Source: Nocardia tengchongensis | GTDB taxonomy: Bacteria > Actinomycetota > Actinomycetes > Mycobacteriales > Mycobacteriaceae | NCBI RefSeq assembly: GCF_018362975.1 | Contig: NZ_CP074371.1 | Coordinates: 7,006,001-7,070,000 of the forward strand | Direction of reading: 5' to 3' | Length of the DNA stretch: 64,000 nt | In this document: one piece after another, positions 1-64,000 of the stretch | How the letters are laid out: every line of letters begins with the position of its first letter | How positions within the stretch are numbered: position 1 is the first letter of the stretch | Notes under the pieces: model-generated | What the model was told of the DNA's origin: nothing | Seen by the model: the letters and a program-made list of their open reading frames with translations, nothing else | The model's database searches: none | Program-made: the position numbers and the translations under genes

Positions 1-264
1 GTGGCCTATCGGAAACCGCCTCGGTTATTCCGCTGATGGGATGCCTTGGCAGGCTCGGGATTTCGTTCGTCAAGTCATGGGCATGAGTGCCCGCAGGGCG
101 TCGACGAAGGCGGCGGTCCACGCAGCGGTGGCAGTGCCGTGCACCAGAACCCGGCCACCGGCTTCTACCTCGTCGCCGGCCCCGGCCTGATCCGCACTAT
201 CCTGGCCGACGACGACGCCTACCGCTCCACGTATGCTTACACTCCGGCGCTCACCCAGGCCGTG
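1..264 (+). other. left edge, unresolved; possible gene fragment
   Basis: No intact gene is visible. On the + strand, about positions 130-290, one frame encodes a stretch beginning NPATGFYLVAGPGLIRTIL. It faintly resembles the N-terminal strand region of actinobacterial cytochrome P450s, but there is no start and the frame degrades after about 50 residues. The similarity is weak and this could be chance coding in high-GC DNA. The stretch adjoins a comM relic on the opposite strand, so this end of the island looks like a patchwork of fragments. Confidence 0.2.
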
Positions 265-530
265 CACGCCCTGACCGAAGCCGTTGCGCCCGGACCGTTT
301 TCCCGATGCCGGGCGGGTCGGGAAGGAGCAGGTGATGTGCGCCGGCCGCAGCCACCTCCAGCGCCCAGCGCGCCTCATCCTGGCCCACCACCTCACGCAG
401 GTCTCCGATCGACGGCTCGGCCACCGGCTAGACCGGGTCGGGAAGTGCGAGTTCGCCACCGCCGCGCAGCCAGCCTGCAGTACGGATAACACCGGGTCAG
501 GCACGCCCGCCCACAGACGGTGAGCCTGAC
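265..530 (-). pseudogene. comM: comM (Mg-chelatase-like ATPase) relic
   Basis: The minus strand encodes an internal piece of the ComM/YifB family. A linker containing GWLRGGGELALPDP is followed by a TAG stop, then VVGQDEARWALEVAAAG, then a Walker A region DPPGIGKT where the family normally has GPPGxGKT. The frame ends shortly afterwards in a stop near position 265. An intact ComM has about 500 residues; only some 80-90 central ones are represented, with at least two stops, so this is not functional. In Mycobacterium and Nocardia comM lies directly downstream of yraN in the same direction. Here the 5' end of yraN is about 32 kb away at the other island edge, in the matching orientation. The family assignment rests on the conserved run around the P-loop and is fairly secure; how the fragment came to be here is inference. 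Confidence 0.7.
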
Positions 531-552
531 CCACGGTGTCGGCACGGAGATA

Positions 553-1458
553 TCATGCGGCGTGAAGCGTTGCTGAAGCCCTCTTGAGTTTGGACCTGCG
601 ATGAGTCTCCGACTTCGCTCGTTCGCCGCGACGAAGTTGGTTGTCCACCAACCGGATCCATCCTTGCGTGTGAAGCCACCGTTGCTGGGCGTGCCCGTCG
701 AGGGCATTGAAGAACAGCGGGATTCCTTTCGCGTCCGCCTGCGTCGCTGCTATCTCTGGCCATCCCGGGCTCTCACCGTTGTGCAGCCGCCGGTGCACGC
801 CGATGAATCGAGCGACGAGAAATCCAACCGCGTGCGGCGTGGCACTCGAGACATGGTCGCCGTGGAATCGGGTGTGGAACCGCCGCCCGGTGCACAGCGA
901 CCGCGAACTCGAGTTCGAGGCGATCCATCCAAGTTTGTCAAGTATCGCGAAGGTGGGGTTCCTGGCGAGTCGGTGGTCGGGAAGCTCGCCCAGCGTGTAT
1001 TGCCACCAATCGTTCGATCGATCGCTGGACCAGAGCTCGTGCCAGGTCGGGCCGACGCCGTGGGTCACCCAGTGATCGGCGATCTCACATGCCAGCATTT
1101 CGCCGAGCACGGCGGCGTCGGCACGGACCAGCGACTGCAGATATTTGGACTCGGCGCGGCGTTCCCGCAGAGCGTCACCGCTGTTCATCCCAGGTGGATA
1201 GTCATGCGCGGCGTTGAGCGCTTCCACTGTCGGGACTTGGCCGGATTGCAGCAACTCAAGTAGCCACTTGGTCTCCGCGTTGCCCCACCGGGTCAGATCC
1301 AGCGGTTGTCGTGATGGGAAACCGTATCGGGCTGGATCGAGTGCTCGGGAGAGGCGCATTGCGGCATCTGCGTCACCAGCCATCGATGTGCCAGCGAGCC
1401 AGGCTTCGGCGCGAGGGTCGATACCCGACCCTCGCCCTTTGAAAATCACTGTGGACAA
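553..1458 (-). CDS. hypothetical protein, 301 aa
   Basis: This is a complete reading frame with start MSTVIFKGRGSG and no recognised family. The first half is rich in charged and helical segments. A stretch at about residues 130-190 (CEIADHWVTHGVGPTWHELW onward) recalls a winged-helix fold, with a Trp-rich helix and a turn before a predicted recognition helix, but that is only an impression. There is no signal peptide or membrane segment. The C-terminus is basic (RRGERAKSETHRRSKLKR), consistent with nucleic-acid binding. It is the first intact gene inside the left edge of the island and is transcribed away from the XRE gene on its right. The function is unknown. Confidence 0.6.
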   Translation of the reverse strand: MSTVIFKGRGSGIDPRAEAWLAGTSMAGDADAAMRLSRALDPARYGFPSRQPLDLTRWGNAETKWLLELLQSGQVPTVEALNAAHDYPPGMNSGDALRERRAESKYLQSLVRADAAVLGEMLACEIADHWVTHGVGPTWHELWSSDRSNDWWQYTLGELPDHRLARNPTFAILDKLGWIASNSSSRSLCTGRRFHTRFHGDHVSSATPHAVGFLVARFIGVHRRLHNGESPGWPEIAATQADAKGIPLFFNALDGHAQQRWLHTQGWIRLVDNQLRRGERAKSETHRRSKLKRASATLHAA

Positions 1459-1682
1459 CGCTTGAGCTCCGATCTCGTGTGATGTGGTCGTTCACGCGAG
1501 GCAGGGCTGGTCCGGGCGACCGTCCCGCCGTACTGGCTCATGCGGACTGATCGGTCGGTCCGGTCGAGAAGGTCGCACAAGGCGATCGGGTCAGCATAGT
1601 ACGACGTTTCTGCATCAAAGGGGGGAAGTAGGACGTTTACGCTCTGGATCATTACGCGCTGGACATATGGGCTTGGCTCGAT

Positions 1683-1952
1683 ATGTCTGGCATTGGCGAT
1701 CGTCCAGCTACTCCGACCGCGGCAGCGTTCGGAGCGCGGGTTCGTGCCCGCCGGACGGAGCTGGGGTGGAGCCAGGAGACGGCAGCGCACGCATGCGGGG
1801 TGCACTGGACCTATCTCGGGCAGATCGAACGAGGGCGGCGAAGCCCTCGACTGGAGAACATCATTCGATTTGCACACGGGCTCCAGACAACCCCGGGTCT
1901 GCTTCTCGATGGGCTGCCCGTGCCGCCGCCCATCAACGAAGGCGCTTGGTAG
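1683..1952 (+). CDS. XRE-family helix-turn-helix regulator, 89 aa
   Basis: This small Cro/CI-type DNA-binding protein is essentially one HTH domain. After about 15 residues the helices read FGARVRARRTELGWSQETAA, followed by HWTYLGQIERGRRSPRLENI, the usual recognition helix and ERGxRxP turn. A third helical section ends in LLLDGLPVPPP. No effector domain follows, so it is probably a repressor of itself or of neighbouring island genes. The start ATG at 1683 gives the expected short leader before the HTH. Family membership is clear; the target is unknown. Confidence 0.8.
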   Translation: MSGIGDRPATPTAAAFGARVRARRTELGWSQETAAHACGVHWTYLGQIERGRRSPRLENIIRFAHGLQTTPGLLLDGLPVPPPINEGAW

Positions 1953-2082
1953 CTCGGCGTTCGGCGCCATTCATGCGACAGCGCGCACGCCGCACTTGTT
2001 CGTCCAGATCAGCGGGTCGGCGGACACGCCCCGGGGCCCGTGTGGCCGTGCTCGGCGAGGCGTTCAGCGATCCATTTCGATA

Positions 2083-2340
2083 TCAGCTCGCTGGGGTCAG
2101 GCCCTGATCACGTCCTATGGCTTCGAGGCGTTCGTCCGCCGTCCAGGGCAGGCGCAGAAAGATTCTGCGGACTCTGATGATTTCCTCGTCCGGCGACGGC
2201 AGCTCGACCGGTTCGGCGTCGTGATCGATGCGCAGGTTGCTTGGAAGCGCGTCGAGCCAATCGGGACCGTAGGCGGCTTCCAGCTTGGCGCAGAACTCCT
2301 CTGTGGGATCGGTTTCCCCGTATGTCCACGGATCGGTCAC
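2083..2340 (-). CDS. hypothetical protein, 85 aa
   Basis: This short acidic open frame begins MTDPWTYGETDPTEEFCAKL and continues with a Trp/Pro-containing central segment and a helical tail (PWTADERLEAIGRDQG). It has no signal peptide, membrane helix or recognised motif. It looks coding because its composition is acidic and balanced rather than the Arg/Pro-rich shadow typical of non-coding frames here. It is transcribed toward the XRE gene and is convergent with it. The function is unknown. Confidence 0.5.
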   Translation of the reverse strand: MTDPWTYGETDPTEEFCAKLEAAYGPDWLDALPSNLRIDHDAEPVELPSPDEEIIRVRRIFLRLPWTADERLEAIGRDQGLTPAS

Positions 2341-2746
2341 CTCAGCCTCCTACGTTCGCGCCAACCTCAACTACCAGCGCAAACGATCCTACGCATCGGC
2401 CCGGCAACGGATCTGGTGTGACCTTGAGCACCGGGTAGGGACTTCGCGATGCGGCTGGCCGCGGTGTCGGAGGTCTGCACCAGCGGGGACAAGTATCAAG
2501 TGGTTACGGATGGAACTGGTCACGAGATCGCCGCCGAGTTGCGGCATGATGGGCCGGTCTCCGGATCACGCCCGACGGTCACCACCGCCCGGGCCCTCAG
2601 CCCCAGGCAGGCCATCGATACCACTGGTCGCGAGTCATCCACGGCCCGTTGGTCATCTGAATCACCAGCGGTAGCGTCGAAGTGTGGGCCGGGCTTCGAT
2701 TCTTGGTCTGCGGGGAGAAGCTGAGTTCGCTGAACGGGGAAGAGCG
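2341..2746. other. intergenic, no supported gene
   Basis: About 400 bases between a minus-strand and a plus-strand gene. Open frames are present but their composition is that of shadow frames, and I recognise no motif, terminator or repeat. Confidence 0.4.
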
Positions 2747-3250
2747 ATGTGGACAGCGGTAGTAGCAGCCGCCGCGGCGATTCTCGGAGTCGCTGTCGGC
2801 CGATTGTGGGACAGCCGGGCCGAGTCCTCACGGTGGCAACGAGATCAAAGGATGGCAAGTTACCAACGCCTCGCCGAGGCGTACCGCAGCAGCTACGACC
2901 AGATCCAAAACATCGCGTTCGCCGACCCACAGGGAGATGACTACCCCAGCCGAGTCAGAAACGCTGTCATACAAGGAAATTCCGTATGGCACGGCGCGTT
3001 GAGCGCCGCTTGGTTCCACGGATCGCCCGCAGCCATCGCAGCGGCGACAATGCTGGATCGGGCTCTCACCCAACTCCACGCGGAGGCAGTGGACCGTCTG
3101 ATCACGGTCACCGAGTGGGGTCCCCCCAGACTCCCTGCACGGCAAGCATTCGAACAGTACATCGAGGCTGTACGCTGCGAACTTTCACTACCGGCAGTAC
3201 CTTTGATCTTCTACCACGACACCGCAGGCCCGCAGCCAGAGGCCGAATAA
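2747..3250 (+). CDS. membrane-anchored hypothetical protein, 167 aa
   Basis: I chose ATG 2747 because it is preceded by a GGGGAAGAG ribosome-binding site and puts a hydrophobic N-terminal helix (MWTAVVAAAAAILGVAVG) at the very start. A longer frame from 2684 lacks these features. After the helix comes a mostly helical, charged domain (RWQRDQRMASYQRLAEAYRS), presumably cytoplasmic. The architecture, one helix followed by a coiled helical domain, is common among short conserved actinobacterial proteins of unknown function. No enzyme motif is visible. Confidence 0.6.
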   Translation: MWTAVVAAAAAILGVAVGRLWDSRAESSRWQRDQRMASYQRLAEAYRSSYDQIQNIAFADPQGDDYPSRVRNAVIQGNSVWHGALSAAWFHGSPAAIAAATMLDRALTQLHAEAVDRLITVTEWGPPRLPARQAFEQYIEAVRCELSLPAVPLIFYHDTAGPQPEAE

Positions 3251-3428
3251 CCGTCCGGTAACCGGCATCAGACATCATGACAAGCCCGGGCGGCTCCGCT
3301 GGCTACCGTCACAACACACGCTGTTCGACGATCCGGGACGAGCGGTCCGCCAACCGTCACACGACAGTGTTCGCACGACAGAATCGGTGTAATGCCACGC
3401 TAAGTAGTCGTGCCGCACGAATATTCTG

Positions 3429-4331
3429 ATGCGGCAGGGTCGGATCGAGCTGTACCGTCTCCTGGTGAACGACACGTCAATCACTGGTCTGGTGCGTACC
3501 GCGCCGAAATCGCCGTACTGGCGCGCGATCACGGCGGAATCCACACTCGCAGCACAGCAGGTCGCCGCGGCCGGCCCAGCTCTCGACGATCTCGACCCCG
3601 CACGGATCGGATCCTTCTACGCCGCGTTCTTCCCGCTCTCCATCGGATACGAGCGAATGGCGAAGATTGCCCTGCATGTAGACACGAAGATCACGACAGG
3701 CGACTTCATCTCGACGAAAACGATGAGAACAGACATCGGCCACCGTCTCAACGAGCTGTTCGATCGTGTAGCAGTGGTCTGCGAGCGGCGCGGGTACAAA
3801 CTCGCCCGGCCGGCGGAACCCATTCACGAGGCAATCCTGTCGATCCTGACCGAGTTCGCGACGACAGGACGCTACAACCACCTCGACACACTCGGGTCAT
3901 CGACAGTCACATCCAAAGACGCTGAGTACGAGTGGGACCAAAGAGTCCTGCCACTGCTGACCGAGAAACACCTCAAGGCCCGGATGAAGGAAACGATGCT
4001 CAGGAAGGCGGCGTTCCTGGGAGCTGTCATCGAGGCCGGTAAGGACGACTTCACCGCCCTCGTCATCCACCACGACGTCAGCGGCGAAATCCATACTGAC
4101 CTGCACACCATGGAGCTGGTTAGGGACCTATACCGGAGCATGAACCCCTGGGGCCGCATGTATGCCCTCCAACTCGGTCGCTGGCTGGCAGAAGTTCTCC
4201 ACGCGCTTTCCAACGACGCGCTTAAAAGTGCCCGCGCACGCGACCATGTCCCGTACCTTATCGAATTCTTCGGCCCGCTCACCGCTAGTGATTCGTTATT
4301 GAGAACTCGCCGTCACCTCATGCGGAGTTGA
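3429..4331 (+). CDS. hypothetical protein, 300 aa, predominantly helical
   Basis: A complete frame beginning MRQGRIELYRLLVNDTSITG. The protein is predicted to be soluble and almost entirely alpha-helical, with no signal peptide and no nucleotide-binding motif. Residues about 55-130 (YAAFFPLSIGYERMAKIALH, then ICDx-like helices) could form an up-and-down bundle as in apoptotic- or HEPN-like folds. I do not see a clear HEPN RxxxxH motif, so no function is claimed. It lies between a membrane-anchored gene in the same direction and the 3' end of the nuclease-NACHT gene, with which it is convergent. Confidence 0.65.
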   Translation: MRQGRIELYRLLVNDTSITGLVRTAPKSPYWRAITAESTLAAQQVAAAGPALDDLDPARIGSFYAAFFPLSIGYERMAKIALHVDTKITTGDFISTKTMRTDIGHRLNELFDRVAVVCERRGYKLARPAEPIHEAILSILTEFATTGRYNHLDTLGSSTVTSKDAEYEWDQRVLPLLTEKHLKARMKETMLRKAAFLGAVIEAGKDDFTALVIHHDVSGEIHTDLHTMELVRDLYRSMNPWGRMYALQLGRWLAEVLHALSNDALKSARARDHVPYLIEFFGPLTASDSLLRTRRHLMRS

Positions 4332-4547
4332 GTTTAAGTGACTTGGACACAACGGATTTCGCCTTCCTGAGTCCTCCCTCTCAGGCGGGCCAGGGCCTAG
4401 GCCAGATCCGAGCCTGGGCCGCTGGCGATGTCCTCCGGATCGCAATAGAACTCGACCACGATTGCGCTCTGCGTGACAGCGGCCAGACCGAATGCCTGCA
4501 CGGCGGTTGGTCTGGCCACGCTGCTGATCTGGCTTTCAGGACACCGC

Positions 4548-7393
4548 CTAGGGCGAGGTTGAGCGCAGAAGCTGGCCGACTGGACTGCGTTGGATCATTG
4601 GCAGCACGAAGTTACGCAGCAGCTCCATCAGCTCTGGCTCGTGATCGACAAGGTTTTCCAACGCCATCTCCAGTATCTCGGCGTCGTCGGGACTGAACAG
4701 GGCTTCGACGAGTGCGGAGAGGTCGACGCCGTTAGGCCCGGCCTGCGAGATAGTACGGATAGACAGGTCGGCCCGTTCAAGTACCTGGCGGTGCGCCGAC
4801 TGGTCGACCAGTTCGGCCACTACCTCACGGTATTGCTGCCATGCCTGATCGGCGGTCGTGGTGAGCTCTCCACGGATACCACCGCCCCGTATGCCGCCTA
4901 GGCCGCGCACGGTGGAGCTGGCTTTGCTCTCATCGGCGGCGGTGTTGACGCGGTCTTGAACGGCGATGGCCGATTCACGGACGAGCGGGACGTCGCTCAG
5001 CGCGCCACGAAGGGCCTCGGCAATCGAAATCCGAACCTGGTCATTGATCATCGCGGCACGCACGAATACGCGCGCCACGGCAAGCGGATCAGCCAGTCGG
5101 GGAACCCGCAAGATCCCGAAGGCCGTCGCAAGGAGACGGTCGTGGAACTTGGGAACCGCACGGGTCATCCCGTCATCGATCAGATCCAAGGCGAGCTCAG
5201 GCGCGATCGGACACACACGGCCCAGACGTTGAGCGGCATACCGGTCGATCTGCTCGACCAGGGAAACAACCGCCTCGTGCTGGTGGGGTTGAGCATCGGC
5301 AAACAGCTGCCCGGCGGCGAAGATCCAGGTGTTGCGCCAATGCGGGTTGGCCGCAGCGATCCTCAATCGGGTGATGACCTCGTCCATAGGACCGGTGGTC
5401 AAAAAATCGTGCGGCCATGAGCTCTTGGAGTGAGCGAACATCGAATCCGAGCCCTTCCTGACCACGCGAGATCGGCGTGAGCAAAACCAGCCGATGGGTC
5501 GCAGCCGTAACGATGCGGTCGAGCAGGTCAGAATCGCCGTGGGCAGGTTGGAAGCCCTCGTCAAGCAGGATCTTCCACGCCACCTGACGTAGTGCGGCGG
5601 GCGCCATCAGCGCCGTCGAGACGTCGCTTTCGCTGCTGACCTGCAATTCGAATCCGACGCGTTGATGCAGCGTCAGAATCGTTTTGCTGTGGTCCTGAAG
5701 TAGGCGTGCGTGCGTGGTCGGTTTGCTTCGTTCTCGCCTGAACACCGTCTCGTAATAGCCCCAGAACAGGCTGTAGCGATCCGGGGCCAACCGCCCGGCA
5801 CCCTCGACGATGATCGTCATGATCAACACCTGGAGTGGGGTTTGCATCAAATGACGCAGTGAGTCGTTCTCGGCGGCCTTGCGCAGCTGTCTGCTGATCC
5901 GCTCGACCTTCTCGTTGTCGCCATTGAGGCGAACCTGCGCGGAGTGAATTCCGTAGGCGACCGCCTCGCTGATCGCCAAGCGTGACAGATCGATTCGCTC
6001 GAAATAGGTCGGGGCGATGTCCTCGCGATAACCGGTAGGTCGAGTCGTCACCACAACGAGGATGTCGCAGTTATCGCCGTCGGCGTCGTCGACGAACTCG
6101 TTGATCTGAGCGATCAGACGCTGACGGATGCGCGGCTCGGTCACTTCGTCGAGGCCGTCGAGTACCAGGAACCAGGGCCACCGTTTCATCCACGAGTCCA
6201 GAGCGCTGGCAGTCACCCTGGCCGCGTTCAACCGCTGGGTCACCTTGTGAGCGATCCAACGCAGAAGTGTCGAGTCCTCTTTGAGCCCTTGTTCCTCGGC
6301 GTATTCGGCCAGGTCGATGCGTATAGGCCAGCGCCGAAACTTCGGCAGACCGTCGCGGCCGAGATCGCGCAGCCGCGTGGTTGTCGCCTCGATCGCGTTC
6401 TGGTGCTCGGCCCCCAGGTTGTCAGCGCCGGCGAGTAGGGCCGCGCGGTAGACCTGTATCAGGAATTTCGACATCGTCGTCTTGCCGTTGCCGGGACCGC
6501 CCACGACCACAATGTGCCGGCGGCGCTGGACGTGGGAGCCCAACTTCGGTCGTAGTACAAGTTCACCGCGGTCGAGGATGTAGCGAAAGACAGTTCGGCG
6601 CTCGCCATTTGGGCCGGGGGTGGATCGGCAGGTCGATGGCGACTCGGTCGACGGGCGTGCCTTTGACCTCGCCGGATCCTGCCTCATCGAAGTAGATCGT
6701 TCGATCGCCGGTCAGCGCTGTCCTGGCATGCTGACGCAACCCAGTTTCCAGGTCGTCGACCGGAAGTCTGTCGGTGAATTCCGCCAGATGCGCGAAGACG
6801 TCGGCCGCGGTCAAGAACGCCGCGAACGCGCGACGAACACCGGCATGTCGGGTGAGCAACACGTCGATCTGGTTGCCATCCCAGATTCGCCACTTGCGTA
6901 TTCTCCGCAGCCGCCGATACTTCTCTTTGCGCTCGGCACCGTCCCCGACATCGCGGCTGCGATCGGAGTAGAGGGCGATGTGGTGCTTGATTTGGGTATT
7001 CACCCAGTCGAATCCGCCAGCACCAGGTACTGGAGTCAGCGGCACGTTGGTCACGATCATCAGATAGTCCGGAACCGGGTCACGACCAGACTCTGGATCG
7101 GCCCATTGTTCAAGTTCGTCGCGTAGCTCGTTCCACAGCCAGGTCGCATTGTCGGTCTGCTTGGACGCTATCCGGAGCTTGTGCTTGGCCTGGAATACGG
7201 TGTAGCCGTTCCATGTCTCCGCGGGCTCGTCGTCGCTACCTTTCCACAGGAGCGCGCCTTGGCAGATCATGTCCCGGCCGCCGTCTGCCCCAGGCCCCAT
7301 GTCCTGGATCTGCGGGCCGAACTCCGCGACGGCGAGCGCGGCGGCCAGATCCTGGAAGCCTGAGGGACTTACACGTGACAGATCGTGTTGCAC
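4548..7393 (-). pseudogene. PD-(D/E)XK nuclease-NACHT NTPase, two frameshifts (Avs-like)
   Basis: The reading frame is split in three; joined, it encodes about 947 residues. Segment one (7393-~6615) starts with MQHDLSRVSPSGFQDLAAAL and contains GPGADGGRD followed by QAKHK, the D...(D/E)xK arrangement of Mrr/restriction-like nucleases. Segment two (~6615-~5405) holds the NACHT NTPase core: Walker A GGPGNGKTT, Walker B FLVLDGLDEV and a sensor-like TTRPTGYRED. Segment three (~5405-4548) is helical and probably an effector- or target-sensing region. The breaks coincide with a G5 run near 6615-6619 and an A6 run near 5401-5406; removing one base at each restores one frame. Nuclease plus STAND/NACHT plus a C-terminal sensor is the architecture of antiviral Avs and bNACHT proteins, so abortive phage defence is the likely role. 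Either the gene is inactivated or the sequence has homopolymer errors. Confidence 0.75.
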
Positions 7394-7699
7394 TCAGCCA
7401 TGATGCCAGGCGATAGCAGTGCCGAGCCCATCATTCCAACCGACGGTCGCACGCATGCCGAGCTGCACGAGTTCGACGCCAGCCACGGTATCGTGCCAGG
7501 GCGCTAGCCCTGCTCCTTCGGACTGAGTCTGGCTTAGGGCAGGCATATCTTACGAGACCCGCCGGCGGCGCTCTGGTGCAACAACATCCATCGAGTACGT
7601 GCGGATGTCGGCCGATGACGTGTAGCGGCGGATCTCCAGGTACGCAACAACATTGAGTGAGGCTTGGTCCGGGCTGCCGAATCGTGGCTCTGTTGGTGC
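7394..7699. other. intergenic between the two NTPase genes
   Basis: About 300 bases with no supported gene. The upstream NTPase gene ends at 7700 and the downstream one starts at 7393, both on the minus strand. No hairpin terminator was noticed, so co-transcription is possible. Confidence 0.4.
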
Positions 7700-10600
7700 T
7701 CAGAGGCATCGGTGGTGGGCGGCGGTGAGCAACCCGTACATCCAGACCACGATGTGCCATGTCTGGTGCAGCAACGCCGGATCGTTCGCCAGCAACATCG
7801 GCGAATCCGACTCGATGTGGGCGCCCACGGCCAGAGTGGCATTGAGCAACTCGGTGGCCAGTGTCTGGGCAGCCTTGTCGTAGCCGAGGTCCTCACCGCA
7901 GACGGTGCTGAGGTCAAAGCTCGGCGGGATCGGCCGCGTCACCCGGTCGGCGTCGAAGTTCGCGCTCAGATACTGCCTGATCCACTGCAATGTGAGCGCG
8001 ATGAGGGTTGGTCCTTGTGCCAAGTCGTAGAAGATTGCCAGCAGGTCATCGCCGGATGCCGCGTCAGCGACTCGCCATCGGGCATCGCGATCGGTGGCCA
8101 ACTGCTCCAGTCCGGTTTGAATGTTCCGCAGCAGCTGCACGACGTCTAGAGGTATGCGGCCGATGTGTTCGCCGACGACCGTGATGGTGGGTGCGGTCGG
8201 GTGCGTGCGGTTGCCCTGGTCGGCTTCTTGGGTCCACAGTTGCAGTCGAATGCGTTCGTGTGCGGTCTCGGGGTGGTCGATGGTGTAGATCTCACGGTCG
8301 ATTGCCAGCGCCTGCTCGACCCGGGCGATCGCCGCGGGAAGGTCGCCTTGGTCGTGTAGGACGTCGGCAAGGCCGACCAGCACGGCCGGCAGGCGCGGGA
8401 GGTAGCCCGACCCCATCCCGTCGAGCATCGCGATTGCCTGTTCGAAACCTCCGCGTGCCTGATCGAGCTGACCCACGGCGGCGGACAGTCGGGCTTGAAT
8501 GGTCACATGGTCGACCGAGGCGATCGAGGTCTCGTCGAAACCGTTGTTGCTGATCAGGTCTCGGGCCTGTGTGAGCAGTGTCTGGGTGATATCAAGTCGG
8601 CCCGCCGTCACGGCCGCATCGGCGGCGGCGTGGAGGTTGAGGATTCGCGCCAGCGACGTGAGCTGCGCAGCCGTTATCGGTTGCTGCTGCAAGCCCACGA
8701 CCGCCAAGGCATGGCCGAGCGCCTGGGCCGGGTTGCCTCGGTCGCGGGCAAGCAGCGACGCGGTGGTGAAGGCTTTGACCTGCAGCTTGGCGGGCACATT
8801 CGCCTGGTCGGTCCTGATGATGTCGAGTGCACGCGCGCACACCGCGGATGCGTTCTCGGGCTGTCCTAGCATCCTGAGGATGTTCACCTGCGCGAGCAGG
8901 ACAGGTAGCTGGAGGTCGTGATCGAGTTCCATAGTCGTGAACTGGTCGAGGTAGCCCAGAAGGACCTCGGCGGTATCACGATGTCCATGGATCGTAACGA
9001 TCGGTTCGGCGGCGACGACTGTCTGAGCGATGATCCGGTAATCCGACAGATCGAACCCGAAGATCATGGCGTCGCCGATCGTGGCGAGAGCGTCGTCGAC
9101 ACGCCCGACCAGGGAATAGGCGTGGGCCAGGTGCAGGCGGGTCAGCGCGGCGACCAGCTTCCACATCGGATCGGCGACGACTTGGGCAAGTCGACCTGAC
9201 GAGATGCAGGCTTGCTCGCCTAGCTCGATCGCCGACCATCCGCTGCGTGTCGAGGCTTCTCGGGGCCGACCAATGTCAGCCGCTGGCACAGCAGCATCGC
9301 GAGGGTGATCGGTGCGATTCCGTGGAAATCGTGTTCGAGTGCGGTCGCCGCGACATGGGCTGCAGCGCCCAGATTCTCATCCAACCCGGGCATGGGATCG
9401 TCGAGCCCGGCATCGGGGGATGCCCTGAGAAACAACCCGACACCAACCTCGAACCACGGGGCGTGATCGTCGATCGCGGCTTGGGCCACGATCGCGATCA
9501 GGGGATGCACCGAAACGAACCCGCCGGCCGCGGTGAGCAGCGACAGCTTCGCCAACCGTTCCACGGCGTGATCGCGGAAATTCCTGTCACGCAACATCGC
9601 CCGCATCTGCACGGCGAGTTCGGTTGGTGGGGCTGGCGGTACGACGGTGCCGGCAACCATGCCGCGGCGGGCACCTTTTCCACCACCTGGGTGTCGCGTT
9701 CGCTGACTCCGACATCGACGGTGGATGGAGAAAGGCCAGCGGGAACGGTGCGTCGAACAAGCTCTCGTGAACCGGCGAGGGCCCCAGCAATGCCAGGATA
9801 GTGAGAAGGACCAGTGCATCGGGATCGGCGTCGCGGACCGTGTCGATGTTGATCCGGATCGACTCGATGATCGAGGCTTTGTGCCCGGTGGCTCGACCGA
9901 GCTCCAGTACGTAGGCTGGCGCCTCGTCGAGGCGCTTGAGGTAGTCGTCGATGCTGCGGGAACGAACACGGCAGTGATCGACGGCCTGGTTGATCGCCAA
10001 GGGATTGTCATAGAGCGCCTCGCGTAACCGATCTCGATCCTCGCTGGTCTCGCGAGGCAGCAGTGAGTACAAGAACGCGCGGCTGTCGCGGTGCTCCCAG
10101 GCCGCCAACGGCAGTTCTCGATATCCAGAATCGAGGTTGGCGACCACAGTCGTGATCAGGATCCGGCACAGGCTGGCACGAGGAATCAATCCGGCGATCA
10201 CAGACGCGTCGGTGACGCCGTCGAGGATCAACAGCAGCCCAGATGTGGTCGGCAGGGCTGCAGTCACCGGGGACTGGGCCTCGGCGATGCCCGAGGAGGG
10301 CCACTGCTCCTCGCGGTGCCCCCACTCAACACCTGAAGCGCAGTAATGACCTGTGCACGGCTGGTAGCAGGGATGAACACCGGACGCATGCTCGGATGAC
10401 ACTGTGCAGCGAACTGCGTTGCCACGCTGGTTTTCCCGCAGCCGGTCATGCCACTGATGGCCACCGGTGCCACCGGCTCGACCCCGCCCGGATCGAGCCA
10501 TTCACGCAGGCACGCCAACTCGGTATCGCGGCCGACGAACCGGGCATCGGGTTCCCACCCGAATCGTGGGCTCGGTGCTGTGGCCGCCAGCTGCCGATCA

Positions 10601-11400
10601 TGCTCGCCCAGCACGATCGACTCGGCTTCCGCGACCGGCAACCACCGCGCGGCCAGCGCGGCCGCATCGGTCGAGTCCACATACGGCAAGAGCGAATCCA
10701 CCAGTGCACGACGACTATCCGGCGACGGCGGCACCGGGTAAGGTCGCCCCAACTCCATCACCCGCGCCGTCAATGCCTCGAAACACTCCCGCGCGTAGAG
10801 CCCAGCGAAATCCCGGCCTCTCAACGTGAGCAACCGGGCCACAGTCACCGCACCAGTCGCCTCGATCTCGAACTTGCGAGGTAGTGGTTGCGCAGTCAAC
10901 TCCAGGTCGGTGGCGAAGTCCGTCGCCTCCTGGGTATCAACCCCCAGTATCGTGGCGAGCCATCCGACGAACTCCGGTGAAGGATCGGCTCCCTCAACGA
11001 TGTTGCGGTGGTCTACGCGTGCCGGGCCGACGAAGCCCGCATTGGACCACAACACCGGTTGGCAGGCTCGCCCGGCCTCGACCCACTGCCGGTGCAGATC
11101 CGTCAACGGCTTCTGCAGCTGGGTCCGCTTCCAGCCACTGTCACCCGAGCGTTGATGCGGCTCCCGATGTTTGATCGACACCAGCTTCGGACGGCGATCA
11201 CCGAAGATCAACATCACATCCGAGGAATGCTGGACAACGACTGCACGCAGGTCGACACCATCCACGACATGGCGGATGAGTTCCAATGCCACAGCATGCT
11301 TTTCGAACTGCACCCACGCCTCGGAGTCCGGGCCCGCATTCTTCTTGTCCACCGGCAGCCGCAACGCCGGACCCACCACGTGCTCCCCCACATCTGGCAT
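7700..11400 (-). pseudogene. nuclease-like/NB-ARC-type STAND NTPase with TPR region, about three frameshifts
   Basis: Four overlapping frames assemble into one protein of about 1,233 residues. The N-terminus (from 11400) has a segment SSDVMLIFGDRRPKLVSIKH resembling the D...xK core of DUF4297/Cap4-type nucleases. This is followed by an NTPase core with Walker A SGMTGCGKTSVA, Walker B LLLILDGVTD, RILITT and an NB-ARC GxP-like NPLAINQAV. A winged-helix-like section follows (AVERLAKLSLLTAAGGFVSV), then a long TPR-like solenoid (VDDALATIGDAMIFG; GQLDQARGGFEQAI; GDLPAAIARVEQALAI). Frame changes fall near 10,319-10,323 (a C5 run on the plus strand), about 9,650-9,720, and about 9,245-9,270. The order matches Avs-type antiviral NTPases. 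It lies upstream of, and in line with, the nuclease-NACHT gene, suggesting a paired defence locus. The nuclease call is tentative; the NTPase and TPR calls are firm. Confidence 0.7.
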
Positions 11401-11610
11401 GCCGCGAGAATACGACCCTCGACCGACAGCGGCTGCATCAACGCCCGAGCCACTCGCCTATCCGCCGGAGCCAGGCTTGGTCGGAGCGCGCCCCGTCACG
11501 GTCGCGGACATCAGTGTCGGTGCTTCGGTCGAGCACCGAGGCATCCGCCACATCTAGTGCCATATCCTCACCGGCGCCGAACGCGTCAAGGAGCGCCGAA
11601 GTCGCCGATA

Positions 11611-12090
11611 TCAGCCGGAGCGGCGGGCGCTGCCCGGGGCACTACCACAGGCCCTGTCCCCCGCAGGATCAGTCGGATGCGGTGCCGAGACCCTGCGTTC
11701 GGCGGGCCGGGTCAAGGTGAGTTCGCTGGGCGAGAACGCCAAAACGTCGGTACAGACCGAGGGCTTCACCCGCAAGAAGTCCGGCTCGACATGGTCGGCG
11801 ATCGCGACCAGCGTGCCCGATCGACCCACATCGATACCGACTGCGTCGGTGGTGAACCACACCCGCGGCTTACGGCCCGCAGCAAGGTCGACGGTGAGCC
11901 GCTCGATCTCGATAGCGGACAAGGACTTCGACGTGGCAGCGCGAGAGGCCATTCTGAGCTCCAGGCGAGAAGCGGTCAGGTACCGGCGAGCATGCCCGAG
12001 CAAACCGACATCGCGCATCTCGAAGCCAGAGCATGTAGCGCCATACGGTGCTGCCCAGATAAGGCCGGACGACTCGTCAAGGCGATCCAC
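11611..12090 (-). CDS. hypothetical protein, up to 159 aa
   Basis: The convincing part starts at an internal Met (MRDVGLLGHARRYLTASRLE) and runs through AGRKPRVWFTTDAVG, GRSGTLVAIADHVEP and LAFSPSELTLTRP. This basic start followed by a small beta-rich module is a pattern I associate with conserved short proteins on actinobacterial mobile elements. The last ~30 residues (PAERRVSAPHPTDP onward) look like out-of-frame read-through, so the true C-terminus may be nearer 11,700. It is transcribed toward the NB-ARC gene, about 210 bases upstream of it. No function is known; DNA or RNA binding is a guess from the basic helix and small beta module. Confidence 0.55.
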   Translation of the reverse strand: MDRLDESSGLIWAAPYGATCSGFEMRDVGLLGHARRYLTASRLELRMASRAATSKSLSAIEIERLTVDLAAGRKPRVWFTTDAVGIDVGRSGTLVAIADHVEPDFLRVKPSVCTDVLAFSPSELTLTRPAERRVSAPHPTDPAGDRACGSAPGSARRSG

Positions 12091-12152
12091 CTGCTACAGA
12101 ACCGCACGTCCTGCAAGACCACGAGATTCAATCCACACGAGGATGAAAAGGC

Positions 12153-12512
12153 TCAGTGGCTAATCATTCGAGCGAGAGCCACCGAGAACGCAATCCCGAA
12201 CGCCGCACAGAGGCCGGTCGATCCCAACGCATACCCGAGCATCAACACGTACAGTGCGCCATTAGCGGTCACGATCAGCGCTGTCCACGGATCCCATGTG
12301 CGTGAGACCGGCCCCGCAAGACGGTCGGCCCAACGCCGAGGATGATCAGCAAGCTCGTCATCCCACACGGAGGTGTCGCCGAACTGCACGATCTGCGCCA
12401 GGTTGTGCTGAATCGGCGTCCGGGCCTTGAGATGGAGCACCGCGGGAATGGGCTCCTGACAACCCACCACCGGCGGTTCCGAGAAGGGTGGCCGCAGGGG
12501 GCAACGGGCCAA
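12153..12512 (-). CDS. small membrane protein, 119 aa
   Basis: The N-terminal half is polar (LAQIVQFGDTSVWDDELADH). The C-terminal half is hydrophobic, with two adjacent membrane helices (TALIVTANGALYVLMLGYAL and GLCAAFGIAFSVALA) and a short polar tail. Several Met codons could serve as the start; the longest form is given. It is the first of a run of minus-strand genes leading into the NTPase pair. No family is recognised. An association with the defence genes is only positional. Confidence 0.5.
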   Translation of the reverse strand: MARCPLRPPFSEPPVVGCQEPIPAVLHLKARTPIQHNLAQIVQFGDTSVWDDELADHPRRWADRLAGPVSRTWDPWTALIVTANGALYVLMLGYALGSTGLCAAFGIAFSVALARMISH

Positions 12513-12796
12513 GGGAATCCCTTTGTCCTCCTTAAGAGATCAGCAAGACCGTGGGAGGAGGATGACAACCGATGTTGATCTTGCTCAGGTGCCCGCGCTC
12601 GACTCCTCGTGCGTCAGCGATCCTCGTCGCGCCTGATGGGGCCACTTCGCTGCCGTCGGTTCCGAGTGTCGGCCACGACTATCTGCGCTTCCACCGTGTT
12701 GAACGATCACGTCCAGCGCGATCCGCAGATCGGTCTTTATCTGCCATCGATAGGCGAGCCACTCCACCGGAGCGCCGCCCGTTCAGGAGTTGAGAA

Positions 12797-14095
12797 TTGA
12801 AGAACACATTTCTACCCCATCGCAGAGCCTCGATAGTGAAGAATGTTTCTACATTGTCACTTCTAATCTTATTGGCCGCGGGATGTGCGAGTGGCAACGA
12901 GGTTAATTCGACCGCATCTTCCAGTCAGTCTCCAACTTCCACAGCAACGGATCCCGGCAACCGAAAACCGTTCGATCCACCGAAGGTATTCAATGGATCT
13001 CCCATTTCCAAAGAAGGCCCATTAGACCCTAAGCGCACGCTGGGATCGTGCATCATCGGGGATGGCGCCGTCTACTGCGGATCCAGTAGTGGGTACCTGG
13101 CATCGATTGATCCTGCTAACACGAAGCAGAAGAAATGGACGTTGAAGACATCATTGTCCCCGGATAAGAATGCAGGCTGGCAGGCAACCTCGCCAGTGAG
13201 CGATGGTGATTCCGTAATTGCCGCCTTCACCGGCAGTGTGAATGGCACTGGAACATCCAAAGACAAGCGTTCGATTGAGATTATTGCTGCCGACAAATCG
13301 ACTGGAAAGCTCCAATGGAGTGCTGTAATTGATACAGGCGAGTCGCCGCTTCAGGATCTCAGAATTGTTGGGATAACCGGCGACTCACTCGTACTGTCAT
13401 CCGGGGAGCCGACGTTCTGCGACTGGAGCGATCGTACCTCCACGACCTGGGTCGTAGACGCTTCCACGAAGAAGCTTCGGTGGAAGAGGGAGGGGCTTAT
13501 GGCTGGCCAGGTCGGGAAGGGTGTCGTGTCGGGCAATGTCAAGGTGGCGAGAAATAACGTCGCCGAGACCGCTCTCGGTGGTCTTGATTTGACTGACGGC
13601 CATACTCTGTGGGAGTCCCCAACTGGAGGTTCAGTAACGAACTTTCTTCGCCCTGATATATCCGATCTCGCGGTGACGGCGACTTGCTCAGGAAAGAACC
13701 TCGACCTGATCGATCCAACGTCGGGGGCTGTCTTGTTCACCGAGAACTCGGCGACCCACACCGAACTGAATCCTGGGTGGAGCTGCGTATTTGATCAATC
13801 GACAATGCTGATCTGTCAGGAAAAGGTTTCCCAAGGTCGAATAGTCGGCATTGACGTGAGCTCGCCAAAGCGGTCCGTATGGCAATTGTCTTCAAACGGA
13901 GACAGAATGCCACCGAAAATAACCGGAGCATATCACGGAATAGTGTATGCGCTTGTCGATAGGGGAAAGATGCAGGCGGTGGCCTTGGATGCCAATTCTG
14001 GCCAAGACCTCCCGGACTCGCCTGTTGTTGCACCAGTCTTGGTCGACAATTACCTCGGTGTCACCACCGAGGGAATTTTCCTTCCAGTACGTTAG
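12797..14095 (+). CDS. lipoprotein with PQQ-type beta-propeller repeats, 432 aa
   Basis: A signal peptide runs from a basic N-terminus (MKNTFLPHRRASIVKN) through LSLLILLAAG to Cys, giving a lipobox LAAGC near residue 30. Lipidation should anchor the protein on the outer face of the membrane. A Ser/Thr-rich linker follows, then blades of a PQQ-like propeller recognisable from the repeated Trp-ending strands (STGKLQWSAVID, STKKLRWKREG, DGHTLWESPTG). Its base composition is clearly more AT-rich than the neighbours (many AAT, TTG and ATA codons), pointing to a foreign origin. A 16-bp hairpin downstream probably ends the transcript. A second, host-like lipoprotein of similar design occurs at 40,934. 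The ligand is unknown. Confidence 0.8.
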   Translation: MKNTFLPHRRASIVKNVSTLSLLILLAAGCASGNEVNSTASSSQSPTSTATDPGNRKPFDPPKVFNGSPISKEGPLDPKRTLGSCIIGDGAVYCGSSSGYLASIDPANTKQKKWTLKTSLSPDKNAGWQATSPVSDGDSVIAAFTGSVNGTGTSKDKRSIEIIAADKSTGKLQWSAVIDTGESPLQDLRIVGITGDSLVLSSGEPTFCDWSDRTSTTWVVDASTKKLRWKREGLMAGQVGKGVVSGNVKVARNNVAETALGGLDLTDGHTLWESPTGGSVTNFLRPDISDLAVTATCSGKNLDLIDPTSGAVLFTENSATHTELNPGWSCVFDQSTMLICQEKVSQGRIVGIDVSSPKRSVWQLSSNGDRMPPKITGAYHGIVYALVDRGKMQAVALDANSGQDLPDSPVVAPVLVDNYLGVTTEGIFLPVR

Positions 14096-14190
14096 AGCAA
14101 GATGCATAGAGTGATCGAGTGCTGGCGGCGGTGAGCGATACCCATCGCGGCAGTTAGGGGCCTCGATCGCCACTCCGGCGGGCCCGCGAT

Positions 14191-14227
14191 CGATGATGCG
14201 GGAGGAGATGTTCCTCCCGCATCATCG
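14191..14227. terminator. bidirectional hairpin terminator
   Basis: A perfect 16-bp inverted repeat (14191-14206 with 14212-14227) with a 5-base loop. The arms contain GATGATGCGGGAGGA and its complement. It lies between the convergent lipoprotein gene ending at 14,095 and the small membrane protein gene ending at 14,252. No long T-tract follows, which is usual for high-GC Actinobacteria. Confidence 0.8.
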
Positions 14228-14251
14228 CATTGCGCCATCAGATCAGCTCAG

Positions 14252-14485
14252 TCAGATACGCCGGACCGCGACCACCCGCGACGCCCCACCTCTCAAGATT
14301 GCGCATACGCAGATTGGCACAGTGCCTAGAGCTCCGACAATGATGGCAATCACTGCGACCAGCCAATGCTTGCTGATGTGCCGCCGTGCGAAGGAGACGG
14401 TACCCAGCACACTAAACAGGACGAAAGGTATCGCAATCAAGCTCCCCATTTCGGCACCCACCATCCTTATTTCGTTGAATCGCAA
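14252..14485 (-). CDS. small membrane protein, 77 aa
   Basis: Two hydrophobic helices (SLIAIPFVLFSVLGTVSF and WLVAVIAIIVGALGTVPICV) are separated by a basic loop (ARRHISKH), with a short basic C-terminal tail. It is presumably a two-pass inner-membrane protein with both ends on the same side. The frame is convergent with the lipoprotein gene across the hairpin at 14,191-14,227. No family is recognised. The regular alternation of hydrophobic helices and charged loops argues that it is coding. Confidence 0.55.
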   Translation of the reverse strand: MRFNEIRMVGAEMGSLIAIPFVLFSVLGTVSFARRHISKHWLVAVIAIIVGALGTVPICVCAILRGGASRVVAVRRI

Positions 14486-14811
14486 CCCATTTCAGCAGAT
14501 TCGACGCGATCGCGCACGTCAGGTGGCAGACTCGGTAAGTCTGATCGCTCGGCGTCCGCGTGAACCACTCAGGCATGGTTGGCCTACCGGGTGGGCGTGT
14601 CCAAGGTGCGGATGAGGGTGTATACCATTGCGCCGCAATATGTTTCGAATTGTCGCAGTAGGCACGCTCGGCGATCGCGACGTCTGGATTGCGTCCTGGC
14701 GGCCCCGCCAGCGAAGCGCTGCGCCACCATTGTGTCCAACTGCGGTGGCGACAACGGCGAGTCGTTCGTTTTACTGGCTTGAGCAGCACAGCAAGACCTC
14801 GGTAGACGATC
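14486..14811. other. intergenic, no supported gene
   Basis: About 325 bases between divergent genes, so it should contain promoters for both. I could not identify convincing -35/-10 boxes or operators. Confidence 0.35.
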
Positions 14812-15372
14812 ATGGAGGGCATGACTCCATGGCTTCGCCTTGTTGGCTTCAATGATTCCCCGTCCAGGGCCGACTACGAGCACGTCGAGGACTATAAAGA
14901 GCTCTGTAGCTCGTTGGGCAGCAATGGGATTGAACTCGACTTCCACTACGCCCCCGAAGCTGTTGCTCATGCACTGGCCAAGCCAGCAGCGGTGACGGTC
15001 GTCGATGCCCATGGCACCCTGGAGGAGCCTCCCGCTATCGGAGGAGGAGGGCGATGGCTGTTCATGGAGAGTGTCCGGTCGATCAACGCCCACGGGGTGC
15101 TGCTTGGAGCTTGCTACACCGCCACAGGAACTTTCGCGAAATCAGCCCCGGTCGGCCGGCTCCTCGCCGGAAAAGGGTTCCTCGGCGGATTGGGAAGCAT
15201 TCCACCCGACGACACGCGGATCCTCGTCGCCGTGATGGTCAAGCTCCGCAACACGTTTGGAATCCCGACTTCAGGTACTAGTGCTCAAGCATTTCTTGAT
15301 CAGACATTGGCTGCGGCGATCGCGGCCCGTCCCCAGAAGGCCTTTTCCAAGCGATGGGGGGCGATGCAGTAG
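14812..15372 (+). CDS. small CHAT/caspase-like protein, 186 aa
   Basis: The protein begins MEGMTPWLRLVGFND and has two short conserved-looking strands. One ends in AVTVVDAHGTLEE, with a His-Gly after a hydrophobic strand. The other is AHGVLLGACYTATG, with a Cys after a hydrophobic strand, about 45 residues later. This His...Cys spacing and context is what CHAT and other caspase-fold peptidases show (hhhxxHG ... hhhhxxC). The protein is at the short end for the family, with no extra domains. CHAT proteases often act as effectors in bacterial conflict systems. It is isolated between small genes, 2.4 kb upstream of the Sel1-repeat NTPase. I infer the family from the dyad only; a non-peptidase fold is possible. 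Confidence 0.5.
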   Translation: MEGMTPWLRLVGFNDSPSRADYEHVEDYKELCSSLGSNGIELDFHYAPEAVAHALAKPAAVTVVDAHGTLEEPPAIGGGGRWLFMESVRSINAHGVLLGACYTATGTFAKSAPVGRLLAGKGFLGGLGSIPPDDTRILVAVMVKLRNTFGIPTSGTSAQAFLDQTLAAAIAARPQKAFSKRWGAMQ

Positions 15373-15423
15373 GCCGGCCAAACACCGGTTCTATCCGCAG
15401 TGGCAGGCCGAGGATACGACCAG

Positions 15424-15809
15424 CTAGAACGACGAGTTCAAGCAGAAACGCGACGCCATAGCGCGTTTGCTGGGCCGCCGAGTCAATTACGCCGAGGTGG
15501 TCGAGCCGCTCGGCGACGCAGATACCTCACCCCGAATCATCGCGTACGGCCGGCGTCCGCTGGTCCGGAGCCAGGTCGCAGACCAGCAGTCCACCGGTCA
15601 TCGGCATAAAGCGGTGCTCCCGGTGCACAGAACTCCGCCCAAGGATCCGCTTCGCCAGCGGATGCCAGTCCTAGTCGATCGGGGCCCTGAACGAGAACCT
15701 CGCGAAGGCGTCCGCAGAGAACCGCACCCTCCGCCGATCCCTCGAAGGATCCCGCGCCACCGTCAAACGCGAACGCGAACGCAACATCACGCAGATGTTT
15801 CCTCAGTGA
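15424..15809 (+). pseudogene. relic of a coiled-coil protein
   Basis: Two pieces in different frames remain. Near 15,430-15,510 there is FKQKRDAIARLLGRRVNY. At about 15,685-15,809 there is LNENLAKASAENRTLRRSLE ending in KRERERNITQMFPQ and a stop. Together they resemble a short leucine-zipper-type protein of the sort seen beside actinobacterial integrases and transposases. The middle is out of frame and no start is visible, so this is decayed. The family call is tentative. Confidence 0.35.
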
Positions 15810-15844
15810 CCGGACTCCAGCGCTCCCGACCACTATCAGCCCGC

Positions 15845-16105
15845 TCAGTCTGCCGACTCGGCAGCATCGAATCTGTCCGGTTCCTTGTTGACCTTTGAGA
15901 ATCGTCGCCTGAGCAGCCATACCTCGCCGACCTCAATGCCGTCCATCGCTAGACCTAACCCGCCGTCAGCGACCCGGCCCACCCTTCCCACCGCGATCAG
16001 CTCCAATGAGTACATCGCGCCGAGATGGCGGCCACCGGGCGGCGCTGCAAAAGAACTCAGCTGCGGAGCCAAATTTCGTAGCAGCGCAACAGATCTGATA
16101 CCCAT
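15845..16105 (-). CDS. hypothetical protein, 86 aa
   Basis: This frame may be coding from MYSLELIAVGRVGRVADGG (Met at 16,015), with the longer start at 16,105 less likely. It contains a short beta-rich stretch and an acidic tail (NKEPDRFDAAESAD). The longer form overlaps the neighbouring small frame by about 50 bases. No family is recognised and confidence is low. Confidence 0.35.
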   Translation of the reverse strand: MGIRSVALLRNLAPQLSSFAAPPGGRHLGAMYSLELIAVGRVGRVADGGLGLAMDGIEVGEVWLLRRRFSKVNKEPDRFDAAESAD

Positions 16106-16188
16106 TGCTGCCCGTGCCGTACATCAGGATCGTCAGGATCGGCGCCTTCCTCGCGCAGGGCCTGGCGTTCGTACTCATCGAATTCCAT
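16057..16188 (-). CDS. very small hypothetical protein, 43 aa
   Basis: It starts at Met 16,188 (MEFDEYERQALREEGADPDD) and ends ...CYEIWLRS. The acidic, helix-forming composition contrasts with the Arg-rich read-through above it, which suggests a real start here. It could be the N-terminus of a longer gene interrupted downstream. No function can be given. Confidence 0.35.
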   Translation of the reverse strand: MEFDEYERQALREEGADPDDPDVRHGQQWVSDLLRCYEIWLRS

Positions 16189-16331
16189 GTCAGTTCTGAC
16201 GGTGCACGGCTGTTGGCGGTTGCCCCGGCGGTGTGGATGACCTGTGCTTCGCCTACGCCAACATCGGATCCTGCATGACGCCCCATGAACCCGACGATGT
16301 CGATCGTGCCGACTCAACCCGTTCGAGCATG

Positions 16332-16740
16332 TCATGTTCGCGCACCGCTCTGGGTTGTGTCTGCTAACGATTTGAGCCATTCGACGATGAGGGCCAGGAC
16401 GAATCCCGCACGGTAGGTGGTCGCGAACTTGCCGTAACGCGTGGCCACCGCCCGCCAGTGCCTGGCATTGTTGAAGGCACGCTCGATGACGTTGCGGCGC
16501 TTATAGAGCTCGGCATCGAACTATGGTGCCCGGCCCGCGAATCTGCCTGTGCGTTTGCGGTTAGCGACCTGATCGGAGCGTTCCGGAATGACGGTCCGGA
16601 TACGTTTGCGCCGCGACAGGGCCAGTCGCGATGCCGCCGAGTCGGTGCGGCCGGCGATGCCGACGTCCGGGTTGGGGTGCGACGGCCCGCCTTCCAGACG
16701 TGGCACCACCACCGCCCCTCGCAACCCGGTATCGATCACC
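16332..16740 (-). pseudogene. IS5-family transposase C-terminal relic
   Basis: One minus-strand frame carries KRIRTVIPERSDQVANRKR, then an in-frame TAG (16,521-16,523), then FDAELYKRRNVIERAFNNAR, RAVATRYGKF and FVLALIVEWLKSL. This is the characteristic C-terminal third of IS5-type DDE transposases (YKxRNxVER...RAxATRYxK). The N-terminal catalytic part is missing and there is an internal stop, so it is inactive. No terminal inverted repeats were identified. Confidence 0.75.
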
Positions 16741-17217
16741 GATCATGGTCGCCACGGCGGCCAAGATGCACGGATCGGCCCCGACTGCGAGACCAATCGA
16801 TTCACCCGTAGGAGACACGACCTAGCACCCCTGGTGTCTGCCACCGGACCGAAGCCCCGAGTCGATCCGCTTCGAGAGATCGCGACGTCTCGAACTTCAA
16901 GCAGTCCTCCGCAGGGGGCTGACACTCCGAGATTGGGTATCTCCGTTTGTGTGCGGGGAGCTCGATGCTTCCACGACGACAGCGGACCAGTCGGCGGCGA
17001 AGGCATGGCGAGTGTCGTTGTGAGCCTGGCCCGTTCCGACCGAGCTTTCGCCGTTCGGGTCGATTTCTCGATCCTCGTTCCGTGGCGCTTCCCGGTCGGA
17101 TCCGATCATTTCCACGCATTCCTCATCAGTTCCGATCAGGTCGCCGACATGCGTTTTCTCCTGTGCTGGAGTGGTTTTCGATCCACTTGGAACGAGTACG
17201 GGACGGAGAAGCGGAAG
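16741..17217. other. no supported gene; remnant DNA upstream of NTPase pair
   Basis: Long frames are present on both strands but none has a convincing protein-like composition or motif. This stretch probably combines IS-relic DNA and the promoter region of the small membrane protein and NTPase genes that follow. Confidence 0.35.
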
Positions 17218-17346
17218 ATGTGGAGCGAGCTCGGCAAGACGGTGCGCACGGCGATGAAGGATTGGCCGGCGCTGCTGCGATTCGTCATATGCGTGGTGGT
17301 GCTCACCGCCGCGGCAGCGCTGCTGTTGTGGATGGGGGCACGGTGA
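17218..17346 (+). CDS. one-helix membrane protein, 42 aa
   Basis: ATG 17218 is preceded by GAGAAGCGGAAG and gives MWSELGKTVRTAMKDWPALL followed by a single hydrophobic helix (FVICVVVLTAAAALLLWM) and Gly-Ala-Arg. A longer frame exists upstream but its composition is not protein-like. The stop lies only 32 bases before the start of the large NTPase/Sel1 gene, so the two are almost certainly co-transcribed. A short amphipathic helix plus one transmembrane helix upstream of a TPR/Sel1 NTPase is a pairing I associate with actinobacterial genomes. A membrane tether or membrane-acting effector is possible. Confidence 0.65.
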   Translation: MWSELGKTVRTAMKDWPALLRFVICVVVLTAAAALLLWMGAR

Positions 17347-17378
17347 ACGCCGCCCATAAATGGGGTCGGTGACGCAGG

Positions 17379-20226
17379 ATGGCAGTGATGAAACTCAGCG
17401 AGACCGACGTCCGCGCTCGCCTAGCGATCGAGCTGTCGCAGTTGCGTGCGCTGGTTGGCGATCCGAGCTATCGAAAGATGGCCAAAATCCTTGCCGGGCA
17501 ACGTTCCACGGACGCGGTGGGAGAAACCACGCTACGCAACGCCGCGACCGCTGATCAGCCAGCACCAAAGCTGACGACAGTGGTTCAGTTCGTCACCGCG
17601 TGCCGACGGATCGCCACCCACGACCGACCCGGGATCGATGAACGATACTTCGATCCCGAACTGTGGTACGCGCGGTGGAAAACGCTGGGATCACCCGAAA
17701 CTGCCGTCGAACAAGGTCTGCTGCGGGCATGGAAGTCCGAGACCGACACCGAACCGGGCACGATCGCCGCCGGGTGGGCAGGTCTAGTCACCGCGCTCGA
17801 CGAGGCGGGCGAACTGCCGCGGGTACGCGAGGTAGATCCGTATCAGCTGGGGGCCACAGAATCTCGATACGGTGATCGTGACCACTACAACCCGCTCGAC
17901 CGTCGCTCCGCGACGGATCGATACGTGCCGCGCGGGGTCGACGCGGAACTGGCCGCATCGATCACTGGGCGACGATTGACAGTGGTGATCGGGCCATCGA
18001 AAGCGGGCAAGACCCGCACCCTGTTCGAAGCCCTCGCCCGCACCTGTCCCGACGCGCGGGTACTGGTGCCGGCATGGGAGCGCTTCGACACGCTGCCCGC
18101 CCACCCCACGTACACCACGAGCCAGGATCCGATCGTGATATGGCTCGACGACCTGAGCCGATTCCTCACCGGCGCGACAGGACTGACCCCTGGCCGACTG
18201 ACACATCTGCTCACGCGCTCGGCACCGACCACCGTGGTCGCGACGCTACGCCGCGAACAGCACGACAGATATCACGACGCGACGGAAGACAAGCTCACCG
18301 GTGACATCGGCGAACTCCTGCGACGAGCCAAGATCATCGACTTGGAATCCACCATCGGAAACCCGATCGAACAAGCCGCCGCGGAAGCCGCCTACCCAGA
18401 CGCCGACCTCGACCACTACCGAGAGCTGGGATACGGACTGGGTGAAGTCCTCGCGGGCGCTCCCGCCGTGCTCGCCAGCTATGACCGCGCCGCGAGAAAC
18501 GATCCCACGCTGCAGGCGGTCATCGAGACCGCGGTGGACTGGGCGCGCATCGGCAGGCTCGACGAGATCCCCGAACCCACGCTCACCGACCTGGCCGCCA
18601 TCGCATTGCGCCGAAACCACCCCGAGTGCGACATCGACTCCGCAACACTCACCACCGCGATCCGAAACGCCCGTACCCGAGTCGAAGACCGTGCCCACAT
18701 CGCCGCTCTGAACACTCGATGGCTTGACACCGACACCCGCGGGTATCGCGCCTTCGACTACCTCGTCGCCGCCGATGACGGTCAGCACTACCGCACACCA
18801 CGCCCAATCCCAAAGGCTTTCTGGCACACCGCCACACGCCATGCCGACCATGCCACCCTCCTTACGGTGGGAATCGCCGCCTACCAACGCGGACACCCCG
18901 ACATCAGCTTCGAAGTCATTCGAAAAGCCGCCGACGCCGGCCACCCCGAAGCGACATTCACCATCGGCGTTCTGTACAAGGAGCGAGACGATTTACCCAA
19001 CGCCGAGACATGGTGGCGCAAAGCCGCGGACACCGGCCAACCCGACGCCCTCTTCAACCTCGGGGTCCTCCACGAGCAACGCGGCGACCTCACCACCGCC
19101 GAAAGCTGGTACCGCAAAGCCGCCGACGCTGGCCACCCTGCGGCCATGAACTCCCTAGGAGTTCTGCACAATCAACGCGGGGACCTCGTCAACGCCGAAA
19201 GCTGGTATCGCCGAGCGGCCGACATCGGCCAGCCAGCGGCCATGAACCACCTCGCGGTCCTCTGCGAGGAGCGCGGCGATCCCGACGGCGCCGAAGGTTG
19301 GTGGCTGAGAGCCGCTGACACCGGTTTGCCCGATGCCCTCTACAACCTCGGGGTCCACTACGGCGAGCGTGGCGACCTGATCAACGCCGAAAGCTGGTAC
19401 CGCCAGGCCGCTTTCGTCGGCCACTCTGCGGCCATGTACAACGTGGGGGTCCTGCACAAGCAGCACGACGACCTGACCACCGCCCAATTCTGGTGGCATC
19501 GCGCCGCCGACGCCAGCTTCCCCGAGGCGATGTACAACCTCGGGGTCCTCTACGTGGAATGCGGTGACCACGCCACCGCCGAAGCCTGGTACTGCAAAGC
19601 CGCCGACACCGGCCACTCCCGAGCCATGTTCAACCTCGCGGCACTCCATATGGAGCGAGGAGACACGGCCGGGGCCGAACTGTGGTGGCGCAAAGCCGCC
19701 GACGCGGGCCATGCCAGAGCCATGTTCAACCTCGGAGTGCTTCACAAGCAACGCGGTGACGAGGCCGAGGCCGAGGCCTGGTTCCGCAAAGCCGTCGATA
19801 CCGGTAGCCCCGACGCTCTGAACATCCTTGGAGTGCTTCGCAACCAGCTCGGTGAGGAGGCGGAATCGGAAGTCTTGTACCGCAAAGCCGCCGACACCGG
19901 CCACCATGACGCGATGTTTAATCTCGCACTGTCGCACGAGCTGCGCGACGATCACACACATCGCCGAAACCTGGTATCACCGAGCGGCCGACGCCGGTCA
20001 TCCTGACGCGATGTTCAATCTCGCACTGCTGCACGAGCAGCGCGGCGACCTGAGCAACGCCGAGACCTGGTATCGCCGAGCGGCCGATACGGGCTTCGTG
20101 CTGGCGTTGTTTCCGCTGGCGAACCTCATGCACGGACGCGGCAACGTTGAGGAAGCGTGGCGGTGGTGGGGGCGAGCGAGAGCTGTCGGGGATCCCCGGG
20201 CGCTGGCGTGGTTCCGAATCCCGTGA
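17379..20226 (+). pseudogene. HTH-STAND-like NTPase with Sel1 repeats, one frameshift
   Basis: The protein would be about 948 residues. Residues 1-80 form an HTH-like module (LSQLRALVGDPSYRKMAKIL) typical of the N-terminus of actinobacterial STAND proteins. A P-loop (VVIGPSKAGKT, about residue 205) and a Walker B (IVIWLDDLSRF) follow. From about residue 490 to the end there are at least twelve Sel1-type repeats of 36 residues (pattern AxxWYRKAADxGxxxAMxNLG). A single-base shift near 19,955-19,965 sends the frame to a premature stop at 20,006. The continuation (AETWYHRAADAGHPDAMFNL onward) runs in the next frame to 20,226. Sel1 repeats bind proteins, so the C-terminus probably senses a partner while the NTPase switches oligomeric state. 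It is preceded by a co-directional membrane peptide gene. A conflict or regulatory role is inferred. Confidence 0.75.
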
Positions 20227-20513
20227 ACCACGCCGTGTGTTGTTGGCGTGCCTCAGTCACCGAAATGGAGGTCGAGATCGCCAGTACCGGTGATCCGTGT
20301 CGGCGTGACCTTGCCTGCGGCGGAGGACTTCTCAGACTTCAGGAGCCCACTTCTGAAGTCGCCGTCAGGCTGACAGCCGAGACGATCCTGCAGCCACCGT
20401 CGCGCCCAACGTCACCAGTATTGTTACCCTGCAACGGCATTCATCATGTCTGGCGGTCACCTGTCAGGCAAACTGAAAATCGTGTCGCGATGCGGCATCG
20501 GGGAAGGTAACGC

Positions 20514-21221
20514 ATGCGGCGTTTCTTGGGGGCGATGGTCCTAGTACTAGCGGCAGTATCGGCCGGATGCTCGAGCGCCAGTTCATCGGCACCCGCAGCT
20601 GCGAAAGACCTTGCTGCGGCGAGTGATCCGGTTGTGGATCAGAAGAAGGCCGAATACGCTGTGCAAGTCGTGGGCGAGGTGCTCAAGAGCTTCGAGGCCA
20701 CCAGCGACCCTAAATCAGGGCCGCATGCCAATGCCGAGAACCTAGCATTCACCTCTAAGATCGTCACATGCCTCGGCGTCGCTCCTGCATCCCTCGGGCC
20801 AATCGATGCCTACGCCTCGTCACCGACTTACGCGGATACAGCGGGAGCCGTAGCCAACATAGAGGTGGACTTCGCGCCAACAGCCGCTGGTGCCTCATCG
20901 TTCCTTGCTGCTGCTCACGACGATAAGATGTCCGACTGCCTTGCCAAACAAGCGGAATCGGGCGGCTTGTCGGACGTCACCGTCGCGAAGCTTTCTTTCC
21001 CCAAATCCGGTGACGACACTATCGCCTTCAGAACCACTGCAACCAAGACCGGACGGGGAAGGACCGTCTATCTCTCGATGGATCTCGTAGTCGTTCGAGT
21101 CGGGCACGGGCTCGTATACGCGGTTTTCGCACAGGGCAGTCAGATACCACAGTCTTTCCTTAGCGATTGGGCGCATGATGCGGTGCGACGAGTTTCCGAT
21201 CGAGTTGCTTCCGGCCATTAG
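20514..21221 (+). CDS. secreted lipoprotein, 235 aa
   Basis: It begins with a short lipoprotein signal (MRRFLGAMVLVLAAVSAGC, lipobox VSAGC) followed by a Ser/Ala-rich linker. The body is a mixed alpha/beta domain of about 190 residues. Two Cys (VTCLGVAP and MSDCLAKQ) could form a disulfide. There is a beta-hairpin-rich second half (DTIAFRTTATKTGRGRTVYL). The fold recalls the extracellular sensor domains found in mycobacterial lipoproteins and PknH-type kinases, but I cannot assign a family. It is expected to be on the outer face of the membrane. Confidence 0.75.
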   Translation: MRRFLGAMVLVLAAVSAGCSSASSSAPAAAKDLAAASDPVVDQKKAEYAVQVVGEVLKSFEATSDPKSGPHANAENLAFTSKIVTCLGVAPASLGPIDAYASSPTYADTAGAVANIEVDFAPTAAGASSFLAAAHDDKMSDCLAKQAESGGLSDVTVAKLSFPKSGDDTIAFRTTATKTGRGRTVYLSMDLVVVRVGHGLVYAVFAQGSQIPQSFLSDWAHDAVRRVSDRVASGH

Positions 21222-21659
21222 AGCCCAAGTAACCTGCTAGAACACTGCTGCCTGAGGGCTGCAGGGGCTGTGCTCGCTGGCTTCGCCACGACATCTTTGA
21301 CCCTCGGCTGTCTGACGCTGGTGCGACATGGCAGGGTCGAAGGGCATGCTGGGGGTAGGCATTGCGATAGGAGGGATTGGGTGAGCTCACCACAACCAGG
21401 TCCGCTCGGCAACGCCGAACCTGCCAAATCAACACTGACTCAACCCATTACAGGCATGTACGCGGCGCGCTGCTTGCTGACTGTCAGCGCGAGTGAGATG
21501 CCGCCGCGCTAGCGGTGGTGGTGGAGCGATACTTCAGTTGAACCTCTAATCACGGGGTGAACTATCGCCTCCACGATGTCCACTCCTCACGACCGTCGCG
21601 AACGCGTTCTTGACTTACCTACCCGCGGAAATTCCTGCTGCAAGAGTCAGTTGGGCACT

Positions 21660-21760
21660 AAGCCCGGTATCAACCAGCTCAAGCAAAACCGGCCGTGGCA
21701 ACCAGGTTCGACCAACTCGCCGTCCGCTACCTGGCCACCGTCCACATTGCGGCCATCAAC
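21660..21760 (+). pseudogene. second IS5-family transposase relic
   Basis: A fragment reads PGINQLKQNR, then, in the next frame, VATRFDQLAVRYLATVHIAA followed by IN. This matches the extreme C-terminal signature of IS5-group transposases (CGINxLKxxRAVATRYDKLAVRYxATVHIAAIN). Only about 33 codons remain and they are split by a frameshift. It belongs to a different IS5 subgroup from the relic at 16,332. Confidence 0.75.
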
Positions 21761-22120
21761 CATGGCTACAACCCAGGTGAGAGCGGGCACAGACCGCCCT
21801 CACCCACTTTCGAAACACGGCCTAGGCGCGCAACCGCCCGCGACGGCGCGGGACGCGCCGTCGGGCGAGCAGGGCTCGCCGGGGTTGGTGAGCGGGCCGG
21901 GGCCGGCTGGTGCGCGCCGGTGGTGAGGGGCCCGTACGCATGGGGGGCTGGGTGGTGAGCCTGCGGGAGCTGCGCCGCGGCGGGAGGGCTCGGTGTCGCG
22001 GCAGCTCGAAACAGCGGTAAGGAAAACCTGACCGCCGGCCACGGCTGTAATCTGCTCGGAACGGTATCCGGGTACCGAATTTTTGGTTTGACCTGGTGGT
22101 TCCTGCCACGAACCCAGCTC

Positions 22121-22134
22121 TAATCGTAGGATTA
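22121..22134. promoter_or_regulatory. short palindrome upstream of Phd/YefM-like gene
   Basis: TAATC-GTAG-GATTA forms a 5+5 inverted repeat about 17 bases before the putative start at 22,151. An extra TGTAATC half-site lies at 22,045. Antitoxins of the Phd/YefM type usually repress their own promoters through such sites, so this is a candidate operator. It is short enough to be chance. Confidence 0.35.
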
Positions 22135-22150
22135 CAATTTCAATAGAGTC

Positions 22151-23017
22151 ATGGGTGTGATGGTGGCGGCTCGCCCGCGTCCGGCTTTCCGTGCCTCAAA
22201 ATGTAGGAATTGTAGAGTTTCGAGTGTGGATTCGGATTTGTTGGTCGTGGAGATCGAGACGTTGCGTGATGACTGGTCCGCGACATGGAAGCACGCCGCC
22301 GACGACAAGTTCGTGCAGGTGAACCGGAATGGCACGGTGCCGACTGCGATGATGTTGTCGCCGGGGATGTGGCGTGAGCGCCACAAGGCGAACAAGGATC
22401 TTGCGGTGCCCGAAGCCAATGTGCGCGAGTTGACCTCGACAGATGCGCGGATCAACGTCGCCGAGATCATCAAGGATCTCGACGCGGGGATTCACACGGC
22501 GATCATGTTCCGCGGTGCGCAGCGGGCGGTGTTCGCGCCGTACGAGTGGGTGCGAATCGCATTCCCCGCGTTGGGTTTGACGCCCTTGGATGACCTGGTC
22601 GCGGATCTGGCTGCCTCAGCGCACAACGTGGGCCCGCACGTGATGGTGGTGTACCGGAAGTCGCGGACACAGCGGGCGCTGCTCAAGGAATTCGCCCACG
22701 CGCCGGATCCGGTGTGGGAGGCTGACCGGCGGCTGTCGTCGTTGCGGGGCCCGGTGCCTTCGTGGCGACGCGCCAGCCTGCGGGCGGTGGTGTACGTGGT
22801 CGACGGGCAGGTCGCGCGGGTGCGGGCGCTGGATTCGGCGGCCGCGTGGGAGGACTTGCCGGGGGTGTTCAGTCTGGCGCCGGTGTCGGATCTGTTGTCG
22901 CGCAGCGAGATCGATGAGCGGTTCCCATCGTTGAAGCTGTACCCGGGCGATAATCGGCCCGCGGTGGCGGGCTCATCGCGCGAGTACGTCGACCTGCATC
23001 CCACGAGCGCAGGTTAG
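22151..23017 (+). CDS. Phd/YefM-like (antitoxin-fold) protein, up to 288 aa
   Basis: Residues about 100-150 read INVAEIIKDLDAGIHTAIMF then RGAQRAVFAPYEWVRI. This is the shape of Phd/YefM antitoxins: an N-terminal strand-helix, a beta turn with RG, and a hydrophobic strand before YEW. The preceding 60 residues (KFVQVNRNGTVPTAMMLSPG) look like a second, divergent copy of the same half. The remaining 130 residues are unlike short antitoxins and may be a fused domain. No obvious toxin partner lies next to it. Internal GTG/TTG codons at 22,223-22,235 may be the true start because the first 25 residues are basic and atypical. It could be a solitary regulator; the fold call is moderate. Confidence 0.55.
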   Translation: MGVMVAARPRPAFRASKCRNCRVSSVDSDLLVVEIETLRDDWSATWKHAADDKFVQVNRNGTVPTAMMLSPGMWRERHKANKDLAVPEANVRELTSTDARINVAEIIKDLDAGIHTAIMFRGAQRAVFAPYEWVRIAFPALGLTPLDDLVADLAASAHNVGPHVMVVYRKSRTQRALLKEFAHAPDPVWEADRRLSSLRGPVPSWRRASLRAVVYVVDGQVARVRALDSAAAWEDLPGVFSLAPVSDLLSRSEIDERFPSLKLYPGDNRPAVAGSSREYVDLHPTSAG

Positions 23018-23139
23018 CGGCAGCGGAAAGCGCTTGTGCTGCCGCTAATCCGGTCCGGCGATATGAGTGTGGAGGGTTTGGCGCAGCCGGCCGAGCAATC
23101 CCCGCAACGCCTTTCAGCGCTGTCCTGCCGCCTCAGCTT

Positions 23140-24963
23140 CTACTTGGAGCGCACCACCACGGTGAAGGCGCCGACGTTGGTCCGAGCGAACCGAGGGCCA
23201 TCGAACAGCCGTGCCGCAAACACGATGCTCTCGTAGGTCCTGGTGACACCATTGTCGTCGTGGATATCCTGTGCCACCCGCAGCACCAGGTCCCCGGATT
23301 TGTTGCGGCGCAATACGAATACATCCGGCGCAGCGGGGACGCTGCGATCCAAGGCAGCGGCCAGGGTATCCGCGGTCGCGAGGCCGGACCAGTCACGCAC
23401 CGCCCTCACGCGAGCGTCGTGGTTGGACAGCGGATTCGAATAGCGCGCGCTCTGAGCCAGGTACCCCGAGTAGGGGTACACCGCCAGCAGGGTCGTGTCG
23501 CCGGTGAGCAGCACCGTCTCATTGGCCGGCCGACCCGTCTGCGCGCTGATGACCTGCTCGAGGTCCGGGAACACGGCGATCGCAGATGCCGGGAACCCAT
23601 CGGCGCGGCGGCCGCCGCCGTCGGTATCGCTGTAGGCGGTCGCGATCGGCACCGCGAGCATGTCAGGAATGTGCTGGGCGAAGGCGACCGCGACGAGCAC
23701 CGCGCCCACCGCCAGCAAGCGCCCGAACGCATCCGGGGTCCGCGCCTTCGCCAGAGCGAACCGCGCCATCAGCGCCGCAGCAACGACCGCGGCCGCCGCA
23801 GCGACGACCCGCCACGTCGTCGACCAGTCCTCCGCCGTAATCGTGAGCTCGCCCAGCCCAGAGGGTCCCCGCCTGCTCAGGTACGAGCCCCACACCAACG
23901 CGGCGGCGGCCACCGCGAGCAGCATTACCACGCCCCACCGGAATGCCACCTCTACCCGGCGATTCGAGCCCAACCCGGCCACCACGGCGACAACGGTCAG
24001 CGCGGCGGCCGCGAGCACGAGCGCCGCCCCGTCGACGGCCGCGCACAACACCGCCACCACACCCACAGCTCCCAGCCGCGCCCACGCATGGCGCGGCGTT
24101 GCCGCCACCTGTACGAAACTCGATGCCGTCGAGGCCTTCTCGCCGCGTCCCAGCGCGGTCGCGAACGCGACCACCGCGGGCGCCAGCACCAGCACGCACA
24201 GCGTGAAAGCCGGATCGGTCGCCCCGTAGGCTACGGCGACCGCCGTGGTCCCGGTAGCGACCAGGATCGCCAGATCGGCACGCAGCAGCCGTGACCACCA
24301 CACCAGCGCCAGCACGGCCGCGACCGCCAACGACACAATGGCGTACACAGAGAACGCCTGCCACGCAGGCGTTCCCGTCACCGCCGCCACACGCCCGCCC
24401 AGCCAGTACCAACCCACCGCCTGGTCCGGCGGCAGCCCGACATCGATGGCGTCACGCCAGGCCGGACTTGCTGCGAAGCGCCCCAACAGCGTGACACGTT
24501 GCTCCTGGTCGGGGGACAGGCCTGACAAGTACAGCCGAGACGCCGCGAGGGGCACCCCCAGCGTGGCCGCGGCGAACCCGGAAATCCCGGTCCAGGACAG
24601 CGCTTTCGCCACGCTCGATGTCCACCGGGCGCGCTGCGAGCCGACCTGGAGTCCCAGCGACCTCCGGGTCAGCGCGAACGCCACCACGATCACCGCGAGC
24701 GCGCTGACCTGACCGACGGTGATCAGCGTCCGCAGCACATGCGAGGTGGTGTAGGCAGGCCAGTGCACCCGCCCCATCGCGAGCAACCCGACCAATGCCA
24801 CTGCGGCGGCAACACCAGCAGCGCAACCGCTCTCAGCCACCCCGGCCGCCCACCTGGAGCGGCCGGCACCGACCTCGCGGGGATTTGCGGATGGGGGGCT
24901 GTCCGGGCCTGTGTCGGCAGCCACGTCCATGACGTGGGCGGCTCCACGGTGGCCAGTGATCAT
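23140..24963 (-). CDS. AftA-like galactan arabinofuranosyltransferase paralogue, 607 aa
   Basis: This is a polytopic GT-C glycosyltransferase homologous to mycobacterial AftA, which adds the first arabinofuranose from decaprenyl-phosphoryl-arabinose onto galactan. About a dozen hydrophobic segments follow a short cytoplasmic N-terminus. Family landmarks include RVHWPAYTTSHVLRTL, ASRLYLSGLSPDQEQR (carrying the loop Asp expected near the active site), GWYWLGGRVAAVTGTPAW, HIPDMLAVPIATAYSDTDGG and a C-terminal soluble domain with DWSGLATADTLAAALD. The length is near the family's ~640. As I recall the mycobacterial sequence, the motif before GW(F/Y)W reads Phe-Tyr-Pro-Pro; here it is Asp-Gln-Ala-Val, so this copy is divergent. 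It sits alone in the island, not beside emb/glf genes, so it is probably an additional copy with modified specificity. Confidence 0.75.
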   Translation of the reverse strand: MITGHRGAAHVMDVAADTGPDSPPSANPREVGAGRSRWAAGVAESGCAAGVAAAVALVGLLAMGRVHWPAYTTSHVLRTLITVGQVSALAVIVVAFALTRRSLGLQVGSQRARWTSSVAKALSWTGISGFAAATLGVPLAASRLYLSGLSPDQEQRVTLLGRFAASPAWRDAIDVGLPPDQAVGWYWLGGRVAAVTGTPAWQAFSVYAIVSLAVAAVLALVWWSRLLRADLAILVATGTTAVAVAYGATDPAFTLCVLVLAPAVVAFATALGRGEKASTASSFVQVAATPRHAWARLGAVGVVAVLCAAVDGAALVLAAAALTVVAVVAGLGSNRRVEVAFRWGVVMLLAVAAAALVWGSYLSRRGPSGLGELTITAEDWSTTWRVVAAAAAVVAAALMARFALAKARTPDAFGRLLAVGAVLVAVAFAQHIPDMLAVPIATAYSDTDGGGRRADGFPASAIAVFPDLEQVISAQTGRPANETVLLTGDTTLLAVYPYSGYLAQSARYSNPLSNHDARVRAVRDWSGLATADTLAAALDRSVPAAPDVFVLRRNKSGDLVLRVAQDIHDDNGVTRTYESIVFAARLFDGPRFARTNVGAFTVVVRSK

Positions 24964-25068
24964 CAGTGACGTCCTTCAGCTTGGAGATGTCCGGGGAGCG
25001 GACGAGCAAGTTCGGTGAGCTCAGCGTGCCAGAACGGTTCGGTGTCCATTGGTGACGGCGTGGACACG

Positions 25069-25524
25069 TCACGGCCGAACGGTTGGAGTGCCCTTGAGCG
25101 CTTCTGCGGCCTGGAGATCGCCGAGCAGGTGATGCTGCGTCCCCGGCAGTCCGGTCGGCTTGGCGTAGCCGAGTGGCAAGTCCAGCCGAAGCGGGCTGCC
25201 GAGAATGAAAAAATCGCAAGGGCCTGGCCACAATTCGAGCATCTCGGGGGTCGACATCAGCTGCCGGATGGCGGCAAGGCGCTGATTGATCAGCGGACTG
25301 GTGGGGTGGTGGGCAGTAGCGGCTGCGCTGCCGAGAAAGAACCGGGCCAGAATCGGCCTGACCTCGGGAATCCGGTGGTCCACATCGGTGCCCAAGGCGG
25401 CCGCGATATGCCGCACCGGCCGACCGAGTGCGTGATCGCGGATATAGATCCCGTGGCCGTGCCACAACGGAGCGCCCACTCGCGCGTTGGAGGCCATATC
25501 CTCGCAGCGATCGCTGACGGTCAA
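25069..25524 (-). CDS. hypothetical protein, 151 aa
   Basis: It begins MTVSDRCEDMASNARVGAPL and continues with balanced, protein-like composition (IPEVRPILARFFLGSAAATA, then PGPCDFFILGSPLRLDL). No membrane helix, signal peptide or nucleotide motif is seen. It starts immediately beside, and diverges from, the truncated HTH gene on the plus strand. It is followed by the AftA-like gene in the same direction after about 105 bases. The function is unknown. Confidence 0.5.
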   Translation of the reverse strand: MTVSDRCEDMASNARVGAPLWHGHGIYIRDHALGRPVRHIAAALGTDVDHRIPEVRPILARFFLGSAAATAHHPTSPLINQRLAAIRQLMSTPEMLELWPGPCDFFILGSPLRLDLPLGYAKPTGLPGTQHHLLGDLQAAEALKGTPTVRP

Positions 25525-25526
25525 TC

Positions 25527-25888
25527 GGCACGGCGGGAGTTCGCGCGATGCTTCGCCGATCTACACCGTGTAGCGGGGGAATCCGTCACTGCGAACGGTC
25601 CCGGTGGCGGCCCAACGGTATTCGGCCACGCACCAGCCAGAGCTGCGCAGCGCGCGGATCTCTGCCCAGCGCATCAGCGACTGGAAGTCCGGTCGCAACG
25701 TGCCGGCGCGGATGCAGACGCTGACACCGGTTCTTCAAGTGCTGTTCCGGCGCGCCCGTCGGCGGGATCCCGAGAACAAGGAATTGCTGAGCCTGCGCAT
25801 GTGGGTGGAGTTGCGGCGTACAAGCCCGTGCCCGGTGTGCGGTCATCCACCCGACCTTCGGCTACCGACTTCGGCCGCGGCGGTCTAG
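25527..25888 (+). pseudogene. truncated N-terminus of an HTH-STAND NTPase
   Basis: One frame gives RREFARCFADLHRVAGESVT. The next frame, from about 25,600, gives VAAQRYSATHQPELRSARIS, then AQRISDWKSGRNVPAR and a helical VLQVLFRRARRR. This HTH (SxQRISDWxxGRNVPARF) is the N-terminal module of a widespread actinobacterial family of large STAND NTPases with WD40 or TPR tails. Here it ends in a stop after about 95 residues, before any P-loop, and is broken by a frameshift. It is interpreted as a relic of a fourth large NTPase in the island. Confidence 0.55.
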
Positions 25889-25937
25889 TTCACGCCGGTG
25901 TCCGCGCAATGGTGTTGAGGGCCCTAGACTTTCGGGT

Positions 25938-26684
25938 GTGATCTCCTCTAAGCACGCGCTGGGATTCGGTTCGTTCGTGGCGAGGTATCGGTACCCCGGA
26001 CGGGGGATCGCGCTCGGCCGCGATGCCCTGGGTGTCGGGTTCGCCGCCTACTGGCTGACCGGGCGTAGCCCGGAATCACAGAGGCGGCAGCTTATCGTCG
26101 ATGCGGATGCGCTGGAGATCAGCGACATCGCGCGCAGCCAGTCCGATCCGCTGCGGCACTACACCGCGATCATTCGCGGCGCCGATCGGATCGTGGTCGG
26201 CAACGGCTCGCAGGTGGGGAAGGTCGTGGCCGACCTCGAGGCCGGGGTCGGCCCGTTCGAGGCCTTGAGCAAGCTGGAGTACGAGCCGGACCCGCCGATC
26301 CGGACGCCGCGGATCACCGCGACCGCGCTCGTGGCCGGCGACGAGGTGAGCCAGGTGATCCTCTCCGGTGCGGTCGCCCATCCCCGCTGGCCGGAAACCA
26401 GCTGGCACAACATGTTCCACACCCCGACCCTCGAAGCGGGGCAATGCCATGCGATGACGACCTACAGCGGTGACACCGCGACGGTGTCGACCAGCGGCCA
26501 GCCCACCGCTGTCGAGGTCGATGCGGGGTGGCCGGGCCTGCTCGAGCAGATCTGGGACAACCTCGATCCGGCTCTGCGGATCGCTGCGGCGGTGGTGCCG
26601 CTGGTGGGGGACCTGCGCCACGGCCGGTTCGTCGGGGCGCACCAGCCGCTGATTCACGCGGGCACGGGCCGCGCCACCACGTGA
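25938..26684 (+). CDS. PurO-like IMP cyclohydrolase family protein, 248 aa
   Basis: The N-terminal region FVARYRYPGRGIALGRDALG with AYWLTGRSPESQRR, followed by DPLRHYTA, IVVGNGSQV and EYEPDPPIRTPRI, are the conserved blocks of the IMP cyclohydrolase-like family (PF07826). In archaea PurO closes the purine ring from FAICAR to IMP. Bacterial members with the same blocks are common in Actinobacteria beside an ordinary purH, and their reaction is not established. The length (248) is close to the family's. The start is GTG/ATG at 25,938 with a short leader. It stands alone among relics, so its cargo role in the island is unclear. The family call is good; the substrate is inferred. Confidence 0.7.
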   Translation: MISSKHALGFGSFVARYRYPGRGIALGRDALGVGFAAYWLTGRSPESQRRQLIVDADALEISDIARSQSDPLRHYTAIIRGADRIVVGNGSQVGKVVADLEAGVGPFEALSKLEYEPDPPIRTPRITATALVAGDEVSQVILSGAVAHPRWPETSWHNMFHTPTLEAGQCHAMTTYSGDTATVSTSGQPTAVEVDAGWPGLLEQIWDNLDPALRIAAAVVPLVGDLRHGRFVGAHQPLIHAGTGRATT

Positions 26685-26764
26685 GTTCCGAACCCGATCC
26701 GGCTGGTCAGCGACGCCGGTAGCCGTTGCTGGGCGATGCGGGCGGTGTCGACCCCGGTCCACGG

Positions 26765-26920
26765 CAAGGGAACACCAACGGCCTTGTCCGCCAATACCTT
26801 CCCCGCGCCGCAGACCTGCTTTACTACACCGAGCACGACCTCGACGCCATAGCCGACGAACTCAACGGCCGCCCTCGACAAACCCTCGGATTCCGCACAC
26901 CATCAGAAGCACACTCGACG
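26765..26920 (+). pseudogene. IS30-family transposase C-terminal relic
   Basis: The stretch QGNTNGLVRQYLPRAADLLY, then DAIADELNGRPRQTLGFRTP and SEA is the signature C-terminus of IS30 transposases (NENTNGLLRQYFPKGTD...AxELNxRPRKTLGWxTPxEA). The catalytic region upstream is missing and no start or inverted repeats are present. The relic directly follows the PurO-like gene. Confidence 0.85.
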
Positions 26921-27258
26921 AAGTGTTGCGATGACCGCCTGAACCCGCAGGCAATACAGAGCGTTCGTACGACGCGCTCGGGCCGCGCCGGACATGCTCG
27001 CCGATCACATCGGCTACACCTTCACCACAGGCCGACATCGGAGACATCCAGCTTGCCGAGGTGACAGCGCCGCCTGGTTCCCACTCGATGTTGCCGAGCG
27101 ACTCGTCGGGCCCCGCATCGCTCGCGTGACCCGGCGCTGTCCACGACCGAAGTGCCCGTCGATCTCGCCGACGCAGCGATACGCGAACTCAGCCAGACCT
27201 GAGGACACGGCCACCGGCGTAGATCAAAAATGGCCGATTCCCTGGCTAGGCTTCCGAA
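26921..27258. other. no supported gene
   Basis: About 340 bases after the IS30 relic without a convincing frame or motif; probably degraded mobile-element DNA. Confidence 0.4.
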
Positions 27259-27771
27259 ATGAACTGCTGGATCGTCGAGGGAAGCGCGGTCGACACACAG
27301 GATGTGACGCACCTGATCGTGGACCTGCACAACACAGGCGAGTGGACCCTGCGGTGCACAGGAAGACCCCCCAAGCCTGAAACAGCGCTCGCCGGTCGGG
27401 CGCGGTGCCTACGTTGTTCGCTCAAAGCCGCAGACGCGTTCCGCCTGGGCCACCAGCCATTAGACGTTGTCCAAGAATGGATGCGAGCCGACCACACCGC
27501 GCTTCCCCGACCACTGTCGATCCAGCGTCATGCACCCGAACGCCGGAAACATCCAGCCACCCCTACCGAGTCGGCCAGCCGCGACCTGATATTGGATCTG
27601 ACAGACCCGGACATGCAATACGTCATCACCGACGCGCTCGCGAGATGGGCTGCGCACCAACGTCGGAAGGCCCGGGCCGAACCGGACACGACCCTGACAG
27701 CAACCCGAAACCGCTGGGACGACCTCGCAGACACGGTCCGTGTCCGCGCCGACGTGGTGGGCAGCGACTGA
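27259..27771 (+). CDS. hypothetical protein, 170 aa
   Basis: It starts MNCWIVEGSAVDTQDVTHLI, with a region containing a CxxC (RCLRCSLKAADAFRLG) and a C-terminal helical part (MQYVITDALARWAAHQRRKA). The paired Cys suggest a small zinc site, but a second pair is not obvious (single Cys at residues 3 and about 33 are candidates). No family is recognised. It is soluble and predicted cytoplasmic. It is the last coding-like gene before the recombinase cassette. Confidence 0.5.
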   Translation: MNCWIVEGSAVDTQDVTHLIVDLHNTGEWTLRCTGRPPKPETALAGRARCLRCSLKAADAFRLGHQPLDVVQEWMRADHTALPRPLSIQRHAPERRKHPATPTESASRDLILDLTDPDMQYVITDALARWAAHQRRKARAEPDTTLTATRNRWDDLADTVRVRADVVGSD

Positions 27772-28703
27772 GCTATCGACTTCATAGTCAGCTCTCACCG
27801 CAAACCACTAGCCCCTGACCCTGCCCACCTACCCACCGACCACCCGCACACCGTCCTTGCCTCCCAGCCAGACTCGATCCCATTCATCGCCAGAGCCTTC
27901 GCCGGACAACGACATCCGACAGAACTGGTCGAACCAACCACCGACCCGACCAGCGCGCCACCGGCGAACGATGCGCACAGCAAAGTCGCAGCGACCCGTT
28001 GCTTCCCGCCATTACGTCCGTCCAACACACGCAAGCCTTATCGAATGCTGACCGGCACACGCACCCCTTTCCTGGATAGGCCCACCCGCGCCAATCCGGA
28101 AAAGGCGTGCATGCGACCTGGTCACAGGGTCGACTAACACGCACCTTTTTCTGGATCGGACACTGATCGGCATCGCTCCGCCCGACACTGCGGGGTCGTG
28201 CCGCAAAACCCGATCGAGGGCGTCCGCATGGCCGCGGTTCTGCGCGAGGCGTCCGCGTGCACCCAAACAGACGCAATGAACGATCAGCGCTGGGGCCGGT
28301 TGATCTCCGGCGGCGAAGAAGGACCAGATTTGTGTTGGCATGCTTGAGTTCTGCGTTTGCGTTCCGGTGTCGATCTAGCCCGGGCGAACCCACTCACGGA
28401 CCGTTTTCCGGCGTACCGACCCCGAGTCGGTCCTCGACCACTTTCATCGTCGCCACTCCGACTCGTGGTCGCCCTTGACCTCGACGGACATCCGCACGGC
28501 CCGCTCACACGGCTCCGTGGATACTTCTTCGAACTCGACACGACTCCATCATTCACAGACGTTGAAGTCTCCCGACACCCCAGTGCGGTTCGGCACCCTC
28601 ATGGACGCGGAACCCTCCGGTGCCCAGAACACACCACTTCACCATTCACTTCCCTCGCTCGACTTTTGCCGATATGCGAATTCAAATAGGGAAGTCTTCT
28701 AGA
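27772..28703. other. non-coding segment downstream of the recombinase cassette
   Basis: About 930 bases without a gene I can support. Frames are open on both strands but of shadow-type composition. The segment contains the three repeated motifs near 28,058-28,158 listed separately. Confidence 0.4.
28058..28158. repeat. three copies of a GCAC-pyrimidine-CCGGA motif
   Basis: Two direct copies (GCACCCCTTTCCTGGAT at about 28,060-28,076 and GCACCTTTTTCTGGAT at about 28,141-28,156) flank an inverted copy (TCCGGAAAAGGCGTGC, about 28,095-28,110). The consensus is about 16 bases and the copies lie 35-45 bases apart, an iteron- or arm-site-like layout. They sit downstream of the recombinase cassette. 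Confidence 0.5.
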
Positions 28704-31001
28704 TTACCGTGCCAAACTGGCGAGGTAGATCGCCCAGCTGGACTGGGCGTAATGCGCCCACTTGTGCGCGGTGGCGGGGTGGACTCCGAACAGATCACTG
28801 ACCACGACCGGGTCGAGATCCGCGATATTGGCCATCATCGCGGAGTTTCGAGCCGCTATCGTCGGTAGTTCGCGCCTATTGAGAGCCCTTGCGAGCCCGG
28901 GGACGTTGATCGGACGACTGGGAGGCTTCCCCGGGAGAAGGTAAGTCATAGAAGGTACTGCGTGCCCTGAAAATGTTGCTTCCGACTGTAGTTGGTTGAT
29001 CCGCTGTTCGATGAGGTCGGCTAGAGCTGGCGGCAGGACGATGGGGTTCTGATCGATGGTCAGGTATGCGCCGATGTCGTCTCGACTAAAGCGGTCGATG
29101 GTCAGCTCGACGATTCGGACCAGAGGGAGTGCGTAGAGCCTCACCAGTGCGCCAACGATGCGAAGTTCGAGAGGCAGAGTGTCATCGGTAAGGCATCGGC
29201 GCAGCTGCCGGTCATAGTCATCGATATCCTGGAACTGTTGGGGGAGACCGTATTTCCGGCGCGGAATCTCGATGTCCGCGATGAGGCGGTGTTCGTTTAG
29301 CCACGTCAGAAATCCAATGATTCTGGCTCGTCGTGATGGGTTGGCGTCGAGCCAGGTGTCGAGGTGCGGCTGGGTCAGGGCCTCAATCGTGATCCCGGAG
29401 GTGTCTAGCCAGGCCAGGAATTCGATTGCAACCTTGATTCGACTGCGGTCGCTCATCGCGGCTCCCCTTCGGTAGCCGCGACGGCGTAAGCGGCGGCGAA
29501 CTCGTCGGAGGATGTGCCACTCGACGAAAGGGCGCAAGATTTTCTGCTGGTGTGGCGGCAGCGCCGAAACGGTGCGCGTGGCCCAGAGTTGCATCTGCGC
29601 CAGATTCTCGTTGCGCCGCGGGAGCATTCCAGCTGCGACAAGGAGTTCGCGGAGGTGATGGATGTCGGTCTGCTGTGAGAGTTGATCGAGGTCCTCGTGG
29701 CTAATCTCCGTCGTTCGGGTGGGGAGATCACGCAGAAGAGGCGCGAGCGATTCAGAGCCGAGCCATTTTAGAGCGGTGCTTGGATACACTGATGTGAGAA
29801 CCGCGGCAAGGGGTTTCAGGTGCGGCGCGATCGCTTCGCCCGGACCTTTGAGGAGGTCGTTAACTTTTCCGACCACCACGCACCGCCGGCATTCGCCGTC
29901 GACATAGTTCTTGCCGTCCTCGCCGCAACTCCGGCAGGCGAACCTCAGGTCGACGCCAGCGCAGAGAGCGCAGATGTCCCGAGCGTCGATTCGGCCGACC
30001 AGCACTCTAATTGCACCGCAATCGGCGCAAGCTGCGGGATGCCGGCGGCGGCGGCCGTAGCAGATTCGGCAGACTGGGCCGAGGGGCCAGGTTGTTGCGA
30101 TGACCTGATGTTCACCGCAGATCGCGCAGTCCCTCTTGGTCCTCGGCCGGCAAGCGCGGCAGTAGAATTCGGCACCGCGGAGTCTGCTGCCATGGCGGCG
30201 TCGACCACAGACAACGCAGTCACCAATGTTTCGGGGGGAGCCGCCGGCTTGGTAGCAGCTGCGGCAGGTGTCCGGATTGCCTTCGCGGTCGGCGCGATAC
30301 TGAATTGGCACGATCTTCCCGCAGATTCCGCAGAGACGCGCCGGGGTCGTGTGACATCGGCGACAGGCCGGCCCTTTCGGTGTACGGACCGTGCTGGTGG
30401 TGGATCGGCCGCAGTGAACGCATTGCCGCAGTGGCCGAGGTCGGCATGGGTTGCAGAGAGGGGTGCCATCCTCGAGGCGCCGTTGTGGCCGGCAAACTCG
30501 CCCGCACCGGCCGCATTCGGTGAGAACTTCCGGGTCAGTGTGGTAGCACGGCCGACAGATCGGACCGTCGTCACGGCGAGCGACGATAAGGCCGTCTCTG
30601 CCGCAGCGAGCGCAACGCTGCAGACAAGTCTTCACGACGCACCATTCGCAACATCGGCCTTCTGGTGTTGGTCGAGTGAGAGGCCGATCGGTGCGACCGC
30701 ATCTAGCGCAGCCGAGCAGCACAACCGTGTCGCCGAAGCCGGCTCCGTCAAGCACTTGCAGCAATCGCGCCATCGGCCTTGGGCAATGCGGAGAGGGAGC
30801 CAGGAAGGCGTCGGGGTGCTCGCCGAGGTGCTTGTCGAGCTGGTGGGCGCTGGTCGGGTGCCATGCCTTGGCCTGCTGCAACAGTTCCTGGGCCATTCCT
30901 GCGGTGACCGCTGGCCCGACCGTGTCTTGAACGAATGCGATCAGACGCTGACGAGCGGCAGCCAGCTCGCCTTTGGGATGGTGTTTCCGTGAGGTGCTCA
31001 C
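28704..31001 (-). CDS. multi-zinc-ribbon protein with integrase-like C-terminus, 765 aa
   Basis: After about 95 helical residues there is an array of CxxC pairs (CARCGR, CCEWC, CGRCGR, CNPC, CVHCGR, CRRC, CGICGK, CRSC, CVVCGR, CRAC, CAICGE, CADCG, CALC, CRSCGE) spanning roughly residues 95-370, enough for seven or eight zinc ribbons. The second half resembles a tyrosine-recombinase core: a SAM-like helical region (VAIEFLAWLDTSGITIEALT), LVRIVELTIDRF where box I would be, and a C-terminal AARNSAMMANIADLDP...ATAHKWAHYA. The HxxR and nucleophilic Tyr are not evident, so it is probably catalytically dead and acts as a DNA-binding partner of the integrase. It overlaps the HTH gene by 4 bases. Such integrase/HTH/zinc-protein trios occur on actinobacterial elements. 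Confidence 0.75.
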   Translation of the reverse strand: MSTSRKHHPKGELAAARQRLIAFVQDTVGPAVTAGMAQELLQQAKAWHPTSAHQLDKHLGEHPDAFLAPSPHCPRPMARLLQVLDGAGFGDTVVLLGCARCGRTDRPLTRPTPEGRCCEWCVVKTCLQRCARCGRDGLIVARRDDGPICRPCYHTDPEVLTECGRCGRVCRPQRRLEDGTPLCNPCRPRPLRQCVHCGRSTTSTVRTPKGPACRRCHTTPARLCGICGKIVPIQYRADREGNPDTCRSCYQAGGSPRNIGDCVVCGRRRHGSRLRGAEFYCRACRPRTKRDCAICGEHQVIATTWPLGPVCRICYGRRRRHPAACADCGAIRVLVGRIDARDICALCAGVDLRFACRSCGEDGKNYVDGECRRCVVVGKVNDLLKGPGEAIAPHLKPLAAVLTSVYPSTALKWLGSESLAPLLRDLPTRTTEISHEDLDQLSQQTDIHHLRELLVAAGMLPRRNENLAQMQLWATRTVSALPPHQQKILRPFVEWHILRRVRRRLRRRGYRRGAAMSDRSRIKVAIEFLAWLDTSGITIEALTQPHLDTWLDANPSRRARIIGFLTWLNEHRLIADIEIPRRKYGLPQQFQDIDDYDRQLRRCLTDDTLPLELRIVGALVRLYALPLVRIVELTIDRFSRDDIGAYLTIDQNPIVLPPALADLIEQRINQLQSEATFSGHAVPSMTYLLPGKPPSRPINVPGLARALNRRELPTIAARNSAMMANIADLDPVVVSDLFGVHPATAHKWAHYAQSSWAIYLASLAR

Positions 31002-31339
31002 TGTTTCCCTGGTCGACGAATGACTGTGTGGCGCAGCGTGATCGACGCCGAGTCGGCGTTCCCGTCTGCGGTCTTTCGAACCTGCTGATTCACGACTTCT
31101 GGTTCGATCAGGTCGTTTGGCGTGCAGCCGAGGATGTCGCAGAGCGCGACGAGCACATCCATGCTTAACCGCTGTGGCGGCTGCGTCACGAGCCGATAGA
31201 CCTGTTCGCGAGAAAGGGTGACCCCGCGTTCTGCCAGGTAAGGGATCAGGTTCGAGGTCTGGAACATCTGCTGATCGGCCATGAGATCCCGCAGCCGCCA
31301 GCGGTAGCCCATCTTCTTGTTCACGCTGTCACATCCCAA
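30998..31339 (-). CDS. XRE/Cro-like HTH protein of recombinase cassette, 113 aa
   Basis: The central region YRWRLRDLMADQQMFQTSNL, then LSREQVYRLVTQPPQRLSMD and VLVALCDILGCTPNDLIEP, is a Cro-type HTH of the short kind whose last helix ends in LGCxPxDLI. A probable start is the Met at MGYRWRLRD, about 10 residues in. The gene overlaps the integrase stop by about 19 bases and the next gene by 4, so the three are translationally coupled. It likely regulates the cassette or acts as an excision/architectural factor. Confidence 0.8.
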   Translation of the reverse strand: MGCDSVNKKMGYRWRLRDLMADQQMFQTSNLIPYLAERGVTLSREQVYRLVTQPPQRLSMDVLVALCDILGCTPNDLIEPEVVNQQVRKTADGNADSASITLRHTVIRRPGKQ

Positions 31340-32514
31340 AAGTCGCCGAGTCGGCCCTTCAGGGCGGCCACCAGCAACTGATTGCGGAACTCGTTAGAGA
31401 CTCCCATGTAGATGGAGGTCGTCGCCGCATGGGAATGGCCAGCCTGCTCTTGGACAAACCTTGCGGGATAGCCGAATTCGGTCCAATGGGTGATTGCACT
31501 ATGACGCAGGCAGTGGACATCGAGGTTCTCGTCGAGGTCGGCAGCTCGCCGGATCACAACGAATGCCTCATTGATCGATCGCGGAGACAGCCTGCCTACT
31601 CGTTCGGTCACCCACAGTGCAGGATGTTTCCCGGGCGAGAACCGCGGCCGCAGCTCCGTTAGCCACTCGTCCAAAACATCCGTGGCCCAATCCATTTCGG
31701 GAACCAGAAGCACGGACCTCCGCTTGGGTGCCGATCCCTTGGATGCCTTGCCGTAGCGCACCATCACACTGCCGAACCTGCCAAACTGCGGCATTTTCGC
31801 ATTCCGCCGCAGGTCGACCAGATCCAGTTTCGACGTCTCAGTACGCCGCAGGCCGTAGGCATAGATCGTCTTCAAAACCGCAGCGTCACGAGCCGCGCCC
31901 AGAGCCCCCTTCACTCCTCTTTCCGCGATCCTGCCCGGCCGCGCCTCCGCGGCTGCGAAGAGCGCCTGTATCTCGTCATAGGTCAACGGCCGACGACGCG
32001 GGTCACCCTCGTAGTCGCCCTTGTGCAGGATCGAATTGCCCTCGTGGAAGATCTGCTGCGGACCTTCACCGAACCGCTCCTCACATACTCGCGCCCATCC
32101 ATATCGAGGATCGAGCAGGAACTCAAGAAATAGTGTGATCGTGACCTCGTAGCCCCGGGCAGTGGACATCGCTCGAGGACAGTCGCCGCCCCTCAAGTGA
32201 TCAATGAAGGCCTCCCCCTCCGCTGGGGTCCACTGCCACGGATACAACCCGGTGAACTCCACCAGCCGCTGAATCAACCGCAGACGAGGCCGCACCGTCT
32301 TGTCGCTCAAGAACCTCGCTGACTGCTGCCGCCGCCACCCCTCCAGCATCGCGGCGAAGACCGCAGGCGCAGGGTCCAGGTGGACCACGTTGTCCGCTAG
32401 AGCCAGATTCGACGAACCAGGTGGGTGAAGGGTCACACCGACGTTGTATCCGACGCAACATTGATGTGCCGCGTGTCGGAGCCCAGTTGGGAGGGTCTGG
32501 GCATAGAGGACCAC
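31321..32514 (-). CDS. tyrosine recombinase (integrase) of the island, up to 397 aa
   Basis: This is a site-specific recombinase. A SAM-like core-binding domain (about residues 50-160) precedes the catalytic domain. The catalytic residues are Arg in IYAYGLRRTETSKL, HCLRHSAITHW (HxxR), GHSHAATTSIYMGV (His then nucleophilic Tyr). The start is uncertain: the first 25 residues from 32,514 are atypical, and a downstream GTG/TTG is possible. It lies about 50 bases from the end of the truncated yraN and reads away from it, the position expected of an integrase next to its attachment site. It is the first gene of a three-gene overlapping operon. It most likely integrated the island into yraN. Confidence 0.85.
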   Translation of the reverse strand: MVLYAQTLPTGLRHAAHQCCVGYNVGVTLHPPGSSNLALADNVVHLDPAPAVFAAMLEGWRRQQSARFLSDKTVRPRLRLIQRLVEFTGLYPWQWTPAEGEAFIDHLRGGDCPRAMSTARGYEVTITLFLEFLLDPRYGWARVCEERFGEGPQQIFHEGNSILHKGDYEGDPRRRPLTYDEIQALFAAAEARPGRIAERGVKGALGAARDAAVLKTIYAYGLRRTETSKLDLVDLRRNAKMPQFGRFGSVMVRYGKASKGSAPKRRSVLLVPEMDWATDVLDEWLTELRPRFSPGKHPALWVTERVGRLSPRSINEAFVVIRRAADLDENLDVHCLRHSAITHWTEFGYPARFVQEQAGHSHAATTSIYMGVSNEFRNQLLVAALKGRLGDFWDVTA

Positions 32515-32559
32515 ACCGGCCCGAAGCTCTCCTGACCAGCTAGGATGCCATTCCTATGC

Positions 32560-32730
32560 TCAGACGGAATGTTGCATTAAATGCAATTCAGCCTGTTTTT
32601 CGCGGGCGATGACGTCGAGCTCCCCGAAGCGGCATCGCCAATTGCGGGCGATGATGTCCAGCCCGGCCGTGCGGAGATAATCCGCGGCCAGGTTCTCCCC
32701 ATGCGCTCCCAGCGCCAGATACTGTGCCAT
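32560..32730 (-). pseudogene. yraN: yraN (UPF0102) 5' fragment, truncated at island edge
   Basis: From ATG 32730 the frame gives [20 protein letters not shown], then [20 protein letters not shown] and [11 protein letters not shown]. This is the conserved N-terminus of the UPF0102/YraN family (GxxGExxAxxYLxxxGxxIlxRNwRcrxGElDlIa). Homology stops after about 40 residues, where family members continue into FVEVK, a part of the nuclease-like core. The frame ends at 32,560 with foreign residues. In relatives yraN directly follows the DUF2469 gene, as here. The break therefore marks the right junction of the island, near 32,595-32,615. Confidence 0.85.
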
Positions 32731-32816
32731 TCAGCCAGCATGGCCGTGCCCGTGCCGGACCCGGCCATGCCGAACTGGGAAAACAGCGAGGTTGTGGATA
32801 ACCTCGGGCCTGTGGA

Positions 32817-33122
32817 TCAGTCGGGAAGCCGCAGGTCGGTCTTCTCCAGTTCTTCGATATTCACGTCTTTGAAGGTGATCACGCGAACGTGCTTCACGAA
32901 GCGGGCCGGCCGGTACATGTCCCACACCCATGCATCCGACATCCGCACCTCGAAGTACACCTCGCCATCGGCGTTCTGCGGTCGCAGTTCGACGGAATTG
33001 GCGAGGTAGAAGCGACGTTCGGTCTCCACCACGTACGAGAATTGCCCGACGATGTCCTTGTACTCGCGGTACAGGGATAGCTCCATCTCGGTTTCGTACT
33101 TCTCGAGGTCCTCGGCGCTCAT
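32817..33122 (-). CDS. DUF2469 family protein, 101 aa
   Basis: Starting at MSAEDLEKYETEMELSLYRE (Met 33,122), the 101-residue protein contains IVGQFSYVVETERRFYLANS and a characteristic DGEVYFEVRMSDAWVWDMYR. This is the highly conserved actinobacterial DUF2469 protein (Rv2901c type), always found beside rnhB. It is small, acidic and cytoplasmic, with no known function. A longer upstream frame overlaps rnhB and is unlikely to be the start. It is transcribed after rnhB. Confidence 0.9.
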   Translation of the reverse strand: MSAEDLEKYETEMELSLYREYKDIVGQFSYVVETERRFYLANSVELRPQNADGEVYFEVRMSDAWVWDMYRPARFVKHVRVITFKDVNIEELEKTDLRLPD

Positions 33123-33165
33123 CGGGTGGAACGTCCTCCTTGTCGCCCAACTGGGTGTAGAGACA

Positions 33166-33918
33166 TCATCCCGCATACGCCGTGTCGGTAGCCACTCGGC
33201 CGGTCTCCCGGACGTTTCGCCACGATCGACGGTGCTCCGGAGTGATGCCGAGGCGGGTCAGCGCCTCATTGTGCTCGGGGGTGTTGTAGCCCTTGTGGGC
33301 GGCGAAACCATACCCGGGATACTCCCGGTCCATCTCGACCATCATGCGGTCGCGGGTCACCTTGGCCAGCACGCTGGCCGCGGCGATACAGGCGGCCGAC
33401 GCGTCGCCGCCGATCACCGGCAGCGACGGCACCGGAATGCCCGGCACCCGGAAACCGTCGGTGAGGACATAGCCGGGCACCGGATCGAGACCGGCCACCG
33501 CGCGGCGCATGCCCTCGATATTGGCGACGTGAATGCCGATGGCGTCGATCTCCCACGCCGGGATCACCACCACCGACCAGGCCAGCGCCACCCGCTTGAT
33601 GACCGGGAACAGCTGTTCGCGGGCATTCTCGGTGAGCCGCTTGGAGTCGTCGAGACCGGCGAGCGAGGTGTAGGCCTTGGGCGGCAGCAGGCAGGAGGCG
33701 ACGACCAGCGGGCCCGCCGCGCAGCCCCGCCCGGCCTCGTCGACGCCCGCGACCGGGCCCAGGCCGCTGCGGATCAGCGCGGCTTCGAGCGTGCGTAGCC
33801 CGCCCGCCGGGCGCATGACCACGCGCGGCGGCCAGTCACCGCGGTCGATCCGCTGAATCTTCTTGCCGCCGCGCTCCTTCCGGCCCGCGCCGGCGACACC
33901 GCTCGCCATCTTCCCCAC
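33166..33918 (-). CDS. rnhB: ribonuclease HII
   Basis: RNase HII cleaves the RNA strand of RNA-DNA hybrids and initiates ribonucleotide excision. The motif [17 protein letters not shown] carries the first acidic pair, DDSKRL follows, and [20 protein letters not shown] supplies the later Asp/Arg block. At 250 residues from 33,918 it is near the usual length; the first ~25 residues are basic and an internal start is possible. It lies between lepB and the DUF2469 gene in the conserved order. Confidence 0.9.
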
Positions 33919-33939
33919 CGGTCGATTATCCCGCTGTTC

Positions 33940-34758
33940 TCAGTTCGCCTGGGGGTCCTGCGAGCGGACCGGTCCGATCCGGCTCGGCGGCCAGATCTTG
34001 AACACCGCCTTGCCGCGCACATCCTTGACCGGGACGGTGCCGTTGAGCTCGTCCTTCATGTGGTAGCGGGAGTCCGCGGATTCGGCTCGGTTGTCGCCCA
34101 TCACCCACAGGTTGCCGTCCGGCACCTTGACCTCGGGGAAGGCCCGGCCGCCGGCATTGAACTGGATGTCGGGGTTCTGCTCGCTGAACGGGTTGTTGTG
34201 CAGCACGTACGGCTCGTCGAGCGGCTTCCACTCCGAACCCGGCGCGCTGTCCTTGACCAGGATCCGGCCTTGCGCGTCACAGCATTTCACCGACTGACCG
34301 CCGGTCGCGATGACTCGCTTGACCAGATCGTTCTCGTCCGGCGGCACCAGGCCGAAGAAGGACAGGAAGTTCTGGACGCCGCGGCCCACGGTGTTGGTCG
34401 AACGGATCGACTTGTAGTGGCGGTTCCAGTCGTCGGTCGGGCCGACGAACACCACCACGTCACCGGGCTTCGGATCACCGAAGTAATAGCTCAGCTTCTG
34501 CACGTAGATGCGGTCGCCGGTACAACCCGCGCAACCGTGCAGCGTGGGTTCCATGGACTGTGACGGAATCACATACGGCCGCCCGATGAAGGTGACCAGC
34601 AGCGCCACGATCAACGCCGCGAAACCGATCAGGATGGGCAGCTCTTGCCAGAACGGGCGCTGCTTCTTCTTCGGCTTCGGCTGGGGGGTCTCGGGCGTCT
34701 CGGACCCATTGTCATCGCCCGACCCGGACATCGTCACCGACTCGCTCTCGTCTGCCAC
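33940..34758 (-). CDS. lepB: type I signal peptidase
   Basis: Signal peptidase I removes signal peptides from exported proteins. An acidic, Pro-rich cytoplasmic N-terminus (about 45 residues) precedes one membrane helix (LPILIGFAALIVALLVTF). The extracellular catalytic domain has the nucleophile in YVIPSQSMEPTLHG and the general-base Lys in DLVKRVIATGG, with the conserved WVMGDNRAESADSR box. I chose GTG 34758 (VADESESVTMSG), giving 272 residues; an ATG at 34,779 would start inside the hairpin at 34,768-34,807. It sits between rplS and rnhB, the usual arrangement. Confidence 0.9.
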   Translation of the reverse strand: MADESESVTMSGSGDDNGSETPETPQPKPKKKQRPFWQELPILIGFAALIVALLVTFIGRPYVIPSQSMEPTLHGCAGCTGDRIYVQKLSYYFGDPKPGDVVVFVGPTDDWNRHYKSIRSTNTVGRGVQNFLSFFGLVPPDENDLVKRVIATGGQSVKCCDAQGRILVKDSAPGSEWKPLDEPYVLHNNPFSEQNPDIQFNAGGRAFPEVKVPDGNLWVMGDNRAESADSRYHMKDELNGTVPVKDVRGKAVFKIWPPSRIGPVRSQDPQAN

Positions 34759-34767
34759 CGGAACAGA

Positions 34768-34807
34768 GTAGCCCGGCACCGCGAAGAACCATGCGGTGCC
34801 GGGCTAC
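34768..34807. terminator. strong hairpin in the rplS-lepB gap
   Basis: A perfect 15-bp inverted repeat (34768-34782 and 34793-34807, arm GTAGCCCGGCACCGC) with a 10-base loop lies only 9 bases upstream of the lepB GTG. It could terminate transcription from rplS or act in the lepB leader. Confidence 0.75.
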
Positions 34808-34873
34808 TCGACGTCGGCGAGCCGACAATGAAGCATTGTGGCGAGCCGACGGTGATGCTCTGTGAGAACCGAT

Positions 34874-34889
34874 CCCCGACGGGTCGGGG
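34874..34889 (-). terminator. short hairpin just after rplS
   Basis: CCCCGA and TCGGGG arms (34874-34879 and 34884-34889) with a 4-base loop lie 11 bases past the rplS stop. They form a short GC stem consistent with a weak or partial terminator preceding the larger hairpin at 34,768. Confidence 0.5.
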
Positions 34890-34900
34890 CGGTTGCTACC

Positions 34901-35242
34901 TCAGCGCTTTTCCTTGATCTTGGCGGCCTTGCCGCGCAGATCGCGCAGGTAGTACAGCTTGGCGCGACGCACGTCACCGCGGGTCACGACCTCGATCTTG
35001 TCGAGGTTGGGGCTGTGCACCGGGAAGGTGCGCTCCACGCCGACACCGAACGACACCTTGCGCACGGTGAAGGTCTCGCGGATGCCACCGTTCTGGCGGC
35101 GGATGACGACGCCCTTGAAGACCTGGACTCGCTCCTTGTTGCCTTCAATAACCTTCACGTGCACGTTGACGGTGTCACCCGGGCGGAAGTCCGGGATGTC
35201 GTTGCGCAGCGAGCTTGCGTCGACGAAGTCGAGGGTGTTCAT
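34901..35242 (-). CDS. rplS: 50S ribosomal protein L19
   Basis: L19 lies at the 30S-50S interface. From Met 35,242 the 113 residues match the family closely: [55 protein letters not shown] and a basic tail [10 protein letters not shown]. The longer frame upstream to 35,356 is not protein-like. It is the first gene of the rplS-lepB-rnhB-DUF2469 series. Confidence 0.95.
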
Positions 35243-35405
35243 GTCCGTCCTTATTGGTTTTCGCGCGAACAGAGGAACCTGGCGGCTACCCCCGGAGGGA
35301 TGCTCTACCGGTTCGTGCTCCGGATAATGGGCGGTGCCCCGGCGCAGAGCGCGCAAGGCAACCTGAGCATTGTGCCAGACGACGCGGCCCGGGCGGGAAT
35401 CGGGG

Positions 35406-36377
35406 TCATGACGGATGCGCGGGAAACCCGGCAGCCGCGCGCCGAAATACCACCATAGCCTCCCGCAATCTATTGGCTATCGACGTGCTCGGTCGGGCGG
35501 TCAACGGGCTTGCGGACCGGGAGCAGGTGGATGTGGGTCGGGGCGGGGCGGGCGGAGCCGGGACGACCGTGCGGCTCAACTCCTCCTCGGCGGCACGCAG
35601 CACGTGGGCGGTATCGGGTTTCCCGGCGAGCAGATCCTGGACGAAGATCTTGGCGCGGATCATCGGACGGCGGTAGCGACGCTCACGAATGATGGCGCGG
35701 CGCATGAGACCCGAGCGGGAGCCGTAGCGCCAGCGGGCCCAGGGCGCGCCGGGACGGCTCAGGCGCAGCGCGCCGATGAACAGCAGCGGCGGGAAGAACA
35801 TGCCGAACAGACCGGTCCAAATCTTGCCCTTGGCAATGACGATCGCCGCGAGCAGCAGGTTCATCAAGGCGAACGCGATGGTGAACAACCGCTCGGGCAC
35901 ATTCGGATCGGCACGCAGTTCCCGCACATCGCCGATGTCGAGCAGCCACAGCGGATGGAATCCGAGCAGCAGCAGTCCGGTCACCGCGAGCGCCACGAAG
36001 ACCGCGTCCACCGAAGTGCGGCCCTGCTCCTCCCAATAGACGTCACGCAGGTAGTAGATGAGCGCGAACTCGTCGAGCACCAGGGCCGCGCCGAGCCCGA
36101 AAACCGCTGCGAGCGCACTGATCACGCCGACGGTGCTCTGATACAGCGCCACCAGCCCCATCCCGGAGCCGAGCACCAGCACCACCCCGAAGACCATGTG
36201 ATGAATGTGCACGTCCCCGGCGCGGACATTGCCCGGCCACCACCGCACCTGCTTGCGGATGAGCCGCACACTGATGCGGATCAGTACGAATCCGACGATG
36301 AACCCCAGCAGCAGGCATGCCAGCGGCAATCGGCCGTGCGCCACCACGACATCTTCCCACCACCGCCGCACATGCAT
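35406..36377 (-). CDS. polytopic membrane protein, 323 aa
   Basis: The N-terminal two-thirds contain about six membrane helices ([96 protein letters not shown]). Conserved-looking polar residues include [10 protein letters not shown] and [20 protein letters not shown]; the His cluster and acidic helix could bind metal or lipid. The C-terminal 100 residues are basic and cytoplasmic. It resembles a family of mycobacterial integral membrane proteins of unknown function. The last ~60 residues look low-complexity, so the stop may be affected by a small shift. Confidence 0.7.
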
Positions 36378-36522
36378 GCCCGTGTCGCCTCCGGAATCCT
36401 CGCGCGAACCACAACCCCCGCCACGCTACCCGCGTCCAAGATCGGCACGCCGAGATCACAATCTCCCCGCAGCCCGATCGAGCAACCGACCAGTCAACCC
36501 GGCCGCGACTACCCTGACCACC

Positions 36523-36732
36523 ATGCGACTGAGTACACGAAACCAACTCGATGGAACGGTCACCCAGGTCACCCGCGGCGAGGCCATGGCCGTCGTCCGC
36601 ATCCGCCTCGCCGGCGGTGACGAGATCACCTCCTCCATCACCCGCGATGCCGCCGATGACCTCGGCCTCGCCGACGGCACCCCCGTCAAGGTCCTGATCA
36701 AGTCGACCGAAGTCTCGCTCGGCGTCGAATAG
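36523..36732 (+). CDS. molybdopterin/molybdate-binding (Mop/TOBE) small protein, 69 aa
   Basis: ATG 36523 gives MRLSTRNQLDGTVTQVTRGE and GGDEITSSITRDAADDLGLA, the Mop fold of about 69 residues (MxxSxRNxlxGxV...G....V...i.gG..itaxIT..sa..LgL..G..V.alIKat.V). Such solitary Mop proteins bind molybdate and buffer it or deliver it to cofactor synthesis. The length is exactly one Mop domain. It is divergent from the upstream membrane protein gene. Confidence 0.9.
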   Translation: MRLSTRNQLDGTVTQVTRGEAMAVVRIRLAGGDEITSSITRDAADDLGLADGTPVKVLIKSTEVSLGVE

Positions 36733-37185
36733 CCGCCCCGGACCGGCCGAGCCCCGATTCCCATTCGGCCGCTCCACTTTTCATCGCACTTCGGCCCTGT
36801 GAACGGTCTGCGGCCGCCCTGCCCGGCCACCTGACATCCCGGCCGACACCGACCACGCCTCCGCGAATTCCCCTACGCCGAGTCCGACGACACCCTGCAC
36901 CGAGTCGGCTCCCGCTCCCCCGCCGGCGACTCTCGACCCGTGAGTATTCGCCGCGGGCGGCTTTGCGCAGGCGGGGCGCCCCGGATACGTTGGAGGGATG
37001 ACGACACCTCACCATGCCTCGACGGTGAGTTGACGGACGGCAATCCTGCCGTTGTTTCCGGTCGCCTTCGTGCGATCGATCCTCAGAATCACAGTCCCGT
37101 TGTGTTCGTCGGTGTCCGTACCGGTTGATATGCGCTCCTACCCTGCGCGCCGCCGGTCGGCAGGTCGCGAGTTTCCGGGCTGGTC
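36733..37185. other. intergenic, no supported gene
   Basis: About 450 bases between two plus-strand genes. Frames are open but show no recognisable motif; it probably contains the promoter of the methyltransferase gene. Confidence 0.4.
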
Positions 37186-38363
37186 ATGGAACGGGAACGG
37201 ACCGTCATGTTCGAACATCTTTCGGCGCAGCCGTGCTCGCGCGCGGCCACCCACACCATCGAGACCACCGTGCGGTGGGTCGAGGACGATGAATGCTGGA
37301 GCGCCCTGTGGCGCTCCGCGAACGGGACGCCCCCACCGGCGGAGGTGGTCGCCGTGGACGACCGGCTCACCGCCGATGCGGCGCTGCGACTCGCGATGGC
37401 CGGGAAGGCCATGCTGTGGCGCGGCGACTTCCACGGCGCGAACCAACTGCTCAACGCCCTCGACCGGCGACTCGACTGGGTGACGCCCGCCGGCCGGTCA
37501 CCGATTTCCACGCCCACCGGCAGCGGCAGGCGCGACGGGCGCGGATTCTCGGCATGGTGCTGGTGCCCTTGGATCCCGGGCACACCGTCCCGCTGCGGCG
37601 AGCGCCCGATGTGCGGCAGGCGTGTCTGGATGCCTACGGCGAGGCGGCCGATCCGGCGGTGGTGTCGCTACGCGAATTGCGTGGTGTGACAAGCGCATAC
37701 GAGTGGCGGCGCACGGGGGTCGCGGTGCGGGCGCTGGGGGCCCGCATCCATCCGCATTACGGGGTGTTCGCCCCGGTGCGCGACGAGTACGTCGACCTGG
37801 TCGCCGACGCGCCGCTGCCCTCGACGCGGCTGGCCTTCGACATCGGGACCGGATCGGGGGTGCTGGCCGCGGTGCTGGCCCGGCGCGGGGTGGCGTCGAT
37901 CGTCGCGACCGATGACGATCCGCGGGCCCTGGCGTGCGCCCGCGAGAATCTGGACCGGCTCGGCTACGGCGACCGCGTCGAGCTGCTGCGCACCGATCTC
38001 TATCCGCCGGGGCGGGCTCCGCTGGTGGTCTGCAATCCGCCGTGGCTGCCCGCGAAGCCGCGGTCACCACTCGACCATGCGGTGTACGACCCGGGCGGGC
38101 GGGTCCTGCGCGCCGTGCTCGACCGCATGGCCAAGCACCTCACCGCTGACGGCGAAGGCTGGCTGGTCATCTCCGACCTCGCCGAACGGCTGGCGCTGCG
38201 CGCACCCGGCGAGCTGCGGGCGGCCTTCGACTCGGCGGGGCTGCGGGTGCTCGACCGGATCGACACGGTGCCCCGCCATCCGCGCGCCCACGATGCCGAG
38301 GATCCACTGCATGCCGCGCGAGCCGGTGAGATCACCTCGCTGTGGCGGCTCGCCCCGAACTGA
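37186..38363 (+). pseudogene. class I SAM-dependent methyltransferase, one frameshift
   Basis: The joined protein has about 392 residues. The N-terminal 110 residues (THTIETTVRWVEDDECWSAL through AMLWRGDFHGANQLLNALDR) come from one frame. The rest runs in the next frame from about 37,498: DFHAHRQRQARRARILGMVL, then a Rossmann domain with FDIGTGSGVLAAVLARRG (SAM-binding motif I) and VVCNPPWLP (the NPPY/W motif of N-methyltransferases such as HemK/RlmF). The change corresponds to one missing base in GGCCGGTCACC. The NPPW motif predicts methylation of a planar amide or base nitrogen; the substrate is unknown. It is convergent with tex across a hairpin. Confidence 0.75.
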
Positions 38364-38387
38364 CCGGCGAAAAGCCCGAAAAACCGT

Positions 38388-38414
38388 GCAGGCCCCGGAG
38401 ATTCCGGGGCCTGC
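38388..38414. terminator. bidirectional hairpin terminator
   Basis: A perfect 12-bp stem (GCAGGCCCCGGA and its complement) with a 3-base loop lies between the convergent methyltransferase gene (ends 38,363) and tex (ends 38,422). Confidence 0.85.
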
Positions 38415-38421
38415 GTCGGTA

Positions 38422-40827
38422 TTACTTGCCGAAGCCCGCGCGACGCAGCGCGTCGGCCATCGAGCCGCTGGCGGCGGGCTGGTTGCGGCGGTCCTGGTTG
38501 CGGTTGCCTCCACCCTGACCGTTGCCGCCCTGACGGCCGCCGTTGTCGCGGCCGCCACGCTGGCCGCCGCCCTGATTGCCGCGGGGGCCGCGGTCGCCGC
38601 GCTCCTGCTTGGGCTTGCCCGGCTCGTCGTCCAGGCGCAGGGACAGGCCGATGCGCTGACGCTGGACGTCGACCTCGAGCACCTTGACCTTCACCACGTC
38701 GCCGGACTTCACGACCTCGCGGGGGTCCTTGACGAAGTTGTGCGACAGCGCCGAGACGTGGACCAGACCGTCCTGGTGGACGCCGACGTCGACGAAAGCG
38801 CCGAAGGCGGCCACATTGGTGACGACGCCCTCGAGCACCATGCCGGGCTTCAGGTCGGCGACCTTCTCGATGCCCGCGGCGAATTCGGCGGTCTTGAATT
38901 CGGGGCGCGGGTCACGGCCGGGCTTCTCGAGCTCGGCGATGATGTCGGTGACGGTGGGCACACCGAACTGCTCATCGGTGTAGTCGGCGGGACGCAGGGC
39001 GCGCAGGGCCGAGGTGTTGCCGATGATCTCCTTGATGCCCTTGCCGCTGCCATCGAGGATGCGCCGCACCACCGGGTACGCCTCGGGGTGCACGCCGGAG
39101 GTGTCGAGCGGATCGTCGCCCTCACGGATGCGCAGGAAGCCCGCGCACTGCTCGAAGGCCTTGGGGCCCAGGCGCGGAACATCCTTGAGCCCGGCGCGGC
39201 TGCGGAACGGGCCGTTGGCATCACGGTGCGCCACAATGCTTTCCGCGATCGAGTTGGAAATACCCGACACCCGCGACAGCAGCGGCACCGACGCGATGTT
39301 CACGTCCACGCCGACCGCGTTCACGGCGTCCTCGACCACCGCGCCCAGCGAGCGGGCCAGCAGGGTTTCGGAGATGTCGTGCTGGTACTGGCCGACGCCG
39401 ATGGACTTCGGGTCGATCTTCACCAGTTCGGCGAGCGGGTCCTGCAGGCGGCGGGCGATGGAGACCGCGCCGCGCAGCGACACGTCCATGTCGGGCAGTT
39501 CCGCCGAGGCGTACGCCGAGGCCGAGTACACCGACGCGCCCGCCTCCGACACCACGATCTTGGTGGGCTTGTTCTCGGGGATACGCGAGATCAGTTCGGT
39601 GGCAAGGGCGTCGGTCTCGCGGGAGGCGGTGCCGTTGCCGATGGCGATGAGCTCCACATTGAAGCGGGCGACCAGTGCGCCCAGCACCGCGAGAGACTTC
39701 TCGGTCTGCCCCTGCGGCTTGTGCGGGTAGATGACCTCGGTGGCGACGGCCTTACCGGTGGAGTCGACCACGGCCACCTTCACACCGGTGCGGTAGCCCG
39801 GGTCCAGACCCATCGTGGTGCGGGTGCCGGCGGGCGCGGCCAGCAGCAGGTCGCGCAGATTGGCGGCGAACACGTCGACGGCGTCGCGTTCGGCGGACTG
39901 CCGCAACCGCATCCGGGTGTCGATGCCCAGGCTCACCTGCAGCTTGGTCCGCCACGCCCAGCGCACGGTGTCCAGCAGCCAGGAGTCGGCGGCGCGGCCC
40001 CGGTCGGCGATATCGAACTTGACGGCGATGCGGCCCTCGTAGATCGAGCGCTGTCCGTCCGCGAGCTCCTCGGTATCGGGTTCGAGGTGCAGGTTGAGCA
40101 CCTCCTCCTTCTCACCGCGCAGCAGCGCCAGGATGCGGTGCGAAGGCAGTTTGCTGAAAGGCTCGGAGAATTCGAAGTAGTCGGCGAACTTCGCGCCCGC
40201 CTCCTCCTTGCCCGCGCGCACCGACGAGGACACCTGGCCGCGCTCCCACATGAGTTCACGCAGTTCACCGACCAGGTCGGCGTCCTCGGCGAAACGCTCC
40301 ACCAGGATCGAGCGCGCACCGTCGAGCTGTTCGGCGCTGTACTGCGCGGGATCGGTGGTCGGGTCGCCCAGCAACGCGTCGGCGACCGGCTCGTGCCCGG
40401 CCTCGCGTGCGATCTGCGCCTTGGTACGCCGCTTGGGCTTGTAGGGCAGGTAGATGTCCTCGAGGCGGGCCTTGGTGTCGGCGAGCATGATCTGCGCGTG
40501 CAGCGCGTCATCCAATTTGCCCTGGCCACGGATGGATTCGATGATCGAGCCCCGGCGGTCGTCGAGTTCGCGCAGGTAGCTCAGGCGCTCGTCGAGGGTG
40601 CGTAGCTGGGCATCGTCGAGCCCGCCGGTGACTTCCTTGCGGTATCGGGCGATGAACGGCACGGTCGAGCCGGCGTCCAGGAGTTCGACGGCGGAGCGCA
40701 CCTGCTCCTCGCGCACGCCCAGCTCGTCGGCGATACGCCGGCCGACGCTGGCGAGGCGGACGGTGCCGGTGGCACCTGCGGATGCTGCGCTGACGGTTTC
40801 GGAGGCTGTCGTCACGCCCGCAGACAC
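38422..40827 (-). CDS. tex: Tex-family S1 RNA-binding protein
   Basis: Tex proteins bind nucleic acid and modulate transcription and RNA turnover. The 801 residues follow the family order. An N-terminal helical region has VPFIARYRKEVTGGLDDAQL. A YqgF-like nuclease fold follows (TMGLDPGYRTGVKVAVVDST). Helix-hairpin-helix motifs come next (SIGVGQYQHDISETLLARSL and FRSRAGLKDVPRLGPKAFEQ). An S1 domain near residue 655 has MVLEGVVTNVAAFGAFVDVG and QDGLVHVSALSHNFV. The C-terminus is a Gly/Arg/Asn-rich tail. It is complete and conserved. The start at 40,827 may be slightly early, since the family often begins near VRLASVGRRIADELGV. Confidence 0.95.
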   Translation of the reverse strand: MSAGVTTASETVSAASAGATGTVRLASVGRRIADELGVREEQVRSAVELLDAGSTVPFIARYRKEVTGGLDDAQLRTLDERLSYLRELDDRRGSIIESIRGQGKLDDALHAQIMLADTKARLEDIYLPYKPKRRTKAQIAREAGHEPVADALLGDPTTDPAQYSAEQLDGARSILVERFAEDADLVGELRELMWERGQVSSSVRAGKEEAGAKFADYFEFSEPFSKLPSHRILALLRGEKEEVLNLHLEPDTEELADGQRSIYEGRIAVKFDIADRGRAADSWLLDTVRWAWRTKLQVSLGIDTRMRLRQSAERDAVDVFAANLRDLLLAAPAGTRTTMGLDPGYRTGVKVAVVDSTGKAVATEVIYPHKPQGQTEKSLAVLGALVARFNVELIAIGNGTASRETDALATELISRIPENKPTKIVVSEAGASVYSASAYASAELPDMDVSLRGAVSIARRLQDPLAELVKIDPKSIGVGQYQHDISETLLARSLGAVVEDAVNAVGVDVNIASVPLLSRVSGISNSIAESIVAHRDANGPFRSRAGLKDVPRLGPKAFEQCAGFLRIREGDDPLDTSGVHPEAYPVVRRILDGSGKGIKEIIGNTSALRALRPADYTDEQFGVPTVTDIIAELEKPGRDPRPEFKTAEFAAGIEKVADLKPGMVLEGVVTNVAAFGAFVDVGVHQDGLVHVSALSHNFVKDPREVVKSGDVVKVKVLEVDVQRQRIGLSLRLDDEPGKPKQERGDRGPRGNQGGGQRGGRDNGGRQGGNGQGGGNRNQDRRNQPAASGSMADALRRAGFGK

Positions 40828-40933
40828 TACCGCCGCCGCCCGACACCCGATGCAACCCCCACACGCGATTCGGTCCGTTCTGTCCCGCGAGTCTCAGATC
40901 GGCGCGCCGCGCGGCCGGTGGCAGGATCGCCCC

Positions 40934-42154
40934 GTGCCGATCCCGACTCTGCGCGAACGTGTTCCACGTCGAGTGTTCCGGGCCTGCGCCCGCGTCGCCC
41001 TCGCGGCGGGGCTGACGGCGGCCGCGGCAGGCTGTGGTTCGAGTGGCTCCGCCACCATCGCCGACGTATCCACGGTGCCCGACCTGGACCTGAGCGCGGT
41101 CAAGACGCTGTCGCTGGGCCCGAACGAATCCTTCGGGGTCATGTCCACGGGGGTATACGCCCTGGCCGACGACGGGATCACCCGCGTGGATATCCGTACC
41201 GGACTACAGCTTTGGAAGATCGCGTCGACCGGCGCTCCGCCCGAGCAGGGCAAGATCCAGGTACTCGACCGCGGACATGTGCTGCTGGCCGGATGGCAGG
41301 GCACCCCGGGACTGACCGCCTACGACACCACCTCCGGCAAGCGGCTGTGGGACACCCAGGCCGAGCAGTGGTTCGAGTCGGATTCCGCCACCGGGCAATT
41401 CGTCCACTTCGATCCGCGCACCGGCGAGCAGCGATGGTCGGTCGATCCGGCAACGCTCGGTTGCGCCACGCCGCTGCCGAAAGACCTTCCGGCTCTGTTC
41501 GATTCGGATGTGCCCAGCCTGGCCGAAGGACCCGGCGTGGTCGTGTTCCGCTGCGCCGCGCCGGACAGCCGGACAATCGTCGGCGGACTCGATCGCACTA
41601 CCGGATCCACCGTCTGGCATCGCGACCTCCCCGAGAAGGGGAACTTCCTGCGCGGGCCCGGCCGGATGGCCATCGTGGTGACAGAGGGCACCGTCGACAC
41701 CGTCGACATGGCCGACGGCGCCTCACTCGGTACCCGGAAAGCCGCATCCGACAAGGAATTCCGCGCACTGCTCGCCGACGGTTCGTCACTCACGATGGAC
41801 AGCTACGTCATCGCCGACGACACGGACATGCGGCTGCAAGCGCCAGACGGCACCGTCCGCTGGAGCGTGCCGCTGGACGCGACCAAGGAGGAGATGCAGC
41901 CGCTGATGGTGAGCAGCCGCAATGCGGTCTTCCTGCTCATGCGGGAGAACAGCGGCGCCAAGGTGTGGCTGGTGGCCTACGACACCAAGAGCGGTAAACG
42001 CACCGTCGTCATCGGTCCGGGCGCGACCGCGGCGGGCGAAAAGCCCAGCCTCACCATGAATCTGGATATCTCACGCACGCGGCTCTACCCCGCGCCGTGG
42101 GGCCTGCTCGTCACCGGCCCGGACAACGGTTACGCCACGATCCCGAAACACTGA
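40934..42154 (+). CDS. lipoprotein with PQQ-like beta-propeller, 406 aa
   Basis: GTG 40934 is chosen because it gives a proper signal peptide (VPIPTLRERVPRRVFRACAR then VALAAGLTAAAAGC) with a lipobox AAAGC. The mature part has propeller-type repeats ending in Trp strands (RTGLQLWKIAS, TSGKRLWDTQAE, RTGEQRWSVDP, TTGSTVWHRDL, DGTVRWSVPL). It is anchored on the outer membrane face. Host-like GC content distinguishes it from the AT-richer island lipoprotein at 12,797, which has a similar design. It is convergent with trmD. The ligand is unknown. Confidence 0.8.
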   Translation: MPIPTLRERVPRRVFRACARVALAAGLTAAAAGCGSSGSATIADVSTVPDLDLSAVKTLSLGPNESFGVMSTGVYALADDGITRVDIRTGLQLWKIASTGAPPEQGKIQVLDRGHVLLAGWQGTPGLTAYDTTSGKRLWDTQAEQWFESDSATGQFVHFDPRTGEQRWSVDPATLGCATPLPKDLPALFDSDVPSLAEGPGVVVFRCAAPDSRTIVGGLDRTTGSTVWHRDLPEKGNFLRGPGRMAIVVTEGTVDTVDMADGASLGTRKAASDKEFRALLADGSSLTMDSYVIADDTDMRLQAPDGTVRWSVPLDATKEEMQPLMVSSRNAVFLLMRENSGAKVWLVAYDTKSGKRTVVIGPGATAAGEKPSLTMNLDISRTRLYPAPWGLLVTGPDNGYATIPKH

Positions 42155-42168
42155 CCCCGCACGGGCTC

Positions 42169-42864
42169 TCAGGCCGGTTCGGTCGGCTCCGGCAGCAGAT
42201 CGGGGCGGCGTTCGGCCGTGCGAGTCAGGGACTGCTCGTGCCGCCACTGCGCGATCTTGGCGTGATTGCCGGACAACAGGATCTCGGGCACGTCGAGCCC
42301 GCGCCAGCTCACCGGGCGGGTATAGGACGGGCCTTCGAGCAGGCCGTCGGAGAACGAATCCTGTTCGTGGGACTGCTGATTGCCGAGCACGCCCGGGATC
42401 AACCGGACGAACGCCTCGGTCATCACCAGCACGGCGGCCTCACCACCGATGAGAACGTAATCGCCGATGCTGACCTCTTCGACACGCACCCGACGCGACG
42501 CGTCATCGAAGACGCGCTGGTCGATGCCCTCGTAGCGGCCGCACGCGAACACGATGTGCTGTTCGCCGGACCACCGTTGCGCGGTCTCCTGGGTGAACGG
42601 GACACCCGCCGGGGTGGGCACCACCAGCAGCGCGTCGTCCGGGCACACCGCGTCGAGGGCGTCACCCCAGACGGTCGGCTTCATGACCATGCCCGGACCG
42701 CCACCGTAAGGGGTGTCGTCCACGGATTTGTGCACGTCGTGGGTCCAGCCACGCAGGTCGTGCACCTCGACCTCGAGCAGGCCCTTGTCGATCGCCTTGC
42801 CCAGCAAGGCCGCTCGCATCGGCTCGAGGTATTCGGGAAAGATGGTGACCACGTCGATACGCAT
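42169..42864 (-). CDS. trmD: tRNA (guanine-N1-)-methyltransferase
   Basis: TrmD methylates G37 of tRNAs with a G at position 36, preventing frameshifting. The 231 residues start [20 protein letters not shown]. The trefoil-knot SAM site is represented by [16 protein letters not shown] and [20 protein letters not shown], and the catalytic Asp by [19 protein letters not shown]. It follows rimM by 4 bases in the rpsP-khpA-rimM-trmD operon. Confidence 0.95.
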
Positions 42865-42868
42865 GCCG

Positions 42869-43405
42869 CTACTCCGGGTCCAGCAGACCTTCGGGCGGGT
42901 CGATGACGATCAGCCCGTCGGCGACCGACACCGTCGGCACCATGGACAGCACGAACGGCACCAGCAGTTCGCGACCCGCGGGCGGGAACGCGTCCCCGGC
43001 CTTGATCGACAGCAGTTCTCCCGCAGCCGAATGCAGCACTTCGTTGACGGTGCCGACGAGCGTGCCGTCGGTGAGTTCGACGCGCAGCCCTTCGAGCTCG
43101 TGGTCGTAGTACTCGTCCGGATCCTGCGACGGCGGCAGATCCGCGGTGTCGACGACGAACAGCATGCCCCGCAACGCGTCCGCGGCCGTGCGGTCGACCA
43201 GCCCGTCCAGACGCAGCAGCAGCCGGCCCGAGTGCTCCCGGGCCGACTCCACTACGAATTCCTGCGTCTGCTTCGCGCGCGGCAGCTTCCCCTTCAGGAC
43301 GCTGCCGGGCGCGAACCGCAAGTCCGGTTCGTCGGTGCGGACATCTACGACGAGCTCGCCGCGCACACCGTGCGACTTGGCGACCCGCCCGACGACCAGT
43401 TCCAT
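42869..43405 (-). CDS. rimM: 16S rRNA processing protein RimM
   Basis: RimM binds S19 and helps mature the 3' domain of the 30S subunit. [20 protein letters not shown] is the canonical RimM N-terminus. The C-terminal PRC-barrel part includes [20 protein letters not shown] and [20 protein letters not shown], with the closing PPEGLLDPE. At 178 residues it has normal length. Its start abuts the KH gene stop directly. Confidence 0.95.
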
Positions 43406-43648
43406 CTACTGATCCGTGTCGACCACGTCGACGCGGATGCCCTTGCCGCCGATGCCGGCGACGAGGGTGCGCAGCGCGGTCGCGGTGCGACCGCCGCGAC
43501 CGATCACCTTGCCCAGGTCGTCGGGGTGCACGTGCACCTCGACGGTCCGGCCACGACGACTGGTGATCAGCTCGACGCTGACGTCGTCAGGATTGGCGAC
43601 GATGCCGCGAACCAGGTGTTCGACGGCATCAGCCACGACGGCGCTCAT
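43406..43648 (-). CDS. khpA: KH-domain RNA-binding protein
   Basis: This is an 80-residue single KH domain. It starts [20 protein letters not shown] and contains the GxxG loop in DLGKVIGRGGRTATALRTLV. It corresponds to KhpA (UPF0109), a small RNA chaperone encoded between rpsP and rimM in Actinobacteria and Firmicutes. Its ATG overlaps the rpsP stop by one base (coupled translation). Confidence 0.95.
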   Translation of the reverse strand: MSAVVADAVEHLVRGIVANPDDVSVELITSRRGRTVEVHVHPDDLGKVIGRGGRTATALRTLVAGIGGKGIRVDVVDTDQ

Positions 43649-44094
43649 TACTCGGCAGCTTCGGTGGTGGCCTCAGCGGTCTCGGCCTCGGCGGCCTCGT
43701 CCTTCTTGGCGGCCTTCTTCTTGGGGGTGACGGCCTCGGCGACCGGCTCGTTCTCGGCGGCGGCCAGCGCGGCGTTGAACAGGTCCAGCTTGGACGGCTT
43801 CGGGGCCGCGACCTTCAGGGTGCCCTCGGCGCCCGGCAGGCCCTTGAACTTCTGCCAGTCGCCGGTGATCTCCAGCAGACGCTGCACGGACTCGGTCGGC
43901 TGCGCGCCGACACCCAGCCAGTACTGAGCGCGCTCGGAATCGATCTGGATGAGCGAGGGCTCCTGCTTCGGCTGGTAGATGCCGATGGACTCGATCGCGC
44001 GGCCGTCACGACGGGTACGGGCGTCGGCAACGACGACGCGGTACTGCGGGTTGCGGATCTTGCCCAGACGGGTCAGCTTGATACGAACAGCCAT
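43648..44094 (-). CDS. rpsP: 30S ribosomal protein S16
   Basis: S16 begins [20 protein letters not shown] and carries [20 protein letters not shown] and [20 protein letters not shown]. At 148 residues it is longer than the ~80-residue E. coli protein because of an Ala/Glu/Lys-rich C-terminal tail, as in other Nocardia and mycobacteria. An AAAGGAAG ribosome-binding site precedes the ATG. It is the first gene of the rpsP-khpA-rimM-trmD operon. Confidence 0.95.
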
Positions 44095-44294
44095 GAGCTG
44101 CTTCCTTTCAAAGGTTGGTCACGTCGCAATTCAGCGACCCACGCGAGGTGGGCCCGGTTTTGCGTCAAGTGCTGTGACCGCCGCGCGGTACGTAACCGGA
44201 GACGGGCTGACACTGTCCTCAGATGAGGACGGTCGTTCATTCTGCCAGACGGCCCGTCACCGGAAGAAATCGCCCCGATCGGCCCGGAAAACAG

Positions 44295-44324
44295 ACAGCC
44301 CATCGGGGTGACCCGATGGGCTGT
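44295..44324. terminator. hairpin terminator after small peptide gene
   Basis: ACAGCCCATCGG pairs with its complement (44295-44306, 44313-44324), extended by one further G-C pair, giving a 13-bp stem with a 4-base loop. It lies 14 bases downstream of the stop of the 30-codon minus-strand gene and separates it from rpsP. Confidence 0.85.
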
Positions 44325-44338
44325 CGACGATGAGCCTG

Positions 44339-44431
44339 TTACGGCTGCGCCGGGCCGGAGCTTCCGGCCGTCAGAGCATGCACAATCAGACCGGCCAGGA
44401 CGCTGATGGCCAGGCTTTCGATGGACCCCAC
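44339..44431 (-). CDS. 30-residue hydrophobic peptide
   Basis: GTG 44431 is preceded by a strong Shine-Dalgarno (GAGGAGGGACC) and encodes VGSIESLAISVLAGLIVHAL then TAGSSGPAQP. It is one hydrophobic helix with a polar tail, followed 14 bases later by a strong terminator. The combination of ribosome-binding site, short frame and terminator makes this a real small-protein gene rather than a chance frame. It may be a small membrane peptide. The function is unknown. Confidence 0.6.
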   Translation of the reverse strand: MGSIESLAISVLAGLIVHALTAGSSGPAQP

Positions 44432-44516
44432 GGTCCCTCCTCAACGAATCGAGATATGAAACGTGTGAAGCATGCACGATTCACTATCGGCGCGCAGGCG
44501 AATCGACAGAACAGTC

Positions 44517-45707
44517 CTAGCGGCGACGCATACAAATAGTCAGCCCAGTTGTCGTCCCGGGACCGTAGGTGAGACTGACCGCGGTGCCGGAAGGACACGC
44601 GTTGTCGTCGGAGTCGTGGCGGTCGGTCACCTCGTACTGGGCCCTGGGGTCCGCGCAATCGATCCGGTGGGTGGCCGACGCCGAGGTCGCGCGCACATTG
44701 TTGTCGGTGACGCAGTTCCCGACCACCGCGTACCGCGAATCGCTCAGATCGGCCGGGCCCATGCAGACCACCAGCACCAGATCCGTCTTGTCGTTGCCGC
44801 GGGTGAACACCGAATTCGCGCCCAGATCATCCGGGCACTCCGGGTGCGCGGGCTTGCCGAACGCGGTCCGCACCGACAACACCCGCTGCGAGGCGTTCGG
44901 ATCGGTGCACGCCACCTTCTTCATGGTGTTGCGGTCACCGCAGTCACCCAGCTTCGCGGTCCCCATCGACGACGCGTCGATGTCATTGGTGCACACCACG
45001 ATCGCCCGGCCACCCAGCGACGACTGCGCGAACGCCATCCGCGCCGCCGGATGCTGCTTGCACGCCTGATCGGTCACCGGCAGCTTCGTGTGCAGTTCGA
45101 CGCCGACAACCTTGGCGGGCGAGGACGGCGCGGCGCAGTCGACACGGGTCATGGTCTCGCCCGCATTCTTCACATCGACACAGTCCTCGGCCCGCAGCGC
45201 ACCCGGGTCGGTGGTGTTGAACCGAGTCGGAGCCAGACACAGGATCGTGCCCGACTTCTCGCCGTTCCCGGCCGGATCGGTCACCGCTCGCGTCGCATCC
45301 GGATACTTCGCGCACGCCCCGTCCACCGGGAACACCAAATCCTCGCGCCCCACGATCGAGAACAGCGACTTCCCGTCACCGCACCCGTACACCACCGGCT
45401 TACCCGGGACCTCGAGCGAAACACACGCACCGACCGGGAAAGCCACCGGATCCGGCCGCGTCAGCACCCACCCGAACAACCCGGCGGCGGCCCCGACGAT
45501 CACCACCGTGAGCACCACGAACCACACCCACCACCTGCGCTTCCGCGGCGCAGGTACGGGAATCCCCGCCGCGCCGTCCGGCGGCACTCCCCCAGGCGGT
45601 GGCGGATACCCGTTCGACTCCGGCGCGACCGGCTGCCCCCAACCGGGATTCGCCTGAGCCTCCGGCGGGGACGCTTCGGGGGTGGCGGGGTCGGATGGTT
45701 CGAGCAT
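44517..45707 (-). CDS. membrane-anchored secreted protein with Cys-rich repeats, 396 aa
   Basis: Start ATG 45707 (MLEPSDPATPEASPPEAQAN) follows a GGGAGGGAC site. A Pro/Gly-rich cytoplasmic segment precedes one membrane helix (WWVWFVVLTVVIVGAAAGLF). The rest is extracellular and contains about a dozen Cys in repeated units of the type VGDCGDxxxxxKVxCxDPxA (KLGDCGDRNTMKKVACTDPN; VVGNCVTDNNVRATSASATH; AEDCVDVKNAGETMTRVDCA). This suggests three or four tandem disulfide-bonded modules. LppU/septum-type mycobacterial proteins use the same short Cys module. The function is unknown. Confidence 0.75.
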   Translation of the reverse strand: MLEPSDPATPEASPPEAQANPGWGQPVAPESNGYPPPPGGVPPDGAAGIPVPAPRKRRWWVWFVVLTVVIVGAAAGLFGWVLTRPDPVAFPVGACVSLEVPGKPVVYGCGDGKSLFSIVGREDLVFPVDGACAKYPDATRAVTDPAGNGEKSGTILCLAPTRFNTTDPGALRAEDCVDVKNAGETMTRVDCAAPSSPAKVVGVELHTKLPVTDQACKQHPAARMAFAQSSLGGRAIVVCTNDIDASSMGTAKLGDCGDRNTMKKVACTDPNASQRVLSVRTAFGKPAHPECPDDLGANSVFTRGNDKTDLVLVVCMGPADLSDSRYAVVGNCVTDNNVRATSASATHRIDCADPRAQYEVTDRHDSDDNACPSGTAVSLTYGPGTTTGLTICMRRR

Positions 45708-45802
45708 GGTGTCCCTCCCACGAACTGCTGCGGAAATGCTCCGCGACAAAACAGGAGGTGATCGTAAAATCCGGCAATTCGAGTGGCGGGGTGCGGATTC
45801 GG

Positions 45803-46903
45803 TTACCGATACGCGGTGACCGGGTCGCGGCGGTCGTAGACGCGGCCGCGGAGGACAACCCAGGACGGGGTGGTGAGGATGCGCAGGTCGAGGCGGGGGT
45901 CGGACTGGTAGACAACGAAATCGGCGGGGGCGCCGGGGGTGATGCCGGGGTGGGCGAGCCAGGCGCGGGCGTTCCAGGCGGAGGCGCCCAGGGCGTCGTG
46001 GGGGGTGAAGCCGGCGTCGGTGAGGGCGAGGATCTCGTCGGCGATGCGGCCGTGGCGGATGGAACCGCCGGCATCGGTGCCGGTGTAGACGGGGACGCCC
46101 GCCTCGTGGGCTTTGGCGACGGTGTCGCGGGAGCGGCGGTGCAGGTCGTGCATGTGGGCGGCGTAGGTGGGGAATTTGGTTGCGCCGTCGGCGATTCCGG
46201 GGAAGGTGTCGATGTTGATGAGGGTGGGGACCAGGGCGGTGCCTTGCGCGGCCATGGTGGCGATGGTGTCGTCGGTGAGGCCGGTGCCGTGTTCGATGCA
46301 GTCGATGCCCGCGGCTAGCAGGCCGGGTAGGGCGTCCTCGCCGAAGACGTGGGCGGTGACGCGGGCGCCCTCGCGGTGGGCGGCGTCGATGGCGGCCTTC
46401 AGGACCGGGTCGGACCAGAGCGGGGCGAGGTCGCCGACGGCGCGGTCGATCCAGTCGCCGATGATCTTGACCCAGCCGTCGCCGCGGCGCGCCTGCTCGG
46501 CCACGATCTCGGGCAGGTCGCGCTCGTCGTCGACTTCGATGCCGAGCTCACGGATATAGCGTTTGGGGCGGGCGATGTGGCGGCCCGCGCGGATGATGCG
46601 GGGCAGGTCCTCGCGCTCGTCGAGGGAACGGGTGTCGATGGGCGAACCCGCGTCGCGCAGCAGCAGCGCCCCGGCGTCACGCTCCACCTCGGCCTGCGCG
46701 ATCGCACCATCGGAATCCTCGTGCCCGCCACCGTGTTTGATGCCGACATGGCAGTGCGCGTCGACCAGGCCGGGCACGATCCAGCCGGCGGCGTGCACGG
46801 TTTCCGCACCGGGAATCGGCTCGTCGGAGATGACGCCGTCGCGGACCCACAGATCGCGGAGTTCACCGTCGGGCAGGATCACGCCCCGGAAATGCAGCCC
46901 CAT
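45803..46903 (-). CDS. amidohydrolase family protein, 366 aa
   Basis: ATG 46903 with an upstream AGGAGG gives MGLHFRGVILPDGELRDLWV. The family's metal motif HxH is in PGLVDAHCHVGIKHGGGHED. Later His residues are in ARVTAHVFGEDALPGL and CIEHGTGLTDDTI, and the catalytic Asp is in VYTGTDAGGSIRHGRIADEI. The C-terminal beta domain ends WVVLRGRVYDRRDP. It is predicted to hydrolyse a C-N bond of a cyclic amide or imidazolone-like substrate. The exact substrate cannot be read from the sequence. It follows the metallo-beta-lactamase gene in the same direction. Confidence 0.85.
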   Translation of the reverse strand: MGLHFRGVILPDGELRDLWVRDGVISDEPIPGAETVHAAGWIVPGLVDAHCHVGIKHGGGHEDSDGAIAQAEVERDAGALLLRDAGSPIDTRSLDEREDLPRIIRAGRHIARPKRYIRELGIEVDDERDLPEIVAEQARRGDGWVKIIGDWIDRAVGDLAPLWSDPVLKAAIDAAHREGARVTAHVFGEDALPGLLAAGIDCIEHGTGLTDDTIATMAAQGTALVPTLINIDTFPGIADGATKFPTYAAHMHDLHRRSRDTVAKAHEAGVPVYTGTDAGGSIRHGRIADEILALTDAGFTPHDALGASAWNARAWLAHPGITPGAPADFVVYQSDPRLDLRILTTPSWVVLRGRVYDRRDPVTAYR

Positions 46904-46994
46904 GCCGGCCTCCTCTGTGGACGGAGTGTCTCGGCACAAAACTAGCGCACGGTCACCGCATCGATCGGTTCCGAAGCAGCTCCCCGCGGGACTC

Positions 46995-47732
46995 TCACGA
47001 CCGTGCGAAAGCGTCCAGCAGCGTGGGCAGATCCTTCCGAATCGGCAGCCCGTGCCCGGGCACGAGCACCTCGGCCCCCAGCGTGGCCAGGCCGCGCGCA
47101 CTGGCCAGCGTCCCATCCTCGTCATGGTTGAACACACCCGGCAGCAATTGCACACCGGTCCCACACACGATGGGATGCCCGGTGACCAAGGCATCACCGG
47201 AGAACAACACCCCCTCCGACGGCATGAAATACGCCGTGTGACCATTCGTGTGACCGGGCGTCGGAACCGCCACCAACCCACCCGGCAACGCCGCCAGCGT
47301 CTCCGCGTCGGCAGCCTCGGCCATCGGAACACTCATCCCGATATGCCCCGCCACCGCCCGCAACGTCTGCGCCACCCACACCGCCCCGCGCCGAGACCCC
47401 AACAGCCGCACCATCTGCGCAGGCGTGATCTGCTGCAAATACTCCCTTTTGGCGTGCCGAACCTCCTCGGCCCCGGTATACACCGGCACCCCGAGCTTCT
47501 CGACCAACGCCGGAATCGCCCCGATGTGATCCAGATGCGCGTGCGTCACCACAACCGCCGCCACATCACCGAGTTCATGCCCGATCTGAGCCACCGAACT
47601 CAGCACCGAGGCAGTATCGGCCGGATACCCCGCGTCCACGACGGTCACACCGCGATCGTCACTGACCAACGCCCAGTTGACATTCGTCCCCGCCACGACA
47701 TACACGGAGTCGGAAACCTGATCGATTTTCAC
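46995..47732 (-). CDS. metallo-beta-lactamase-fold hydrolase, 245 aa
   Basis: GTG 47732 gives VKIDQVSDSVYVVAGTNVNW; the longer frame starts with unlikely residues. The zinc-binding motif is VVVTHAHLDHIGAIP, with later His in PTPGHTNGHTAYF and an Asp in LFSGDALVTGHPIV. The closing region has ALVPGHGLPIR-like residues. It is a small MBL-fold enzyme of the glyoxalase II/lactonase group, and the substrate is not identifiable. It lies upstream of the amidohydrolase, so the two may act in one catabolic step. Confidence 0.85.
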   Translation of the reverse strand: MKIDQVSDSVYVVAGTNVNWALVSDDRGVTVVDAGYPADTASVLSSVAQIGHELGDVAAVVVTHAHLDHIGAIPALVEKLGVPVYTGAEEVRHAKREYLQQITPAQMVRLLGSRRGAVWVAQTLRAVAGHIGMSVPMAEAADAETLAALPGGLVAVPTPGHTNGHTAYFMPSEGVLFSGDALVTGHPIVCGTGVQLLPGVFNHDEDGTLASARGLATLGAEVLVPGHGLPIRKDLPTLLDAFARS

Positions 47733-47850
47733 GCCCGAACCGTACCGACAATCAGGGCGTCGCACCTGGCATCCGTGAGCCACAGCCGGCCAGGAGCCAT
47801 CGGTTGAAATGCCCTCGCGGGGTCGACTTCCTGATCGCTAGTCTCGGCCG

Positions 47851-48771
47851 GTGAGAGTGGACGAGGTGTTTCCGGCCGAATGGGGACGCACGCTGGTGGG
47901 CGCGGTGTCTCAGGACGAGGACGGTGAGTGGTTCTTCGCCGAATGGGAAGAGATCACTTTTCCGAGTGCCGAGGACGGCCGCCACCATCACCACACGGCG
48001 GGCTCGGTATCTCCGGATACGGTCGCGATCGCGTTCGGCGAGGAGATTGTCGCGCTCGGCGAGACGGGCGGAATGGATCCGACCAATCTCTATGTGTCCG
48101 ACTACGAGTACTATCAATTCCTGCGTCTGCGCGAAGTACTCGACCCCGAGCGATGGGCACTACTGCCGTGGGCTCCGTTCCAGCCGGGCCGAGTCCTGCA
48201 CGCCTGGGACAAGTTCCATGCCCTGGACTACTTCCGCCATCCGGATCTGCCACCCGTTCCCTATGGCTATGAGGATCGGAGCATGCCGGGATATCCGGCG
48301 GTCATGAGTTATGGCGGCGACTGGTACGACTTCGCCCAGCAGGTCGAAAGCGAGTATCCACTCGGCTACCGTGCCGAACCGGTCGCATCCTCCGAGGCAT
48401 GCCTGATCCGCGCCGCGCAGGACGGCGATCTCGCCGCCGTCCTCGAACAGCTATCGCTCGGAACCGATCCCAATACCGGCGCGGAACCACCCGGCGTGCA
48501 CACGGCCTTCTGCTCGGAAAAGGACGCGACGCCGGTGGCTACTCCGCTGAACCGGCGCTGGACCGAGATAACGGACGCTCTGGTCGCCGCCGGCGCCCGG
48601 ATCCCGCCCTATCTGGCACACCTGTACGCGCCCACCCGACAGCCCGAATCGAATCCGCGTCCGGAGTGGCCGGCACGACCCGATCCGCTACGGCCGCGAA
48701 CCGGCAGGTCGCCGAAACGCCAGTCCGGAAATGGGATTCGCCGCTGGTGGCAGCGAGTGATCGGGCGCTGA
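47851..48771 (+). CDS. hypothetical protein with C-terminal ankyrin-like repeats, 306 aa
   Basis: GTG 47851 starts VRVDEVFPAEWGRTLVGAVS. The N-terminal 170 residues form an acidic, Trp/Tyr-rich domain (FFAEWEEITFPSAEDG, YVSDYEYYQFLRLREVLDPE) of unknown type. Residues about 190-260 contain an ankyrin-like pair (SSEACLIRAAQDGDLAAVLE, then LGTDPNTGA...ATPLNRRWTEITDALVAAGA). The last 45 residues are Pro/Arg-rich and basic. It resembles large families of actinobacterial SMI1/KNR4- or immunity-type proteins fused to ankyrin repeats, but I see no signature that decides. It is convergent with ffh. Confidence 0.6.
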   Translation: MRVDEVFPAEWGRTLVGAVSQDEDGEWFFAEWEEITFPSAEDGRHHHHTAGSVSPDTVAIAFGEEIVALGETGGMDPTNLYVSDYEYYQFLRLREVLDPERWALLPWAPFQPGRVLHAWDKFHALDYFRHPDLPPVPYGYEDRSMPGYPAVMSYGGDWYDFAQQVESEYPLGYRAEPVASSEACLIRAAQDGDLAAVLEQLSLGTDPNTGAEPPGVHTAFCSEKDATPVATPLNRRWTEITDALVAAGARIPPYLAHLYAPTRQPESNPRPEWPARPDPLRPRTGRSPKRQSGNGIRRWWQRVIGR

Positions 48772-48785
48772 TCCCCGACGTGTGG

Positions 48786-48814
48786 GGTCTCGCGCAACGG
48801 ATTCGCGCGAGACC
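48786..48814. terminator. bidirectional hairpin terminator
   Basis: A 10-bp stem (GGTCTCGCGC and its complement) with a 9-base loop lies between the convergent ankyrin-like gene (ends 48,771) and ffh (ends 48,822). Confidence 0.8.
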
Positions 48815-48821
48815 GCCGAGG

Positions 48822-50384
48822 TCAGTTCTTCGGGAAGTTCAGCTTGCTGAGGTCGAAACCTTCGAGGCCGGGCGGCAATTCGTTGAGGCCCGCCGGGAGG
48901 TTGGAGAGGTCGGGCATGCCACCCGGGAGGGCGGGCATGCCGGGGAAGCCGCCGCGCAGCTTCGGCGGGGTCGGGCCGCGGCCGCCCTTCTTGCCCTTCT
49001 TGCCACCCTTTTTCGTGTTCTTGCCGCCGCGGCCGGAGCCGGGCAGGCCGAACTGGCGGCTCATCGCGCCCATCATCTTCTTGGCTTCGAAGAAGCGGTC
49101 GACGAGCTGGTTGACGTCGGAGACCTGGACGCCGGAGCCGTTGGCGATGCGCAGGCGGCGGGAGGCGTTGATGATCTTCGGGTTCGCGCGCTCGGCGGGG
49201 GTCATGCCGCGGATGATGGCCTGCACGCGGTCGAGCTGCTTGTCGTCGACCTGGGCGAGCACGTCCTTCATCTGGCCCGCGCCCGGCAGCATGCCGAGCA
49301 GGTTGCCGATCGGGCCCATCTTGCGGATGGCCAGCATCTGCTCGAGGAAGTCCTCCAGGGTCAGCTCGCCCGAACCGATCTTGCGGGCGGCCTCCTCGGC
49401 CTGCTTGGCGTCGTAGACCTGTTCGGCCTGCTCGATCAGGGTGAGCAGATCACCCATGCCGAGGATGCGCGAAGCCATGCGGTCGGGGTGGAAGACGTCG
49501 AAGTCCTCGAGCTTCTCACCGGTGGAGGCGAAAAGGATGGGCTGGCCGGTGATCTCACGCACCGACAGCGCGGCACCACCGCGGGCGTCACCGTCGAGCT
49601 TGGTGAGCACGACACCGGTGAAGCCGACGCCGTCGCGGAAGGCCTGCGCGGTGGAAACCGCGTCCTGACCGATCATGGCGTCGAGGACGAACAGGGTCTC
49701 GTCGGGGTTGACGGCGTCGCGGATGCCCGCGGCCTGCCGCATGAGCTCCTCGTCGATGCCGAGGCGGCCGGCGGTGTCGACGATGACGACGTCGTACTGC
49801 TTGGCCTTCGCCTCTTCGATACCGGCGCGCGCGACGTCGACCGGGTCGGACGCCGAGACGCCGAGCGGGTTCTCGCCGCCGCCGATGGAGGTGCCCGGGT
49901 GCGGCGCGAAGACGGGCACCCCGGCCCGTTCGCCGACCACCTGCAGCTGGGTGACCGCGCCGGGACGCTGGAGGTCACAGGCCACCAGCAGCGGCGTGTG
50001 TCCCTGTCCCTTCAGGTATTTGGCGAGCTTGCCCGCGAGGGTGGTCTTACCGGCACCCTGCAGACCCGCCAGCATGATGACCGTGGGCGGGTTCTTGGCC
50101 AGCCGCAGTCGCCGGGTCTCGCCACCGAGGATGGTGATGAGTTCCTCGTTGACGATCTTCACGACCTGCTGGGCCGGGTTCAGCGCCGCGGAAACCTCGG
50201 CGCCCTTGGCGCGCTCCTTGACCTTGGCGACGAAGCCGCGCACGACGGGCAGCGCGACGTCGGCCTCGAGCAGGGCCAGGCGGATCTCCCGGGCGGTGGA
50301 GTCGATGTCCGCCGGCGACAGGCGTCCCTTGCCACGCAGATCCTTGAGGGCACCGGCCAACCGGTCGGAAAGGGATTCGAACAC
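48822..50384 (-). CDS. ffh: signal recognition particle GTPase Ffh (SRP54)
   Basis: Ffh binds 4.5S RNA and signal sequences and delivers ribosomes to FtsY. The 520 residues follow the NG-M order. The N domain starts MFESLSDRLAGALKDLRGKG. G1 is GLQGAGKTTLAGKLAKYL, G3 is DTAGRLGIDEELM and G4 includes VLTKLDGDARGGAALSVRE. A methionine-rich M domain follows (DFLEQMLAIRKMGPIGNLLG; KMMGAMSRQFGLPGSGRGGK). The C-terminus is a basic/Pro-Gly-rich tail. It is complete, with a good start. Confidence 0.95.
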   Translation of the reverse strand: MFESLSDRLAGALKDLRGKGRLSPADIDSTAREIRLALLEADVALPVVRGFVAKVKERAKGAEVSAALNPAQQVVKIVNEELITILGGETRRLRLAKNPPTVIMLAGLQGAGKTTLAGKLAKYLKGQGHTPLLVACDLQRPGAVTQLQVVGERAGVPVFAPHPGTSIGGGENPLGVSASDPVDVARAGIEEAKAKQYDVVIVDTAGRLGIDEELMRQAAGIRDAVNPDETLFVLDAMIGQDAVSTAQAFRDGVGFTGVVLTKLDGDARGGAALSVREITGQPILFASTGEKLEDFDVFHPDRMASRILGMGDLLTLIEQAEQVYDAKQAEEAARKIGSGELTLEDFLEQMLAIRKMGPIGNLLGMLPGAGQMKDVLAQVDDKQLDRVQAIIRGMTPAERANPKIINASRRLRIANGSGVQVSDVNQLVDRFFEAKKMMGAMSRQFGLPGSGRGGKNTKKGGKKGKKGGRGPTPPKLRGGFPGMPALPGGMPDLSNLPAGLNELPPGLEGFDLSKLNFPKN

Positions 50385-50432
50385 CGATGCTCCTGATCTC
50401 GAGGGACGTCACTCGAGATACCAGGGTAGTGG

Positions 50433-50741
50433 TTATTCGAGCGACCGCGGCCGGGGGCCGGGGCGGTGCAGGTCGTGCGTCTCGATGGCAACCATGCCGA
50501 GCGCCTCGCGGGCGGTGAGTCCCAGCTCGAGAGCGAGCCCGTCGAGGATCGCCCATTGGGCGTCCGAGGGCGCCTGGCCGGTGCCCGCGGAGGCGATGGT
50601 CATGGCGGTCACGGCTTGCTGGCCGCTGAGGGTGCGGCCGGGCAGCCAGGAGACCACCCAGCGGTCACCGCCGACGCAGCGGGCGATGTGTGAGGTCAGA
50701 TCGCTTGTCATCATCGACGCGGAAACGACTTCGATTGCCAC
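50433..50741 (-). CDS. conserved-looking small protein, 102 aa
   Basis: It begins MAIEVVSASMMTSDLTSHIA and continues with RWVVSWLPGRTLSGQQAVTA and a helical C-terminus (QWAILDGLALELGLTAREAL). It has no membrane helix and no recognised family. It is soluble and mostly helical, and the order of strand then helices could fit a small HTH or PDZ-like fold. It lies upstream of ffh in the same direction, separated by about 48 bases, so it could share the promoter. The function is unknown. Confidence 0.6.
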   Translation of the reverse strand: MAIEVVSASMMTSDLTSHIARCVGGDRWVVSWLPGRTLSGQQAVTAMTIASAGTGQAPSDAQWAILDGLALELGLTAREALGMVAIETHDLHRPGPRPRSLE

Positions 50742-50929
50742 CGACAGGCTCCCCTCGTGCTCGCGACTCGTGCAATGACACGTGCACGCGAATACTAGGG
50801 TGTGACCCCGATCACTCGACCGCTATTACAGCAAATCTCCTGCAACATTCTGATCAACTGCCGAACATATGGTTTGCCGGTTAATCCCAACCCCTGGCGA
50901 TTAATCGGAAAACGGCTGGAAGAACCAAT

Positions 50930-53393
50930 TCAGCTGTCCGATTCGAGAGGTTTCTTCGGTTGTTGCGGCGGAACCACCGCCAGCACCGACGCAGCGATCT
51001 CCGCGCGCCGTCCGGGCGTGTCGGAAGCCCCCAGATCCAGGCAGAACGTATCGATCACCGCCGAACCCATGGTCATCACCTTCGCCCAGGAAACATTCAC
51101 CCCGGATTCCGCGAGCGCCGCCGCCAGCCGATTCAACAATCCGATCCGATCCTCGGCGCGCAATTCCAGCAGCACCCGCCCCGGCTCGGCGGTTTCGTGC
51201 CAGAACACCCGCGGTTGCGCCTGCGCGAAAGGACTCGGCTGCGTCCCCACCGCGTCACGTTCCTTGCGCGCCAGCACCGAGGCCAGGTCCAGATCGCCAT
51301 TGATGGCACGGATCAATTCCTGACGCAGAAGACCCGGGTCCGGCGGATCACCGAAACGCGGTGCCACCACAAAGGTGTCGATCGCCGCGGCGCCCACACT
51401 CGCCAGCTCGGCCGAGAGCACCCGCAGCGAATGCACCGCCAACACGCCCGCCGCCTCGGACAGCAGACCCGGACTGTCGGGGGCGACCACGGTCACCACA
51501 TGGTGGTAACGCCCCTCCCCCGGCTTCAGATCCACATGCACGCCACCGGATTCGGCGCGGGCGCGCAGCTCGTCGGGAATCGGGGTCGGCTCGGGCAGCT
51601 CGTCCCCGGCCATGGCGGTCCGGCAGTTGCGGACCAATTCGCCGATCAGCGAGGCCTTCCAGTCGTTCCACACGCCCGGCCCGGTGGCCAGCGCGTCGGC
51701 CTCGGCCAGCGCGGCCAGCAGATCCAGCAGGTGCTGATCGCCGTCGAGGGCTTCGATCACCATCTTCACGGTGTCGGAGTCGGAGGTGTCGCGGCGGGTG
51801 GCGGTGTCGGGCAGCAGCAGGTGGTGGCGCACCATGGCGGCCAGGGTCTGCACGTCGGAGGGCCACAGCCCCAAGCGATTTCCGATCGACACGGCCAGTT
51901 CCGCACCGACCACGCTGTGATCCTCGGTGCGCCCCTTGCCGATATCGTGCAGCAGCGCGCCCAGCAACAGCAGGTCCGGGCGGGCGACCCGGGTGGCCAG
52001 CGCCCCGGCCTGGGCGACCGTCTCCATGAGGTGACGGTCCACTGTCCAGGTGTGCATGGCGTCCGCGCGGCGGCAGGTCGCGCACCACACCCCATTCCGG
52101 AAACAGCCTGCCCCACAAGCCCGTTCGATCCAGCGCCTCGACGGCGTCGACGGCGCCGCGGCCCGCGCCCAGCAGCACCAGCAGGTCGTTGAGCGCTTCC
52201 TTGGGCCACGGCTCACGCAGTTCGGGCGCGTCCTCGCCGAGCCGGTTGAGCGTGGTCGCCGACATCGGCAGCCCGGTCTGTGCGGAGGCCGCGGCCACCC
52301 GCAAAATCAGGCCGGGATCGCGCTGCGGGCGGGCGTCGCGGGCGAGTACCACTTCTCCGGAGTGCTCGACCACCCCCTCATCGAGTGGTCGGCGCACCGG
52401 AACGCGGCGCAAGCGCGCGAGCCCGCGCCGGGGCAGCGCGTTCCCGGCGGTCCGCAGCCCGACATCGGTGGAGTAACCGATGGTGCGGGCCGCGTCACTG
52501 AGCGTGCGGGCCAGATCGAAACGGTCTCCGATCCGCAGGGCCGCCCCGATCTCGTCGGCGTCCTGGGCCCGCAGCTGGTCGCGGGCGCGGCCCGCCACCC
52601 GATGCAGCTCGGTGCGTACATCGAGCAGGCGGCGGTGCGCCTGCTTCAGCCCGCCGCCCGGCACTTCCGGACCGAGCCCCGGCATGGCGTCGGTCAGTTG
52701 TGCGATGGCGAGGGCGTCCAGCAGTTGGATGTCCCGGAGCCCGCCGCGCCCGTTCTTGAGATCGGGTTCGGCGCGGTGGGCCACGTCCCCGCTTCTGCGC
52801 CAGCGGGTTTGGGTCTGCTCGATGAGACCGTCGAAGCGGGACCGGATTCCGGCCCGCCAGTCCCGGCGGACGCCGCCGATGAGCAGGGTGCTCAAGTTGT
52901 CGTCACCGACGATGTGCCGGGCCTCGAGCATGCCGAGGGCGGCGGTCAGATCGTCGGCGGCGACCCGCAGCGCCTGCGGGACGGTGCGCACGCTGTGATC
53001 GAGCTTGATGTGGGCGTCCCACAGCGGATACCAGAGCTGGTCGGCGACCTCGGCGACCCGGGCGGGGTCGACGTCGTCGTAGAGCAGCACCAGATCCAGA
53101 TCGGAGTAGGGCAGCATTTCCCGGCGGCCCAGGCCGCCCACGGCGACCAGGGCGAGCCCGCTGTCGGCGGTGATGCCGACCTCGTGGCCCTTGGTGGTCA
53201 GCCACAGGTCGTAGAGATCGACCAGGGCTTCGCGCAGGGCTTCGGCGTCGAGCCGGGCGGCGCGGCCGTGCGAGCTGTGCTCGGCGAGCAGTTGGTCGCG
53301 GGCCCGGACCAGGTCCGAGGCTCCATCGGAGACCTTCTCGGCCTTGGCATCACTGCCGCCGGCCTTGTCGTCGCGTGCCTGCTGGAAACCCAC
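50930..53393 (-). pseudogene. glnD: [protein-PII] uridylyl/adenylyltransferase GlnD, one frameshift
   Basis: GlnD modifies and demodifies PII according to glutamine status. GTG 53393 ([14 protein letters not shown]) with an upstream AGAGGGGCGG is the preferred start. The nucleotidyltransferase motif [20 protein letters not shown] is followed by helical linkers. An HD domain has [20 protein letters not shown], and two ACT domains have [20 protein letters not shown] and VLLELRAEDRIGLLNRLAAA. A single extra base near 52,068-52,072 (minus-strand GCGCGGACGCC where the family frame needs GCGCGACGCC) shifts the frame within [19 protein letters not shown]. The corrected protein has about 820 residues, close to mycobacterial GlnD. 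It either lacks its HD and ACT domains, or the base is an error. Confidence 0.85.
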
Positions 53394-53507
53394 AACCGCC
53401 CCTCTCGATTCACTTTGCCGCGATTCACCGCCCCGACACGGGGACGGCCCCGCCACCGCCGGTTCGACACCGACGGGGCCGGGGCCGCCACGGGGATCCC
53501 GCTCGAA

Positions 53508-53847
<340 letters not shown>

Positions 53848-53852
53848 GTTCG

Positions 53853-55247
53853 TCATGCCTCCTTGACGGCGGTGGTGCGCGCCGCACCACCCACAGCAGC
53901 GAAATCGTATGCGGTTTCCGCGTGCTCCGATTCATCCAAGCCCACGAACTCATCTTCCTCGGTTGCACGCAGGCCGATGATGAACTTGATGGCGAAGGCG
54001 AGGATCAGCGTGACGATGAACGAGAAGGCAAGCACCACACCGGCACCCACGGCCTGACGCCACAGCTGATTGAAGCCGCCGCCGTAGAGCAGACCCGCGA
54101 CACCGGCCGGCGCCTCCTTGGTGGCCACCAGGCCGACCATCAGGGTGCCGATGATGCCGCCGACCAGGTGGACGCCCACCACGTCGAGCGAGTCGTCGAA
54201 GCCGAACTTGAACTTCAGGCCCACGGCCAGGGCACAGGCCACACCCGCGACCGCGCCGATGGCCAGCGCGCCGAGCACGTTCACCGAGGAGCAGGAGGGG
54301 GTGATGGCGACCAGACCGGCGACCACACCGGACGCGGCGCCCAGCGAGGTGGCGTGACCGTCACGCAGCTTCTCCACGAGCAGCCAGCCGAGCATCGCGG
54401 CGCAGGTGGCGAAGGTGGTGGTCAGGAAGGTGGAGCCCGCGGTGCCGTTGGCGGTCAGCGCCGAACCGGCGTTGAAGCCGAACCAGCCGAACCACAGCAG
54501 ACCGGCGCCGAGCATGACGAAGGGCAGGTTGTGCGGACGCATCGGGGTCTTCGGCCAGCCCTTGCGCTTGCCGAGGACGAGGCACAGCGCCAGACCCGCG
54601 GCACCGGCGTTGATGTGCACCGCGGTACCACCGGCGAAGTCGATGACGTGCAGCTTGTTGGCGATCCAGCCGCCCTTGTGAATGATGTTGCCGTCGGAGT
54701 CGGTGGCGTTGAAGTCGAAGACCCAGTGCGCGACGGGGAAGTAGACGACGGTGGCCCACACCGCGGCGAACAGCGCCCAGGCGCCGAACTTCAGGCGGTC
54801 GGCGACCGCGCCCGAGATCAGGGCGACGGTGATGATCGCGAACATCAGCTGGAACGCGACGAACACGGTCATCGGGATGGCCGTGTTACCGGCCAGCGGG
54901 ATGCCGATCGCATCCGCGGCCTGTACGCCCTTGGACGGGTCCGCGGCGACGGCCGCGTGTGCGTCGGGTCCGATCAGGCCCTTCAGTCCGAAGAACTGCA
55001 GCGGGTTGCCGATCACTCCGAACTTGTCGTTGCCGAATGCCGCTGAGAATCCGAAGATCGCCCATAGGACGCCGACGATGCCCATGGCACTGACGCTCAT
55101 CATGATCATGTTGAGCACGTTCTTGCTACGGACCATGCCGCCGTAGAAGAACGCGAGTCCTGGGGTCATCAACAGCACTAGTGCCGAGCTTGCCAACATC
55201 CAGGCTGTATCGCCGGTGTTCGGCAAATCAACGATGGGGTACGCCAC
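53853..55247 (-). CDS. amtB: ammonium transporter
   Basis: AmtB passes ammonium through an 11-helix trimeric channel. The preferred start GTG 55247 (VAYPIVDLPNTGDTAWMLAS) gives 464 residues; an ATG at 55,310 adds an unlikely Cys-rich leader. Landmarks are MTPGLAFFYGGMVRSKNVLN (periplasmic vestibule), VIDFAGGTAVHINAGAAGLA, LLWFGWFGFNAGSALTANGT and VVGVHLVGGIIGTLMVGL (twin-His lining region). It heads the amtB-glnB-glnD group and is preceded by a candidate GlnR site. Confidence 0.95.
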   Translation of the reverse strand: MAYPIVDLPNTGDTAWMLASSALVLLMTPGLAFFYGGMVRSKNVLNMIMMSVSAMGIVGVLWAIFGFSAAFGNDKFGVIGNPLQFFGLKGLIGPDAHAAVAADPSKGVQAADAIGIPLAGNTAIPMTVFVAFQLMFAIITVALISGAVADRLKFGAWALFAAVWATVVYFPVAHWVFDFNATDSDGNIIHKGGWIANKLHVIDFAGGTAVHINAGAAGLALCLVLGKRKGWPKTPMRPHNLPFVMLGAGLLWFGWFGFNAGSALTANGTAGSTFLTTTFATCAAMLGWLLVEKLRDGHATSLGAASGVVAGLVAITPSCSSVNVLGALAIGAVAGVACALAVGLKFKFGFDDSLDVVGVHLVGGIIGTLMVGLVATKEAPAGVAGLLYGGGFNQLWRQAVGAGVVLAFSFIVTLILAFAIKFIIGLRATEEDEFVGLDESEHAETAYDFAAVGGAARTTAVKEA

Positions 55248-55340
55248 CTTCTTGTCCTCCTCATCTCTGGCCCCGCAGCAACCTGCGCATAAGCCTGCAA
55301 TGAGATTCACCAGTCGGTGTTTCCTCCGTGATCCTGCGGC

Positions 55341-55356
55341 GTTTCGCGTAGGTGAA
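55341..55356 (-). promoter_or_regulatory. candidate GlnR box upstream of amtB
   Basis: On the minus strand the sequence TTCAC-CTACGC-GAAAC matches the actinobacterial GlnR half-motif (gTnAC-n6-GaAAC; AC-n9-AC spacing). It lies about 94 bases upstream of the amtB GTG. GlnR activates amtB-glnB-glnD under nitrogen limitation in related genera, which fits. Confidence 0.6.
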
Positions 55357-55461
55357 CGGATGAGATTGCAGTGTTGCGGTCACGTTTCCGAGACCGCACC
55401 ACGGTTACGGCGACTTGGTGAGGAAGGTGTTGATTTCGGTATCGGCGCAGTTCAGCGGGGG

Positions 55462-57240
55462 TTAACCGAGGAGAGCGTCGACGAATGCGCCGGGTTCGAA
55501 GGGAGCAAGATCATCCGCGCCCTCACCCAAACCGACCAGTTTGACCGGAACGCCCAGCTCATGCTGAACCTGGAACACGATGCCGCCCTTGGCGGTTCCG
55601 TCCAGCTTGGTCAGCGCCACCCCGGTGATATCCACGACGTCGGCGAAGACCCGCGCCTGCATCAGACCGTTCTGGCCGACCGTCGAATCCAGCACCAGGA
55701 TCACCTCGTCCACGGCGGCCTTCTTCTCCACCACGCGCTTGACCTTGCCCAGCTCGTCCATCAGGCCGGTCTTGGTGTGCAAGCGGCCCGCGGTGTCGAT
55801 CAGCACGACATCCACGCCACGCTCGATACCGGCGGACACCGCGTCGAACGCGACGGCCGCGGGATCCGCGCCCTCCTTGCCGCGCACGGTCTCCGCGCCC
55901 ACCCGCTCGCCCCAGGTCTGGAGCTGATCGGCGGCCGCGGCCCGGAAGGTGTCGGCGGCGCCCAGCAGCACGCGGCGGCCGTCGGCCACCAGCACGCGCG
56001 CCAATTTGCCGGTGGTGGTGGTCTTTCCGGTGCCGTTCACGCCCACGACCAGCAGGATCGACGGGTGATCGGCGTGCGGTAGCGCGCGGATGGAACGGTC
56101 CAGCTCGGGCCGCAGCGCGTCGATCAGCACCTCCCGTAGCAGGGCTCGCGCCTCGGCGGCGGTGCGGACGCTGCGCCCGGCCATCTCCTCGCGCAGGCGC
56201 TCGACGATGGCGGCGGTGCTGCCGGTGCCCAGGTCGGCCATGACGAGGGTGTCCTCGATCTCCTCCCAGGAGTCCTCGTCCAGATCGCCGCCGCCGAGCA
56301 GACCCAGCAGGGACTTGCCGACGGCGGTCTGGGAACGGGACAGCCGCCCGCGCAGCTTGGTGAGACGGCCCGCGGTGGGCTCGATCTCGGCGATGCCGGG
56401 CGCGACCGGAGCCGTGGCCTCGGGGGCGGTGGCGTGAGCGCCGGCGTGCGCGGCGACCGCGGCCTCGGCACCGGCGGCGATCTCGGCGGCGGCGACCGCG
56501 GCCTCGGCGGCTTCCTCGGCGGCGGCCTCCTGTGCGGCGGGCTGCGCGGCGACATCGGCCGCGGCCTTGCCGGCGGCGATCTCCGCGGCCTCTTCGGCGG
56601 CCTCGACGGCCTCGGCGCGCGCCTGGTCGTCGTCCGACACGGTGGCGTCGGGAGCGGGAGCGGGCGAATCGGATTCGCTCGCGACCGCGTCGGTACCGGC
56701 CTCGCCGGTCAGGGCGGCCTCCGCCGGGGCGGTGGTGTCCGTCGCGGCGGCCTCGTCAACAGCCGCGGCGACATCCGCCGGGGCGGCCGCGTCAGCGGTG
56801 TCCGTCGCGGCGCTCTCGTCGGTCGCGGCGGTGTTCTCGGCGGGCGTGACGGTCTCCGCGGCCGGGGCGGGTTCGGGGCCCTGGACAGGTTCGGGCAGGC
56901 GCACATCGTGGATGCTGCGCTTGCCCGCGTCGCGCGGGATGGCGGCATCGTCACCGATGTGGGGCTGGCCCTCGTCGTCGGTGCGCTCGGGCGGGAGCGG
57001 CACCGGTTTGGCCTTGGTGGCCGGGACCTTCTCGCGTTCCGCGGCCGCGGCGCCCTGGCTGAAGCTGAATCCGCTCGAGGCCTGGTATCCGCCGGAGCGG
57101 TCGGTGACCTCCTTGGTCTCGGCGACCTCCGGGGTCAGCGAGATCCGGCGGCGCTTGTTCAGGGCATATCCGGCAACCAACGCCACGAGCAGCACCGCCG
57201 CGATGGCGGCGATGAGAATCCAAACTTCTGCAGTCGTCAC
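55462..57240 (-). CDS. ftsY: SRP receptor FtsY
   Basis: FtsY is the membrane-docking GTPase for Ffh. The 592 residues start with one membrane helix (VWILIAAIAAVLLVALVAGY), followed by about 240 residues of Ala/Glu/Asp-rich low complexity (the acidic A domain, long for Nocardia-type FtsY). The NG domain follows: G1 GVNGTGKTTTTGKLARVLVA, DTAGRLHTKTGLMDELGKVK, TKLDGTAKGGIVFQVQHELG. It is divergent from the DUF2237 gene and is complete. Confidence 0.95.
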   Translation of the reverse strand: MTTAEVWILIAAIAAVLLVALVAGYALNKRRRISLTPEVAETKEVTDRSGGYQASSGFSFSQGAAAAEREKVPATKAKPVPLPPERTDDEGQPHIGDDAAIPRDAGKRSIHDVRLPEPVQGPEPAPAAETVTPAENTAATDESAATDTADAAAPADVAAAVDEAAATDTTAPAEAALTGEAGTDAVASESDSPAPAPDATVSDDDQARAEAVEAAEEAAEIAAGKAAADVAAQPAAQEAAAEEAAEAAVAAAEIAAGAEAAVAAHAGAHATAPEATAPVAPGIAEIEPTAGRLTKLRGRLSRSQTAVGKSLLGLLGGGDLDEDSWEEIEDTLVMADLGTGSTAAIVERLREEMAGRSVRTAAEARALLREVLIDALRPELDRSIRALPHADHPSILLVVGVNGTGKTTTTGKLARVLVADGRRVLLGAADTFRAAAADQLQTWGERVGAETVRGKEGADPAAVAFDAVSAGIERGVDVVLIDTAGRLHTKTGLMDELGKVKRVVEKKAAVDEVILVLDSTVGQNGLMQARVFADVVDITGVALTKLDGTAKGGIVFQVQHELGVPVKLVGLGEGADDLAPFEPGAFVDALLG

Positions 57241-57455
57241 GTCCCCATCCTTTCAGAGGTGCTTGCCATGTCGGATTCACGCACCTACCGTCGCGTCGGG
57301 GGCCGTGGCCGATATCACAGAGTTTGGTCGTGTGATGTAGCGACACGCCGGGGTGTGGCCTGAAAATCCGACCAACTACCAACCGGTCTGCTCGACTACG
57401 TGCCACAGTGCGGAAGGAGCGGCGAATGCGACACCGAGACAATAGGATCGGCGAC

Positions 57456-57845
57456 GTGACCGATCGAAATGTGCTTGGGGGACCGCTGGAGGAGTGTGGC
57501 ACCGATCCTCTCACCGGCTTCTATCGGGACGGATGCTGCAGCACCGGTCCCGAGGATTTGGGTAGCCACACCGTCTGCACGGTGGTGACGGCGGAGTTCC
57601 TGGAGCACCAGAAGTCGATCGGCAACGATCTCGTCACCCCGCGGCCGGAGAACAACTTCCCCGGCCTGCAACCGGGCGACCGCTGGTGTGTGGTGGCCGT
57701 GCGCTGGCTGCACGCCCACGAGGACGGGGCGGCCGCACCGGTGGTGCTGGCCGCCACCCACGAGAACGCGCTCGAGGTGGTGCCCATGGAGACCCTGCGG
57801 AAATACGCGGTCGACGTCCCCGACGACGTCAGCGACCTGCTCTAG
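57456..57845 (+). CDS. DUF2237 family protein, 129 aa
   Basis: GTG 57456 gives VTDRNVLGGPLEECGTDPLT, the characteristic DUF2237 opening, with GFYRDGCCSTGPEDLGSHTV, NDLVTPRPENNFPGLQPGDR and EDGAAAPVVLAATHENALEV. The conserved Cys pair (GCC) and Cys-14 suggest metal or redox chemistry, but the family has no assigned reaction. The longer ATG start at 57,426 adds atypical residues. It overlaps the end of the convergent membrane gene by 4 bases. Confidence 0.85.
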   Translation: MTDRNVLGGPLEECGTDPLTGFYRDGCCSTGPEDLGSHTVCTVVTAEFLEHQKSIGNDLVTPRPENNFPGLQPGDRWCVVAVRWLHAHEDGAAAPVVLAATHENALEVVPMETLRKYAVDVPDDVSDLL

Positions 57846-58729
57846 TCATTCACGCCGCCCTTGCGCAGCAAAGCCTCGGTGGCGCTGCGCAATTCGACGC
57901 GGGCCGCGCACAGTTGCGGATCGGAGGCGAACGCCACCCGGTCCGCGCCGGCGTGCAGCGGGCCGTTGAGCACCTGCAGGCCGATGGCGGCGGCGATGGC
58001 GCCGAAGAACAAGGCCACCAAGGCGGGTCGCTCCCCCGCCAGGGTCAGGGTGAGCGCGGCCTGACCGCCGAAGACGGCCGCGGTGGCCGCCGAGAGGACC
58101 AGCGAGTGGGTCATGTCGGCGCGCAGCTCCTCCCCCTCGTCGTAGGCGTCGAGCACCGCGATGCCCAGACCCAGCACCACCAGGTCGGCGGCGGTCACCG
58201 ACAGCATGGCGGTGCGCGGCAGCACATTCAGGCCGAGCAGGATCAGCGCCGAGCTGAGCCCCAGCAGCAGCGCGCCGACGGTGAGCAGTCCGGCCGCGGA
58301 ACGGCGGGCGTCCTCGGCCCATTCGGCGTGCTGGCCGAGCATGCCCAGCATGGTGCCGAGCAGCGCGAGCAGGGTGATCGCCCCGAGCAGGTAGCCGGCG
58401 GGCAGGAAGCCGCCCGCGGCGGGCAGCGCCAGCACCGCGCACAGCGGTAGCAGTCCGGCCCGCCACCAGCGGTCGACGCGTTCGACCCCGGCGGGCAGCA
58501 GCCGCACGAAGACTCCGCTGAAGGCCAGGACCGGCGCGCACACCAGCACGATGCGCACTCCGTCGAACCACGGATCCGCGCCGGCCATCCGGTCGGCCAC
58601 CACCGCCACCGCGAAGGCCAGCAGCCCCGTCGCCGCTCTGCGTAACAACAGCTTTCGCGGATCCCGCGCGAGCAGATACAAACCGAGCCACCATGCGGCA
58701 CCGAACGCCGCGGCCGACACCCAAACCAC
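57842..58729 (-). CDS. polytopic membrane protein, 295 aa
   Basis: It has about eight hydrophobic segments (FGAAWWLGLYLLARDPRKLL; ATGLLAFAVAVVADRMAG; LLPLCAVLALPAAGGFLPAG; AITLLALLGTMLGMLGQHAE; TVGALLLGLSSALILLGLNV; AMLSVTAADLVVLGLGIAVL; SLVLSAATAAVFGGQAALTL; LVALFFGAIAAAIGLQVLNG). A short soluble tail (CAARVELRSATEALLRKGG) ends the protein. The layout matches the membrane sensor half of actinobacterial histidine kinases, but no kinase domain follows. It could be a stand-alone membrane protein. The function is unknown. Confidence 0.65.
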   Translation of the reverse strand: MVWVSAAAFGAAWWLGLYLLARDPRKLLLRRAATGLLAFAVAVVADRMAGADPWFDGVRIVLVCAPVLAFSGVFVRLLPAGVERVDRWWRAGLLPLCAVLALPAAGGFLPAGYLLGAITLLALLGTMLGMLGQHAEWAEDARRSAAGLLTVGALLLGLSSALILLGLNVLPRTAMLSVTAADLVVLGLGIAVLDAYDEGEELRADMTHSLVLSAATAAVFGGQAALTLTLAGERPALVALFFGAIAAAIGLQVLNGPLHAGADRVAFASDPQLCAARVELRSATEALLRKGGVND

Positions 58730-58903
58730 GCAGGGAGCGTACTGCCCCGCTCCCGGTTCGCGGGTCCATACCGAAACGTCGTATATAGGCTTCTATCAGC
58801 ATTTTTCGCCTATTCTGCGGCCTCGTCACACCTTCGCATCCGTTCGGACACACCCAGGTCACGAAGTGCCCCAACGGCTTTCATCGGGCGCTCGATTAGG
58901 GGG

Positions 58904-59678
58904 TCATACGGGGATGGCGTGGCGACGCCGGTGAGCCTTCTGCCGACAGGCGGCTGAGCAGTAGCGGGCGGGGCGGCCGGTTCCGGTCGGGTGGATCGGG
59001 GTGGTGCAGATCGGGCAGCGCGGGGCGGGAGTTTCGTTACCGGGGGCGCTTTCGTCACGCGGAGTAGTTGCGTTCCGGTGTTTCGTTACGGGCCGTCCGG
59101 GGTGGTGCGCGCGCATCGCGTCGAGGACGAGGGCCGCGGGGCGCGCCAGCTCGTGATCGGGGGCCTGTCGTTGGATCGCAACGCATCCGGTGAACAGGGC
59201 GAGGACGTCGGGCACGGTGAGGTCGGCGCGGACCGCGCCCTGCCGCTGAGCGTCGGCGAGCAGGTCACCGAGCGCGGTGTGGAAGCGGGCGCCGGCGTCG
59301 CGGACCAGTTCACGCGGCCAGCCGTCATTGCTGACCATGTCGCACACGGCCTGGTTGCGGTGGCTGGAGGTGATCACCTCGGCGCAGAACGTGAAGAAGG
59401 CGACGCCCGGGTCGGGGGGCGTCGCGCAGGCGGTGGGCCAGGCCGGTGAGACGGTCGATGCGTTGCTGCATAACGGCTTCCAGCAGCGCGGTCTTGGTGG
59501 GGAAATGGCGGTACACGGTGCCCGCGCCGACACCGGCGCGGCGGGCCACCTCGGCCAGTGACACCGCGAGTCCGCCTTCGGCGAGGGCACGTTGCGCGGC
59601 GGCCAGGACCAGGGCGCGGTTGCGGCGCGCGTCGGCCCGGCCGTTCGGGGTGCTGCGGATGCTGGTCGGCGTCGACAT
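58904..59678 (-). pseudogene. TetR-family regulator with C-terminal Cys-rich tail, one frameshift
   Basis: Start ATG 59678 (MSTPTSIRSTPNGRADARRN). The TetR HTH reads ALAEGGLAVSLAEVARRAGV then GAGTVYRHFPTKTALLEAVM. A frameshift near 59,415-59,420, one extra base in a C6/G6 run (LRDAP to PDPGVAFFTF), puts the ligand domain (VAFFTFCAEVITSSHRNQAV onward) in another frame. The corrected protein has about 257 residues. The last 40 residues (CPICTTPIHPTGTGRPARYC, then SAACRQKAHRRR) form a treble-clef-like Cys4 motif seen on some actinobacterial regulators. It is divergent from the NmrA gene across a palindrome and probably represses it. Confidence 0.8.
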
Positions 59679-59736
59679 TTCGTTACGCGGGTCCTTTCCG
59701 GTGCTGGCCAACGGAAACAGAGCGGTTCTAGCGTTC

Positions 59737-59762
59737 GTATCCGGGTCGACCGACCCGAATAC
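59737..59762. promoter_or_regulatory. palindromic TetR operator in divergent promoter
   Basis: GTATCCGGGTCG-AC-CGACCCGAATAC is a 26-base near-perfect palindrome (one mismatched pair) centred at 59,749.5. It lies between the divergent TetR (starts 59,678) and NmrA (starts 59,777) genes. It ends 14 bases before the NmrA start, a position suited to repression. Further CGTTCG/CGAACG half-sites flank it. Confidence 0.8.
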
Positions 59763-59776
59763 TACCGAACGAACGG

Positions 59777-60685
59777 GTGACAATGTCTTCTCGTAACGAC
59801 CTGATCCTGGTTACCGGCGCGACCGGCAAGCAGGGTGGCGTGACCGCGCGCCGGCTGCTCGACACCGGCCGGTCGGTGCGCGCGCTGGTCCGCGATCCGG
59901 AATCGGCTGCGGCGCAGGAACTCGCGGCGGCGGGCGCGGAGCTGGCCGTCGGAGATTTCGACCGGCCCGCGACCATCGCCGCGGCGCTCCACGGCGTGGG
60001 CTCGGCCTTCCTGGTGCCGCCGGCCACCTTCGGCCCGCAGGGCTGGGACGTCGAATTGGAGGTGGAACGCGGCATCCGGTTCATCGAAGCCGCCCGCACG
60101 GCCGGGGTGGAATTCATCGTCTTCACGACCGTCGCCGCCCTGACCGAGGACGGCAAGTGGGGCGCCCAGGGCAAGCGGCGCGTAGAGGACGCGTTGCGCA
60201 CCAGCGGACTGCACTGGACGATTCTGCGCCCGGCCCGGTTCATGGAGAACTACTTGATGCGGGGATTCCCGGTGGACGGCATCACCGACGGCGTCCACCG
60301 GCATCTGTTCCCGGCGGACAAGCCGATCCAGTCCATCGCCCTGGCCGATATCGCGGTCTTCGCGCAGCTGGCCTTCGACGATCCGGCCCGCTTTCACGGC
60401 GAAGTCCTCGAGCTGGCCGGTGACGATCTCACCATGGCCGCGGCCGCGACCGCCATCACCGCCGCGACCGGTCACCCGGTGCGCTACGTGGAGGCGACGC
60501 GGGACGAGGCCGAGGCCATGGGGCCCGAGGTCGGAGTGGTCTGGCAGCTGTCGCGGTCGGGCCAGGGCTGGAACGCCGATATCGCCGCGCTCCGCGAAAT
60601 CCATCCCGGCCTGCGGACTTTCGAGGAGTGGCTGGCCGAATCCGGTGCGGCGCGGTTGAAGTCGCTGGTGGATTCCGGGCAGTGA
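59777..60685 (+). CDS. NmrA-like NAD(P)-binding protein, 302 aa
   Basis: GTG 59777 starts VTMSSRNDLILVTGATGKQG (ATG 59,783 is an alternative). The Rossmann motif TGATGKQGG is followed by NmrA/HSCARG-type landmarks: GDFDRPATIAAALHGVGSAF, VEFIVFTTVAAL, LHWTILRPARFMENYLMRGF and DIAVFAQLAFDDPARFHG. Such proteins sense redox state or act as atypical reductases. Its divergent TetR neighbour and the palindrome between them suggest inducible expression. Confidence 0.9.
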   Translation: MTMSSRNDLILVTGATGKQGGVTARRLLDTGRSVRALVRDPESAAAQELAAAGAELAVGDFDRPATIAAALHGVGSAFLVPPATFGPQGWDVELEVERGIRFIEAARTAGVEFIVFTTVAALTEDGKWGAQGKRRVEDALRTSGLHWTILRPARFMENYLMRGFPVDGITDGVHRHLFPADKPIQSIALADIAVFAQLAFDDPARFHGEVLELAGDDLTMAAAATAITAATGHPVRYVEATRDEAEAMGPEVGVVWQLSRSGQGWNADIAALREIHPGLRTFEEWLAESGAARLKSLVDSGQ

Positions 60686-60746
60686 ACCACCCCGGCGGGA
60701 CCGAGGGCCGGACCATCGCGTTCACCATGACCTCCACCGCGCCCGG

Positions 60747-60893
60747 ATCTCGGTCATCGATCCGGACGGCAGCACCCGTGCGACGGAGGAGGTCTCGGCG
60801 ACGTTCGAGAAGGCCACCGCGGGTGCGTGGACCTTCCATGTCACTTCGCGTGCGGGAACCGCTCGCTACCAGCTGAACATCACGGTCGGATGA
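60747..60893 (+). pseudogene. C-terminal fragment of a secreted beta-domain protein
   Basis: The frame ISVIDPDGSTRATEEVSATF then AGAWTFHVTSRAGTARYQLN and ITVG ends at 60,893. This is the shape of a bacterial pre-peptidase C-terminal or PPC-like beta-sandwich. Upstream of 60,747 the only continuation is out of frame, so just the tail of a larger gene remains. It sits between NmrA and the acid phosphatase. Confidence 0.4.
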
Positions 60894-60896
60894 GGA

Positions 60897-61553
60897 TCAG
60901 TTCAGCGCGCCGTTGTAGTCGGGCAGCTTGAAAGTCTGCTGCGCGTGGCCGCCGGAGAGGTCGGAGGCGCTGTTGCCGATATTGGCGACGATGGTGTAGC
61001 CCTGGGCCTCGATGGCGGCGCGGGTGGAGGTCTTGTAGTCGGCCAGGGCGCCCGCACCGCTGGAGCCGGTGGTGAGGCCGCCGCCGTAGAGGCCGTCGAC
61101 GGGGTAGCCGACCGCGCCGAGGTTGAGCTGGGTGTAGAGGTTCATGACCGAGGGGCGGCCGGTGACGAAGATGATCGCCGCGCCTTGGCTTTTCGCCCAT
61201 TTGGCCAGTGCCAGCATGGGCGGGATGGCCGGGGTGATGGGGGCGGCGTGGTAGCTGGTCTCCAGCGAGGTGTTGTCGATGTCGAGGACGATGGCGGGCT
61301 TGGTGGCGCCCGGCAGCGCGGTGGTCAGGTAGGCCTGGGCGGCGTTGGCGACGGTGGTGACGTCGCTGATCCACTGGCTGTAGGGCGGCAGGTTGCTGTT
61401 GCCGCCGCCCGAGCCGGACAGGGAGCCGGTGCCGGAGCCGGAGGCCGATCCGGATCCGAGGCCGGAGGATCCGGTGTCGGCCAGGGCGAACGGGACCGGG
61501 GCGGCGAGACCGACGGCGAGTCCGGCGGCCAGGACGGCGATGGAGCGCTTCAT
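60897..61553 (-). CDS. secreted class B-type acid phosphatase (HAD), 218 aa
   Basis: A signal peptide (MKRSIAVLAAGLAVGLAAPV ending around PFALA) is followed by a Ser/Gly-rich linker. The HAD phosphatase domain has motif I AIVLDIDNTSLETSYHAAP (nucleophile and acid Asp), motif II IFVTGRPS, and a C-terminal Asn/Asp region VANIGNSASDLSGGHA. It is predicted to be exported and to release phosphate from organic esters outside the cell. The mature length matches short Gram-positive members (PF03767). It reads away from the upstream smc 3' end. Confidence 0.85.
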   Translation of the reverse strand: MKRSIAVLAAGLAVGLAAPVPFALADTGSSGLGSGSASGSGTGSLSGSGGGNSNLPPYSQWISDVTTVANAAQAYLTTALPGATKPAIVLDIDNTSLETSYHAAPITPAIPPMLALAKWAKSQGAAIIFVTGRPSVMNLYTQLNLGAVGYPVDGLYGGGLTTGSSGAGALADYKTSTRAAIEAQGYTIVANIGNSASDLSGGHAQQTFKLPDYNGALN

Positions 61554-61673
61554 GGGGCCGGACGCTAGCGGCTGCTTAATGGGACGCGCAGGTGTTTCAC
61601 TCCGACATCGAGATGAATTCCCGCTGAGCGGGACGCGTGAGCGTCGAAGCTGCTCGCACGGCCCGCGACCGGA

Positions 61674-64000
61674 CTACGGTGTCGCGCCTACCAGATTCTC
61701 CCCGCGCATGCGCTGCGAGATCACCTGGGTGATGCCGTCCCCGCGCATGCTGACGCCGTAGAGCGCGTCGGCGATCTCCATGGTCGGCTTCTGGTGGGTG
61801 ATCACGATGAGCTGGCTCTTCTCGCGCAGCTGCTCGAACAGTCCGATGAGCCGGCGCAGGTTGGTGTCGTCGAGAGCGGCCTCGACCTCGTCCATCACAT
61901 AGAAGGGCGAGGGCCGGGCGCGGAAGATCGACACCAGGAAAGCGACCGCGGCCAAGGACTTCTCGCCGCCGGAGAGCAGCGAGAGCCGCTTGACCTTCTT
62001 GCCCGGCGGGCGGGCCTCGACCTCGACGCCGGTGGTGAGCATGTCGGCGGGGTTGGTGAGCAGCAGCCGCCCCTCACCACCGGGGAACAGGCGGCCGAAG
62101 ACGCCGGTGAACTCGCGCTCCACGTCCTCGTAGGCCTCGGTGAAGACCTGCAGGATGCGCTCGTCGACCTCGGCGACCACGTCGAGCAGGTCCTGGCGGG
62201 CCTTCTTGACGTCCTCGAGCTGGGTGTTGAGGAAGGTGTAGCGCTCCTCGAGGGCCGCGAACTCCTCCAGCGCAAGGGGATTCACCTTGCCGAGGGTGAC
62301 CAGGTCCTTCTCGGCGCGTTTGGCGCGGCGTTCCTGGGTGGCGCGGTCGTAGGGCATGGGCTGGGGTTCGCTGACGGCGTCGCCGCGTTCGCGGGCCTGC
62401 TCGTATTCGATCATCTCCAGCGCGGTGGGCGGCATGGGGACGTCGGGGCCGTATTCGGCGATGAGGTCGTCGAGGCTGATGCCGAACTGTTCGGAGATGG
62501 TGGTCTCGACCTGTTCGATGCGCAGCGCGGCCTGCGCGCGGGCCACTTCGTCGCGGTGCACGGCGTCGGTGAGCTGGGCGAGCTGGGTGTTCAGCGCGCG
62601 CGACCGCTCCTTGGTCTGTTCGACCCGGGCGGCGAATTCGGTGCGGCGGCGCACCAATTCGTCGCGGCGGGTGGCGGCCTGGGCGACCACCTGCTCGAGT
62701 TCGGCGGCGATCTTCTCCGCGGAGGCGGCGACCACGGCGGCCAGCGCGGAGGCTTGACGGCGGGCGGCCTGGGCGCGCTCGGCGCGGGCCCGGTTGTCGC
62801 GTTCGGCGCGGGCGGCGCGGCGCAGCGAATCCGCTTTGCCGCGCACCGATTCCGCGCGTTCCTCGGCGGTGCGGACGGCCAGGCGGGCCTCGACCTCCAT
62901 GGAGCGGACCTCGGCGAGGGCGGCGGCGGCTTCCTCGCGGGCGTAGCCGGCAGTCTCGGTGCCGGCGGCTTCGGGGTCCATATCGGCCTGTTCGAGTTCG
63001 GCGTTGCGCAGCCGGTCCTCGAGTTCGGCGAGCTTGGACAGGGTTTCCTCGCGGCCGGTTTCGGCGTCGGCGCGCTGGGCGAGCAGGCGGTCGCATTCGC
63101 GTTGCGCGCCGCGGGCGGAGTGGCCGAGCCGGCCCAGGCGGTCGTAGATGGCGACCAGGGCCTGGTCGGATTCGTGCAGGGCGAGCAGGGCGTGGTCGAC
63201 GGCTTCCTTGCGGTCGGACTGCTCGGCGAGCGCACCGGCCAGCGCGGCTTCGAGTTCCTCGGCCTGTCGCTGCCAGGACGCCAGTTCCGCGGTGGCGGAA
63301 TCGATGTCGGCCTGTACCTCGAGCAGGCTGGGGGCGCGGTCGGAGCCACCGAGCAGCCAGCCGCTGCCGGTGACGTCGCCGTCGCGAGTGACGACCCGCA
63401 GTTCGGGGCGGGCGGCGATGACCTGGGCGGCGGCGGTGAGATCGTCGGCGACGGCGATGCCCGCGGTGAGGGCGGTGATCGCGCCGCGCAGGTTGGCCGG
63501 GCAGTCGACCACGTCGGCGAGCCAGCGGGCCGTGCCGGGCAGCGACGAATCCACCTGGGCGGCAGGGAGGTTCGCGGCATCGGCGTAGACGAGGGCCACG
63601 CGGCCGCCGTCGCTCTCCTTGAGCGCGCGCACGGCGGCGTGCGCGGCGGGACCGGTGTCGGCGGCCACAGCGTCGGCCAGCGGGCCCAGCGCGGCGGCGA
63701 CCGCGGACTCGAATCCGCCGTGCACGCGGATCAATCCGGACAGCGGGCCGAGCAGTCCGTCGGCGCGGTGTTCGAGCAGCCAGGCCGCGCCGTCCTTGCG
63801 GCGCAGGCCCATACCGAGGGCTTCGATGCGGGCGGTGAGGGAGGCGACGCGTTTGCCGGCTTCGCGGTCCTTCTCGCGCAGTTCGGTGACGCGCGCATCG
63901 GCCAGTTCGAGGGCTTGGGCGGCGTGTTCGTAGGCGTGGTCGAGGCCTTCCTCACCCGCGTCGAGTTCGTCGAGTTCGCCTTGGACGGCCTCGAATTCGG
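61674..64000 (-). CDS. smc: chromosome segregation ATPase SMC, 3' part
   Basis: The window contains the C-terminal two-thirds; the N-terminal Walker A lies beyond 64,000, and the frame is open to the window edge. From the right there is a coiled coil (LREKDREAGKRVASLTARIE), then a hinge (LLGPLSGLIRVHGGFESAVA and TGSGWLLGGSDRAPSLLEVQ), a long return coiled coil, and the C-terminal head. The head has signature LSGGEKSLAAVAFLVSIFRA, Walker B FYVMDEVEAALDDTNLRRLI and ITHQKPTMEIADALYGVSM. SMC compacts and segregates the chromosome with ScpAB. It is next to ftsY in the conserved order (after the inserted small genes). Confidence 0.95.
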   Translation of the reverse strand, partial: EFEAVQGELDELDAGEEGLDHAYEHAAQALELADARVTELREKDREAGKRVASLTARIEALGMGLRRKDGAAWLLEHRADGLLGPLSGLIRVHGGFESAVAAALGPLADAVAADTGPAAHAAVRALKESDGGRVALVYADAANLPAAQVDSSLPGTARWLADVVDCPANLRGAITALTAGIAVADDLTAAAQVIAARPELRVVTRDGDVTGSGWLLGGSDRAPSLLEVQADIDSATAELASWQRQAEELEAALAGALAEQSDRKEAVDHALLALHESDQALVAIYDRLGRLGHSARGAQRECDRLLAQRADAETGREETLSKLAELEDRLRNAELEQADMDPEAAGTETAGYAREEAAAALAEVRSMEVEARLAVRTAEERAESVRGKADSLRRAARAERDNRARAERAQAARRQASALAAVVAASAEKIAAELEQVVAQAATRRDELVRRRTEFAARVEQTKERSRALNTQLAQLTDAVHRDEVARAQAALRIEQVETTISEQFGISLDDLIAEYGPDVPMPPTALEMIEYEQARERGDAVSEPQPMPYDRATQERRAKRAEKDLVTLGKVNPLALEEFAALEERYTFLNTQLEDVKKARQDLLDVVAEVDERILQVFTEAYEDVEREFTGVFGRLFPGGEGRLLLTNPADMLTTGVEVEARPPGKKVKRLSLLSGGEKSLAAVAFLVSIFRARPSPFYVMDEVEAALDDTNLRRLIGLFEQLREKSQLIVITHQKPTMEIADALYGVSMRGDGITQVISQRMRGENLVGATP

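Follow-up and report, generated by a model that had tools for sequence, protein, structure and literature searches.

Two neighbouring coding regions of Nocardia tengchongensis, here called A and B, probably encode two defence proteins of the bacterial NLR-like (STAND) class, each belonging to a family of its own, and these would provide nuclease-driven abortive anti-phage defence. They are cargo of a mobile island inside yraN, together with a putative Septu-type pair and a tyrosine recombinase. The basis is the domain order, the conserved residues of nucleases and NTPases, the NLR/Avs-like predicted folds of intact relatives and the island context. Both genes have frame breaks in this assembly. 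In one actinobacterial mobile island, NLR-like immune genes of the NACHT branch (animal NLR) and of the AP-ATPase branch (Apaf-1, plant NLR) are adjacent. The window, which is the whole stretch of 64,000 nucleotides analysed, covers positions 7,006,001 to 7,070,000 of a single 8.0-Mb contig. The features below are given in window coordinates.

1..32600, no strand: in-window part of the ~39.2-kb island, from the yraN break points
4548..7393, minus: gene A, nuclease-NACHT-helical protein read in 3 frames, from ORFs and relatives
6608..7393, minus: A piece 1, residues 1-263 of P0024 (N. carnea, 942 aa), 63% identical
7271..7285, minus: A nuclease motif DGGRD (alignment A2)
7181..7195, minus: A nuclease motif FQAKH (QxK; alignment A2)
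5395..6624, minus: A piece 2, residues 258-666 of P0024, 72% identical
6475..6498, minus: A Walker A, GPGNGKTT
6142..6171, minus: A Walker B, FLVLDGLDEV, NACHT type
4563..5408, minus: A piece 3, residues 662-942 of P0024, 59% identical
7700..11400, minus: gene B, Cap4/LmuA-like nuclease, AP-ATPase-type STAND and TPR, read in 4 frames
10312..11373, minus: B piece 1, residues 5-359 of P0001 (N. terpenica, 1236 aa), 58% identical
11161..11232, minus: B nuclease motifs QHSSD and VSIKHRE (conserved D and SxK)
10426..10452, minus: B Walker A, GMTGCGKTS
9668..10390, minus: B piece 2, residues 329-571 of P0001, 57% identical
10214..10237, minus: B Walker B, LLLILDGV
9256..9636, minus: B piece 3, residues 581-708 of P0001, 49% identical
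7721..9262, minus: B piece 4 (TPR region), residues 707-1230 of P0001, 39% identical; PF13424, E 1.6e-12
31324..32514, minus: tyrosine recombinase adjoining the right end of the island; PF00589, E 2.4e-17

The two adjacent minus-strand regions (A, 4548-7393; B, 7700-11400) each combine a nuclease-like N-terminus, a P-loop NTPase and a long C-terminal region, as judged from the pieces and the models of intact relatives. This agrees with the earlier note, which had described the nuclease-STAND-sensor layout of the bNACHT/Avs type, a helical C-terminal region in A and TPRs in B, and nucleases and sensors that differ in type between the two. Domains, motifs and models of relatives support that layout. 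The STAND core is NACHT in A and AP-ATPase/NB-ARC in B. The same note spoke of two genes. Two coding regions are present, but neither is one open frame; compared with intact relatives, A falls into three pieces and B into four. The note asked for "corrected" proteins, and had therefore noticed the broken frames. As the pieces match single-frame proteins of other genomes (A 63, 72 and 59% identity; B 58, 57, 49 and 39%), both regions are coding beyond chance.

The GC content in 2-kb steps is 0.57-0.68 over positions 1-34,000 and 0.66-0.73 over 36,001-64,000. YraN is split: its N-terminal piece stops next to the recombinase, at about 32,600, and the C-terminal one lies beyond the window, in L094. 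In the comparison of the flanks with G570, the left one ends at position 3748 of L095 and the right one starts at 3750. The yraN gene is in one frame in all three genomes examined (G570, G579 and G022). The intact yraN elsewhere and the split flanks here therefore indicate an island of ~39.2 kb (6,999,356 to 7,038,600) inside yraN. The left end of the island, near contig position 6,999,356, falls before the start of the window, and its right end is at about 32600 within it. There are no shared DNA repeats of at least 12 bases at both ends (1.2 kb compared with 1.8 kb). Beyond the left edge of the window, the island encodes a PtuA-like ATPase (best match to retron PtuA, 5.4e-16) and an HNH protein (1.6e-5 to PtuB), which by sequence are likely to form a Septu-type pair. 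The neighbour of the recombinase module is a 765-aa protein.

When the pieces of A were searched separately against Pfam, the NTPase piece matched NPHP3_N (E 1.6e-6) and related P-loop models; the first and last pieces had no match at E<=0.1. There are 449 relatives of A at E<=0.001. Many among the 120 matches listed are already named NACHT domain-containing protein, and the relatives with organism names, among the matches listed, are actinobacterial. The centre of A is a NACHT module of the STAND class, as in bNACHT proteins. The predicted structure of the 942-aa relative from N. carnea resembles NOD2, NLRP3 and NLRC4; the nuclease part is outside the coverage of this structure comparison.

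In the motif DGGRD, the first D, both G and the R are invariant in 85 of the 85 rows of alignment A2, and the last D is conserved in at least 90%. The K of QxK is invariant in the same 85 rows. The putative nuclease of A thus has invariant D37GGR and K70, and its predicted topology fits. A profile comparison links the N-terminus (99%) to a domain that has a single weak match to Mrr_cat; among 45 A members, only three match Mrr_cat itself (best E 0.0083). A sequence search of the N-terminal profile against solved structures returned no nuclease and four chance coiled-coil matches. Mean column conservation reaches 0.70 for the nuclease core and 0.75 for the NTPase, and falls to 0.47 over the final 100 residues. 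The helical C-terminus is the least conserved part of A, and is the putative sensor. The assignment of A as a predicted PD-(D/E)xK-like nuclease with NACHT largely holds; the nuclease call rests on the motif, the model topology and the profile link, with no significant Pfam match. The earlier note had named a lack of nuclease fold at either N-terminus and a non-STAND core as outcomes contrary to its claim. Neither was found, with the nuclease of A called on those three grounds.

A is a member of the bacterial NACHT kind and a new copy of a known layout. The available text of PMC12169576 describes an N-terminal PD-(D/E)xK DNase in bNACHT25, bNACHT32 and other bacterial NACHT proteins. A resembles bNACHT25/32 in the N-terminal PD-(D/E)xK-like domain, the central NACHT, the helical C-terminus and the predicted NLR fold. 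It differs in the nuclease pattern DGGRD...QxK, which is Mrr-like, and in its relatives, which are actinobacterial where named among the matches listed. The likeness is one of described layout. For A, the earlier claim of an undescribed system is at odds with the 449 relatives, many of the 120 listed being named NACHT, and with the layout given for bNACHT25/32 in the same text.

Among the pieces of B, one matched AAA_16 (E 2e-6) and the TPR piece matched TPR_12 (E 1.6e-12). The second piece had one weak match, and the third had none at E<=0.1. There is no Pfam nuclease match in the window's own N-terminal pieces of A and B. With residues 1-370 of B as a query, 23 matching proteins of 783-1276 aa were found among 7,993 candidates scored. 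Eleven of the 23 carry organism names, nine from Nocardia and two from Actinoplanes. At E<=0.01, AAA_16 is present in all 23 relatives, TPR_12 in 22, NB-ARC in 11 and Cap4_nuclease (PF14130, Cap4/DUF4297) in nine. The best PF14130 match, P0017, scores 26.2 bits, which equals the cut-off; PF14130 matches neither the window's own B piece nor the N-terminal stretches of L065 and L068. The PADLOC model of LmuA matches 10 of the 23 relatives (best 3.4e-11). A sequence search of the N-terminal profile against solved structures found none. No DNA-binding HTH was found at the N-terminus of the relatives. The nuclease core has a conserved D and SxK. The usual residue at the position of this S is D, E or Q. 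With S standing there, the nuclease of B could be altered or inactive.

The structure of P0007, a B relative of 1075 aa, was modelled with pLDDT 82.3 and pTM 0.53. Its best Foldseek match is the Avs3-terminase complex 8dgc (E 7.2e-12); because TMq is 0.17 and the rmsd is 39.7, this match shows domain order more than rigid superposition. Further matches are the STAND protein PH0952 (6mfv, 9.3e-12), Apaf-1 (1z6t, 2.0e-9) and CED-4 (6.3e-8). VIA-align reported only the TPR part of B; as TPRs filled the lists, they are silent on the nuclease and the NTPase. Mean column conservation is 0.60 in the nuclease, 0.64 in the NTPase, 0.53 in HD1/WHD, and 0.50, 0.44 and 0.53 in the TPR parts. The last TPR part (0.53) is not less conserved than HD1/WHD (0.53). 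The models, Foldseek and the domains place in B the effector-STAND-C-terminal repeat architecture of Avs.

B resembles Avs3 in layout, but its NTPase branch differs. Avs3 has a Cap4 nuclease and the same domain order. Shared with Avs3 (PDB 8dgc) are the Cap4-like nuclease, the STAND and the TPR sensor, and this complex is the best Foldseek match of the relative's model. Unlike that of Avs3, the NTPase of B is AP-ATPase/NB-ARC-like and by profile closest to FxSxx_TPR, and the B relatives have 783-1276 aa against a chain of 2028 residues. PADLOC holds Avs models, and none of them was among the matches of P0001, P0003, P0012 and P0020 at E<=1. None of the PADLOC models of 2023 covers the B family whole. 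The N-terminal domain of B relatives is like the Lamassu LmuA/Cap4 (DUF4297) nuclease. LmuA of Lamassu is a separate protein beside LmuB, whereas the nuclease of B is fused to a STAND NTPase.

FxSxx_TPR (NF040586), the TPR protein of the FxSxx-COOH system, matches four B relatives in the NTPase and TPR region, from 7.4e-49 (P0001) to 1.2e-32. Their scores of 166.9, 158.1, 166.5 and 113.4 bits are all under the curated cut-off of 300. B differs from NF040586 in this score (166.9 of 300 bits) and in the nuclease at its N-terminus. The FxSxx type is given a TIR at the N-terminus in the available text of PMC7159879.

The chances are about even that the B family is an uncharacterised anti-phage family, in which an AP-ATPase resembling those of Apaf-1 and plant NLRs, equipped with a TPR sensor, would drive a Cap4/LmuA-type nuclease. 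Such a family would have arisen independently of Avs3, through fusion of a nuclease of the same type with the STAND branch of the FxSxx systems. The combination of nuclease and AP-ATPase in B is the freshest part of the locus. A literature search over titles and abstract openings, with few subscription papers, found neither the nuclease/AP-ATPase/TPR combination nor the Nocardia copies named, which is weak evidence of novelty.

From the named families we infer sensing, ATP-driven assembly, DNA cutting and an anti-phage outcome. The C-terminal part, helical in A and made of TPRs in B, would bind either a phage protein or an infection-altered protein of the host. This would free the NTPase, which is of NACHT type in A and of AP-ATPase/NB-ARC type in B, to take up ATP and form oligomers. 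The N-terminal nuclease domains would thereby be brought close to each other and would then cut phage and host DNA, and the infection would end together with the cell. A and B would each act alone. C-terminal sensing, NTP-driven assembly, nuclease activation and abortive infection follow the tripartite plan in the available text of PMC12169576 and PMC12931631. A role of A or B outside phage defence is possible. Intact relatives of both A and B are now identified for testing.

The state of this copy is a separate question from the function of the families. Relative to the intact relative, A has two frame breaks, at 6608-6624 and 5395-5408, and B has three, at 10312-10390, 9636-9668 and 9256-9262. 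Programmed frameshifting was rejected as the cause of the five breaks because the relatives encode the same protein in one frame. As a comparison, coding-like ORFs of G570, which has the closest rnhB (93% identical), were matched to the window and the left flank at an identity of at least 60%. Twenty-nine ORFs matched, and leaving out yraN, which is split by the island, gave 28 core genes. The core genes (rnhB, comM, dprA, xerC, glnD, yraN and others) were named by eye, with no family search. Three of the 28 near the island are in two frames: xerC, glnD and one at 58916-59711. A second match of comM is stray and does not count as a break.

It is a toss-up whether the five breaks are sequencing or assembly indels, the genes being intact in the living strain, or real decay. 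The three broken core genes nearby are consistent with errors, as are the runs of 4-6 identical bases that lie within or next to all five A/B break intervals, resembling long-read indels; a run of six adjoins two of the three core breaks. The nuclease and NTPase motifs are also retained in the pieces of A and B. However, slippage at such runs is a natural route of decay too, and A and B carry more breaks for their length (5 in 6.5 kb) than the core does (3 in 27.8 kb of aligned coding sequence; binomial 0.008, Poisson 0.0008). Also on the side of decay, in a coarse test on ten 20-kb stretches of this genome, the ORF statistics resemble those of another finished Nocardia, with 174 against 172 coding-like ORFs, a mean ORF of 316.9 against 318.9 aa, and 5.0 against 4.5 same-strand overlaps per 100 kb. 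Broken copies are also found in other assemblies: B in G659 and in L042, a Rhodococcus plasmid, where it is beside an IS3 element, and A in L019 of Nonomuraea dietziae. Real breaks would be in keeping with the view that immunity by self-destruction is expensive to retain.

It is improbable that the NTPases are regulators, like MalT, AfsR or parts of the FxSxx peptide system, instead of defence proteins. The NTPase-TPR part of B is related to FxSxx_TPR, and P0003 is weakly related to AfsR (4.4e-6). Against this, the B relatives have a Cap4/LmuA-like N-terminus in place of a detectable DNA-binding HTH, and A and B share the island with the Septu-like pair. FxSxx-linked AP-ATPases are themselves placed among conflict systems in the available text of PMC7159879.

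The distribution of the two families was examined in 148 Nocardia genomes, including the window's own, at E<=1e-20; with four or five candidates scored per genome, some members may be missed. A-family members are in seven genomes, three of which (own included) have them at an identity of at least 59%, and B-family members are in five. Both are found together only in the window's own genome, against 0.24 genomes expected by chance. Around relatives, 15 stretches (12-20 kb each) were compared; 10 contain A, with two from the same contig, five contain B, and none has the two together at E<=1e-8. Among 201 genomes of the family, the NTPase piece of A matches 13, and the first piece of B matches two, one being the own genome and the other a match confined to the P-loop. 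Among 394 genomes of the class, the first piece of B matches 55, but over nearly its whole length only in the own genome and G494. In plasmid records, the NTPase piece of A has 28 matches and the first piece of B has one. A phage-borne origin was rejected, as neither the A nor the B relative matches any of 50,697 phage records at E<=1e-5.

It is very improbable that A and B form one functional two-gene, two-specificity defence system, as the earlier note proposed: they are adjacent on a common strand, 306 bp apart, with no terminator-like site found in the region between them, but the families do not travel together in the 148 genomes or the 15 neighbourhoods, and A relatives on Rhodococcus and Arthrobacter plasmids adjoin varied genes. 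The claim of a new paired system does not stand; the kind is already known, and intact relatives are present in other bacteria. On a Rhodococcus plasmid, an inverted twin of an A relative was considered as a sensor swap, but the two copies differ by 1 base in 2865, indicating a duplication.

The yraN gene is interrupted by an island of ~39.2 kb, whose ends lie at about position 32600 of the window and at about position 9356 of L094, the stretch of the same contig that flanks the window on the left (contig 6,999,356-7,038,600). In the three relatives compared (G570, G579, and G022), yraN is unsplit. The right end of the island carries genes for a tyrosine recombinase, a 113-aa protein, and a 765-aa protein. 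Numerous CxxC pairs were seen by eye in the 765-aa protein. The island holds the two nuclease-STAND genes, A and B, together with a PtuA/PtuB pair, and the following features were observed in it.

L094 13770-14510 and 14507-15955, immediately left of the window: PtuA ATPase and PtuB HNH pair, Septu/retron-type; PtuA-like and PtuB-like genes with one open frame apiece
Window 278-472, minus strand: stray comM-like stretch, 86% to residues 167-231 of G570 ComM; a second fragment, the whole comM copy being outside the island
Window 1683-1952, plus strand: small HTH protein resembling restriction-modification control proteins (1.7e-11)
Window 17379-20006, plus strand: protein of 875 aa; TPR/Sel1 repeats, and a motif resembling a P-loop on inspection by eye

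The 875-aa protein, which matches TPR_1 with an E-value of 4.8e-27, is possibly a third STAND-type gene product. Its repeats are visible at the DNA level as 9 to 11 copies with a 96-bp period. Because the final repeat, at a spacing of 193, is one base out of step, the end of this gene may be frame-broken, too.

Outside the island, three core genes are split over two frames in comparison with G570, and their state may reflect either decay or sequencing error.

Window 50930-53456: two-frame core gene
Window 58916-59711: two-frame core gene
L094 5079-6015: two-frame core gene

Among the relatives of A, one A-family gene is doubled in the Rhodococcus sp. USK13 plasmid pUSK13_2 (90000-110000), as two inverted copies with 1 base difference in 2865 between them. 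Two B-family proteins from Actinoplanes, P0020 and P0021, have an extra P-loop domain after the TPRs, in the C-terminal ~200 aa. In P0020 this domain matches PF13401 (1113-1239) and gives a mad8-like match; in P0021 it was deduced from the alignment.
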